A stretch of DNA of 64,000 nucleotides from Agelas oroides (Eukaryota; Porifera; Demospongiae; Agelasida; Agelasidae): contig OX422183.1 of the NCBI GenBank assembly GCA_949130485.1, positions 25,621,316-25,685,315 on the forward strand. The letters run 5' to 3'. The notes under the pieces were generated by a model that saw only the letters and a list, made by a program, of their open reading frames with translations, ran no database searches and was not told where the DNA came from. Shown piece by piece: positions 1-64,000 of this stretch; positions within the stretch are counted from its first letter, which is position 1, and every line of letters begins with the position of its first letter. Both the position numbers and the translations under genes were made by a program.

Positions 1-100
1 GCACTAAATTGGATCAACTTTAGTGGAGGCTTGCGCTAAGTTGGATCCACCTATAAATTCTCAGAATTGAATTTCTTGAGCTAGATTGGATCATGCCTTT
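1..100 (-). repeat. GATCCAATCTAGC-type repeat, window-edge copy
   Basis: Read on the minus strand, the first 100 bases hold three variants of GATCCAA(T/C)(T/C)TAG(C/T), including GATCCAATCTAGCTCAAG AAATTCA. A related triplet lies at 55948-56045. The repeat probably continues left of the window. Confidence 0.45.
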
Positions 101-235
101 TATTTGAATAAATACCTTAGCAGAATAACGAAATAACTTTGATTGACTGGAAATGAAAATGCTTCGTAATTGCCAACATTGCATGTGTAACAGCCATCCA
201 GCAAGGGTAGTCACCTGTAATAGCATTTACGACCA

Positions 236-480
236 GGATCAAGATTTTTGATCAGCAAAAAGTGTGCTTGATCGCTTGATCATTCCCTCCTGAAGCTCTT
301 GATCGCGTGATTTTCAATGGATCAAAGGTCAATGCATTCTTGATCCATTGATTTTCACAGTTCGGAGGTCACCTTGATACCTTGATCAACTCTCATCAAG
401 GGCTTTGATCACTTGATTCAATTTTGATCCCGTTCGCAAACGTTTCTACACAGGACATATAAGTGACTACCCCTTGATCC
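236..480. repeat. TTGATC-rich cluster
   Basis: At least ten GATC sites, mostly as TTGATC, occur in about 245 bp, with a hairpin AATGGATCAA...TTGATCCATT near 317-350. It is probably a decayed simple or tandem repeat; no gene is present. Confidence 0.5.
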
Positions 481-504
481 AGTGAGGCATTGCTGCCACT
501 ACTG

Positions 505-1123
505 TTTGTATCCTAGCCTCGTACTCAGGCCATTATTAATAAATGGCCTGGCAACTTAACCGGGTTCGAACTGTTGACTTCCGCTTCCCTGGAGTCAGCA
601 GTACCAATCAGATTTCGGAACACTTCACGTGACAGCTGTAGAATTTCAATTGCGTCATAAATACATCACAATATACCCTACCCATCCTGTCGTACCACTA
701 GCGCTTGGAACAACGGTTTTGTTCGAACTCCTTCTGCTGACTTGTGTGCAACTACTACTATACCTTCGGACAAAATGGTTTCTTTACAAGCAAGGACCCG
801 TTCGAGAGTAGCAGTGTGGTACTAGTTAGCACTTACTGTCAGTCGGCCATATCAACATCGGTGAGTGAGAGCATGTCTACTGCAAGCAGTGCGTCTACAG
901 ATGACAAGTAGACAGCAACCATTCAATATAAGCCTGTAACAAGTCTTGCTGTCAACAACAACGTGCTTGCACATTACGAACAGTCATGTGGCTACAATAA
1001 AATATCACATGCATTATTATGCATGGCTTGTATGGATGCAGCTGTAATCTCTCACTTTGAATCCGGGTAAGTTGCCAGGCCGTTTCTCCTATGAACGGCC
1101 TGGGTACGAGGCTATTTGTATCC
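505..1123. mobile_element. MULE-like MITE copy 1 with 9-bp target duplication
   Basis: The element runs 514-1114. It begins TAGCCTCGTACTCAGGCC and ends with the inverted form GGCCTGGGTACGAGGCTA, each with a subterminal hairpin (AGGCC...GGCCT). It is flanked by the perfect direct repeat TTTGTATCC at 505-513 and 1115-1123. A 9-bp duplication fits the Mutator (MULE) superfamily. There is no transposase, so it is non-autonomous. Confidence 0.85.
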
Positions 1124-2011
1124 TGGAATTTTAGAGAGGCTACCTACACGCTGTAGAACACTGACAGTTGCCCTGAAGCTTTTGGCACTAAATAGTGCCG
1201 TTAGCCCTACCCCCACTATTAGGATAAGAGCAGAAAGTGAATTGATACGAAAGGTCAGGATCGTAGCAAGCTATCTGAAGGTGGTGTGGCCAAAGTCTAC
1301 ATACTTTATGTATGACCTAGGAGGGTCTGGGGGCATGCTCCACCAGGAAAATTTTGATGCTAGGAGATCGCTGCTGAGGCCATTTTTAGGCCCCCAATTA
1401 TGTTCTGCAATTCTTAGCAACCAGAATTTCAATAGTTGCTACGCATACTCTCTGTGAAGTAGTGATCACAGATTGCGCGTAACTTAGTGCACGTAGCAGC
1501 TACATATGGAAGGCATGCCCCCGCAGTAAGAAATTTGCTCGGAGATCACTTCTTAGCTGTGATCATAGGCAAGAAGGATTCTGATTCACATGAGTACTGA
1601 ATGAGTAATTTTGTTCCCACACTCCCTGCCCAGCTTTCCGTGGCTGGCAGTACGTACCGCAAACAATGGAAAGCTGGACAGGCCGACCTGGGGAATGAAG
1701 GTGGTAATTTCAGATTCCACGTATGAACTTAGCCATCCGCATGTGCCGAAGGCAACATGGCCTTTGTCGCAGTAACGAATGGCCATCGAGTAAACCAAAA
1801 TGGCTGAAAATCCTAACACCCATTTTGTCGGTGAAATTTGCACGATAATGAGCAGCTGTTTTCCCGGATGGCTCGGCTTACTAGTTCATATACGTATACG
1901 ACTTCACGTACATTCAAAGTGCGCATGTGCACGTAAAGTGTCTGGCCAAAATCCAACCAGCCCGACCGCTTGCTATGGCCATGAAGGTGGGCTGTGTTTG
2001 GAAGGACTAGT
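1124..2011. other. No gene recognised
   Basis: Several short ORFs occur on both strands but none has recognisable domains, splice context or sensible composition. CCCAGCTTTCCGT near 1628 is also found inside MITE copy 2, so part of this stretch is repeat-derived. Confidence 0.5.
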
Positions 2012-4029
2012 GAACTGGACTGGTGGACTGGACTGGTGGACTGGACTGGTGGAGTGACACTAAAAACCATTTCTGTGCTTTCTAATGAGACCCACTCACC
2101 TGTAGAGTTGTGTGGAAACCCTGCAGCTTTGTCCCTAGCTACATACATGGTCCCAGAGCAAACAGCTCACTACAGTATTAGTGAGGGTCTTCGTACCCAG
2201 TGTGTAATGGCTTTCTCCTCTCATATGATGTAGTGTAGAGAACCTGACTTCAGTTCCTAGGACTGGGTTTGTAGTCTGGTACCGTAGTCTCGGGAAAGAG
2301 CGCCCACCCTCGAAAGAGTGCCCACCCCCTACGTTTGGCCCAATTTCCTGTACAGAGTCAAAGTTTATTCAAATGAGCGCCCATTCCCGTCCAGCAAACT
2401 TCGCGTGGCCAATGAAGCATACTCGTGGAGTCTGAGAAGTGCAGCCTTGAGCACTTTGTTATTCTGAGGTAAGAAACTTCGTGCTATAGACTTCATTGAA
2501 GGTTAGTTACAAGATTGCTTTTAAATTGCGTAGACGTCAATGTAGCTAATGCGGTCGCGTTCCGCTAGCTACACCCTGCTCACCGGGTGATATGTTGTCA
2601 TTCAGAGTGTTGTGTGTCGTCAGGACTTGACTTCGAAGCCGCCACCGGCTCTGTTTTACCTTACTGTTTGTGTTCGAAAGCATCGAGTCGCTGGAAACAT
2701 GACTCAGGCGCATTAAGGACTGGGTCCAGCTGTTTTGCGCGCGCTGCCTAAATTACCCTTGGGGCGGGTGTTATCGGAAAGCGGTTGTATCTACGTAAAC
2801 AATGCGGAACCTTGGAATGCAATTAAGTACCTTCGCTTTCACGGTACCGATGGACCGTTTTAGGCTTATACTCTTCCTAACAGTCTTGTCCTTACCTCGT
2901 TCGACTAAATGTGATGCGATATGCACGTCTGTAACACTAAAAGTCGTTCTGCAAAGCGCTTCCAGCAATTTTCAAAGCGTCTATAGTGGAGTCACGTGCA
3001 CCATGTAGGGTAGCACGTGCCAGCTACTCTTGAATAAGCCGCATAATGGCCGCTTGGCAGCTATTTTTCCGGAAGTAACTCATGCGGAATTCTTCAGAAG
3101 AGAACTGGAGTGTACTATTGGGTTTGATGGAGAAGAAATCTAATTGTCTTTGATTTCACCGTGGGAAAAGTTCGTAGCTTACCGCTAAAGGTACGAAGTG
3201 GAACTTTAAATGGCCGCGGGCGTGGCATATGGCCAGTTCCAGCGCTTTGGAAAGCGACATCGACTATTCCCATGGATAAAAAGTTGGGCCAGTTAAAATA
3301 GAATGTATTGGTGCAAAAAGAAACGTGAAATTTTGCTCGCGCGAATTCCGCATATCACATTTATTGCACTGATATACCTCAAGGGAGGGGCTTGGTACAG
3401 CTAAGCTGTGTGTGGGCATGGCCTAAAATTGTGTCACAGTAAACAATAAGGGTGGGGCTACATGTAACAACACTAAACAATTACTTCAAGCTGCTTCATT
3501 TGTCATAAAATTGATTCAAATTTCGCCATAATACTGCCTCAGAAGCTCTGGACCCAGTCCTTTAATGCCCCTGAGGACATGGGCGCTCTTTCGTGACTAT
3601 ATACATGCAGAAACACTTGAAAGAGTGCCCACCTCCCTCTTTGGCAGACTAAGTCTTGTAACGTGCTCCGTCCAGGGTGCTCTTTCGCTAGACTACGGTG
3701 TTTTAGTTGTCATTACACCATATTACATGCCTGGTGTAATACTTGTTCCTTCTTACAAGCATCATCTAGACTAAGTTGTCCAGTGCGGACCAACAACATA
3801 GGATGTTGCTTCCTGAAATCTTTAACTCACAACTTTCCTACCCCGACAATTTTTGAAGATGAAGCCCAGATTACTATTTTGGCATCAAGTCAGTCTGTGC
3901 AAGATGAAGGCTGTTTTTTGGGGTTAATATGATGCATCATGCAACCCTTTAGGTGAGTGACTCTCATTAGAAAGCATAAAAGTGATTTTTAGTGTCAGTC
4001 CACCAGTCCAGTCCACTAGTCCAGTCCAT
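2012..4029. mobile_element. 2-kb inverted-repeat element with GGACTGG tandem ends, containing nested inverted repeats
   Basis: The left end has three copies of a 13-bp unit (GGACTGGTGGACT), then GTGACACTAAAAACCA...CTTTCTAATGAGA. The right end (3930-4029) carries the inverted equivalents over about 95 bp. Inside are two further inverted pairs: ACCGTAGTCT...GAAAGAGC at about 2280 and 3700, and CTCAGG.GCATTAA.GGACTGGGTCCAG at about 2702-2729 and 3547-3577. It reads as successive nested insertions. No transposase ORF is recognised. Confidence 0.65.
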
Positions 4030-4191
4030 TGATTGTAGACGGCAGGCAACTGTTGAGGGTCTGCCAATGTTCAGAGTCCCTCTACAACACACAACAGTGG
4101 CAGAGCTAATTCACTGGACAGCGTGCCGTGTGTTGGCAAAGTTCAAAGCATTTTCATTTCTAGAAAATTGAAAGTTATTCAGTTATTCCGC

Positions 4192-4541
4192 TACAGCAGA
4201 TTGCAAAAGTCTTGCAACAAGCAAGCTGACAGTTGAAAACCACAATTGATTTACTGGGTTTGAACCAAGAGGAAGGGCATGCTGAGGCGGGAAAGATAAA
4301 TATAACCTGTTAATGTTGCTCATATCTCTCTTCTACAGTGATGTTGCCTAGGTAACAGGTTATATATCCCTCCCTGGGGTGTGGTCTTGCACATTGGTGT
4401 CGGGCTACGCTCGACACCAATGTGTAAAACGACCACCCCCCAGGGAGGGATATAACTATTACTTAGATTCATACGTAGTAAATCAATTGTGGTTTTCCAC
4501 TGTTCAGTTTGCTTGTTGCAAGACTTTTGCAATCTGCTGTA
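4192..4541. repeat. 350-bp foldback (hairpin) element
   Basis: Left arm CTACAGCAGATTGCAAAAGT continues TCTTGCAACAAGC and is matched by an inverted right arm ending CTTTTGCAATCTGCTGTA. The arms also share TCCCTCCCTGGGG, and the centre is GTCGGGCTACGCTCGAC. The whole unit could fold into one long hairpin. No coding content. Confidence 0.75.
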
Positions 4542-5530
4542 TCCATTATAATTTCCATATCCGCGTTTTACCGACTCCCCCCAGGAAGAAGAAAGACATG
4601 CACGTACATCTTAAATTGACGAACCAAGAAACGTAGAAACTGGGCATCCACCATGATCCACGCAATTGGATAGCTACTTGGTACTTTAATATACAAGAGA
4701 TTTAGGCAGCTACTTGTTACATATTAGTTTCTCGTTCCCCACCCGTAGACTTTGTTTCGCTGGCCATTATCGCCATTATTGTGCTCATGCTCCGTATGCG
4801 CCAAAACTCCTAACGTCACTACCCAACATAGTGCAGAGCAGAAGAAAATATGTCTTCTTCCCCGCTTACCCCCAGACGTTATTTTCGTACTTCTTTCGCG
4901 GAGAGCGTGGCCTTTCGAGTCCAGGAGTAGAACAATTTAGCAGTAGACGAAATCATGAATGTTGCAGTGGTATTAAATGGCACATGAACTTGAGCAAAAG
5001 TCGCTGATGAGAAACTATTTTATGCAACAAATAGTGGTCTTATAGCTTCTTAATTAGAACGACATCAACGCACCCTTTATCACTCTCAGACTTTACAAGG
5101 CAAACAAGTCCCCAAAAGTGAAACAGAGTCCACAAAATCTGTAACAGTGTTGTGTAGCGGTGACGGCACACTAACCCAGAACGGAACGAAACGGAACAAA
5201 ACCAGAAGCAATCGATGCGCAGCAATAGAGGTTCTGCATGTGATGTCATCAAAAGGGTTAAATTTATTAATTTAAATTTAATAGTCTTGCCAATTTTTCT
5301 AGGCAATAAGGAAGGTCTAAATAGCTTCAATCTCAAGTGAAAATTTTAAATTAATGATAGTTGATTTTATATAAATTGTCAAAGTTTGATCTTTTAGCAT
5401 TAACTTGTATGGCGAGTGGCAAAATTTGCCACTCGCTGTACAAATCCTATGCAAAATGTTTGACTTAAAGAATTTAAATAAAATCAATGGAAAGGAGTTA
5501 GGCCTTCATATTTTAGATTTGAGTTAGCTG
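4542..5530. other. No gene recognised; one perfect hairpin
   Basis: The only clear structure is GCGAGTGGCAAA / TTTGCCACTCGC with a one-base centre at about 5412-5436. The ORFs here look random. Confidence 0.45.
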
Positions 5531-6193
5531 GACCATCAGTAGCCTCGTTCCCAGGCCCCGCCCAGCTTTCCGTCGCTTGCAGTACGGAAAAGCGGTAGAG
5601 GGCCTGGAATAATTTATCACGTGAGTGACGTAGGGGTAGAGAGAAGGGTAGAGAGGACTTAATTGAGCGTAGGCGGATTGTCGATGTGCCCACGCACGTA
5701 ATTGCGGATCGATCGATAATCGACAGTACACGTATAGCCGCGTTTTAGTAGGAGCCCGTTCTGGCAGTTTTTTTTTCGAACAATAGCAGCAGAGAAGACT
5801 TGAGCAAAGCCTAGGAAAGGGCTGCCTTGGGGTTTAATAGCGCCTTGAAAGCCATTCTCCGGGGTATACAGCGGTCAGTTTGCCTAGGTAAGCGAGTAAG
5901 TTTAGCGTGATTTTCGAATGTATGCTCTGAATACGCTCACCATAGCTTGCCGTACTGCCAGGTAATGTAGCGTAGTGCTGCCTAGTCCCGTTCTGTCAAC
6001 CATAAAGCTTTCGCAACGGAACGAGTATATTCTGTCCATAAAGCGCGGGTGAGTTCATTCGTTCGCCCACTTGTAATTAAGTTATCTCTACCTATGACGT
6101 TTCTCACGTGATAAATTTTACCAGGCTCTCCCCTTTCCTTTCGATTTTTCGTTCGCGCGCGGGGAGAGCCTGGGAACGAGGCTAGACCATCAG
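5531..6193. mobile_element. MULE-like MITE copy 2 with 9-bp target duplication
   Basis: The element 5540-6184 has ends TAGCCTCGTTCCCAGGC and GCCTGGGAACGAGGCTA with subterminal hairpins, flanked by perfect GACCATCAG repeats at 5531-5539 and 6185-6193. The interior has no coding potential that I recognise. Confidence 0.85.
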
Positions 6194-6288
6194 TATTACC
6201 TGCAAATGTTTGGAATGGCTAATTATGAATTTTAAATTGGTGATGACGTCACTGCAGAACCTCTATATAAGGACGTTAACTCATGACG

Positions 6289-8756
6289 AATCTCGTTATG
6301 TACAGACTTGCTCATGAGAAAAAAATTACGGGTTTACCCCAAATTTAGATTTTAACCCTCTCCCTACGAGATTTAACTTCACCGAATTTCTGCATACAAG
6401 CATGCATTCAGAGAGTATGCAGCACATCAAGGGAGAAGAGAACAAGTAAGCATGGTATCAGTATAGTATTAAAACTATAGTCAGTATTGAATATCAGAGA
6501 AGGATGCATTTCTGGTAGCAGTGTAGCTAGGGACAAACAGACTGACATTTCAGAGCAGCCCTCACAGCCTATTAATTGATAATCAGTATGGAGGCCTAAG
6601 TTTTGTGTTCTCATGGGCAGCAAAAAGGTTTGAATTATATTTTCTATTTCTTTCCATGATCCTTCAACACTCTTGTATTTGGTGCATAATTAGCACTGCT
6701 GCAGTCTGCATTTGTGCACTACGTTGCTGTACACTGCAATCTAACTATGCACCAAAGGTCAAACATTGTTGAAATTGTCGATGTGTGTTGAAATCAGGAT
6801 TAAAAATGAAGCTATTTTATGTTTGTTCAATGTGTTTATGTTCCTACGCTAGAGGCAAAAATTTATTCTCGGACTGATATATTTTTGGACCTCAGACTTC
6901 AAAGGTCTAAGCACGGTAGCAACTGTGTCAGATCATCAGAGCAACAAGACATGCTGGGGCTGGGATAGTTTTTGATACCCGAAACTATTGTAGTATGCGG
7001 GGATAGAAAATCACGTCCGAAAATACGATGCATAACTTCTTTGCCGCCTCCTCTGAAAAAGAAAGACTAAAATACTTGCTCTTCCATTGGCCTTGCCTAT
7101 GAGCCCATACCATGCTGCAGCAGTTGCCAAATTTGGCTAGCGATGCAATATGATTATCTGACTTGTCTGCTAGTAAAATCCTTTTTCCGAGGACTGGTGC
7201 TTGAACAGATGTAGTATTTCTTTTGCTAAATGCCAGGTAGAAGACTGTTTGGAGTTGAATTTCAAGTATGTTGATTATCAAACATTAGCCCACCTATCCT
7301 ACAGTTCTTATGTCTGGTGGACCTCTGCACCCGCAATAGGGGTTTCTTAACTGTCCGAGCATCAATTAGTTCCTCTATCTGTAAATTTGACGAATATTTG
7401 AAATTTCTAGCAGCAGAATTAGCAGAAATTATGAAAGTGTGCATGCTTTAGAGCTTCAAATTGAACCCTCACTATGCATGCACATATAAATTAGCATACC
7501 TTCTGCAATTTCTTAATATACTTAAAATCCTTGCCTAGTTTGATTGCACTGTTAATGCTGTGTTCTTATTGTACATATCAAGCAAAATTCTCATTTCTAT
7601 ACTGTCGCACTTGCATACAAAACCAGTCTCATACTGCAAGCTCAGGGCATGAGGAGCCTGGGTAGGAGACTATGATACACTTCCACAATTTATTTCCAGT
7701 GTAAAGACTATTATGTACAAATGTACTGGTATTTGCTTTGACCTTGGAAAATATAAACAAGCTGTGCATATGAATATAATTATATGGTAAAGTTCTTTAC
7801 AGGCTATGTAAATGGGAGTGCAACCACATAATTATATTCACGTCACAGCTGTTTGGTTTGTAGTTTGCAAGGTCAACGCAAACAGCAGAGACTACATATT
7901 AGTTCTCCCCCAGCACCCCTTTCAGAGCACCAGAGGACTCAGGACACACTGTGCACAGATGAACCTTCCCCAAGCATCCCTCTCTTTGAGCACTGGAAGA
8001 CAGCGTAATCAAAGAGAGGCTGGGTATACATTTACACCTTTACTTCAAGTGTTAGGCATCCATCCGTAATCCTGTAATATAGACTGATATTCACTTGTTC
8101 AATTGATGTCATAGACTAAGTACATGTACTTGACAAAAAATTCAACTTCATGAAGTAACATATGTATGTTTAGCATACAAGTATTGTCAGTAATGATGTT
8201 CGATAAATGCATGATTGTATTTTTCAGTAACCACTTTGCCTTACATGCCCAGAGCTTGTAGTGTGTAGCTACACTACTCAATCACAGATAAACTATCCAC
8301 TATAATTATAGCACTCCCTCAAACTACCTTCCTGGCACTTATGAGGTAGTGTTCAACTTGCTCCTTTGGATTCTTTGTATGTTCTATCATCGAAAATCGC
8401 AGCTAGCGTGTACATGTGCAAAACGTCTGCATGTGCACATGCTGCCATGTAGAGTCAACTCTTATTTTGTCCACTCCATCATGTTCATAAAGAATATTAT
8501 ACTTTGACAAACGCACACCACAGTTGGTTTGCTAATTATGCACCGAACACAAGAGTGTTGAAGGATCATGGAAAGAAATAGAAAATATATTCAAACCTTT
8601 TTGCTGCCCATGAGAACACAAAACTTAGGCCTCCATACTGATCATCAATTAATAGGCTGTGAGGGAAGTTAAATCTCGTAGGGAGAGGGTTAAAATCTAA
8701 ATTTGGGGTAAACCCGTAATTTTTTCTCATGAGCAAGTCTGTACATAACGAGATTC
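6289..8756. repeat. Large inverted repeat pair (6289-6694 and 8531-8756)
   Basis: The right arm carries, in inverted order, the same sequence as the left arm: AATCTCGTTATGTACAGAC, TTACGGGTTTACCCCAAATT, GGAGGCCTAAGTTTTGTG and TTTCTTTCCATGATCCTTC. The left arm has about 185 extra bases (about 6376-6563). The 1.8 kb between the arms shows no gene. It is either one element with long inverted ends or two copies in opposite orientation. Confidence 0.7.
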
Positions 8757-8835
8757 CTCGTGACCAGCCGGAAAAAGCTACGACCAGCCGGAAAAACCGT
8801 AGGTTTTTCCGGCTGGTCACAAGACCAAGGTAAGC

Positions 8836-8898
8836 AGGCCACTCCCAGATTTTATTCTCCACGAGATAAAATCTGGGCGTGGCCTAGGAACGAGGCTA
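8836..8898. repeat. Half copy of the MULE-like MITE terminus
   Basis: A hairpin AGGCCACTCCCAGATTTTAT / ATAAAATCTGGGCGTGGCCT is followed by AGGAACGAGGCTA, the right terminus of the family. The outer left terminus is missing. Confidence 0.5.
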
Positions 8899-9117
8899 AA
8901 CTTAGGTAGCCGCCTGAGGAAAAATCAAAGATTGAATAAACTTGAATGAAGTTGCTGCATCCAGCACAAAGGCCTGAAAGAAAGAAAAAAAACATTATAA
9001 GTGTTAATAAGCAAAGTAGGGATTCTTGCCAATCTATTCCTGTGCTCAGCTATGCTACCAACGTGGGTAGCTTCATTCCCATGTGCACAAGAGCCTGGCA
9101 ACAAGTATGGATATCAG

Positions 9118-9179
9118 GAAGCCAGCAGGATGCCCATGAATTCTTGCATAAACAATTCAGATTCTTGAAGAGGAGCTAG
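9118..9179 (+). pseudogene. USP-like (ubiquitin-specific protease) motif fragment
   Basis: After a possible acceptor (atatcag) the plus strand reads SQQDAHEFLHKQF, the hallmark QQDAHEF block of USP-family deubiquitinases, where it lies between the catalytic Cys and His boxes. It reaches a stop codon (TAG at 9177-9179) within 20 codons. The residues before it in the open frame do not look like a USP and no Cys or His box is seen within several kb. It is best read as a fragment of a decayed or captured gene. Confidence 0.35.
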
Positions 9180-11281
9180 TGAGGTAGGTCTTAGATGTTA
9201 CAGTAGTGCAGTGTATGCAATCATTCGCTAAAGATTTTTGCATTAAATTTTTGTACATTGGAAGTAGTGCACAAGAAAGGTTGTGTGGGGGTAGGTACAT
9301 TTGTACAAATGCTGTCCAATAATTATGGCATGAAACTTGAGCCACAACCATGGCCGGAGTGTCCTGATTCACAGAAATAAATGGGTACCCTTCTCTATAG
9401 CAAGCCAATGTATGCCATTTCACACCTGATGGTTGGATCATAGTACAACAGGCAGGTGAACAAATAGTGTTAGGTTTGTGACAAATAGCAGGCCTTGTTT
9501 CCATGCCCCACCCAGTCCTCTGTTTAATAAGTAATCAAAAAAAGGTAGAATGAACGGGTGTTTTGCTCAACGCTTGTGTATATATTGGCCGTAGCCGTCA
9601 GCTATAGCTAGACACACGTGGTAAGTTACCCGGTGTACCTTGAACCTTCCTGCTTTTCTGAGTCACTTGCACACACACATAATCAGCTAAACCTTTCTGC
9701 CATCTTTTCCATCCGGATGTCACTCTCATGAGAAAAGTTGACAGGCTCTCTCCTGCTTTACCACACTGAAAGCAATACCAAAATAAACAAGGGCCTAGCA
9801 ATGAGGCTAGGCCATGGAGTTTTGTTGCTATTTAATTTCGTTTGTTTTTGCATTGCAAATTAAATAGGAGGAATGGAAATGTGGTACTAGTGAAAATGTC
9901 TGTATCTCAACCACGATGATAATGTATACATGTGCTTTGTATTTTCACTTGTATCTGCGTGTATCTTCAGGTCATGTGTAAACTTGACATCGGAACTGGT
10001 GGGAGATAAATTCCCACGAGTTACAAATAGGAATAGGGTATATTACTATTTACATGAGTTATCCACGAAATGAATTACATCACTTGCACCCTGGGTTACT
10101 CATGGATAGAATTGTGCTTTCATTGCACGTAAATTGCATCACACAATTGACCATGAATCTCGTTTACATATTCTCAGGTATCACCAGAGGGGTACCCTGT
10201 AATACCTTTACATCTAACCCATATATATAAGCAATCCCTGATCCCTTTCCTAGAACTTCTTACCTTCTCCTTCTCTCATAAGATATCCTCTCTCCATGTC
10301 TTATCAGAGCCAAGAAGTTTTTGGAAAGCATGTGGCATGTCTGCATGTCTTTAGGATCATCTGTTATAACCAGAAATGCAACTACAAGCATGCAACTTGT
10401 GTCAATAATCTAAACTCAAACTACGGCAGTCGGGACTTTCATTGTATATATAGTCAGCATTGCTCTACATAAAAAGGGTGCTCTTAGTCTTCATCCCAGA
10501 TTGTGTTTTTTCACATTATGGCTTCTTTCTTCACTCTTTTATTTAAAACCAAGAATAATCTCCTTTATTGCATGCAAGGATAACTAGCATGTCGCTGCAT
10601 GACTAGCTAGACATGCACAAGTCCCAGCACAATCTCTCACTTTGTGTGTGCAAGTCTGGCTTTGCAAGACTGACAGTAGATTACTAAGGAAAATTAAGTC
10701 AGAGGATAGTTTGAAATAGTCTTGTTTGTTACAGGGTTCTCGCTAGAAATCTACTTCCAAATGTACAATAGGCAGGTATGAAACGCCCTCTCTACACTCT
10801 GCTATTGAAATGTTAAGTGGGAAGCCAGGTTAGTAACTGCTGTGGGCAGGATTTAGGAAGTGATCCAAATGGTGCTCTTACTTAAATTGACCACATCCAA
10901 ATGTGCTGCAATTAACCGAATGGTGCAAAACCATCCGCTAAAGGCATAGCGAGAACCCTGGTTTGTTATAAGTAACACCTTCAGTGTGTAAATGATGACG
11001 TACAAGACTGAGTTTGGGCTTGTATTATTGCTGGAGTGCAACACTGCCCTCAAGACTTTGGATCCTTGGATCCCTAGTCCTTGGGTCCCAAGTCCTTTGG
11101 TCCCCAGGTGCCAGGTCCAGTGCTTATATTCTCCCTATCTCCCCAAGTACTCAATCACTTGCTTGTTGGGGTCCATACTCTAGCTCTTGTAGATGTGATG
11201 CCTCCTGACTGCACTTTCCAATAGACAAGTTATCAAAGTATCATCCACAGCTTGAAGATAAAGAGGATGAAGAGGATTAAC
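9180..11281. other. No gene recognised
   Basis: AT-rich sequence with short ORFs only. A low-complexity patch with repeats of CC(T/A)(A/T)GTCCTTGG(G/A)TCC lies near 11050-11120. A decayed MITE-like end (CTAGCAATGAGGCTAGG) is at about 9795. Confidence 0.45.
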
Positions 11282-11625
11282 CCAAACGAATTCGGCCACA
11301 TGCTGTCAGTTGGCGCAATCCGTTTTGCATCGGTCTGCACCAGCAGAAAGGGTGGGACAAGGGGAGGTGGGTGGATGTCACCCAGAGGGTGACAGTGCAT
11401 GGCGGCTGTTGCAACTGGCTGTAGAAAAGCCAGGGTCAATGCCAGGTGGGCCATTGTTCTGCCTTCTTGCACAAACAGGCCTAGAAAACACTTCTTTCAC
11501 CTTGTAGGGCCTCTCCATTTCAAGCAGGCTTTCTGTCCGGAGGAGCGCTCTCTAGTCAGAGGGCCCTGACTATTGAACACTCGCTAATGAGTGGGTGTGG
11601 TCAAGGGTTAGGGTTAGGACATGTG
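11282..11625 (+). repeat. Dispersed repeat family, copy 1
   Basis: Shares CAGTTGGCGCAATCCGTTTT, GCAGAAAGGGTGGGA, GTCACCC.GAG.GTGACAGT and AATGAGTGGGTGTGGTCAA with copies at about 19925-20235 (plus), 22425-22640 (minus) and a partial copy at 55715-55860. None carries an open protein-coding frame that I recognise. Confidence 0.65.
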
Positions 11626-12327
11626 GAAGAAGCTGTGGCTCAAGTTGCCAGGGCTAACTCACAGCAGAAGTGGAAATACAGATGAAAAAAGGTGTGACTA
11701 GTCTAAACAAGACCTCTAGAAAATATAAAACGAACGAAAAACAGATGAAAAGGCACTTCAGTGATCAGAAGAGCACTGCCAATGTGTCATTTTAGTATGT
11801 TGTTTTAATGATGGACAAGTGTTACTTACTGACTTATATCTGTCTTACACAAAATTGGAGTGAATTAAGACCCATGCTTACATCAAATTGGATAATGTAT
11901 GAAGGTATTCTGGCCTAAACTGGAATATGATATACTTCATCGCATGCCTTCAACTAGGCCAAATGGGAAGGACTCTGATGCACTGCCTCAAGGAACACAG
12001 ACGGGCCCTGACAACAGCCAACTCCATGACCTCTGCCCTTGGTCAACATGCTACTGGATTTACTATGATACCATTTCCATTCCACTTGCATAGTTGCCTG
12101 CTCATAACTTTGTTTGGCATAGCCTTAACACTATCACACACTCCAAAAGCAATTGCTTAAATTTGGGATTTGCATCAAACAGCAAAACTAGCAAAACACT
12201 AGAAAACAAATGCAGCTATATCTAGTACATACAATAGCAGAATAATAATCACACTAAAGTTGAAGGTATGCGCTAGAAAAAGAACTAGGTAATCTAAAAT
12301 TTCTAACTAAAATTATCACACAAGAAA

Positions 12328-12800
12328 CTAAGTAGTAGAATGTCCTTGTTCCTCAATCAAAGTCTTAAATTTTGACAAAATTATACGTCGGTGTATAGGC
12401 CTTTGAACTCCCAATTCAATCATTACATCATCCTTTCGTTGCATTGCCAGTAGCATTTCACCATCAATCTGATTGTCACTAAAGCTCTTTTTGTATTGCT
12501 CCTTCTCCTGTTGTTTCAGCCCATCCAAAAACTCGATCACCTTGTCTGCTGGGAAGTCCTTAGCTAGGGAACCAAGGCCCTGCAGCTGCCTTCTGAACAA
12601 GATTATGATTTTTAATCTTGCTAGTGCACTTTTTATCCCTAAGTCTTCAAGATCTTCGTCTGTGCACTCCATGAGAGCATCACCACTTAAGCCATTTTCT
12701 TCAAACTGTTCAGCATAGTCAGGGTAGCCTATGCTAATGACGAAGTTGGCTACTGCTTCACTACTGTATTGCCTTGCAAGTTGCAACAGTTGCTTTTCAT
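12328..12800 (-). CDS. rnf213-like: Last exon: two tandem SAM-like domains and stop codon
   Basis: The exon starts after CTGCAG at 12801 and completes a split Asp codon (G|AT) left by exon 16766-16864; it ends with TAG at 12328-12330. It encodes 157 residues. SAM 1 spans about residues 14-74, with FVISIGYPDYAEQFEENGL then SGDALMECTDEDLEDLGI and the terminal basic helix LARLKIIILFRRQL. SAM 2 spans about 86-150, with FLDGLKQQEKEQYKKSF, QIDGEMLLAM, DVMIELGV and RRIILSKFKTLIE. SAM domains mediate homo- or hetero-oligomerisation, or RNA binding. A SAM-only protein on its own is possible, but there is no upstream in-frame start with a separate 5' exon, while the splice to the RNF213 linker fits. 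An ATTAAA on the minus strand near 11804-11809 could be the poly(A) signal. Confidence 0.85.
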
Positions 12801-15800
12801 CTGCAGGAAACATTACAGCAATAAAATTTACAAGGCATACATAGTAACCATAATCAACTGGAAATTCCAGGCATTCACTTTTATCTGTTCACAAGTAGGT
12901 GAAAAATTCTGTGCATATTTGGTTCAGTCCAATTTTAACATCGCACATGAAAATAAAGCAAAACTCAGAATCCACAGTATAGTGCACAAAGCATCACTTA
13001 AAACAAAACTATGTAGTAAAAAATAGGCCAATTCTGTAATTCTCTAGCTCTTGTTCAGCAAGAATTACTTCTAACTATTCTCACAAATGTTTTTGCACAA
13101 AAAGGAGGCTTATAACTCGAAATATAAACCATACTACCTATTCACAGCCACAAAGTTGCTGGATGCCATTACATAATTTTGTGTCCATGTGCACAAGGTT
13201 ACTACCAATCTCAGTATCTTTGCAAATAATATCTCACAGGTGGGTTGTGAATAGACAACATTGTGTACTGAATTCAATACCATAGAGCTTTATTCAAAGA
13301 GCTTCATTGTTTCTTAGTACTCCTTCAGCTCTATCAATCATCCCTACATTGTTTGATACCATCCCCACACCTTTGCATGTTACGTTTTCCATTCTTGGCA
13401 AACTAGGGACAACATAGCTCACTCCATAGCCTAGCCTCGTCATACCCAGGCCACTCATCAAAAAAAGGAAATGGCCTGGTATCCACTGTTTGTACACATG
13501 CGACCATCCCCAGATAAACCTGGAGATCCAGTACAATCCATGTACGTTTGAAAATGGTTCACATAATCGTGCCAGCATCGTTGACAAGAGGGCAACTGAA
13601 TGAGCAAGAAAGTTGGCGGAAACCCAAAGTTCACTCTCAATCTGCAACAGTTGAAGGCCGTGTATCACGTATACGAGGGGATAGACGTTTTGGGTAAATC
13701 ACAAATTCGAAATGTTAGTAAATTATGTTCAACCCTGAGCATGAGCCTGCTCTCAAAGTACCTTAAACTTGTGCTCGACCATCTGCACTTTTATATACCA
13801 GACAGGAGCAGTAGCTAGATATGTGAAGGTAAGCCATCTCCTCTAGAAACAGACAAGAGAAGTACTAGTGAGATGATTCATCATCATGGGGCGAGCCTGA
13901 GCAAGCAGCAAACTGCTGATTTACTAATTCGTCATGGCACACAGCAGGATTTGTCACTGACAAGAGCGTAATAAGCTAAACTTGATGGCATATAAGTAGA
14001 TAAGTCCTCACCAGAGATAGCTAAGTATCACATATGCCAGCCATTTCTCCAGCCAGGGCAGCTCACATGCATGGACTAAGCTTTACACCGAAACGATGAG
14101 GTAAATTTCTGGCATTTATGAGTGCCGTTTATACATGGCCCTTACCTGAAGCGACCTCAACCACCGTCCCATATTAAATTTGTACTGCCTGTGAGCGGCC
14201 TGCCGTTGATGGTTGGTAGAAGCACAAACCAGAATTACGTTGCCACACAAACTTCAACTTCAGTCGTCTTCGCTCCGGGTCACCGACGCTGCACTCTGAC
14301 ATGGTAGCCCTCCCATGCCCAATCGATCTTCGTGAAATATTTGAATGCGCTCATTTAAAATTTACGGTAAGTGGTCGGTCCAAGCAAGCAAGCAAACAAG
14401 CATAGTCCGATACACACACACGTGCGCAATGCAGTTACGCTAGTGTGGGGCTCGCTCAGGCTCGCCCCAATAAACTAACCAAGAAGGCCAATCATGTGGC
14501 AGTCCACCTCACTGAATAGAGCAGTGGTGCGCTTGGATGTCACTTAGCTGCTAATCATTGTACACTCAAGTCAACAGCAAATAGCTCTCTCTACGTATAC
14601 TACATTGCAGACTTCCTCCGGATACAATCTATGAGAAGTTAGGCACATAAACCGAACAATTTTATGGAAGTGTACTGTGACTGCCGCACGTGTGCAAACA
14701 GTGTATACCAGGCCGTTGTTTCTTTTTTGACAAGCAGCCTGGGTACGAGGCTATCCTTAGCCTGAAAATTTGTGATGGATGAACATGTGTTCATGACAGC
14801 TTCCATTCGTATCGATCCATTTCATACACAAATTCAAGTTCACTCACTAGGGGAAATATTTAAACCATATTCACAGAAACTGATACATTCACAAATTTGT
14901 TGGTACTCACCTAAAACAGGAGCTGACAGAGTTGATTCTAGCATTACCATACCAGTCTGATGATGAGATCCTGTATTAAAAAAAAAAGTAAGGAATCGGT
15001 ACTCAAACACTACCAATAGATAAGATAGTCTGACACTCATACACAGATAAATAAGCCACACAGGTAATCGATTATACCACGGAAACGAAGGTTGTAACTA
15101 AATCTGACAACTGACAAGTGGAGTTCAAGCGTCAATTCCCACTTGCGCTAGAAGCAATTTAATGTAACAGTCCGAAACATTCGTATTTTCGGACGTCATT
15201 TCCTGTTCCTTGTCTGAAGCATCTTTTGGCAAGATTTTTGCACCATCGGGGAGCTACAAGACCCTCCTGCTGCACGCCTGATATTTGTCACCGTAGCTGC
15301 CTTAGGTACTGAAGGGTGTTGCTGAAATAATGACAGGACAGTAATTTTCGTCATTTTTCGCTGTGGACACCCCAAGCTACACATTAGACCTAAGATATTG
15401 GATGTGTAGGCCCTCACCAACATAACAGTACAAGTCACGTTTTAATACACTGCATGGTTCTCGAGATACAATTGTTCTTGATTCATACATTTCATAAAGT
15501 GGTAGCACTGTGTTTCCGTGAACTAGGCCTGCCATAAAAGCAGGAAAAACAGCTGTAGCTCGAGAACCACGCACCGTATAAAAGCACGACTTGTACTGTT
15601 ACGTTGGTGAGGACCCAATGATACCAGTATCATAGGCCTAATGTGTAGCTGGAGGCGTCCACAGTGAAAAATGACAAAAATTTACTGTCCTGCCATTGAG
15701 GGAGTGACCCACTCAACATTTCACCGACACCCTTCAGCACTCAAGGCAGCTACGGCAACAAATATCAGGCTTGCAGTAGCAGGGTCTTGTAGCTCCCCAA

Positions 15801-18800
15801 TGGTGCAAAAATCTTGCCGAGAGTTGCTTCAGAGAAGGAACAGGAAACGACGTCCAAAAATACATGATTCGTAGCCGATTATCGAACGTTTTGGATGGTT
15901 ACATTAAATCGCTTCTAGCGCAAACCAGAATTGACACTCGAGCTCCATTTTTCAGTTATCAGGTTCAGTGGACTCAGCCTTCGTTTCCATGGTATAACCG
16001 ACTATCTGCGTAGCTTATTTCTCCATGTACGAGTGTCTGCATGATTATTGGTGGTGTCCGAGTATCGATCGCTTACTCTACAATAGTTGTATTCTGTAGC
16101 TATAATGCATGGAATAGGTACCCTATCAATTTCAATGGTGTAGTACTAAGTACCCTCAGAATAGCAGTTACTACTACTGCCTACTCAGAGGTGCACTCAG
16201 GCAAGTCTATAACATTTTCATGTAATGTGATAGAATGTGGAAATGTGTTATTGATCCACAGAAAATACATTGTGGTACAGTTGTAACATGGGATAATCAT
16301 GTGTGGCTTCTGTTTCTGTTAACCAAAGTATCATTCATTGCTCAGTTAGTAGCTACTATTACAGTGAAAGGATTTTAAGTGTAGGAAAGAGTAGTCTTCA
16401 TTCACTTTTAGTATGTGCGCTAGGGCTTTAATAACTGCCAAGTCATTACCAACAGTTCAGGGCAATAAACTTCATACAATTCACTTCTATCTCTCAAAGG
16501 TTTGTTATTTTTCAGTTGATTCATGTTATGACACTACTGATGTTCATTTTGTTGACATCTTGTTTGCACATTGCCATGGTAACACTTGTTAATAATACAA
16601 TCTATTTGCCACTTGATAAACCAGTGGTTACTTAGTTAAACCATAGGCTTTCTCCCCTACAAATGTTTTACCCCTTATAGGTTCAATTGCTACACTATTT
16701 AGGGTAGTTAAAGCAGTTCCGATATAGTGGAATATTAGCAACATTATGTTGATTACAAAACATACCAGTCTTTTCCTCAGCTGATGTTGCTACAGGAAAT
16801 TTTGGCGAAGCACCAACTGACTTCTGAGTGACAGTTGACTCTTTGACAGACAGTGATGTTGCCCCTACATAGGTACAACAAAAAGTGTGGTGTGTTTCTA
16901 CTGCGTTTCTGTGAGTTGTGTATCAATTTACCTGTCAATGATTTTAAATCACTAGTGTGCAAGCTGGGAAATTCATCCAGGTCATCCTCATGTAATAAAT
17001 CAAACTGAGTGACACTGCTGCAAGTTTCAACCTTGATACTTTCAGTATCACTGTCATAGCCATGTTTGAATCCATAGTCTGCTTGGATGGTTTCGAGTTG
17101 AGCTTCATAGAGTTCTCCTGAGAAGCTGGAAACTAGTTCAAGCCAGCGTCTATCTTCTTCCTCTTTATCACTGGGTAAATCCTTTTGGACCTCTGCAGTT
17201 AGGCTTGAAAAGGTACACAGAAATAGTTAGAATACCTCCACAAGCAGTACACAACAGCACTATATATACAAAGATTAGCTGAAAATACATGCACCACTAA
17301 CTGTTTCAGGAGTATCCGTAGAGACATATAATGTTGGATCAAAATGGTTCGTGGTATGAGACCAAGAAATTCATCATGTCCCTCAAAGATGTCCATGGGA
17401 GTGAGGTAGTCAACAAGTGGTACCTATAAGTTAAAAACAGGCCTAAATAAACTACTAACAATGCCTTACATAGTAGCACCAATATGTACCTGAGTACCAA
17501 CAACCATAAGGTTTGATTCTAGGTGATCCAGGACTTCTCCTAGTAGCTTAAACTCCCTGAGCAAGTCCACTGACTCAGACCCTGCAGGTGTGAAAAAACA
17601 ACACAAAAGTCAGGTTGCTTGCTAGAAGTCACCAGAAGGTGCACTGTACTAACATATGGCTTGCATTAAACTGATTGCACATCTCAAAGAGATAATTGGT
17701 TGTAGCTATGTGGCAATGCAATCATGTTCATATGCTCTTAGCTACGCAGAACAAACCTTTCAGCAGTATTCTTATCTCACTTTCACTGGCTCTATTAAAA
17801 ATCTGTTGCATCACTCCTTTCACCATACTGCTATCTAATATAGCTAGCATACACAGAAGCCATGCGCAACATTGGGTGGGCCTACTGGCAGGCCAGACCC
17901 ACCCTGGTCTACCCTTAGCTACACCACTGAAAGTAGAAGAGTGTCTTCATCAAGAAGTTGCATTAGAGACATTTAGGCTGCAAGTGTAAATTCAGCAACT
18001 GTACAGTTCATTTTCAATGGATGCCAACTCTGTAATCATCACATCATGGAGTTTAATAAGATGCTCACATATTGAAAAAGAAATTGACTATGTAATTTTC
18101 TGGTAGAGAGTACATACTTACCGTTGAAACTCAGAGGTTTGGGCTGCACCCAAATCTTCTACAAGATGTCCACTAAACATATTATACTTTCCACTAATAT
18201 TGTCATACCTTTCTTACAGATGGAAGGCATCTTCCTAAGTTGCTCTACATCTTCTTGGTTCAGATGGACTTTTAGGGCATATGGCAGCCGATGGAAATCA
18301 TAGCGCCCTTCAATTGCCCATTGTGTAAAGGTAGTAAAGGTGTGGTAGAGACATGAAACTTTCAGGTTCATCAAAGTAGAAAGCTGATGTCCAGACAATC
18401 TGCATATGAGATATTAACAAAGCATCAATCCTAAAAAAAAAAAAGAACCATGGAAAGTGACAACTGACCTCCTTCCAAATATTTCTAATTCTTGTTCTTT
18501 TCCTTCCTCATTACAAAGAAAGCTTCTCAGAGTGAGCCCATGGAGGTCTGTGCCATCTGAACATGTTTCCTGCACCCTCTGTAAACAAAATAAATGATTA
18601 GTTTCTAAACAGAGAGACTGTCAGGAACATGCATGACTAGGTGAGCAGCATTCCAACAGCAAATACCTAACTACAAAAGTAAGCACGTTTGAGATACAAT
18701 GAGGGTGACTGAAGTACCTTTTCAAGGAGAGCAATTGCAGTTTTCAAACCAGTGACAACATCCAGCATCGTGTGGTAGTCCACTGAATGAAACTCACATT

Positions 18801-21800
18801 CAAGCAGTTGCAGTACAGTGTGGTCATCAGTGAAGTCATGCTGTATAAGTAAGCATACTTTGGACTGGGTACACTGCAAGATAAGTACTAGAATATAGAT
18901 GTAGTCAGATCTAAGTTAATAAAGTTGTAGTATTGTGTAAGCCGATACAAATCATGTATGTCATTAGTATTCCCTAATGATTACCTTTAAGGTTGGAGGA
19001 AGAAGCTTTCCAACTTGATTGAGATCTTGGCCAAAACTATATTGTCAAACAGGGGCAGACCTCAATTAAGCTGCCATAGTTATACAAAATATATAAGTAA
19101 AGCAAAACATACTTGAGTGGGTGAGCTTCATATGTATGCTTTGATACTTTGAATGTGAAAGGAATGTGCACTGAAGAGATGTTAGCAATCTTTGGCCGTC
19201 CACCTAGGTATAGAGATGCAACATCTTCTTGTAGCTTCAGCAGGTCTTGTACTGTAAGCAGGTGTGGATTCATCACATCTGCAAAGTGGGTTTTAGTAGA
19301 AACCTGGTGCCTTCGACAGACTAACTGAAGGAATTCAGTATCCAAGTTAGCCCTAGAATAATAAAAATGAGTGTCAGAATAATTCTGCCATCTATAGCTC
19401 ACTACTGGCACAAAAACGTTTGGCATACACTGAAAGACAGGAAGCAGCTCCGAAATGAGTGTACATACCCGTCTGACTTGCCAAGAATACATGTATTCTC
19501 AGTTACATCCACTGGTGTTATGGTGAGTGTATCAGGTGACAGGTATCGACTCAAATGTGTTTTCTCTGAATGTGATGCTGTCACCTGACTGCAGTCCAAG
19601 AGACTATTATGGCAGGTCACCTGCATAAGAATTGAAATAATCAACAGACTAATATCTTGAAACCAGTTAGAGGTAATTACCATTTCATGTATGAGCTTAT
19701 ACAGGATATCATCATTGGAGTTTGCAGTCGATGTGTTGGCATCCAGAGTAAGAAAATTTCTAACACGAATGCCTTCAAATCCTCCAGCAGAAGTAATACA
19801 GCCTGCAGCCCTCAAGTAGTGGCTGTATCCATCTATAGTAGAAGAGGTGATTTACAGTCTGTAGTTTAAACAGAGTTCACTTTGGGGCTAACTAGTATAT
19901 CAATGCTTACATCAATACTGCACGTGCACTGTTTCTGTGCTAGTAGAAAAAGTGGGACAGTGGGAGGTGGCCAGGTATTACCATCAAATGACAGTAATGG
20001 AGACTGTTAATATGGGTTGGCTGCAAAATGGCCTTGGTTGGCATTGGGGAAGCCATTTCTCTCCTCCGATGCACAAAGAGGCTTAGAAAACACTACTGTC
20101 ACCTTGTAGTGGCTCCATTTTTGGGGACTGTAGGCAGCTTTTATTCTGGATAGGTGATCACTGACTAGAATGACTATCAATGTTCATTAATGAGTGGGTG
20201 TAGTTAAAGTTAAATACCCGCACAGAATGTCTACGTCTACAACTGATCATGTTTGAAATTTGGTGCCTGAACAACTAACAGAACCAAACACCATAGCAAT
20301 TTATAGGCTAAATGCTGCATCCAGAGAAAATATTCAAAGTAAGAACAAGCTCACAGACAAACCTTTGACTCTTTGGTATAGAGACATCAGTTTATCACCC
20401 CTTTCACCAGCATAGTGCTTAGACATCTGCTTAACTAAGCTCTTTATAGAGATTTTATGGGCTGCCTCTGGTGTCAACACTCCTGCAAGATCCCTATGAA
20501 GCCACTGGTAGAATTCCAAGAAGTCAGGCAAATAGGGTAAAGTTGTCTGTACTTCAGGCATTTTACAAATAAACTGCGATAGCGGCCTTAACTTCTCTTG
20601 TGATTCCATTTGAACATCAGCTAATGAAAGTAGTGAATAAAGAGCAGTGGTACTGTCAGGAAAGTGTGGGTAGCAAGTTTGAATTTGCCTGAGGAAGAGA
20701 ACATTATAAACTCCATGACATTGAATAAATACATTAAAGGGAAAACCTCTGTCAATTGTCTACACACAAACCATAGTGTTATGTTGTGTTATAGTCATTA
20801 ACTACTCACAAGGGCTTTAGTAAATATAATTATAAGCTTGACTTCCAAGGGTGCGCTCAAGGGTAGTGTTGCTTATATATCAACTACAGCTTGAGGATGT
20901 TGTTAATAACTGGCCTCTATCCCACTTGCACATACAATCCAATGTCGCGGCATGTTTGGTATGTCAACAAACTTTTGACAGTTGTGCTAGTAGTTTTATA
21001 GTTACTCAGTTACCCGTACATGTGTCAAGCTGTGACTACTGCTATATTGAAACCATTATGCCAATTAGATGGGATGATGACAGCAAGTCAAAAGTGTGTC
21101 CATCCTAACAGGACAGTTGGTGGTAACCCATGATTCTCTAAGTCCACGAAAAAGCTAGCTTTGTAGTTACCCTGATCACAAAGCACTAACAGCATGGTGT
21201 GAAATCCATTGGGGCGTATCCTTGCAGGCTGGTTCTAAAACTAGCTATCACCATCATTGGAATGCACATAACAGGACATTAGGTAAAATGTGGTAAGTTG
21301 GCTTCCTGATAATGATTCCCGGTGTTACAAAGTTGTATCTTTTAGTCTAAAGATTAGTCAAAACAGCATCAGATTTGAATTCAGCTTCCTGATTTCCTAT
21401 GAACAATCTGACTTAGCACTGAGAAGCATCTCTGGCTCTAAGACATCAATTCATGGTCTGTGCTGTATGCTCAAATATGTACAGGAAGTTGATTATGTAA
21501 ATTTTACGGCAATTATTGAATGATAACTCCTTTTTTTTTGCTTTGAATACATGCCTTTTGAAAGCATCTCACAAATCAACCATTTACACACAATAGTAAG
21601 TTTGCATTTTAAGGCAATTTTTGCCTTAAACCTTAATTTCTGCTTCCAACATTACTTGGACAAGTTTTCTAGTGTATTGTCTAAGTTAGCTTGTGTTTAG
21701 TGAGCAATGCAAGTCCACAAAATCCAGACCCATAGTCATGCTTCAATCAGGTTTCTATTTGAGATAGAAAGCCTGAAGTATTCTACGAGCAATAAAATAC

Positions 21801-24800
21801 CTCATTAACACTCATCATATGAACATTTCAATAAGATGAACTTCATTGCACATTCTCACTTAATAATACATTGTCTTCCATGCAACACATTCAGGGTTGG
21901 AAAGACAATTACATAATCACTGTCATTCTTCACTACATCTATGAAAAGTAGGCTGCTCTAACAAAAACCAGTCTACACTTACTGTAAGCTATATAAGCAT
22001 AGGTACCCATCAATTACAAGTACCCTACAAATGTAAGTACCTATCAAAACTGTTAATTTCTTGAATAGTAGTACCCACATGAACAAAAGTACCCTATGAA
22101 TACTAGTACCCATCGCCTGTAAAACTTGACCCATCAGTGGGCAGAGTTTCATCGAAGAGTAAATGTAGCTCGCTGTCCCAGGAGCAGCAGCGGCAATTCT
22201 GGAGCCTGGGCATCAGTTGTGAGACACCAGCTCACTACAATCAGGGCGATTCAATGCTGACAATGTCATACAACGTGCTGCGTTTAGCACTTCAGGCGGA
22301 TGGTCAAACAGCCATTTTCTGTTGACAGCAGATGGTAGTGGGTCTATTCGTAAGCACAGAGTAGTCAAGCAATTCACTTTAGCAGCAGCTTTGTCGGTAT
22401 ACCACGGCATTGCAATGGGCTGTTCTTGCACTGCTGTATATTGCAAGAAAGCAGAACAATGGCCCACCTGGCATTGACCAAGGCTTTTCTACAGCCAGCT
22501 GCAACAGCCGCCATCCACTGTCACTCTCCGGGTGACACCCACCCATCTCCCCTCATCCCACCCTTTCTGCTAGCGCAGAACCTATCTTCAAAACGGATTG
22601 CGCCAACTGATAACATGCAGCCGAATTTCGATGACGACTATAGTTGCCATTCGTAGTTGAAGGGTTAAATACCATAATACATGTACTGCAAAGTGTGCTC
22701 TAAATAAATATTTGTCGATACCTGATGTCCACAAGCAACTTTCTTATTGGGGTAGGTAAATGCCTGAAGAACTGCAAAAGACAAGGTGTATTGCACATTA
22801 CCACTAGTCTTGTTCCTAAGCTCTCTTCACTAAGGAGGGGGGAGAGTCTGGGAAGGACACTACAATACTACTGCATGTACCAGACAACTGTCCAAGTATA
22901 TGTAATACCCTCCAAGTATATATAATACCATCAGGATATCTACTGCAAAAATCACTCATCATTAACAGTTATGAAAAGTGCATAATTATGTACAGTGGCA
23001 TAGGAACCGTAGTGGCCGTAGCGGCTACACTTTTTAGGCCGTAAATTAATATTAATAACCTGCACGCTATAAGTTAGCTCAAGCTAGCCTGGTTCTCTGG
23101 GCTAAGGTCAAGCAGCCTCTTCGTTGCATCAGTCTCATATGCAGTTACATGCGTACATTTCCGATTAAAGTACCCTATAAGGTGATCGAAATCTTGGCAG
23201 TGAGATGGCTTGGTACGAAGCTAATGCAGATTTTCAAAGAGACTACTACAAGCGACGAAAGCTAGCCGGGCGGTCTCCTGCAGCTGGGAATGATGACAAA
23301 GTCAGTATAATCTGTTTTCCACATAAATTGAATATTGTACTGGAGGGTAAGCTCTGAGAACGAGGCTAGAATATTATACACCGTTGAAAAAGGGCTTTAT
23401 TTTGCAGTCTAAAGGTGGACATTTTGAAAAAATTCGCCGCCGCGCTACTTCCGTTTTATTAACAAGGCTTCGCGCAGCACAGCATGGCCTCTACACTTCA
23501 AATTTGCTTCCTACGCCTATGATGTATACACTTACCTCTGCTCTGAGTTTCTTAAGACAAGGCAAAAATATAATAGAGTGCCACTGCTGCTCATACTTTG
23601 CAACCTTTGCCTGATCTGTGAAAAGCCCACTCATGTTTTCCTGAGATGGCTTCCAACACTGTGGAACAATAGAGATAATAGGTAGCATGTAACTACTAAC
23701 AGTTACATTTCTACTCGCACCTGAAGGTATGCTCTCATACACATCATCACCAAGAATGATAGCTCTTCATCTGTAAGCTGCATATTGTTTCTCATAAACT
23801 TCCAAATGTGGCGAAGCTGAGAGACACAATGCTTTTCCATTGGCTCTGTACTGGCTAGTATTCCACTCAACCTTTCACGATCTCGAGTCAGCAGAGAGAC
23901 ACAGAAGGAAGCAACATTAATCCACAACAGCATACAACGTGAATTCAGACTGAGATCACTCCTGGTTGACTGTTGTAAAAGGTGGCTTAAGTCATCATTT
24001 GTGATTTGTGCTCCTTCCTGATATGGTCTGCCTTCCTCAACACTGACAGGACCATCAATCTGTACAGACACATAAACAAAAGATAAAATTTTTGTCCCTA
24101 TCTGCAGGTTTACTCAGTCTTTCACTAATAAATAACATATTTAGCTAGATCTTCTACCATATATCCAGCCAAGTAGGTTCCACGCAGAGCTTCAGGAGCA
24201 AACACAAGGTACCACAGATGAGACCTCTTTTCACATGTGCGTGTTCCTAGTGCACATGCCACCAGGTTAGCCACAGAATGGCGCAAATGGATATCTGTAG
24301 GATCTACAAACCAAGTGTGAGACACAATACCAACTTACTTCTAGATCAAGCAAAAAGTTAAAAATTACGATTTATACCTTTGTTGGAAAGAGAAAACAGA
24401 TGATTGAGAGGCCCAGTTGTAGCATGACCCTTTGGACATGCAAACCAGCGAATCAGTTGTACAAAAGGCATGTCAAAAAGGGTGGGCGGAAGTTTGTTGC
24501 AAGCATCAATCAGTTCCTTAGACTGTTTCTGGAACAGAAAGGATTATACAGGTTACTGTAACATTCATTTCTTGACAACTACCTTCTTTAATTAGAAAAC
24601 CTCAGGCCTTCTTGACAACTACCTAAGAAAACCTTAACTGAGCTCAGAATACTATAGCCCTAGGTCTGTTGGATTTATTTTGGTTAACCATACAGTAGAG
24701 ATGGATCTAGTGTATGCTGACTCACATAATTCAATAAGGACATCAATTCATGATGATTAACAACTACAATGACAGTGTGGGTCAACATAGATTAAAAAAA

Positions 24801-27800
24801 CCAGGTACATAATAATTGAGGTAGGGAACACTTGGGAATTCTCTTACTTCTTGATTGTAAAGACAGTGGTACACACTGAGCCAAAACATCATCCTGAGGC
24901 AGGAAACCTTTTCCATAAACTCTGGTGTTTCAGCAGAAGCTTGCAATGACATCTGGCTTTTCTGACTACAAGTGGGAGTTGAACAACATCTAATACACTG
25001 ACACCTCTAAATAATTAGAGTGAGAAAACCACTCAGCATGGGTTCTCTCCCGATGGAGAGAATTTTCCGGTCAATCCCCAACAGAATTCTGATTATATAT
25101 ACTATATGGCTGCCAGGTGTGTGACTAAGGCATTATGGTACTACCTGTGCAGTACATATATAGGAATGTGAGGGCTGGTGGTTGTCTGACTGTTGTAGCT
25201 CAGTGGTAGAACACTGGCTGCACAAGCCAGGTTTCCTGGGTTCGATTCCCAGCGAGGTTGGCCATTTCACTTCCTCTATTTTGCCTCAAAACATCTAAAA
25301 ATCTCTTTATACCTTTAGTTGCTTCTGCAATGTAGTGCTAGCTGCTTTCATGCCATTGTCAATCAGCCAATGCAATGTGTGCCAATTCAGTATTTGGCAG
25401 CAAAAGTTCAACAGCTGGTTTTAGTTCTTAAGGAGTAAGTACCCCCACTCCCATTCCAACTGGGTGTCTCTATTCACTGGACTGGACTACTGGACTGACC
25501 TTTTTAATCACTAAAATCTATTTTTTATCCTGTAATTAGTCTCATTTTCCTGTAGTGTTGTTAACTGCCTATGCAAATGCAGGTTTCCTGACTCGTAAAA
25601 GTCTAGTAAATGGTATATAATTACTATAGAAAGACACATGTAGCCTATTAGCTAGCTTGTACTTATACTGTTGTGAGGCAAACTTGTTTCAGTGTAGCTA
25701 TGCCCATGCAAATGCAGGCAAAGAAGCATTACATCAATTCCTACAATTAGTGACAAGTGAGATACACAATTAAGTAGAAGCTTCCATCAAGGCAAAAGGT
25801 CAACTGTACTGCTATTCTTGATTACGTGGTTGCTATCCGCAAGTGGTTGGCCCTGCCCATCTGGAAAACATAATTATGTAGTCAAATAGGCATTGAGCAG
25901 CAAGAGGGCATGTTTCACAGGCTAGTATTTTGCAACTCTACCGTTAGGTGAGTCTAATTACAGGGCATAAAAATGACTTGTAGTGGCTAAAAGGTCGGTC
26001 TAGTAGTCCAGTCCAGTGAATAGAGACACCCCTCCCCACTTTACCCAACAGCTAGTTAGGGAACATATCAGTGAGTATATATGTACAATGTGTAAAATTC
26101 AAATGATTGCACAAACTTAAATATGTAGCTAAACAACAGACAAACCAACTTTTGCATCACTGACTTACCTCTCTTTAGCTAGCTTGATAAGCTTGTTTAA
26201 TTCACCCTTTCCTTCTACTGTTGCCATAACAGTCCTCTGTACTTGCATGTATAGTTTACCAAGCTGAGAGTTCTTGTCTTCCTGATGAAGCAAGTCAAAG
26301 AAATTTGCCCTGGAATTGTACGGTTCCTGGATATGCACACAAAAAGTTTGAAATAATAAAGTGATTAGTGACAATAACGAACACATAAATTTACTCACCG
26401 TAATCACTCCCTGAAATGTTTGTAGGCACTTGTAGTCAGTGCAGTGGGTGTCATACAGTTCTGTGAATAGTCTTGTAAACGTCTCCAAGCTTTGTGCCTC
26501 TTTTAGCAAGTGCATTGCCAAGATGTCACCATGAACTTGGACTCTGCCTCCAGATGTTTGCTCACATATAAGTGCATTCAAGTGTTTCTGTAATTTTGCC
26601 AGTTTCTGTTGAAAATACACAATTGGCAGCGTTTGATAGAAGTATGAACACTTGTTGCATGATATCATACAAGTTCAAAGGTACCACTATGCCAACAAAT
26701 GGGATAGTATACGCATAGTGGCACACTTGCCCTTTGATGTAAATCGGAAAATATTTGTGTTGCAAATTTTCATATTACGAATTTTTGTGTAATCCTTTTT
26801 TTTTTGTAGAACTAGACAGGTAACATAAAATTTTTAACGCCAACATTTTTACACGTGTACGTGGCAGTGTCATTCTATAAGCTCAAGACCTCGAACGGCA
26901 TGGAAGAGTACAAAAGAGCTTGCTACATCCGAGGCTACTATGAATATAAGTACAGACCTCACTTCTTGCCAAGGCCTATGTCCATGACTGCCTTCTACGT
27001 TGCTTTTTTTGTAAGGCGATCGCTTGTTTGGGCAAACATGTTGACAATGACCCTTCAGGATCCGGAAGACCACTCTTCGACTTGAAGTAGCTTCAAATTG
27101 ACATCGTGAATGAAGACTAGCAGTGAACCAAGTCAACAGCAGAGCATTTAAAATGGCTGTCTTTGTGTGTACACATCGCAACAGTTATTTTCATATCGTA
27201 ACTTTACACTAGTTTAATAAATCACAGGCTGAGGCAAAGAAAATACCTAGAACTCACACAGCTTGGTTCAACTCACAAGTATTAACAGTCTGGCATTGCT
27301 GCAATGGCCGACTTACCAAAGAATTTCAAATTAAATCTGATAGTTGCCATAGGAATAAATGTGACCAGTGACGTGACTATTTCTTACATAACATTATGCA
27401 ACAAACTAGTTATTAACCACATTGTCGCGCCACAAGCCAGATATTGGTACAGTAGTGACGTAGAGCCCGAGGGCCCACGTCACTACTGTGTCTTATGATG
27501 GCACTCGAAGTGGTCAATAACTAGTACACAGATCAACTCATCTGTAAATATTTCACCAAACACATAATCTAACATTTACAGGACAATGTCATTTCTATTG
27601 CTTCATACCCAACCTCCCTAAATTTATTCACAACTCACTGATGCAACAAAAATGTAATTGTCCGGCACCAAATGCTTTGCAAATTCCCTTATGATGACTT
27701 GGACAAGAGCCTGCTTCTCAATACAGCATAGTATCTTTTCAATCATTTCATCCGGTCCAGTTTCATACATCTATAAAAAAGATCATCATGGAATACCTGT

Positions 27801-30800
27801 TATGACTTCAGGGTATAAGTTTCCCAACCTCCAATGTGATGTTAAGCAGATCAGAAAGGTCACTGTGTTGATTGAAGAGGTATTCCAAGACTGTCATAAA
27901 GTAGAGATAGGCAAGTGGCTGGGATTCCAAGCCATTCTGTGAAAGAATCAAGAAAACCTAAATTATAGCTAACATTGAGAAAATGTCAAGGTCATGGTAC
28001 TGTGCCTCATCAGAATGCAGAGTTGAATAGCTCATCACCTACATATTACAAATGTGAGAAGAATAAACGATGGCTAACCTCAGAAATAGCTACTCCAGGC
28101 AGCTGATAAAAAGGAGGTACATATGTTCCTGTGACATCACTTGAAATCTGCTTGCTCAAGAATCTTCCCACTATAGCACGACCCTGTGATAATTTTTTAA
28201 AAAAATAAAAATACCTTAGTAGCCACATAACACTCAAAATAAAGTATACCTCAGTTTCAAAAGGAGGAACCCACTGCTTCCTCCGCTCCTCTCTTGCATT
28301 AGTTTGTGTACCCAGGATCTTTAATAAGTAATATTTGAATAGGTTGAGTGGAACACGGTGACTGTTATAGTGGAAAAGCAAATCTGATTGGACTTGATCA
28401 CTGTCACACGAACTCTGTGATGCAAGACTGATTCTTGACAACGATGAAGACCTCAACCAGTGTTTCTGCTCATTTATGTGTCCAAGGAGCCACCAAACAT
28501 TGTTTTTATGAGGCTTTTCATAGTAGCAGAAGAAGTGTGTAAGTAATCCCTCAGTTATGAATGCTTCAACAGCTGGCTCCACATCAGGGCTGTCTACTGC
28601 TCGATGTCGACCAAATGCTTCTGCAACTGCCACTGAAATTTCAGCAATCTGTGGACCCCTTCCATTTAACTAATAAAAGATGAGAAGTAAACGCAACTTT
28701 CACTACTTGCAATAAATAATACGATGATTAGCCTACCTCAAGACCACGCATCACAAAATGTTCACTGCGGAGCCCATTAACCATAGCCTGGCACCTCATC
28801 AATAAATCATTGTCACTGGGGTCATACTGGACAGCCAGGAAGGCAGCATGCATGACATTCAACTTTGCCTCAGATGTTGCTGACAATGAACTGTAGATAC
28901 GTTTGCGTACAGCAGGTGAAAGAGTCTTCAAATGTGTTGTGTGTATGGGTGTGAAAAGATACATTGCATTTACACTATGGGTAGCTGAGAATTGAAATGC
29001 GAATAAATCCACAGAACATGCTCATTTAGGCAAAAAAAATGCCAATGAAGCACTACAAGTATGCCAAAATATTGTGATTTAATTGCTAGTTTAAAAGTGC
29101 ATGCAAAAGTACTTCATGCCTGTACAAGTACCAGAAAGCATATACGTAAAATCACGGTATAATTATTGAATGCTGCTACTACAACACAGCTCTCAAATAA
29201 AGGTGGCTGTGTAGCAGGCCAATAGAGTGGAAGACTTACGTACCCTTTCCATGAATTTCGTAATTACAAGCAGATTTCACAAAACAAATTGTCTACTGTA
29301 CATTGTATGGTTCTACTCGGATTCCATTTGGTGCCACACTAGTATTGAAGGCTCAATACATGTAGCTACATGATGTGGAGGGTAACTTTAGTATACTTTG
29401 ATCTTCTTCAGATACAGAGTAAACCCTTCAAAATATAATAGCAATGTGAGACCTCCATAACATTATTGTTAAAATCCTGTCAAGCTAAAAGTACCCAGCA
29501 ACAATGCACAAGCATCAGAAATTAGCTTGAAATGTCAAATGGCATTTATTTTCTCATAAGTGAAAATAGAGCAGCTACATGCAACTCCTTTTTTCTGCGT
29601 ACTAAACTTTTGATATATCTACAAACAGGGGCAACCCATTTTCATTTAATCTTTTTGCACAAATTATGGCACTCAATTAGCTATGCAGAGCAAATTGTTT
29701 TACAAGTGTGTCTCACTGCAAATCTTAGATATAGCCAGTTGCATGTAAAATCTTAGAAGTCTGACATCATTGAAGTGTTTGAATAATGCACTTAATATCA
29801 ACTTACCATAGCATGGTAGGCATTGTACCACAGCTTCATATCTGTAATCAAACTGTGACGTTTACCAAAAACTGTCAGAAGTGTATTAAAAAGAGTGTTT
29901 AGTACAAATGTGTTAGTATCTTCTGTTGTTAGAAGAATTGCTGATGATGTAGATGAAGAGCGAATCCTTCCAGAAACTTGCTCAGATACTGAAGTCAGCT
30001 TGATAAGTGACATCAAGGCAGCAACATTCTTTGATATAGTTGACTGATTCAGGTGTGTATAAACATGGAGTGATGTCAACTGAGACACAGTAGAAGCTGA
30101 CGAGGTACAAACAGTTCCAAAGGCTGCTTCAAGTGTCTCTTCAATGACTTGTTGATTGTGCGACCACAAAGAAAGTTGTTCACGGGTAAAATCATGAAAG
30201 TATCTGTCCCAAAGTTCTCTATGTTTATTCATTGCTGCCACAGCCACTGCAACACACCCCTCATGGTCCTGCAGTGGAGACTACTGAAGATAATCTCAAC
30301 ACACAATATAATTATATAAATACAAATTACCTATTACCTTCATTATGTTTACAAGATGTTTTTCCACCTGCTTTTGAAGTTGTTCTTCGAAGTCAAATTC
30401 TCTCCTCTCTTGTAAGGAAGTGCCATCAGTATTACGTAAATCCTCTGACTGGCAAAGGTTACAAGCAGCTTCCTTTACTATATCCATGATTTGAGGTGAA
30501 ACAATTGCAAAAAATGGGAAAAGATATCCTCCAGTAACTTTTTCCTTGCACTTTGATACTTGTTGAACACTGCTCAAAATTTTCAGTTTAGACAGCTTCT
30601 GTGGAATGGGAAGGCATCTTGTCAGATCAAGGAAGAGCTGTTTCACTTCCTCTGTGCTCTTGCGACTGAAGAAGATGTCTAAGTTATAATTGTCATTCAT
30701 ATAGTCGACCATGTAGACAACAAAGTCTAGAAAGTGTGACTTCATAATGGAATGAATGGAATCTGTAATATTTAAGGTGGTTTTTCCTGCCTGTGTAAAC

Positions 30801-33800
30801 TTTACAGCACGATGGAGATATTCAGTCATGACTTCTGCTTTCCAGTAAGATTGAAAGTGATGGCAGAGTGCATCACCTACCTCTGTGTCAAATAGCCTCT
30901 GCAATCCTTCACTTCTTGCCAGTGGTGTCATTTTCTGATTGAATGGTCTTGTAGTTGAGTAATCCGAACCAAATGACAATCGAGAGACTACATGGGGGAT
31001 GGACTGATGAAGGAGATGTTTTAACATCTTGAAAAATGGATCTTCAGCACTAGATGTACTTTGCTCAGAAGGAATACAACTCATATAAAACCATTTCACA
31101 CTGTCAACAATACCAATGGAAAGCCCATGTGCAATGGTGTCAAGGTAATAATGGTCCCATCCCTCAAGGAAGAGTGAAGGGTAACAAGCAGTGAAAAACA
31201 TGGACGGTGGAAAGTGTAGTAGAAGTAGAAAGAGCTTAGGTCTAGAAGATTCCTTAGCAATAGCTTCCTCTTCTTCTATCATCACCCTCAGGTGGTTAAC
31301 AGTATTTCTGGAGACTTCTTGCATGTTGGCTAACAAGAACATTACCATTTTATCAGACTCCATAAATGTTTTCAAGCTTTCTTTAATGCTTCTTTGTGAT
31401 TGAGCGCCTTCCAATTTACACACAACTAATGCTGACACGTCTTGGAGTACTATAGTTTTTAGATCACTTTCATAGTCAGCAATTTCAGTAGGAGAGTGAA
31501 ATGCACTAGGATACACACTTGGAAGCTTGTGTATCAGTGGTGAAGTTCGTGTGAAGCACAGCAGCTTGGTACTTGGGCTGAAACAAACAGTAGTAATACG
31601 TTGTACAACAATAAATGAATACTAGCGTGTGACAGCTACACTTACTACTACGTATCATTAAGTATTAAGTACATACTATGATTAAGCATTCCATACATAC
31701 CTTTTCCCTATTTTGAGAAGCTGCTGTTGTATGAGATCTTTCAAACTAAAATGTTTCTGGTAGGTAAGGTAGTTGTGGATGTACGATGCAGGGACCTGGC
31801 GCTCATGCAGTACAAGTGCTTCTGGAGTCATTAGTTGCATTAGTGCTTTGCAGAAATGCCTAACTAGCCACTGGACAAGAAGTGACCATATTAGTTTGGT
31901 TGCGGGGGCTGCAGCATAGGCTGCATAAGTGGAATCAACATGGCCTCTTTGAAGTGTATCTAAAGCAGAAAGGACAGCTACTCTTGCAGATACCGGGTCT
32001 TTCATTTCCATCCTCATCACTCCTTTAAAGTCTGGATTAGAACTCAGAACTAACTGGAACAAATGTTCAGCATCCCACTTCATTTCTTCTTCTGAGCACT
32101 GAAGAAAATAGAAAACATTCAACCAACTAACAAAATGCTGTACCACATAAATGTATAGAAATTGGATCACAAACCTCTTGGTAACAAAAATTGAAATTTA
32201 GTTTTAATGCCTCGGTAAGGACTTGCAAAATACAGATTTGCTTCCGGTGTGCATTTTCAAAGTTGTCAGTGGAAGGGAGTTGCTGAAGTGATACTGTGTT
32301 CATATCAGTTGTAGGAAGCTTTGACTCTAGTGGCAGTACTGTCAGCAGCAATGAATCCACTGTCTCTTCGCAGAGTCCATAGAAGGCAGATGCACCACCA
32401 ATGCACTGTACAAACTGTTGTACCTGCAAGAAACCATTAATTCTTACAGAACTACCTACTAATGTTATTTAATTCTCTTTAGGTACTGACACTGATGCAG
32501 TGAAGCTGGAAAACCTGGGATTAAAGTTATTCTTAGACTCCAATAATTATGCATTTCAAGGTTAATGGCATTATTGTGTTCAACATAGATTTGCTGTACC
32601 TTTTCATATGCAGCTTCCATAACTGACTTGAACTCTGCTGGAAAACTCCCAAGAACAGATTCTAAAACACTTTTGTGTGTGATGTAGTATTTTTCAAACC
32701 TGTTTAAAAATGGTGCTGGTGTTCGATCCAGTTCTGACTTTTTAATTGCCACCACACACTGAAATTTGGGATGAACACGGCAAGGCTTAAGATGAGCACC
32801 GATGGCAATGTTAGCGTATAGCCGTGTTCCAAACTTTGGGTCATCAATTCTTTGAAATCTTCGATTAAACAAGTCATAGAAACTCTCATGAATATCATCA
32901 GTTTGTAACATCACAATACTGTGGCCTTGAATGGCTGAGTGCCTAATCCCAGCAATTGTGTCAATCTGAAAAAAGAAAATATTATGGTAAATCCCATGCT
33001 ACATGCATATACTCTATGGAAAATATTTTGTATGGTAAATCCATACATACTAAATGTTACACTATGCATAATATATATAATAGACAATATCCCATGCATA
33101 CTGGATTACGTCAATGTACTGCACAATGCTAGATGCACTACCAGTCCCAGTGGCTTACCTCAAAGTTGTCTCAAGTCAGGACTATGCAAGATAGTCAAGC
33201 CAAGCTGCTCACAATGTATCAAATATGCACTCTTGGAACACGATTATAGGAACACTCAAGTAAGGCATGACCGAGCTATGCTACTCAGCTTTTGTATAAT
33301 AGCAGATATCCCAATGCTATCTTCATGTTTCGGGTCTGTAGCTTACTATATGATTGTGTAGCCACTTTTTACATGCACATAGCTAGCCGTGCATGGGGTC
33401 CTCACATACAGTCCATTCACAGCAGTCCTAGCCTCGTTTGTAGGCTCTCCCCTCACCCCGAATAAAAATAAAAACGAGGGGGAGAGCCTGGTATCGATTC
33501 GCACATGATATCGCGGCATGACGCGCATATGCCTTTGTACTAACTATTAAATAACCTGAAACGTCACTCACGTGAAGACCGCGAAGTAGCCGCGAAGTAC
33601 TCTCAGGTCAGGAATTTGTTACTACAACTTGTTTTTTGGTTGTGTAGCTATGTTGGAGCTTTAAAATGTGGCTGTGATTTTATTTTGGATGCCAGAGTGT
33701 AGCGCCAACCAACTAAAGTCTTTCTCCATAGCTTTGTGGCAATATTTTTCAAGCGAAACATGGTAACAGCAAATAGGCAAAGCCTTACCTACACACTGGG

Positions 33801-36800
33801 TACTTCTCCGCTGTCGCTGCTGTTTAAACCATGCTGAGGTCTCACCAACGAAGTCTCAGCTCACTTTTTCAGTAGTAATATCAAAGCTGTTCGAGTCAGC
33901 CTATCACGTGGCTACATAATTGCATCATGACTTCTATCTATATGTTGTGACATCGTCGTGCCACGATATCATGTGCGAATGGATACCAGGCTCTCCCCCT
34001 TCGTTTTTATTTTTCGTCAGGGCGAAGGGAGAACCTGGGAACGAGTCCTAGCAATATCAACACATCTCCTTGAATCACACATATATCCCCTCTCTATGTT
34101 TTGTGTGGCTCTTGCAGTCTTTAACATAATTATGCTGCCTCATCACATTCAACTATCCAAACCATGCACAGTTGAGATTGCAGCGATGTAACTGCTATGA
34201 ATAATTTCATATTCTAACAAGATGGCGTGTCAGTCAATCAGAAGATAGAGGATTTGCCCTTTTTAGCAATTTGCTGGTCTGGTACTCCAGCATCATTAAT
34301 GGTCCTGTGCTCTTGAAAACACTTGGCAATGACTGATTTGGCTCATAGAGGCCTTTGACTAATCTGGAGCAGATTCTTCAAGGATGTCATCTGTGAACTT
34401 TCAGTGTGGTAACCATTCCATTTCTGGGCCATCACTACATATAGAGTACTCCTGTAGTCCATGGTAATCACCCAAGCTTCATCTTTATGTGTTTCAAAAG
34501 TCACAAACTTAGCGGCCCATAGATGACAGTTAACCACTACACTTTGCAGTAGCAAAATAGCCATTTCTTGGTAATTTGTTGCTCAGTGATGCTGATTTCT
34601 GCACGTAGTTCCATGACCACTCATCTTTGTAACTGAATATACTCTGCCTATTTACAGTCATGCTATAGCGGGCTGCCATTTTGTGGGAGACCATTTTCTA
34701 ATTCTGTACATGTGCAAATACTTAGGCAACCCTTCTACCTTAGCAAAGGACACCTTGGTTACTATGACTTACATGGGTGAGCTTACACCAGTAAGCTCTG
34801 ACTCACTGTTGTTTGGGCATTGTATAGGTAAATAGCTGCATTAATTAACCCACACTGTCTAATTTATAAGTGCAGAATGTTGTCCATTGCAGTTTGAGCA
34901 ATCATACCTGTTGTCCATACACACTCACCCCTTGTAGTTCCATAAGCTCAAAAAAATGTGTACCCCCTTTTTACACTCTACTTTGTGGAAAAAGTGGGGA
35001 GAGGGCATTTTCTCAAATTAAATTAGTCTGAAGCATACACCCCCCTTGTTCCTCACAATGTTATGCGAAAGTTCTATCAGGATGACTGCCACAGTTTTCT
35101 GGATAGCCTCGTACCCAGGCTCCTCCTCATGCATGGGGAGCAGCCTGGGTACGAGGCTATTCCTGGAAGTCACAGCTTCACTGAACGTGTACTACACGAA
35201 ATCAGTGGCGCTTGTGTTGATACTAAGCCAAGAGGCAACAAAGCAACTTGCATCGTCAGTGGTGACAGGGGATGACCCTGCATAAACTTCGTATGTATGC
35301 ATTTACAAACACAATCGACAATGGAGCTAAACCAAAAGTTCACTATAATCATGCCTAGAAGACACTCACTACAGGATTTTGACAGGTGGAAAAAGTACCT
35401 ATGCAAGAAATTGGAGGTTGAAGAGGGGGGAAGGCACTTACTCAAAGGTGATGTATTTTGGTAGCTTACAGTACTACCTAACTTTTAGTTCTGCAAGTCA
35501 AAAAAGGTGAGATGAAGACCTGCATGCTACATTGGCTGCAACTGGAAAGTATTGTAATGTCCAAGAAACTGGACCAACACAAGCTTGTACTTGTAGGGCT
35601 ATCTATGCCCGTGTCGTCCCTACTTACAGTCTAGAGACTCTGAGATTAGAGAATCTACAGACTCTCTGTACTAATATTGTGCACACACTGTATTGCCATG
35701 AGTAAGCTCCCATTTGCATGCAATCACTCCCCAATTTTGACAGTTCTACGGTTTTGTGGGGTCTTCTGTGTAACTGCCCACCGTGCGAAATTCTTGTGTG
35801 CTGACTTTAAAGTAAGTCCATTTCACAACCTGTATTGTCACTGAGCTCATGTACATACCTGCGCAATCGCACTTTAGGCACCACAATATTAGACAAAGTT
35901 TCACACACAACAGTCTGTAGCTTCGTCTGCAGCGTTCTTGCATACAGCATGTTGACAAATGCTGTAAAGGCTTGGCAATGAGGCTACAGGTTAGTTGATT
36001 TTCTTAGATGATATAGCTTTCTTAACTACTAGGCAATAGCTATGCTTGGCAAAAAAAAAGCATGAGCAAAGCGACAGTGCAGGTTCATTTGGTAGCCCTT
36101 GGCAGCTAATTTCAAACATGAAGTGAGCAATTACACATGGATAGTTGAATCATTAAAACACCTCTGTGCAACCACCCACCACCAAAATTTTGGAGCTTGA
36201 GCTGCAAGCATCCATGGATGCTTGCTTGGGGCAATACAGTAATTCATAATTATGCAGTTATGTGCTGTAATTTGACATTTACCTTTTGTAGTTCAATGTC
36301 TCCAGGAAAATCACTGCAAATGTAAATTCTTGCATTCCGTCTTTCTAGTATCTTTAACTGGAAAAGGAGTCTCACCAGGGAGTCATCCTCACTTGAGTGG
36401 ATAACAATTTTGTATCGCACTTCATCCTCCATACCAGGCATCTCATTGAGGCTGTCCTTCAAAACTAGTACTGGATCACACCTTGCAACATCAGCAGTGG
36501 GCACATTCATCTACAAGAAAGGATGTCCAGGAATAATTACTACATGTACACACATAACTATGCTATATATGCACAGGCTTAACATTGAAGTCAATCTTAC
36601 CCTGTCCAGGAAGACCTCAAGGATTTCTAATAGCTGCTGTGAACCACTGAAATTTCTCTCCAATGATTCAGTCACAATTTGTCCAACTTGATGCAGTGAT
36701 AGGTCTGTGCCTCTTTGTACACACATACGCCGGATGTAATGCAAAAAGTGAATGAAGTCTCTAAGGCCAAAGAAATTGTTTAGTTTCATTTCAGTCATAA

Positions 36801-39800
36801 TATGGGTATAGGCATTGTGAAGGTCCACAATTACATTTATATGCTCCCTCAGATTAAGTGGAGGACAACCAGGTGATTCAAACAAACACTCAGTAGCAAG
36901 AACTTTCAGGTCTTTTGTGATCTCAAGAGGATCTCTGAACAAAGTAACAGCTCTGTTTGTCTTAGCTGCATCTAGGACAGTATTTGAAATGGCTACAAAA
37001 GATACGGAAGGATTATCAAGGTAAGAGTGAAGAATCTTCAAAGACTCATGACTGTGTTCCGGCAAACCAGCTTCATCCATGAAGACAATGCATTTAATTG
37101 GAAGTGAAAATAGTGCATTGTTCTTTTGTCTTGCAATAGCTCGTGAAAACACAGTTTGAATTTCATTTGAAGTTGTGCATCGTGAGCATTGGTAGAAATG
37201 TGGATCAAGAGACAAAAATATGTCAGTATTACGAAATACATACTTCTTTGATTCCTGACCTTTGAGATTGGACACTGCTATGTTGAATGAAAGAGTTTTT
37301 GACGAACCTGGCGCACCAACAATTATCAAGGGTGTCTGTGTTACTGTGCACAAAATTATCGCAAGAAGATTCTCCTTTAGGGCTTGAGTTTTTGCAATGC
37401 CTTTAGGAAATTCAATTTGCTGTGCATACCACTCGAGCTCACTTTGAAAAGCTTCAGAGAATGGCAGTGCTGTGAACTTGTGCTTAAGAGTAAGATCTTG
37501 CTCGTATTTTGCACGATACTTTGTATTAAGTCTCATGTAGTAGACAACACCAAGAGCAACAAGAATGGCACGATAACTGGAGGTAAAGTCATCATCATTG
37601 TAAGGTTTCATTCTTCGATAGAATTTTAGTAACCATCCATAAAAAGTAAAAGTTCGTTGAATATCTCTTTGGCTAACACAACACTTAGAACTAAATCTGG
37701 CTTCCTGCTCTGTTAATTTCCATTTGTTCAGTTCTTCAAAGGCATACTGTCGAATTAGTTTCTGACTAGAAACTATTACTTCTGTCAGAGTTGTCTTCTG
37801 TAAATCAGAAAGCCAACTGCTTTGCATGTCCACTTTTGCCTGAACATATTGCCTTTCTTGATCTTCACCTAACGATCCGTAGTCCCACATCAAGTGGGCA
37901 AGTGTAGGATGCAGTTGTCGAACATAGTAAGAGTCCATTATCCATGTTTCATCTAAAGTATTATTGGCTCTGGGTTTGCTTGTTTTGGTAGCTAGATTTA
38001 GAGCTGCCAAGCTGTTTCCTCTGTGTGGGTTGCATGCTGCTATAATGAATACATTTTCTGGAATTGGCTACAAAAGATGGAAACAATAGTGTTATTATTC
38101 TGACAATCGTCATTTTCTACTTCAAATACTGCACAATTTAAAGAGGTCAAATAAAACTCTTATTGCAACACAAATGTAAGGCTGCAACAAGCATAGCCAA
38201 AGCACATATAGAGGGAAATTTTCATAGTTGACACAGATACCTACAAGAGCTTTAGAAGATATTTTTGTTTAATGTCACATATTGCCAACCCCCCTTACAT
38301 CATGTCATGTCCTGTTGAGGCAATGATGAGACTACCTTACTGTTGTAGTGAAAATTGCCATGCCATGCTGTGTGAAAATTGCAACAGAGTTGATCGATCT
38401 TTGACTGTCATTATAAAACAGAAGAAGGCCATCATATTTACTCTCTCCAAGATAGTTCAATCATTGGAGGTTTGTAAAATTATGCCATGTTCACTCTCCA
38501 CATTAGAGTCACTGGTTGAAGTTAACCATTCAAATTTGAGATGTTACAAATTTCCTAGAAATGAATTTATGCACAAAAGGAAAAAACTAAAATGTGCTAT
38601 ATAGGTAGGGGAAATATAATTTGGTGGTTTGGGGTTTGGTAGTTGTTTAGCATACTATCACATTAACATGATCCTGCCAACCATAATTCAACTTGTTCGT
38701 GGAGTTTCACGCAACTGAGTGCTGAGCTGGCACGATTTCACTGCCTCTGGAGGCCAATACCCACTTTTAAGGTCCTTCATGATCAGAAAAGCAATTAATG
38801 GTGTGTAACTAGCTCAGCAAAGATCTAGCTACCTCAGTACACATGACATTCAGGCAGTGTTATTCTTCCATACCACTACAGCATACAGGTCAGTCAAAAT
38901 GCCACTCATTAAGATGACAGTGCTTAAACAAAAATCAGTGAACAAAATTTTGGAGACATGGTGTTCTACTGTTGATCACAAACTCATCAGCACAGTAACA
39001 CAGAGCTAAGCTTAAATGAAAACGGCCTAAGGAAATTTTTGCCCATTTTTGAGCAATCTAAATATTATTACCAATAATTCTGGCTATACGGTATGCACCA
39101 TACAAATATTCCTACCTTATTATATTAATTTTTAAGTATTTTGTCTAAGAATTTGACAGCATTCTGTTACTAAAATAGACGTAATATTCCATTAACTAAA
39201 TTTATGTCCGTCCAGAATCCTGAGGGTAAAGCGGAGTTATGATTATTTTGATGGTAAATTAAACTCTCAGCCTAGAGGATTTGATATATATATATTACAC
39301 AAACATGTGAGTTAGGGTTAAAGAAATCAACAAGGCTTGTCAGCATTTCATCATTATCAGTTACCTCTCCTTCAAATGATTTGTCAATGATCAATTCTTT
39401 AAACAATCCTCCACATGTTGAAGCATTTAGCTCATCCAGAAAAACCTGAGACATACGTAAAAGACAGTTGGTTAAACTCATTGACAGTAAACATCACAAG
39501 CATTCAGATAACTCACTGTGACATTTGGGGCACGAGAAAAGCTAGCACAAGCGCCTTCAGTTGCTTTCTTCAGTTGTTGTGCCTGCTCAAACACAGTTCC
39601 TAGTACTTTGGATAGATCAGCTGGTTTCAATGCTAGTGATAGATAGTGGCAGTAGTTGCAAAAACATGTTTATAAACGTATAGTTAAAAACCAGATGCAG
39701 AAAATCTACGTACATCACTCACGTTTGCAACTTGCAAAATATGAAATGCCCAACATAAACATGGTCACTCACCAGCATGAACACTCAGCTTGTGGAATGT

Positions 39801-42800
39801 ACTTTTGATGACAGCCGTTAGTAAGGCATGAAAAACTTTTACAACAGGCTAGAGAAATGAAGCAAATCATCATATTTACCACCTATAATTTTATACATTT
39901 AGTAAAATTAATGGATGCTGTAAAAGGATGACCGAATTTCAAAGGGTCATAGCACAGAGATGTACTCAAGCAAGCAATCACAAGTGTTTCTATTCACTGG
40001 ACGGAAGTACTTTACTGCAAAATGTCAGATCAAAGGTCAAGCAACACAGATGCGCACAGTAACACACCATCGTAAACAATAAGGAAGCAACAACAGGTCT
40101 TGAGAAGTCAGTGCATGTACCAAAACCGAGAGGAAAGAAAGACATTCCACAGAAGTCCATGGCAAAGAGAGCTCGAAACTGATGTAACTGTTAATAGTAC
40201 TCAATGGCAATGGATGTGAGGTTCCTAAGTATCAGTGTGCACTAGGTAAGCAGTGGATCGATAACAAGACATGATAAATCAAAAGACTGCACAAACCATC
40301 ACCCAGGGTGAGAACACACAAGCAGAGGAACACCATCTCAGAGAAGTCCTAAAAGAGAATGGATACCCCGAAGCGTTCATAAAAATAGCCAGCAAGCCCC
40401 ATGCTGTGAAGGAACCAACAGAGGAGCCCAAGCAATGGCGTTCATTCCCTAAGTGGCAGCACTGAGTGAGAACATGAGACAAGTATGCCGACAACACAAC
40501 ACCCAGAAAGTCTTCTGATCGGCATCCACCATCAGCAGACAGTTGATGCAAGTAAAGGACAAAGACCCGCTGGTGTACCAGGTCCCTTGCCGCTGGGGTT
40601 CTACATAGGGGAGACAATTGCAAAGAGAGCCTTGAGACCCGCATCAAGAAGCATAGGGCCGCCACCAGACGGGGAGAAATGGAGAAGTCAGCCAGAGCAG
40701 AGCATGCCTGGTCACAACCCCATCCAATACTGTGGGCAGAGACCAGTGTGCTCAACCAGGCCAGCAACAACGCAACCCTCCTCATCAAAGAGGTCCTACA
40801 CATCCGCCTCTCAGAGTCAGAGCTGATCAACAGAGACAAGGGCGTCACCACCCCAGACTGCTGGAGACCGATCCTGAGCCACTTCACCGCGATGACGAGC
40901 CCCACCCATGCCACACCATGCCAGGAAGCCAATGACAGAACAATGGATGCTACCTAGTGTGTGACGTTACTTTTAGCTAGTTTCCGTTAGCAACTAGCTT
41001 ACCTGACTTTTGTATTAAGAAAGCAGTATTCCTAGAATGTATGTGCCCTGAAGAAGACTACAGCATTGTAGTTGAAACGTTACTGATAATTTGACGTGAA
41101 AAGTTTATGGTTGGAATTGAAGAAAAACTACACAACAATGAACAGCCAACCAAGAGAATCTCTGAAAGAGTACCTTCAAAGTGCTTCCCTTGCATTTAGG
41201 AAAAGCAACTGTGCAAGAAAAGCAACTGTGCAAGATGTATGTTTGTTTGATGAACATCTATCATTGAAGTTGTCTCATATAAGGATTCATGCATAGACAG
41301 TAGAGCCTACAGACATGCGTGACTGTTCACTGTTGTGACCTAGTAATGGGACTGGTGAGGCTTTTGGTAGCCAAATGGTGCTGATCTGCATTGCTCACTC
41401 AGGCTCAGCCGAACAATTTTTATACTCTCCCAGTAGTATCTGAGTACATACATAGCATTTTCATTAGCAATGCATCATCCTCTAACAAACATTTTTATAT
41501 ACTTTGTAAATCAGCTACAAGCCCCAATTTCAATGCTCAGAACAAAACAGTTCTTGGGCTAAGTCACATTCACATACATAAGAATGCTAAAATCATCCAT
41601 CTCATCATACAATTCTGTACAAAATCTATGATTTAGGACTTCAGGATTAAGGTCCAGTTATAAACAACTGTCATGACTCTAATATTTTTTTAGAGTAAAT
41701 TGTCACACTTCTAATAACATATGTAAGGCATGCACCTTGTGAACCCAGGCAACAACCTAGCTGGTGGTTTCTTGGCATACAATTTCCTATATACTTTTTA
41801 GCACTCACAACTGAAGTTGCAGCGTAATTAGGTTGTACCTTTGCCTCATTCTCAGGAGAGCAATCAGCAAGATCTGAAGGATCTGCTACAGCTTCTTTAA
41901 AAAGGACATCAAGAGGTTTATGTTGCTGGCAGGTAATTTCTAGCAGAGGTAACAACGGGTTTCCTGCTATTTTCTTCAAGTAGTTCTTCATTTCCAGGTA
42001 TAAGTGGCTTTCTTTGCATGGCAGCATTGCAATGAGCATTAGATCTTCTTCTTCAACTGATTTCTTCACTCCACTTATCATGCTATTTACTGCTTGCAAC
42101 CATGCCTTATACTGATCAGGTACGAAACTTGAGCCTATATGCAAAAGATAAAACATGTGTAAGTTCTTCAGTCATTGATATGAACAAACTGGAGTTCAGA
42201 ATCCTAATGTCATACCAAAGAAAGCATCAAGGGTATCCACCTATATAACAGCCAGAAAAAGAATCTACGGATTTTTGATCCAAATGATGATCATGCCCAT
42301 ACAAGATAGATATGATGCCAATTTGTCTCCCAGGAGCAAGAGACTTGTTGCCTACAGCATAAATGCTTTGTATCGTTGTTAAAATATAAAATTAATATGC
42401 AAGAAGTAGACCTCAAAATATTGAAATTAGGTCACTCAGCTGCAGGAGCAACCCTCTGGCTTGTGCTTGGGCAATATACCGTATTTTTTCAATCAGATGC
42501 TGGGGCTACTATTTGTTTGCTGTTCATTATTGTGTGGGTACTATTCAAGGGCGGCTACTATTCAAAGGCGGCATTTTTTCTTTGGAAAACTTGCAGACGT
42601 AGCTGGATAAGGTACATACAAGTGATACAGTGACGACTGCTAAACGCTGTCAGTAGTATGCGCAGCCTTTCAGTCTTGTTGTCAGCCTCGGAATGGAGTT
42701 GTACAACATGAACACCTCTAGCACTAGCCCATTGACCATTGTCTTAAATTATTTGCATAATTATGTGTGTGTGTGCCACATATACTAGCCACGGCTACTA

Positions 42801-45800
42801 TTCAAGGGCAACATTTATTCACTCAGAGCCTCCGATTGTGCGGTGACTATTCAAGGGCGGCTACTATTCGAGGGCAGTTAGGACGTAAACTATTCGAGGG
42901 TGGCGTCTATTCAAAGAAATACAGTAACAATATAAGCAGCATACCTCAAAACTAAAAAAAGTAGCTCCAAATCAACCTCAAAACTTAAGTAGAAGAAACC
43001 TTCTTGGGAGGGGAAAGACCAATCTAGTGATCTCTGCTTCCAAGAAGCACAGACTGGCTCAACACTTCACCCCCAAACTATATGAACATACATACACAAT
43101 TTAATGCTTCTACGCAATTTATTATCCACCATATTTACCATTCTTCAGTTTGTTCTGTAGAAATTCAAGCAGCCGTTCTCTAAGCCGCTTTTGCTCCATA
43201 TCCAGTGAAGCATTCCATAATTTTGACAGCATCTGAATCAGTGCCGTTTTTCCAACACCTGTTTCACCTTGTATAATAACAGGTTCACCACACTCATGTC
43301 TTTCATTAATTTGTAGCATCTTGATAGCAAAGTCTAATGTGAGAACATAGTTCTCATCATCAATTGCTGTAAGTCTTTTGTTATCATTAAGTGGAATGTT
43401 CAATGCTCGAGATAGGCATTTGTCCAAGTACTCTCTTTGATGCAGTTCACTGATAAGTGATGATAGAAAAGTACATACAATAAGTAAAGAATACTTGCAA
43501 TGCAGGGTTCGTTATATTGTGCATCACTGAAGTCAAATAACACATTTGATCTGAGGTACTGCACTCACAGAGACAAAGGACACTGACTTTAGAAAGCCAT
43601 CACAAATGCCTGTATCTAAAACAAATTATAGCAGAGCATGTTACTTACACCATAGTGGGGATTTCGACACCAATCTTCTTCAGCTCAGTAAGCTTATGTG
43701 GAGCAGTTGAAATCAATCCAATGGATCCTCCACCGTCTTGAACATCATAAATAAGCTGAAGGTGATGGAAAGAGGAAATTTTGGTTATACACATTGTGTA
43801 AAGGAAGCCCAAGTTCATTTACCAATGGATTTACATCAAAGGTGTTACTGAAATACTGCTGTGTAACTGAGACCTATATTGTTACAAATTTTGTCACCTG
43901 ATGATAATTTCTGTCTTCCTCGATACAGGGGTGACAAAACTGATCTGCCTCTCTTATCATAGTTGCCATTAGAGTTGATCCTAGATGTCTTGTATCTGTG
44001 ACCTCTCCAGTCCCCACCATAATACCAGCTCCAGTATTATAGTTATAGGCAGGAAGATTGTCAAGAAACCGACACCGTCTTTCCATGTACCTAAATACAT
44101 TGCAAAGGAAAGTTTATAAATGTATGCAATTTGAAGATGAAAACTAAGTATGTGTGTCATGCAGATAAAGATTGGGTGTGGCACACCACAAATGCCTTAG
44201 CAGCAGTACATCTCTTAATAAAAAGGTACTCTCCAAATATTGGTGCATTAACAGTTTTCACAATTGTTATTGTCCCCGGGCAATTTCTCCCACCCTGCAC
44301 CATACCTAAGATAGCAGATGTTTGCTTGGTGAGATTACACATGGTGATGGAGAGGTTGAAGTCCATATCAAAATCATATATTATTGTAACAGTACTCAGA
44401 TGTACATACACAGTTGACCAAGCTTGCAAGATACACATATGCAAGCCTCAGTGTTGATCAGTCAAATAATGTATTTCAAATCTTAACTAGCAAGCAAATT
44501 AGGTTCGAGGAACAACTATGTGGCCATTGAATAGTACCTGGAGGTTTCTTTTAATACCTCAGAAAAAGTTGCTGCAATGTTTTCGTGTTCCTGATGGAAG
44601 GAGGTATATATTTTGCCAGAAGGCGTTCACACACATCACTGGGAAGATCAGGTTCAGCACTAAACTTTACAGGTTTTGACTGCTTATGACCTGAAATAAG
44701 ATAACATTTCATTAAGTGACACGAGTTGAATCACATTCATTAGGAAAACATGATAATACCAAGAATTGTACCTTCTTTATAGAGTTTGTCAATTCCTTTC
44801 TTCCCACCAGTCTCATAGGCTTTTAAATACTTGCAAACTAATTGGACACCAGAATCCTTTTCTGAATCAACGCAGTATTGAACATCACTTTGTATCAATT
44901 TTGTTGTGCCCAAAAGTTTAAAAATAGGTATTTCTGATCTGAACTCCTCCAGAAACTCATCAACACATGATGATAAACTCCTCGCCGGTACCTGTTAGTG
45001 AGATAATGGGACAAGAAGACTTGCGCATTTTACTCCTAGATTGCAGTATCAAATCACACAAGGTGTATGTGTGCTAAATCCAAAATGTGTTGCACTGTAT
45101 AGTAAAAATAAGAATAAGCAAAAAATAACGGAGGAAATGCCATTCCTCATGTACCAGTAGTATACACAGGTACACTAACCTCAACGTAAATTGACCAAGA
45201 AAGACCACCAGGTAGATGAAATGATTCCCCAGAGTGGGAGTCCTCCACATATCCAAGAAACAGCAGGTCAAAAAAGAACCAGCTAATAGACTCCATAAGA
45301 GTGTCATAGTTTTTCTTGTCTTTTTTGTGAACAGAATCCTATGTAATGAAGTTTCGATATGTCATCATTGATGAACAAAAATGAGTTGCTTATACAATGT
45401 CATACTTACTCCAAAAGGAGGGATTAAATTGAAGTTAAAAAAGATGGCACAGTTATTTTCATCTTTGGGAAGAATGTGGAGGCGTTGTATGGCTTTTATT
45501 GGTTCAAAACCTTCATTGACTGCTATTGTTACACTACGGCAATTTGCAAGCTGTTCCCTGATGTAGTGTGTCTTTCCTACTCCTGTAGTTAGAAAGTGAA
45601 CAAAGTTAACTCAAAAGTTACTTATCATGTAATCAAGACACTCACCTGCTACTCCATAAACTAGTTGCACACATTTCAATCCTCTTTCAACTATAGCTTG
45701 CTGATGACAGGTCTCTTGGACATCTTTCAATTTCACTAAATCTGAAAGCTGTAGGGTGACCAAACAATCAATTATTAAAAACAATTATCATTCATTTTAC

Positions 45801-48800
45801 CCAGTGATAATTGCATACATACATTATGCTTTTCTTGCTGAATCCATGGCATCTCATGTAAAATTGATGGCAATGTTTCCATATAGTGAATACATGGTTT
45901 GATTTTATGATCGCTGGATGAGTGAAATTCTACATGCTGTCTCAGCACCACCTACAGCAAAAAAATATTGCAACAAACATAATGTGAAGTGCTGGAATGA
46001 TGTGCTGCAATTATACCTCTTGAAGCTTAACAGGAAGAAGGTTAACTCCCAAAATCATGAAAGTCAGTGGATGATTGATAGCTCTAGTAAGGAAAAGCTT
46101 CAATTCATGTGTAGTAGTGTTCCCATGGCAACGAAAAAACTCATAAGGTTGAGGAAGTCTTCCATCATAAATGTTGACAATGACAGGTATCAGTTCTCCC
46201 TGTGAAAAATTAAGAGCACTGTGCAGAACTTCCACATTGTGAGTGGAATACAATAGAGAACGACGACTGCATGCAGGGTACAGAAGCTGATCTTTGTAAC
46301 TGTACTTCATGTCAGAATGCTTAAACATTTCATCCATGAATATCCCACAAATCCTCAGTGGAACACTTGCATCCTTTGCCTGTTCCAGGTTTAGCACTTC
46401 CTTTCGCAAGGCTTTCAGGGAATCCTGAAGGAATAATAAAACAAAAACATAAAGCAATGCTAAAGACTTCCGTTATAACAATATACCTTGATTGCCAACA
46501 TGACTCCCCCACTGTCTTTCACCTGCCTACTGAAAAGGAAACTTGTCTCTTCCATGATTTTCATTGTCAAAGAATCAAGTTGGATATCACTTCTAAGAAG
46601 TTTTGAAAGCCTGAGTAGTTTTGGAATGCTGAACAAAAGCAACCAATTATGCCTCAAAAGCAGTTTGTCAATATCTTGTGACCATACTTTCATGATGTGT
46701 TCCATTTCATCAACCTGTACAATTTAGAGTAAAGAAGCACTGTTATTTCATGTGGCTAGATAATAGTTCGCTGCAGTTCTTTTAAATGTTTAATGTCTCA
46801 GATTTCTAAATACAATGTCTCAAGAATGATTGTACTTAGTCTGAAGATATTCTAGATTTGGAGCCTTCTCAATATCTGTTGTTGCCGGAACAGGGAAGGA
46901 ACCCAGGACGTGTTCCTCCCATTTGCCTTTAGACCATCAATGCACCAATCTGTCCCTCCAAACAACACTATGTCTATAATTACCAGTTTGTAATATCCAT
47001 TCATCACCTGTGCAGCTGGTAATTACCCGGTCTCCTCGATTTTTGGAATCTTAATTTCCATTCTCACCATGTCAAGCCAACTCAATTTAAACGAAAAATC
47101 ACATTACAATAAGGCAAATCATCCCCTAATGCAAATTGCACTTTTGACAAATAAGCTCATGTATTGCTAGCATGCTTCTCAACATTCATGGTTTAAAAAT
47201 GGTGGCAGAGATATTCTGTCAATATAAATTTTCTCCTGCATCAGCCTGATAATAAGCTCCTTTGCCTTACAAAGGTATGGTATAACAAAAATCTGACTGT
47301 TATTACATGAAGTTGTAAGTTGGAGAGCTGCATCAACACAACTTCAGGTGACTCACTAACCATTCTGTCCACCTCATCACCATGTACATTACATTTGAGG
47401 CCATTTTTGGCAACATCAGTAAGATGTGAAGGATATCCCATTTCTCGTAACTTCAAAAGAAATTCCAGTAGTTTATTGGCAACCTGAAAGGATACAGTAT
47501 CGTGAATAAGAATAAATATTATTGCATAACATTTTTACATATGTAGAGATGCTGCTGACGACTATAAAAGGTTACTGGAACACAACACACCTCATTTATA
47601 TGCAGAAATGATTTCACCATATTCCCACCCGCTTTCTCAGAGTCCAGGAATCCTAACTTTCGTACAAATGTACTAGTCTGCTCACTGTCCCATATCTCGG
47701 CTTTCACAGAGTCACCCTTTTGACGGATCCGTGATGTTTCCTCCTCACTAGGTATTTCAGCATTCACAACTAGAGTGCGTTTTGTAGATGGCTTATACAT
47801 CAACTCAACTTTACCAGGTTCTGCCATATTTTCTGGAATTATGAAATTGTAATGTCCTGTTTGAAAAACTCTGTCAAGATCACTGGCAACATTTTGCATG
47901 GTGTCTCCCTGCAATAAATATTGCATGCATACACAATGACAAATGTTAATAAAAAAATTATACTGTCTTAATTAGGGTCACATATTTATAACTCACACCT
48001 CTGCTCGTGAGAACCATAGCTGAATCAAATTGATGTTCCTGTTAACTGTCTCAATTTGAACAAGGTAGTCATGAATTGTCTTGGCACTACCAACAGGTGA
48101 TGACACTGTCAGCAAATGTTCCACACTCTCTAATAAAGAGTGGAATGACTGGGTTTTAACTGTAAATGGAAGAATAAGTTTGTATGCTGCATACAAGACA
48201 TTCAATACAGCTTCATCATACTCCTCATGTTGAAGTTGAGCAGTGATAAGCTGATATTGCTGATGGAAACGTGCCTGGCCATTCTCACCAGTAAATCCTT
48301 TTTCACAGATAAACTGATAAAATTCTGCACTATCTGCAATCTTAGAAAATATGGCCAGATATTCATAGTCATGGGTCCCAACTCCTCCTTTGGCACCTAG
48401 TAACTCTCTGACAGTCTCCATTTTGTCAGTGGCAATCGAGGGCGTCAAAGAGACTTTTGCTTCCTCAGTCATCAACTCCTCTGCAAGGGCTGTTAACTTT
48501 ATCAGGTTTTCATCCTTAAGGCATCCTTCAAGTTGGTACTGTTGACACAGATGTCTCACCACTCGGATATGTGCAGATATTTTCATTAAGTCCACCAAGT
48601 TTTTCACATCACCAAGACCTCGAGTAGTCTTCAATCCAGGAAGTTTGTCAAGCTGCTTAGACTTTAACAGAATGATGAATTCTTCCTGAATGTCCAAAGT
48701 TTCAAGACAGACAGTACCATTAGCAGTGATTTGACTATAGTATGCTTCTCCATGGCATACTTGAAGCAAAATATTTTTTGCTTGCACAAGTGCTTTTCCA

Positions 48801-51800
48801 AATGCATTCACATCTGTATCCATTTTCAGTTCCTGTTTTACATAAGCTGAGAACAATTGGCTATCATGGAGGGAAAAAAATATCAGCATCTCCATGTTCT
48901 CTTGGATTGGGGTTAGAAAACTTTCTAATTCTCGGATGAATGTTTTCATTATCTTCAGTGTGAACCCTTCACTGAGTACTAATGAAATTGGCTGAGGAGG
49001 CTGGAACTTGCCAGTAGTGCTGGGTGCCAAATGATGTCGTTGTAGTGTCAATTTTGTTGGGTTGACATTTTCACCTGGAAGTACTATAAATTGTTCCAAT
49101 TTTTCTTGAAGAGCTTTTGGAAGACCAATTCCATACATGTTCAAAACTGAAGTTAAAATGCGCCTAGAATTGAACAATGAAAGAATTTAGTTTCACACAC
49201 ATAATATATTGCAGACCCCTAGTTACTTTATTCCTAAAAATTAAAAGCTTGGTAGCTAGGTCAGTAGCTACCAATGGATTTTTTTGCACATACTATATGA
49301 CCAAGCCTCTGCATGTCTAATAATTATACTTGTACAAATCTAAGCATTAGAAACTACTTTATACCACTCTTTATGATGTAATATCATAAAGCTACCTCTA
49401 ATAAAATAGTTTTCATCGTTAGATACTTGTAAAGCTCCAGACAAAAACAATCAGTTGATCTACAGTTGCTATAGGACCGGCATTTGCAGTTTGTGCAGAG
49501 GCTACAGGTGAGCATTTGGAATTCCAACTGGGAGATCTTGCCTTATGTAACCACCGCAACAAACACATGGAGGTTAAAGTTCAGCAAAAACTACTTCAAG
49601 TCCCCCACACTGCTAATAAATTGTCTCCACTCTTACAACATAATCAACTGAATTTATTTACCACCATCCCAATCTTACCCAAAACCTAAGACAAAATGTA
49701 TTAATTTTCTAGCTTGATTTTGTCACTTGAAGTACTCACCTATTCTCTATCTGTGTGCAATCACTTACACCATTTTACCAATTTGTATATTAAGATATTG
49801 GCTAGATATCTGTCACATTCTGAGTAAATGACAGAATCTTGCAATGGTTTGTTATATATTCATAAGCAGATTTGAACATTGAAGCTGTTGCTATATATAC
49901 AGCTATTGCATTCCACACATGAATAGTCGTTAATATTTTATAGCAAGACCTGTGGAGGCAGTTAGGCCAACACTAATTTCAGATCTAGCTACAACATATA
50001 TATATTATACAAAAGAGAGAATACTCACCATTTCACTCTTGGAACTTCATGAACATATCTCAGTAAAAGCAGGTTTAGTTGTTCAAAATCCTTCAAATAG
50101 TTTGTACGGAGTTCAGATATGTGCTGGTCCTCTATGATCATCCCTGTTGCACAAACAGCTTTAGCCACTTTGCAAAGTGAACCGTGGCTAACATCATAGT
50201 CTACCATGTCATCATGGTTAATTTCTTCAAGCAAAAACTTTGTGTGCCAGTCTGAAAAAAATTTATGAATCTGTTGAACCCACTCATAGTACTTCACAAC
50301 ATCAGGAGGACACCTATAGATGTCCGGCCTCATTTGCACAGACGCATGTTTGATGTTTCGTTTCTGGCAATAAAAACCATAAATCTCTCCCATCTTCTCA
50401 ATAACAGCTGTAAATGATTCTACCCATTTGAAGCTGTCTTGTCGTGGTTTTATTTGCTCACAGAAAGTTACAATAATACCCCAACAAAATCTCTCTTTTC
50501 GGGTCAGATTGTCTCGTCGGCAAACATTTTTGCTGAGCACATTAATAACAGTATTTAGAAGTCTTAATGCTGTTTTCTGCACAGCCGATGAATACAACTG
50601 TGGAGTTATATCCTGAAAAAGTGATGTAGCACAGCAAATATGTGAAACATGTAGACACTAGAAGGAAAGATGACTCCACATTCTATAAACAATGGTAACA
50701 ACACACTCATTCATTATTTTGGGACAATCCAGTCTTGGTACAATCCAGTCTTGGTACTTAAACCTGGATTATTCCATCAACATAGAACAAACTCACGTTT
50801 GGAGCAAGCCTAAGTAAGTTCATTATAAATGTTGTTACTTGTAGTGGAAATAGTTATTAGAGTTGAGTTAAAATAAAATCCTCAAACTACTACAGCGTGC
50901 TTGAACATCAAACTTGGTCCATAGCAAATTTGACTTGCGTATGAGTTTACACAGTAGCCTCATACTCAGGGTCTTACGAGGAGAGCTTGGAGACAAGTCT
51001 GTACATGCAGGCTTTTCAAGCTGTGTTAGAAACATGCTTGTTGCAATGACTGCAATGGTTATACTTCAGGAGTCTCTTGGCATACAAATGCATATAAATT
51101 GAACTGAACTCACTGCTTAGTTTATCAGCTGGCACTCAGTGTCATACAATTGCACCACGGCACTACATGGTAGTCACATTCCTCAGTCTTGCTTGACATT
51201 GTTGCTATGGGTTAGTCCTAGTCAATAGTCCACACACTTTGTAAGTGCTTCCATGTTTATAATAATGTTCATGTACGTACTTTCTGCTGCCTGCCCAATC
51301 TTAACGTGTGTTGCTGTTACTGTGTGTCTGTGCAATGCTTGCTTCATAACTACAGTTGGCAGTTCACCTTCATACATACTGTTTTGTATTTTTCTACCAT
51401 ACAATTGAAAATCACTCAATGCTTTACTCAAAGATTTGTGTATTAATTTGCACCTAAGTGTGTACTAAGCTATAGCTAAATTAGATACTGCAATCTTGCA
51501 GGTAGCATAAATCATGTATTTATTATTATGTAAATAAAAAATTCAACTTGTACCACCCACTTGTAGCTATGAAGAGCTACGAATACAGCAGTAAGTTCTC
51601 ATAGAGTTTGTGTATGCTAAATGCTTAGCTCGTTAGTAATTGTATGAGAATGCAATGGCTGCAATCGGAAAACATACCTAACACTGAAAAGGGTGCTAGG
51701 CTTGACAGTGTCGTCTCTTAGGTAAATGATCAGCAAACAGCTTGAAGCTCATTCATTCAACTCCAGACTTCTGACTCGCTTGCAGAGTAATTACATATTT

Positions 51801-54800
51801 AAACTGACAAATTTACAAGTCACACTGGGTATGAGAGAGCAGCTACAATGCTATGTAGTGCATTCCTTTCACTATGTCAATTCAACATGATAGGCAGTCC
51901 ACCCTTTTTAAATGTCTGCCCTTACAAGAGATCAATTATCACACAAGTGTATATGAAGCTTTAAATGTAACAAACTCTTGTAAAATACTTTATTTCAGTA
52001 GCAGCACCAGATTCAGTAAATCTCCCACACATGGCATTGCACACTCACTGTCAATTGGCATTATACATGTAAGAATTTTTGTCGAAACACTTTTTGGAGC
52101 CTATTGGTTTCTACAAAAATTGCTTAAATAAATTCTCTTACATAATTTTTCAACTCAAAAAAATGCTTTCCAATTTACTGTATGTAGAATGTTGACTATT
52201 CACATACCTTTTGTAGAACGGTGAGAATTAGGTCTTGGAAACTATGCGGGTCATCATGTATATGATCCTGAAATGGCAATGAGTAAGGTATTACAATTTG
52301 AATGCCAAAAATATATGTGCTTACTAACCATAATGCTTTCCACACTTTTCTGCAACTCTCTTGACAAACTATTTGCAAAGATGTAGCTGTGTAAATTCTC
52401 CTTAAAGTTTTCACTGGTAGAATGTGGTGGACTAGCAAACAATTTCGGCACATCCAACTTCATTAGATCCAGAATAAATGTCCCTGCTTTGCCTGCTCCA
52501 GCATAAAAGACAGCTTCAGATAATAAGAAGTCTAGAATGAAATCATGACTGCTTGACTCTGGATATCTGTTCGAAAATAGGACAAAACAAAATATGTGAA
52601 CTGAAAATGTGTTTAACCCATCCTTCATCGCATAATAAAGTTCTGAAAGTCTACATGAATTATAACCTGACATACAGAAGCTATGTATTTCTGGGACAAA
52701 GAGGCAGGGATAATGCTCATGTTGCTTTGAGCAATCATCTACAACATAGGTAAGAGGTTAAACTCTACTGCCATGGTTTTTCAAGCTGTTTTCGAGGCAT
52801 TTCTATATATGCACACCAATTACAGCCACAAAGAGATTGTGTTGGAAATACATGATCTTTGCGAAGCTGCCTGTGATTCTTCAACAGATCATACTTCTGG
52901 GCTAATGTCACAGCCTGCCACAGCGTTGCAAAACAGTTTACTCTATGTTACGATGGCACTAGGAAAAAAATCTCTCCCTACATTCCTAGTAGCCCCCATC
53001 AACCTAGAACTGCTGAACACAATTTTGCTGTGGTACAGTTAGTAGGGCAGATTACCCCATTGGATCTTGATAGATATGTTAAAAAGCTGAATGGATTCTA
53101 GACACCTCCTGGTAAATTTATTAGATAAGCTTATGGGGCTCTCTACTTTATATATTTATAGGTCTATTTTTAAAAGGAGTCATAGTACTGCCTATCTTTC
53201 TCAATGACTATGCACCAACAGACCAGCACTAGGGGCATCAGCTTTTTACTAGTTCACAGATCAATTGTAGGGGACATTTGCTATGGATGGAAGAAATTGG
53301 CCTGAAATTCATCAGGTGAATAAACTCTAAGGTATTGTAGTTCTATTTTGGACACACACACACATGGCAATAGAATTTGTTGGCAAGAACTAAAATCTCA
53401 GCAAAACATCAAAAGCTGCATGTTCTGGATAAAGCCCTAGTCAGTTATAGACCTGCATTTAATCATGACTGAAAGCATGCATGTCAATGCGGAGTTGGAT
53501 GACCTGATTTCATATTGCAATTCACCGTTTCCAATCAACGAAACAATCTGGACATGAGTTGCATGCAGCTTTTTTGGAGAATATAGATGAACAAGGATAC
53601 CCTGACCTATTTCACATTTCTAATGCACATTCAAAATGTCATCTTAGTGAGTGCACTGTTGAGACACTTTGGTCTATTGACGGACTTTGAGCCTATAGTT
53701 ACTAATGCATATTGAAATCCTCTCACTGTCAGTGACACTGAAGCAAATGTTCTCCCCCCAACCTATTTGTAGCTGCTACTATTTCAGTGTAGGTTATGCT
53801 ATGCATGTGCTTTGGCTCAACAGACTCAATTTATTACAAAACATTGGTTCCACAGATGAACACATAATACATACCGATTAACAACCTCTTTGAACAGCAA
53901 AGTCCAATTTTCATCAGTAAGTTCAACCTGACTTGAAGGGTAAGTTTTCAAATAGTCCGAGAGGAACTGCAGATAGCAAGCAACAATGTGTAGCATCTCT
54001 TAAACTCATGATATTACGGCACTTAGGTTGTGGAGCCTTGTTCTCAGGCTCCTCTCCAAATTTGCAACAACGCTATTTGAACTTCAAGGCATTAATCTTT
54101 CTAGTAACTATGTCTAAAGTGTAACCCAAGGGGACTACAGTGGTATACTCCTTAGCTATAATATCCCTCAGGTGAAGTCATACACGAGTCCATAAATAGC
54201 AAGACACATCTCATATATTTACAGCACAACGCAGCATGAGCTACATTTTATTGCATATGTCGCAGTCCCAGACAGAAATCAAATATTATTTTATCACATA
54301 TTTCGGGTTCATCACTGACTTTGACACACAGCACTGAGCTTCCGCTAAAAGCAGAGCTCCATACGTGCTTCATTGACACATCAGATATTCACGCATTTAC
54401 GAAGCGCGTCTAAGCCCCAACCTTAGTGGAAGCTCCACGCTACAACACATCAAACTTGGTGATGCCCTTGAAATACACAATAGATTAATACCTAATTTCT
54501 ATCTTGGTATGCCACATATATATTTTGGCACATAGCAGTGTAGAAGTAGCACTTATGTAGCCTCACTCCCATACTCTCTCCATTTGCAAGAAGAGCTGTT
54601 GACTTTCAATGCATCATCATTCATGTGATCAACGTAGGACAATCCAACTTTATGTGATTTAATAAGCTGCCACGCGATATTGGTACTATAGTAGCACAAA
54701 GTATTTACAACTTCACTCTTTGTTTTCTATCCACAGCTCTGTTGAGTTTCATGACACACAACAAGCAAAATCAGAGATGCAAAACATGAAGAGCAAACTG

Positions 54801-57800
54801 GTCCAGCAAGCAACCATGCACAGTGAATTGGTCAGGTAATTTCATACTACATAAATGTGCAACTCAGAGTGTTAATGAACTCATCACCATAAATAACAAC
54901 AGCAACTATATCTTTGAGTACGTACAACGTAAAATACAGGTACATATACATGACATATAAAGTCACAAAATGTTTTCTGAATGAAAACAAGTGCATGTAG
55001 GGATGGAACCTTCAAAACTAGCCAAACAAGATGGGAATGCCCTTTTGCAATCTATGCCTTGCATTTGTTGTTCGCATAGGAGGGTTGTGAAAGACAGTGG
55101 TGTGGGTAGTGCTGTGTGTATAGTCATGTTGATGTGCATGGAGAGTTGTGTTGCAGGTGAAATTCAAACACTTTCAAGTGAGATTGTAAAACTGACCATC
55201 AAATTTCTCTATGGAAGTAGAAACTTCTGCCGTTGAAAAACTACACATGCTCAGTTGTGTGGAGTCCTTGCATAGATATACATACATTTTTATTTACAGC
55301 AGCACTAGCAATACAACAATACCTTATAATACTAGTATCTTCTGGAAGCAAGCACACATCCTCTCTGTATGTTTTGCATTATACCACCAGACTTTGGCTG
55401 TTGCAGTCTTCATGGTTGTGTCAGCTGCTGCATTCTTCTTATCACAGTAAATTACTACCTAAACACGAGCTCAGTTTTGCTTCCGGGGGCGTACTAATAT
55501 GAATAATATTATAAACTAAATAATAGTGTAACCAAATGGCGTATAGCAGCAAGCATAAGTGTGGAGCTACCTGAAAATCGCCAACTAGTTGGAGTTTTTC
55601 AAGAACGATAGGTAGTGAGAGCAATACCAAGTGATATATGTTGGGTTTTTTAATCTTTGTAATACTTTCAGCCGTTATCATGCTAGGCTGGCTTACACAG
55701 AAAGACGAAAGAAGAAGCCTGACATGCCTGAACATTTGCTAGTTAAAGAGTCTTGACCATTGGAAGTTTGCTAATGAGTGGGAGTGGTCAAGCTTGTGAA
55801 CTCCAAGAGAATTGATGGAAGAACTTTTGAGTAAAGTTTGCAGTGCTAGCTCCCAACAGAAAATAGAAATACAAATCATACAAAAAGACTTCTAGAGATG
55901 GAAACTCAGTGGATAATGGGTTACCGTCATTATTCTAATAGAACGGTAGATCCAATCTAGCGGAAGAAATTCATTTTTTGTTAATCCAATTATGCGGAAG
56001 GTAGCTGCACTAATTATTTTCGAGTGAATCCAATTTAGCGGAAGAGCCCACAGCAGTAGACACCACGAAGCATTCTTAGCACAACAAAACGGCAAAGTCA
56101 CGGGTAGAACGAGTCTGTTTAGTGCACCAGGAAGCCTTCATATCAAAACACTTGTGAAGTCACTGCTATGATGCACAAAATACTGCTTCACTGACATGTG
56201 TAAACTGCAACCCCAGATGCTCAAGTACAGGCTGCCCTAGCTAAAAGAAGCTATGTTGATGAATTTAGTGTATATTTAACTTTGTCATTCAAGATGAAGC
56301 CAGACATGACGTGCTTAGCACTGCTATTGTAAATAGTGAGACACACCCTACCTACTCAAATCAAAGGCATGTTACCAGGATCGACAAACCTGAAATCTTT
56401 GTTCACCATCATTAACTGCTTCCAAATTCACAATTTTGGGGTGTTTAAAATTTCTTTGTCCATACAATTGGAGATTTTACTTGCTTCCAGTTGGCATCAG
56501 CATCCAATAATGTGTTAATAATTAAGTTAGCTAAGATGTGGCCTTGCAGAACTTTTCATATGGTAGTTTGAATGGGAAGGAGTTTAGTAGAGTAATATAG
56601 TGTCAAATGGCTGTGAGCTTGTTTATTTTATGCTAACCTTCGCTTAATTAACACCTTCCATCCCACCTTGACAAACTGTATTTTGTGATGCATGTAACAG
56701 CACAAAACTAACTTTATATCACAAGACTTGTTGAAAACAAATTTCAGGAGGTTATCTATCATGAATAACAAGGTACAACTTCACCTGCTTACACTCACAC
56801 ACATCTGTTAGCCCAAAGCATCATAGGGTACTCAATAAACAGCATATAAACCATGCAATGTCCCACAAGCAGAAAAATCCCTTCCAAGCATACTTTTTGG
56901 ACCAGTTTCTGCTTATTGTGCTTATTGGGGTTTACAAGTTGCTTATCACTCCTACGTTTTCAAATTTATGCGAATGCACTGCAACCTCAGTCTAGGAGTA
57001 CATGTGCTGCAGATGTGTACTTTATTTCTCAAAGCTACTGGCTGAATGAAACTGGCATCATCAGAGTTTGTAGTGGAGAAGATCTGTCATCATTATGGTC
57101 CGACCTCAGAAAGCCTGACAGCAAGGTGTGGTGGTGTGATGGTCTGAAGAAAACAGGTACATCTCGAATCATGCACACAATCAGAATTCAGAGGATGAAA
57201 GGCTTCGTTTTCAAGTTTTTCGCCAATGAAGTTACAAATTTGGGCTGAAATGATTGCTGCTGGATGCATTGTAGTAGTGATGACCCACCAAATACAACCA
57301 TGTTAATGAAAGCAGGGGGAATAACACCTTACCAAGAGAGGTCTGTTCAGCAGTCTCCCATAGCACAAGCATTGATGGAAGCAACAGCTGCTATTGGTAC
57401 TGCCTTCTCTCCAAAGCCACACATGCAGTTCTGTTGGGGACTTTCTATTTTGGTTTTGCTTTGTTTTGCATAATAAATTTGAACAATAGAAGTAGCAAGT
57501 AAGCTATTACATGTCTAATGCCCAGAGAAAAGAGGGGAGATACATAAAGAACAAACAACACAAACAAGAAGCAGTTGAGCCAGGGAACAGGAGCCAGCCC
57601 ACCTAAGGTAATTGACAGCACATCAAAATTGTACAGTTATCTGAAGACACAGTGTATTCTGACAAAAAAGAGTGTATAACAGACAAGGGATCTTACGACC
57701 ATGGGCTTGAGGTCTGGAAAAAAATGTAAGTGATATTTTCCTTGGTTTTTAACCTACTCACGGCATCACCACTGAGTCAATTAAATGATTGTAGAATACG

Positions 57801-60800
57801 CAGTATACAGTTCCTACCATATGTCGTGAATCTGTCACCATCAACAGTTCCTCAAAAAGTTGAAGGTCATGGAATCCCTCTACCATCATAACATGAGTAG
57901 CTGAGTATCGTGTGCCCTATATGAGTAGCCTATGATCCTGAGGTGTGATCCCTCATAGCCATAACATCTCTCTATGCTAATTTGGGTCGATGAAATTGAG
58001 TGTGATTGGCACAACACCATTCAGAAAAGAGCTTAAACATGAATCTCCACCATAAACTTAGCTATGAATTCATCACTGCATTGCACAGCAACATTGCACA
58101 GCAATGTGCTAAATCACTTGTCTAGTGCAGCTCATAAACTTCAGGGTCCTGCAGATGGTGGTTTTGCAAGGATTTATTGTACATGTATAATATATACTCA
58201 CCAATAATCCTCAGAAAAAGTAGCTGTTCAAAGTCATCCAAGAGCTTAGGAAGGCAATGACTATAGCTTTTGGACTCAATATTACCAGTTACTTTACATG
58301 AGTCGATTTACCTTCTCACAGTTCCCTATGCGATGCAGAACTGCTTGAATATGTCAGCTGCACTGCAAAAATGCACAATGTACAGCTACACAACTATCCA
58401 ATGCAAGTCAAGCAAGTATGGAGTAGGCATTTGTAAGCAGCAAAGCAGCAAACTCATTGCAGACTTTTTAAAGCTTGTTGAGCAGTGCTAGTGCTTGCAA
58501 TGTTTTGAAAAGTAATCTGGCAGTTTCTGGACTGCAGTGTATCTGCACATGCACCACACCACACCCTCTGTGTACTTAAAACTTTGACTAATGGCATATA
58601 TAAGCAACAACGCCAAGGCACAATCCCTCAGGTGAACTTCAACAACTAAACCCTTCAGCCTATAGCTATATCAATAAACTGTGAAAAGCATGGAAAACAT
58701 CTGTCACAGTTCAACTTCAGTCTGTTGTCTATTGTCTGCAAAGGAAAGTGAGCCCATAAAGTGTGATACACATTCATTTATCTATTCCTTAAGCCTATGC
58801 AATCATGTCATTACTACTAATCCGGTCAACTTATTACTACTAATGGTTAAGCAGTGAGCCATAAAATTGCTTCTAGCTTGTTTTGAGCACGCCTCCAAGA
58901 ATTGATTTATGCTTCCTTGTTGCCAAGCACTTTGAAGCGAGGCTACTAATCTTGCAGTGTCGGCTCTCGGTTGGTAGGGTGTGGCGTACATAATTATGCG
59001 CTAACATTCATTACGCAAACATTCAAGACGTTTAGAAATGCAAACTTCTGTCGCATTTAGGAATGCAATTCATCCCCAGCGCTGCAGCGGTGCTAGCGGT
59101 CTCATCGTTTCATACCAGGGCCAAGGTTGGCAGAGCGCAGCCAGTGCATGGCAGCACCAACAAAGTGAAGGCAGAGGACTAGACAGAATGGAGCAAAAAC
59201 AGAAGCTTGAGGATGTGGAAACTGAGGGGCCGGCAGAGCGTAATCAACACCTTGCAACACTCAGGAAGCAAAGGCAAATAGGTAAGCAGAGCGAAGTGAA
59301 AAGACAACGCTGGTGAAGTTACTATGCCATGCCATTTTGGTGCTACGTAAAGGCTGCAACACCTCACTAATGCCAACTCCTCAAAAGCACTTTTCCACCC
59401 CTTGTTTATGCCTCAGGCTCTGTCTTCATCTGTCTTTGATCACACCTATGTATGCGCCTTGCATACACAATGTTCACTCAGTGCATGCATACAACTAGTA
59501 ATATGCATGTGTAATAGTGTAAACTAGGACATCAATGTCTGGGCTACTTACAATTTTTTGCTAGAGATCATGGTATGCAATGAACTGGGGCAATTATTTT
59601 TCCCGTAAGTGGAACATCAAGATCATTTGACTAGCAAAAGTGAGCGTAGTTGTGAAAGACAACCAAATTTTTGTAGCTTTTTACATCCCACTCTACAACT
59701 ACATCATTCTTAAATCCCAGGTTTTCACTGTACGCAGGACATGTGAGTGTGGTCTATATCTCTCAGCAGTTGAGCACTTCAATGCAGATGACCTTTGCAC
59801 TCTCCACTACCAACCGTGAGCATGAAAACTGTGTCAATCCAGAACAGAAGAATGAAATCAGATGATGGATTGCTTGACGGATTGTAAAACCATCAGAGGA
59901 CACCTTGAAGAAAGTAGGCTTGTTGATGCTGTTTCTGTAGAATGGATAGTGTCTCAATGCTATAACGACTTTTGGCACCATGAAATATTGCATGAGATTG
60001 TAGGAAGGAAATAGCTTGGTTGTTGATGCTGCTTCTGTAGGGTGCATAGTGTTTTAATGCTATCCAAAATTTTGCATTATGAAGAAATAATGCAGGAGAC
60101 TTCTTCTAGACATTTTTATGTATAATAATTTACATGTAGCAAGTTCAGTAGCAAGCAAACATTATCTTCTGGTTCGCATATGGGGACAGGTTGGGGCGAT
60201 TTCTGTAGTCCATCTACCCCAAGCCCGCATAGGCATATACTTGGTTGTTGCATAATAACTGTCGAAAGTACCAGCATGCAATGGGTCACGTGGTACGCCT
60301 GCCATGTGGTGGATCATAAGACCCTCCTCATAGCAGGAGTAATCAGCGTGGCCAGCCAACAGCATAACTGCAGAGCAAGTTCTTGCTGAATTGCGGAGCC
60401 AATTCTTGCAGTATCACTTCTCGCGAAGCCAAAGACAAGTTGATTAAGTGGAAGCATGCCCCCAAAGCCAAACCAAAGGCCCTCGGGAGGTACAACACCA
60501 AAGCCGCCTACAAAGAAGTAGCTCCGCCCACAACAGCATCTGACCAGCACACCTGCCCAACATTAGCAGTCTCACCTTGCCCCAGCTAAAAGCCCTCCCA
60601 GCCGAAGTCCTCAGACTCCACCCAAGCAGCTACAATTTCATCTCAACAGGTAGCGTCCTAGCAACTATGTTGGAGTTACACTCCGTACTCCACCAACAAG
60701 TTGGCCTGTCACCCAACTTCAGTGTCACTCGCCAAACTGTGACACTGCCACTTGCACAATTGCAGTAGTCCGTCCAAGACCCTCGTACGTCACCTACTAC

Positions 60801-63800
60801 AGATCGAGCTCCCTGAACCAGTCACAGAGAATAGTGGCTCAAGCCAGTCGTACAGCTCCTACACCCAGTTTCAGAGCCCGAAGTACTGCCAATAATCGAA
60901 GAGTGTCAGGAATCAGTCAAGGCAAACCAAAAGCCAACCAGTGATCAGACATTATATTCCCACAACAACAGCAACTTGGTTATGTACCAGTTTCACCAAG
61001 ATTTCCACTCTCCAGTCCCTTCTTTCAGCAGGACGCCTCCCAGTAATTGAGAGCAGATCACTTACAACCCTTGGATCCTAGAATATGTGAAGGGATATAG
61101 CCTGGAGTTGTTTTGCCCTCCATTACCGACATTTCCTCCCAAGGTCTGTCAAACAAAGGACCAGATATGGACACCGTGCTAAGGCATCTAACACCCTTAG
61201 GAGAAAACAACCATTTGTCAAGCTTTGAGCATGAAGCTGGCACTCCTAATGGCTATCACGGATGCCAGCAGAACTTCTGAACTTCAAGCTCTGGACTTGC
61301 GTTCAGAAGGTTCAGACCAGAGGGATATGTCACTTGCAACACTGACAAAAAAAAACAGAAGATGGGAGCGCCAGTGAAAAGGCTCTTTTTTGGAGCCTTT
61401 CCTCAGGACCACACACTATGTGTTGTGCAATGCTTGAGGCAGTATGAGAAGGTGACTAAAAATATACGTCCCAAAGACAGGTCAGAGGCAAGTCTTCTCC
61501 TTATTTCTTATATCAAGCCCCATCACCAGGTTACATCTCAGAGAATTGCCAATTGGTCAAAGATCTCTTGGGGGAGGCAGGTGTGGATAAAGACACCTTT
61601 AAAGCACATTCAGTGCAAGGGGCATCAACCACAGAAACGCTGGAAAAGGGTGTATCCTTTCAGGACATTCTCCTGATTGGAGCACTGAATCCATATTTCA
61701 GAGATTTTATTATCGACCTGAAAAGGAGAAAGTCTATGCCCGCACCTTATTGAACTTTGGGGACAAGGAAAGTGGTGAGCCCAATGGGACATATGCTCCC
61801 TCTGGTCAGATTTGGACTCTGCGCCATTGCTGGTTACGTATATGTACCTGTAATTGGCCTTGGAGCGCCATGGAGACCAATATATAGAGCATCAAAATCC
61901 GAAAGCTGATGTGGCAATGCCGTTAAATCACAGGACTTTGTGCCAACAGGTAGTATTTAGAAATCTGCATATCAAGTTTGTTTGAGTAACAGTTATATAG
62001 CTAGCAGGACAGGGACGACTGTCACAGTTTTGCCTCTGCATGTGCTATAATTGATTTGTAACATTAGGCTTTGAAATTCTACCAGTGGCACATGCATCGA
62101 ATCTCATGAAGTACAACTGCCAATTTGACGAGGGCCTAAGGGGCCCAAAGTTAAACTGGGATTGCATTGAATGAGATGAGCAAATGTGACACCGCCCTTC
62201 CCAGCCTTCCCTATTATATATTTTTTTCAGGTTCTAAGCTTGCAGCAAAGTGAAAGGGAGATTTGGGACGTACAACAACTTCATAGTCTGTAGTGGAATG
62301 TATATGAGTTGATTTGCTAATTATCCAGACCCTATGAATTTGCTGTGATGTCATGATATTACAAGTGTCACATTTGCTCACCTCATTAATACAATCCCAA
62401 TTTAACTTTGGGCCCCTTGGGCCCTCATCAAATTGGCAGTAATTGTAAGGCAGCAATTTATGTATAACACTCAGCAATTTTTTAGGCATATGAAGTGTGA
62501 CATCACAAAAGCAAGACAATCCCATCAGGAGCTACCATGAAAGAGTTGGTGTGGTGTAGATGGTGATGGCAGGCTTGTTGGCAAACAAGACTTTCATTCA
62601 TGTTGTAGGTGTACCAATAAATATGCACTCCTATATCCATTGCTTCCACTGGACTGCCAAGTAAGTTTTTCCTGATTAAGTTTTTCCCTAGGTGGTTTTC
62701 TGTATGTGGTGTAATTTTCTTTTTCTTGTATCTAGGAGTTATGCATATGCATAAGTATACATTGCTGGGATTTAGTACTGCCTAGAAAATGGGCAATTAC
62801 TGCACAGGCTTTTCAGAGGGGGGGGGGGGGCTACATACAAATGGTGATTTACCTATTTATGCACACATTTATGTGAGTTTTCTCGCTGCGACGTAAACAC
62901 CTAAGGGAACTCCGGAATCATCCGCCGGTCTTCAATACTGTGACAATAACACACTCACAGCAACAACCGAACTTGCTTGGACGGCAGTGATCCTCATGCA
63001 ATAGCAGCGAAGCTAGTGGACCACATACAGATGGTAGGGCAGTGTGTATATAGCTACAGAAGGTGATTTGTAGACCAAAAGGGGGGTTCGCTCGAACCCC
63101 TTCGAACCCCCCCCCCACCTATGAAGCTACAGGCTACTACCCTGTTTCCAGCTTCCAACGTTGTAGCACACTTACCAATCCTTCTCCCTACAGGCTATCA
63201 AATAGGAGCTATCAAACATGAGAAAATAGTTTCATTGGTGTATGGGAAATACTATTGGCAAGTATACTAGATCCACAAGACAATATGTTAAAACAGTTCT
63301 TTCCCTGGGAGCTGGTTTCACACATAGCTGTTGGGTTAACATCAACCAACCACTGTATTGACTATTCAATTGATTTTTAATTGCCTACTTAGTATCGTAA
63401 ATCAACAATTCAATTGATCAACAGATTATTTGATTTGTAGAGTCCTGTGTGGTTGGGTATATCCATGTCAGTTTTTTTCGCTCTCACACCAACCAAATAA
63501 CAACCAGATAGTTCTCAAGTTGGGATCAAACGTTTCGGCCACTATACAGTGGCCCTCATCAGTGTAATACAGGCAGTACTATTTGATTGAGTGACCAACT
63601 GACTGATTGTTTGATTGATTGATTTAACCCTTGAACTGCAGATGTAAGTATCAAATGGGAAAATTGCAACTGTTTCCAATCACTATGAACTACAATGTAT
63701 GGTGGCTCAAAACAGCCTTGGGTCTGGTACATAGATAAACTAGTCAAGCCTAGCTGGCAATACTTGCCACTTTGACATTCTGATTGACAACACTAACACT

Positions 63801-64000
63801 GAGCAACTTTCACATTAATAAACAGTGAAACTACTTCCGCAATCTGCATTCCAAAGGTTCTAACAGTGTCCCATAAGCTTTTCCTATTTGTCTAAAAAAC
63901 AACCATTTATTATAACACACAATGTAAAATTAGCACACTTACCTCGTTGCTCCAAATATAGAATTCCTTGTACAGCGGGTAGAAGACAGAAATGTTGAGC
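12328..64000 (-). CDS. rnf213-like: Giant RNF213-family AAA+ ATPase with C-terminal SAM domains (whole gene, 5' partial)
   Basis: A multi-exon gene of about 60 exons reads right to left and runs off the right edge, so start codon and promoter are not visible. Placed exons give about 4,950 residues; human RNF213 is about 5,200. Family membership rests on ordered landmarks: Walker motifs GETGVGKT and GAPGSSKT, Walker B VFLDELN and VFMDEAG, sensor-like IIAACNP, then FFGLRDF, CRVHPKF, PFLNRFEKYY, and the C-terminal FYQWLH and GGRPKI blocks, all in human order (compared from memory). RNF213 is a cytosolic dynein-like ATPase and E3 that acts on lipid droplets and on bacterial lipopolysaccharide. 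Here the RING and RZ fingers are not found, and two SAM domains are appended. Unresolved junctions are 23536/20688, 18122/17581 and the exons upstream of 55687. Most introns are 50-200 bp; the long ones hold transposon remains. Confidence 0.93.
13423..14762. mobile_element. MULE-like MITE copy 3, carrying a nested element
   Basis: The element 13432-14753 has TAGCCTCGT...ACGAGGCTA ends and subterminal AGGCC hairpins. Its flanks TCCATAGCC and TCCTTAGCC match at 8 of 9 positions. It sits in the 4-kb intron before the SAM exon and itself contains another inverted-repeat element at 13887-14469. Confidence 0.8.
13887..14469. mobile_element. Nested MITE with GGGGCGAGCCTGAGC termini
   Basis: The left end TGGGGCGAGCCTGAGCAAGC and the inverted right end (TGGGGCGAGCCTGAGCGAGC on the minus strand) match at 19 of 20 positions. 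It is 583 bp long with no coding content seen and no clear target duplication. It was inserted into MITE copy 3, so it is the younger of the two. Confidence 0.75.
14998..16064. repeat. 1.07-kb foldback element in the intron before the SAM exon
   Basis: The arms 14998-15470 and 15553-16064 are imperfect inverted copies that share AGCTACAAGACCCT / AGGGTCTTGTAGCT, TTTGCACCAT / ATGGTGCAAA, GTGTAGCT and TTGGTGAGG blocks. Divergence suggests an old insertion. No protein is recognised in either arm. Confidence 0.75.
16766..17203 (-). CDS. rnf213-like: Acidic/Ser-rich linker between the RNF213 C-terminus and the SAM exon
   Basis: Exon 16932-17203 (90 codons plus split ends) joins exon 17302-17423 through a split His codon (CA|C) and encodes an acidic segment with SDKEEEDRRWLEL and HEDDLDEFPSL. 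Exon 16766-16864 follows in phase 1 with a Ser/Thr/Lys-rich stretch (GASPKFPVATSAEEKT) and again ends in phase 1. The composition suggests an unstructured tether. It has no counterpart in human RNF213 as I know it. Its phase continuity on both sides is the main proof that the SAM exon belongs to the same gene. Confidence 0.8.
17302..20688 (-). CDS. rnf213-like: RNF213-like C-terminal domain
   Basis: Exons 20363-20688, 19681-19832, 19469-19620, 19113-19352, 18985-19036, 18718-18873, 18469-18578, 18209-18399, 18122-18158, 17490-17581 and 17302-17423. Landmarks: LPDFLEFYQWLHRDLAG, ILYKLIHEMVTCHNSLLD (human YLIRLHNEIV), LYLGGRPKI (human FLQGKPRL), FHRLPYALKVHLNQEDVEQL and ILIQHYMSLRILLKQ, which lies near the human C-terminus. 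Two joins are not solved. An exon with length 2 mod 3 seems missing between 23536 and 20688, and the 37-base exon 18122-18158 does not link cleanly to 17581. The intron 18159-18208 is only 50 bp. Confidence 0.88.
19925..20235 (+). repeat. Dispersed repeat family, copy 2
   Basis: Diverged copy of the 11282-11625 repeat (GAAAAAGTGGGACAGTGGGAGG, CTTAGAAAACACTACTGTCA, AATGAGTGGGTGTAGTTAA). It lies in the RNF213-like intron 19833-20362. Confidence 0.6.
22425..22640 (-). repeat. Dispersed repeat family, copy 3 (inverted)
   Basis: Reverse copy of the same family (CAATGGCCCACCTGGCATTG, CACTGTCACTCTCCGGGTGA, AAAACGGATTGCGCCAACTG). It lies in the intron region 20689-23535. Confidence 0.6.
22805..22862. 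repeat. Degenerate short palindromic MITE terminus
   Basis: TAGTCTTGTTCCTAAGCTCT and the inverted right side (GAGTCTGGGAAGGACACTA) form a decayed palindrome like the 56-bp unit at 35104-35159. No target duplication is visible. Confidence 0.4.
23536..27936 (-). CDS. rnf213-like: RNF213-like E3 back region; RZ finger not found
   Basis: Exons 27829-27936, 27639-27770, 26399-26605, 26169-26326, 24848-24965, 24378-24528, 24158-24303, 23721-24059 and 23536-23658, all in phase. The RZ finger of RNF213 would lie between FAPEALRGTYLAGYM (end of exon 24158-24303) and SRCMLLWINVASFCVSLL (exon 23721-24059). Only a short acidic, Cys-free linker is present and the intron there is about 98 bp, too small to hide it easily. 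An odd lone half-motif WFACPKGH occurs earlier (exon 24378-24528) without the partner cysteines. The intron 24966-26168 contains a tRNA-like element and a MITE. Confidence 0.85.
25189..25262 (+). repeat. tRNA-derived SINE-like element or tRNA pseudogene
   Basis: The stretch has an A box (TAGCTCAGTGGTAGA), an anticodon-like hairpin CTGGC/GCCAG and a B box in GGTTCGATTCC with the stem CTGGG/CCCAG. The acceptor arms do not pair (ACTGTTG against CGAGGTT) and position 33 of the anticodon loop is not T, so a working tRNA is unlikely. The internal RNA polymerase III promoter boxes look intact. It lies in the RNF213-like intron 24966-26168. Confidence 0.6.
25462..26031. mobile_element. MITE with GGGTGTCTCTATTCACTGGACTGG termini
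   Basis: The left end GGGTGTCTCTATTCACTGG continues ACTGGACTACTGGACTGACC, and the right end is its inverted copy with few mismatches (570 bp in all). The GGACTGGACT subterminal motif links it to the 2012-4029 element. It sits in the intron 24966-26168. A lone related end (TTTCTATTCACTGGAC) lies near 39990. Confidence 0.7.
27405..27525. repeat. 120-bp foldback
   Basis: The outer arms ACTAGTTATTAACCA and TGGTCAATAACTAGT, with inner arms CAGTAGTGACGT and ACGTCACTACTG, surround AGAGCCCGAGGGCCC. It lies in the RNF213-like intron 26606-27638. Confidence 0.6.
28079..30268 (-). CDS. rnf213-like: RNF213-like E3 shell where a RING finger would be expected; RING not found
   Basis: Exons 29807-30268, 29244-29292 (49-base micro-exon), 28737-28984, 28250-28669 and 28079-28183. 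The first has the block AMNKHRELWDRYF; exon 28250-28669 has GPQIAEISVAVAEAFGRH and VQSDLLFHYNSHRVPL, which align with the human segments before and after the RING. The residues in between contain no C-x2-C...C-x-H...C-x2-C pattern. The micro-exon is required to connect phase 0 to phase 1 and encodes TICFVKSACNYEIHGK. In another frame the same bases read DNLFCEIC, which looks like the first knuckle of a RING but stops at once. A RING relic or a missed alternative exon remains possible. Confidence 0.8.
30338..32965 (-). CDS. rnf213-like: RNF213-like AAA5/AAA6 region and start of E3 module
   Basis: Exons 32600-32965, 32175-32423, 31701-32098 and 30338-31577 are phase-compatible. Exon 32600-32965 has SIVMLQTDDIHESFYDLFN, KPCRVHPKF and PAPFLNRFEKYYI, equivalent to human LYESLYDALN, KCRVHPNF and PLINRLEKHYL. 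The 413-codon exon 30338-31577 covers the degenerate late AAA units and the start of the E3 shell; no P-loop is seen, as in the family. The preceding 3.3-kb intron (32966-36282) holds MITE insertions. Confidence 0.9.
33429..34045. mobile_element. MULE-like MITE copy 4 with long terminal inverted repeats
   Basis: The outer ends TAGCCTCGTTTGTAGGCTC and GAGAACCTGGGAACGAG are followed inward by about 100 bp of matching inverted repeat, including AGGCTCTCCCC...GGGGAGAGCCT hairpins and CGCACATGATATCG. The last four bases of the right terminus are missing and no clean target duplication remains. It lies in the intron 32966-36282. Confidence 0.7.
35104..35159. repeat. Solo 56-bp palindromic MITE terminus
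   Basis: A near-perfect palindrome, TAGCCTCGTACCCAGGCT...AGCCTGGGTACGAGGCTA, with only a short centre. It equals one end of the MULE-like family plus its own inverted copy. The flanks TTTCTGGA and TTCCTGGA match at 7 of 8, so this minimal unit may have moved on its own. Confidence 0.65.
36283..38067 (-). CDS. rnf213-like: RNF213-like AAA4 (Walker A GAPGSSKT, Walker B VFMDEAG)
   Basis: Exon 36601-38067 is the longest (489 codons). It opens with PIPENVFIIAACNPHR, the sensor region of AAA3, then LHPTLAHLMWDYGSL, Walker A GAPGSSKT after TPLIIV, Walker B VFMDEAGLPEHS, and the sensor-1 block VAISNTVLDAAKTNRAV, and it includes FFGLRDFIHFL. Exon 36283-36510 follows in phase with YKIVIHSSEDDSLVRLLF. 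Order and spacing match human AAA4 closely from memory, and all residues expected for ATP hydrolysis are visible. AAA4 is one of the working motor sites of RNF213, so this protein probably keeps ATPase activity. Confidence 0.95.
38068..39364. other. RNF213-like intron with an unrecognised plus-strand ORF
   Basis: A 110-codon plus-strand ORF at 38272-38604 has several Cys residues (YCCSENCHAMLCENCNRV) and a basic tail. It has no known match that I can name, and no splice or promoter context. It could be a fragment of a transposon protein or chance. Confidence 0.3.
39365..44090 (-). CDS. rnf213-like: RNF213-like AAA3, with a long insertion between Walker A and Walker B
   Basis: Exons 43898-44090, 43649-43755, 43139-43449, 41809-42134, 39773-39848, 39517-39632 and 39365-39445, all phase-compatible. 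Walker A is GETGVGKT (exon 43139-43449); Walker B is VFLDELNAST (first residues of exon 39365-39445). About 208 residues separate them, against about 55 in human RNF213 as I recall it. The extra part lies mainly in exon 41809-42134 (helical, KKSVEEEDLMLIAMLPCKE...). The block FHKLSVHAAL just before Walker B matches the human IKLVKVHGGT region. Catalytic residues look intact, so an active ATPase site is likely. The intron 39849-41808 contains a dead Penelope-like element. Confidence 0.9.
40265..41082 (+). mobile_element. Penelope-like retroelement 3' remnant (RT end plus broken GIY-YIG endonuclease)
   Basis: A first frame (40271-40462) carries a linker typical of the RT-EN junction (HHLREVLKENGYPEAFIK). 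The endonuclease follows in three frames: VYQVPCRWG, then GFYIGET, then ETRIKKHRAATRRGEMEKSA and AEHAWSQPHPILW. Both frame breaks fall inside the GIY-YIG motif, so it is dead. The 3' end has the hairpin motif CCTGAAGAAGACTACAGC...GTTGAAACGTTA, common in such 3' ends. It lies opposite to the host gene in the intron 39849-41808. Confidence 0.75.
42476..42927. repeat. Repeat element built of CTATTCAAGGGCGG motifs
   Basis: Seven copies of CTATTC(A/G)A(A/G)GGCGG or close variants occur at irregular spacing between ACCGTATTTTTTC (left) and GAAATACAGTA (right), which are inverted relative to each other. It lies in the RNF213-like intron 42135-43138. No ORF is recognised. Confidence 0.6.
44558..45951 (-). 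CDS. rnf213-like: RNF213-like first AAA unit (Walker A GVAGVGKT)
   Basis: Exons 45823-45951, 45646-45748, 45410-45582, 45180-45338, 44772-44991 and 44558-44690. The Walker A motif GVAGVGKT is split by the intron between 45646 and 45582 (GCA-G / GA GTA GGA AAG ACA). It is followed by IREQLANC and, further on, CAIFFNFNLIPPFG and the acidic and aromatic segment WFFFDLLFLGYVEDSHSGE. An intact P-loop suggests nucleotide binding. In the human protein ATP binding is best established for AAA2, AAA3 and AAA4. The last exon has two possible donors, GTATTA at 44557 and GTACTA further on; only the first keeps the upstream frame open. Confidence 0.85.
46017..47908 (-). CDS. rnf213-like: RNF213-like linker before the AAA core
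   Basis: Four in-phase exons: 47591-47908, 47361-47483, 46487-46714 and 46017-46424. The last contains the family-like stretch ICGIFMDEMF...YKDQLLYPACSRRSLLYST and GELIPVIVNIYDGRLPQPYEFF. All four start and end in phase 0, so the reading frame is simple to follow. This part leads into the first AAA unit. No zinc-binding pattern is present. Confidence 0.85.
47999..50612 (-). CDS. rnf213-like: RNF213-like stalk region (two large exons)
   Basis: Exon 50029-50612 (194 codons plus two bases) and exon 47999-49163 (388 codons) are joined through a split Trp codon (VK-W-RILTSVLNMYGIG). They encode a long helical segment without catalytic motifs, the expected content of the stalk that leads into the dynein-like ring. 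The 865-bp intron between them (49164-50028) shows no recognisable feature, and the 1.6-kb intron 50613-52207 shows none either beyond a partial MITE-like end near 50952. Confidence 0.85.
52208..55687 (-). CDS. rnf213-like: RNF213-like N-terminal arm exons, continued
   Basis: Four exons: 55571-55687 (39 codons, includes KKPNIYHLVLLSLPIVLEKL), 53875-53966, 52329-52566 (contains AVFYAGAGKAGTFILDLMKL) and 52208-52267 (DHIHDDPHSFQDLILTVLQK). All junctions agree in phase (0; 2+1; 0; 0) with standard GT/AG sites. The content is alpha-helical and leucine-rich with no enzymatic motif; it matches the armadillo-like arm and stalk start of the family only in general character. The 1.6-kb intron 53967-55570 holds a candidate gene on the opposite strand. 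Confidence 0.75.
54737..55450 (+). CDS. Candidate small gene: coiled-coil plus C-terminal membrane anchor (partial)
   Basis: Two plus-strand exon-like segments lie within a minus-strand intron. Exon 54737-54835 is preceded by tttctatccacag and followed by gtaat; it encodes a charged, Gln-rich helix with QQAKSEMQNMKSKLVQQA. Exon 55300-55450 is preceded by tatttacag, enters in the matching phase (AG|C) and ends with TAA. It encodes SSTSNTTIPYNTS, a cluster of possible N-glycosylation sites, then a hydrophobic C-terminal segment LAVAVFMVVSAAAFFLSQ. This is the layout of a tail-anchored coiled-coil protein. I do not recognise the family and see no convincing upstream exons, so it may be a gene fragment or chance. 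Confidence 0.35.
55715..55860 (+). repeat. Dispersed repeat family, partial copy 4
   Basis: Shares only the end of the family (TTGACCATTGGAAG...GCTAATGAGTGGGAGTGGTC) with copy 1. Confidence 0.4.
55945..56045 (+). repeat. GATCCAATCTAGC-type repeat, second copy
   Basis: Three variants of ATCCAATNTAGCGGAAG spaced about 40 bp apart (first with AAATTCA after it). It is the same motif family as bases 1-100 on the other strand. Confidence 0.5.
56046..57690. other. Plus-strand ORFs without recognised identity
   Basis: ORF 56853-57248 (131 codons; starts with a hydrophobic stretch FWTSFCLLCLLGFTSCLSLL) and ORF 57264-57473 (69 codons; ends with a hydrophobic tail LSILVLLCFA) lie close together in the same direction. 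Both are opposite to the RNF213-like gene and in its introns. Neither shows a known domain, so I do not call them genes. Confidence 0.3.
57818..58260 (-). CDS. rnf213-like: RNF213-like N-terminal arm exons
   Basis: Two phase-linked exons. Exon 58202-58260 encodes HCLPKLLDDFEQLLFLRII and ends in phase 1 before GTGAGTATAT. Exon 57818-57900 enters in phase 1 and encodes a helical piece with MMVEGFHDLQLFEELLMVTD, ending ATG before GTAGGAAC. Leucine-rich helical repeats of this kind fill the N-terminal arm of RNF213. A 17-base piece at 57697-57713 between a polypyrimidine-CAG acceptor and GTAAGATC could be a further micro-exon, but the phases around it are not solved. Confidence 0.6.
58261..60382. 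other. Intronic stretch, one imperfect tandem duplication
   Basis: Two direct copies of a 95-bp unit (GCTTG.TTGATGCTG.TTCTGTAG...AATGCTAT) lie at about 59915-60010 and 60011-60105. A short plus-strand ORF (59190-59316) rich in Glu, Gln, Lys and Arg has no recognised identity. At least one exon of the RNF213-like gene must be hidden somewhere between 58261 and 63942. Confidence 0.4.
60383..61790 (+). mobile_element. Degenerate DIRS-like retroelement with tyrosine recombinase end
   Basis: The 3' part (61362-61760) reads in two frames as a tyrosine recombinase: SYIKPHHQVTSQRIANW, LLGEAGVD, FKAHSVQGASTTETLEKGVS, then after a frame change STESIFQRFYYRPEKEKVY. The HxxR motif is HSVQ (codon CAA, likely from CGA), so the catalytic Arg is lost; the Tyr region FYYRP is still visible. 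The 5' part (60383-60590) has a Lys/Pro-rich gag-like ORF with EAKDKLIKWKHAPKAKPKAL. No reverse transcriptase is recognised between them, so the element is deleted and inactive. Confidence 0.65.
62107..62446. repeat. 340-bp foldback
   Basis: The left arm (about 62107-62192) reads ACTGCCAATTTGACGAGGGC then GGGGCCCAAAGTTAAA and GAGCAAATGTGACA. The right arm (about 62360-62446) is the inverted copy. It lies just downstream of the DIRS-like fragment; a connection is possible but not shown. Confidence 0.6.
62447..63530. other. No gene; homopolymer tracts
   Basis: A 13-base G run is at about 62818-62830 and an 11-base C run near 63105, the latter preceded by a GGGGTTC-GCTC-GAACCCC hairpin. No coding exon is seen. 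Confidence 0.4.
63531..63562 (-). other. Hammerhead-core-like motif of a retroelement 3' end
   Basis: The minus strand reads CTGATGAG, a 7-bp stem GGCCACT/AGTGGCC with loop GTAT, then CGAAACGTTTG. CTGATGA and GAAA are the two conserved core segments of hammerhead ribozymes. There is one extra G before the stem and no matching stem I, so a complete ribozyme is not shown. Similar blocks occur at the 3' ends of Penelope-like elements. Confidence 0.4.
63943..64000 (-). CDS. rnf213-like: RNF213-like, 5'-most exon fragment in the window
   Basis: The last 58 bases read on the minus strand as part of an exon with peptide FYPLYKEFYIWSNE, ending GAG before a good donor GTAAGTG. The exon continues beyond the window. 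An aromatic-rich segment fits the N-terminal arm of the family but is not diagnostic alone. It is placed in this gene because of strand, order and a clean splice site. At least one more exon is needed between here and 58260, because the exit phase (0) does not match the entry phase of the next exon I can see. Confidence 0.55.

Follow-up and report, generated by a model that had tools for sequence, protein, structure and literature searches.

Background

Vertebrate RNF213 (mysterin) is the closest described relative of the body of the gene analyzed in this work. AAA3 and AAA4 are reported as the competent ATPase sites of mouse RNF213, and the protein without its RING stays active (PMC7311170). 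The human RZ finger is built of C4505, H4509, C4516, C4525, C4528, and H4537, and ATP hydrolysis by RNF213 was required for each of the three pathogens tested, RZ ligase activity was required for bacteria only, and RZ was dispensable for coats on the Toxoplasma vacuole (PMC11549300). The coats formed by vertebrate RNF213 on pathogens are described there as initiating slowly and growing cooperatively, with oligomerization proposed as the extra force. Two other reports mention RNF213 oligomers on lipid droplets (PMC8486878) and induction of RNF213 in activated immune cells (PMC13319465). With regard to the tail of the analyzed gene, the nearest solved structure is the tandem SAM of SARM1, whose SAM1-2 alone forms octamers (PMC7688312). 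Within the literature covered, which was judged by titles and lay mostly outside subscription papers and preprints, no paper on an RNF213-SAM protein was found.

Structure of the gene and of its C-terminal tail

The window, i.e., the whole analyzed stretch of 64,000 nucleotides, originates from contig C1 (25.62-25.69 Mb) of a single assembly of 259 Mb in 141 contigs. The gene lies on its minus strand and runs from approximately 50.6 kb (or further upstream) down to 12.3 kb. The gene model was built by dynamic programming on conservation in neighboring copies and splice sites; this draft, which replaced an over-permissive first version, is approximate, with several spurious tiny exons and first exons that are not resolved, and the limits of the C-terminal exons were set by hand. 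The large exons are conserved in neighboring copies and open in the window copy. The encoded domains follow the order: N-terminal arm, dynein-like AAA core, E3-scaffold-like C-terminal half without RING or RZ, acidic tether, and one to three SAM domains, two of them in the window copy (Table 1).

Table 1. Features of the RNF213-like gene with a SAM tail (positions in the window)
Feature	Position	Strand	Remarks
N-terminal arm exons	45823..50612	-	First exons not resolved; conserved in copy 25.176, the sole copy retrieved to this point
P-loop GVAGVGKT, probably AAA2	45410..45748	-	Draft model; assigned by order
P-loop GETGVGKT, taken as AAA3 Walker A	43130..43449	-	Draft model; weak NACHT/AAA matches; assigned by order
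AAA3 Walker B VFLDELNAST	39299..39445	-	Aligned to RNF213 FFDEANTT; limits from draft model
AAA4-AAA5 exon, Walker A GAPGSSKT, Walker B IVFMDE	36550..38067	-	RNF213 match; limits from draft model
Large exon after the AAA core	30338..31621	-	Genome matches; finds the 14 copies also marked by the AAA exon
Presumed RZ-finger place	24369..24540	-	Reads CPKGH in the window copy; equivalence to the RZ finger inferred
E3-scaffold-like C-terminal half, no RZ finger	17490..24528	-	About 13 draft exons; draft model; conserved in paralogues
Exon A, end of the RNF213-like body	17302..17423	-	Ends ..AAA CA|, phase 2
Exon B, acidic tether with YGF..G motif	16932..17203	-	Starts |C (split His CAC); ends g|gt, phase 1
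Linker exon C, 99 nt	16766..16864	-	Phase 1-1; 2 matches in copy 25.256, 3 in tail 25.365
Possible optional linker exon C2, 60 nt	14911..14970	-	Phase 1-1; AG and GT flanks; weak matches in L022, L025
Last exon, two SAM domains (156 aa after split Asp) and stop	12328..12800	-	Phase-1 entry; stop at 12328-12330

The preliminary description had proposed that the exons continue past the usual RNF213 end, via a split His and two phase-1 junctions, through an acidic tether into a final exon with two SAM-like domains. All these elements were recovered: exons A, B, C, and the last exon join in frame exactly by such junctions (apart from shifts of a few bases in the exon boundaries and the possible additional exon C2), the tail extends beyond the end of the solved RNF213 chains, exon B encodes 90 residues with a net charge of -16, and the SAM exon reaches 94 bits with Pfam SAM_2 (E 5.4e-27) and 90 bits with SAM_1 (E 9.2e-26), against cut-offs of 20.5 and 23, in two stretches each. 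Judged by colinearity and order, exon A would be the counterpart of the last exon of the RNF213 copy on C8, which ends in a stop.

Exon B has seven matches genome-wide, each of them located 0.56-6.0 kb ahead of a SAM exon. The corresponding tails, all on C1 and referred to here as the tandem tails, comprise the window tail, the tails of five further tandem copies, and tail 25.365, which lacks its own body. In four of the seven tandem tails, linker exon C had no match, and the repeated matches in 25.365 (locus L025) and 25.256 (locus L022) are candidate duplications, by which the tether length may vary. The matches of exon C2 in L022 and L025 are weak (59% in translation; E 0.06 and 0.08); the frame does not need C2 and is unchanged whether it is included or skipped. 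Two further elements were observed in the introns of the tail. The intron between exons C and C2 carries a foldback element (window 15097-15969) with four inverted-repeat pairs, whose arms of 59-151 nt are 80-87% complementary. In the last intron, the stretch 13864-14471 gave translated matches (53-100%) to locus L030 only, out of the gene order, and is probably a dispersed repeat.

AAA core and N-terminal arm

The assignment to RNF213-type AAA giants, made already in the preliminary description, was supported by the core. The exon sequence 36600-38067 matched RNF213 chains in PDB with an E-value of 7e-27 (phmmer), and the hand-joined exons aligned to RNF213 from AAA3 Walker B to AAA5 (E 7e-46), with AAA1 and AAA6 remaining outside the alignment. 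The window motifs GAPGSSKT and IVFMDE aligned against the AAA4 motifs of RNF213. Thus, the protein has a dynein-like AAA core related to RNF213 by sequence, with Walker A and B motifs in both AAA3 and AAA4. In the N-terminal region, searched over 43.0-52.9 kb, in which the first exons are not resolved, there was no Pfam match to CBM20.

The C-terminal half and the undetected RING and RZ

Between the core and the tail, the similarity to RNF213 becomes weaker. One segment (draft exon 20363-20748) matches the E3 module of RNF213 by profile. The C-terminal profile of the family contains seven of the eight available rows (copy 25.518 was left out, while rows 24.902 and C23 are partial); in its comparison with an alignment of human RNF213 and the C8 copy, 63 columns were matched with an hhalign score of 43.8, above all 100 of 100 column shuffles (mean 16.6, maximum 32.8). 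Alone, the match was weaker (E 7e-4 among 507 open frames; probability 7). Against PDB, the family profile of the C-terminal exons gave no matches at E up to 1, and that of exon 30338-31597 gave one chance match and no RNF213 chain. The E3-scaffold-like half is therefore probably retained, as seen for one segment only. The "normal RNF213 C-terminus" of the preliminary description could be upheld in part: the 63-column segment speaks for it, but strong RNF213 homology is confined to the part from AAA3 Walker B to AAA5 and the C-terminal profiles hit no RNF213 chain.

No Pfam RING was found in the three minus-strand frames of 17.4-40.6 kb or in five exon pieces, a search that an exon-split RING could escape. 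The RZ finger (PF20173) had 11 matches in the genome, none of them within the 14 copies of the window family. At the presumed place of this finger, five paralogues read SSNDQ, SPKDY, SHKDH, SPKDR, and SPKDP, i.e., Cys is absent from all five and His is kept in one; no usable match was obtained in this region for 24.902 and C23. It should be stressed that the absence of RING and RZ is defined at the profile level and on draft exons, and such searches could overlook a zinc fold that is highly diverged or divided between exons. An ordinary RNF213 with RING and RZ was rejected on these profile searches, and the ubiquitin-attaching parts seem to be lost. The earlier reading of the gene as an ordinary RNF213 with added SAM domains had to be corrected: since neither RING nor RZ is detectable, the gene would represent a lineage that has diverged from RNF213, and not simply an RNF213 ligase to which SAM domains were added. 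It is, moreover, one of at least 14 copies. The remaining scaffold may still transfer ubiquitin, because mouse RNF213 without RING stays active.

RZ fingers do occur in the same genome. Eight of the RZ sites are located on C8, C13, C20, and at C1:21.3 Mb (one of them, C13:8226023, with a stop inside), and for seven of these eight the AAA query gave a weak P-loop match on the same strand, located 14-43 kb upstream. The RZ-bearing RNF213 family itself thus seems to be expanded. The other three RZ matches (C23:333212, C23:345953, and C19:4430863), two of which lie in open frames of 1860 and 2104 aa, look like other genes. No SAM_1 match was present within 90 kb of the eight RZ sites. The C8 copy was read in part: when its C-terminal pieces were assembled by eye, the similarity to solved RNF213 reached the CTD end (E 1.5e-24), after which a stop follows, and the family SAM profile found nothing in the 20 kb from the C8 RZ finger. 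Searches of single window exons against this copy (tblastn) did not give convincing matches (best E 0.006). Within the reach of these searches, the SAM tail and the RZ finger appear mutually exclusive in this genome.

Relatives, charge, and conservation of the SAM pair

As a single sequence, the SAM pair of the window found the tandem SAM of SARM1 as the best match among solved structures (3e-7). A profile of nine of the 15 known tails matched the same structure at 9e-13 (51.4 bits), with both SAMs and the linker in one stretch. The next best was the tandem SAM of Liprin-beta-1 (1e-10, 44.8 bits), a scaffold protein without an AAA core. Because Liprin-beta-1 scores so close, the pair may be called SARM1-like, rather than proven to be derived from SARM1, and the octamer geometry of the latter is not implied. 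The window SAM exon contains no TIR and ends in a stop. The genome encodes its own SAM-SAM-TIR protein of the SARM1 type, in a single open frame of 371 aa (locus L041 132-1244; C19:6964300-6965600; Pfam SAM_2 and TIR_2).

SAM polymers are usually held together by pairing of an acidic mid-loop with a basic end helix. In all nine sequences compared, the mid-loop of SAM1 has a net charge of -4 to -11 and its end helix of +2 to +5. The mid-loop of SAM2 is likewise acidic in 9/9, and its end helix is basic in seven and neutral in two, with segment limits in SAM2 set by eye.

The tail evolves unevenly. In Nei-Gojobori comparisons, dN/dS of the SAM exon had a median of 0.22 and a maximum of 0.33 (21 pairs), that of exon A a median of 0.31 and a maximum of 0.50 (15 pairs), and that of the tether a median of 0.47 and a maximum of 0.71 (21 pairs). 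The SAM exons are under purifying selection, and the tether diverges fast while the SAMs are held.

Proposed mode of assembly

We lean, with reservation, toward the view that the window gene belongs to a SAM-assembled RNF213 lineage without the usual ligase elements, in which assembly via SAM contacts would be gated by ATP. Assembly by such contacts is expected because the ATPase motifs are kept, RING and RZ are not found, and a tethered SAM pair is present. The AAA core would bind or hydrolyze ATP at AAA3 and AAA4; the SAM pair would connect monomers in a head-to-tail fashion, through contact of the acidic mid-loop face with the basic end-helix face, and the tether would extend the range of these contacts; and the product would be rings or coats formed without the RZ-driven ubiquitylation that vertebrate RNF213 needs on bacteria. 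ATPase activity, SAM self-assembly, formation of coats or rings, and an immune role are all predictions from the domain content. Arrays, pathogen coats, and recruitment of adaptors, as suggested in the preliminary description, are likewise predictions, though SARM1, the closest solved tandem SAM, forms octamers. Against self-assembly it can be argued that SAM tandems can bind other proteins without assembling themselves, that the SAM2 end helix is neutral in two of the nine sequences, and that the copies C4A and C4B, each with a single SAM, do not fit a SARM1-type ring.

In an alternative to which we assign a smaller, yet appreciable, weight, the SAM pair is a docking module and not a polymer, and brings SAM-bearing partners to the AAA machine, for example an adaptor or the SARM1-type protein encoded by the same genome. 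The presence of the SAM-SAM-TIR protein fits docking, as does the number of SAMs, which ranges from one to three, and the contrast between the fast tether and the held SAMs is what would be expected of a flexible arm bearing a binding module. However, the acidic mid-loop and basic end-helix faces of SAM1 are kept in all nine sequences, which suits like-with-like contacts and counts against docking.

A bolder form of the assembly reading, which we regard as rather doubtful, holds that this RNF213 lineage swapped ubiquitin-driven coat growth for a built-in SAM assembly of the SARM1 type: ATP-gated giant rings without RING or RZ would multimerize by their tails and possibly co-assemble with the genome's own SARM1-type NADase. 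If true, such a signaling or coat platform would have no counterpart among those described for RNF213 in the literature searched.

A multicopy family

The genome contains at least 14 copies of the gene: seven on C1, three on C3, two on C4, one on C5, and one on C23. The AAA4-AAA5 exon and exon 30338-31597, both used as body markers, pick out the identical 14 copies. Outside this set, there were a distant match (33%) to the AAA query at C5:7594841, without a downstream SAM_1 match among the at least 83 present in the genome, weak P-loop matches, and a fragment on C7 matching exon 30338-31597.

The number of SAM domains varies: C4A and C4B have one, copy 24.902 has three, and the others examined have two. 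The three SAMs of copy 24.902 (L032:1331-1972) lie within one open frame. Directly downstream of the own tail of copy 25.369, there is a second tether and SAM cassette (L025, C1:25365529-25367653) with intact exon B and SAM acceptors, for which no body of its own was found; it is possibly an alternative 3' end for one gene. Moreover, SAM loci of the same type without a nearby match to AAA or to exon 30338 were observed at C2:2438642-3001894, C20:3848025-3849465, and C3:12602634-12604612. The C20 and C3 loci have a tether, and the C20 tether match contains a stop. These tail-only loci are either relics or separate genes.

Such loci (on C2, C20, and C3 at 12.6 Mb), together with the stop in the C20 tether match and one TAG each in the C3b and C5 homologues of exon 30338-31597, could indicate that the tail or the gene is decaying and that many copies are pseudogenes, which we consider quite improbable, since the SAM exon of the window copy shows dN/dS of only 0.09-0.15 against the six other tails and the large exons are open, while a single TAG within a match may be intronic.

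Linkage of the SAM exon to the RNF213-like body

That the RNF213-like body and the SAM tail constitute a single fused gene, as claimed in the preliminary description, is virtually certain, and is supported by the shared acceptors and phases and by the stop-free joins. In all seven tandem tails, exon B and the SAM exon follow in the same order and on the same strand, with shared splice sites and phases; the exon B acceptor, its phase-1 donor, and the SAM acceptor are present in 7/7, and the exon A donor in 6/6 of those for which exon A was fetched. The joined A-B-SAM tails (exons C and C2 left out) are stop-free. The gap between exon B and the SAM exon, 4.1 kb in the window, is only 557 bp in copy 25.176. 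No support was obtained for a SAM exon with a first exon of its own: upstream of the AG acceptor, the frame closes within 6-30 codons in each of the seven tails, and an in-frame ATG precedes the acceptor in only two of them (the window and 25.256), at different distances.

Further evidence comes from outside the tandem array. The divergent copy C3b (L039) has an exon-A-like end and, behind a 76-bp intron in the same phase 2, a single exon encoding both the tether and SAM1 (junctions read by eye); this exon carries the YGF..G motif and a SAM1 recognized by Pfam SAM_2 (4e-11), and SAM2 lies in the next exon. Furthermore, a SAM match was found downstream on the same strand in 14/14 copies found in the genome, at a distance of 14-66 kb, where about 0.011 SAM match per copy would be expected by chance within 66 kb (given the at least 83 SAM_1 matches in the genome); the copies are related and do not represent 14 independent trials. 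The extremely improbable alternative of a separate SAM gene downstream of the RNF213-like gene, which could draw on the 4.1 kb interval in the window and on its in-frame ATG five codons before the joint, was thus rejected on the tail splice sites, the frame closure, and the joint tether-SAM1 exon of C3b, the short gap in copy 25.176 and the linkage in every copy also standing against it.

Comparison with known systems

It appears that evolution here joined a SAM pair of the assembling type to an RNF213-like body and dropped detectable RING and RZ. The SAM-tailed family may, therefore, build protein assemblies by a route other than that of human RNF213, and the label "RNF213-like" in invertebrate gene lists need not imply a ubiquitin ligase.

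The tandem SAM of SARM1/TIR-1 (PDB 6QWV, 6O0T) resembles that of the window in that both SAMs and their spacing align in one stretch, whereas the window protein has neither ARM nor TIR and its SAMs are attached to an AAA giant. Liprin-beta-1 is alike as the next-best tandem SAM match. The RZ-bearing copies of the same genome share with the window gene the AAA P-loop (a weak match upstream of seven of the eight RZ sites) and, in C8, the RNF213 CTD, but they keep the RZ finger, and C8 stops after the CTD without a SAM; comparing both lineages within one animal could separate the contributions of ATPase, assembly, and ubiquitin transfer. With vertebrate RNF213/mysterin (PDB 6TAX, 8S24), the window family has in common the homology from AAA3 Walker B to AAA5, the AAA3 and AAA4 motifs, one segment of the E3 module, and the overall order, and it differs in lacking a detectable RING or RZ, in being multicopy, and in continuing past the RNF213 end with an acidic tether and SAM domains.
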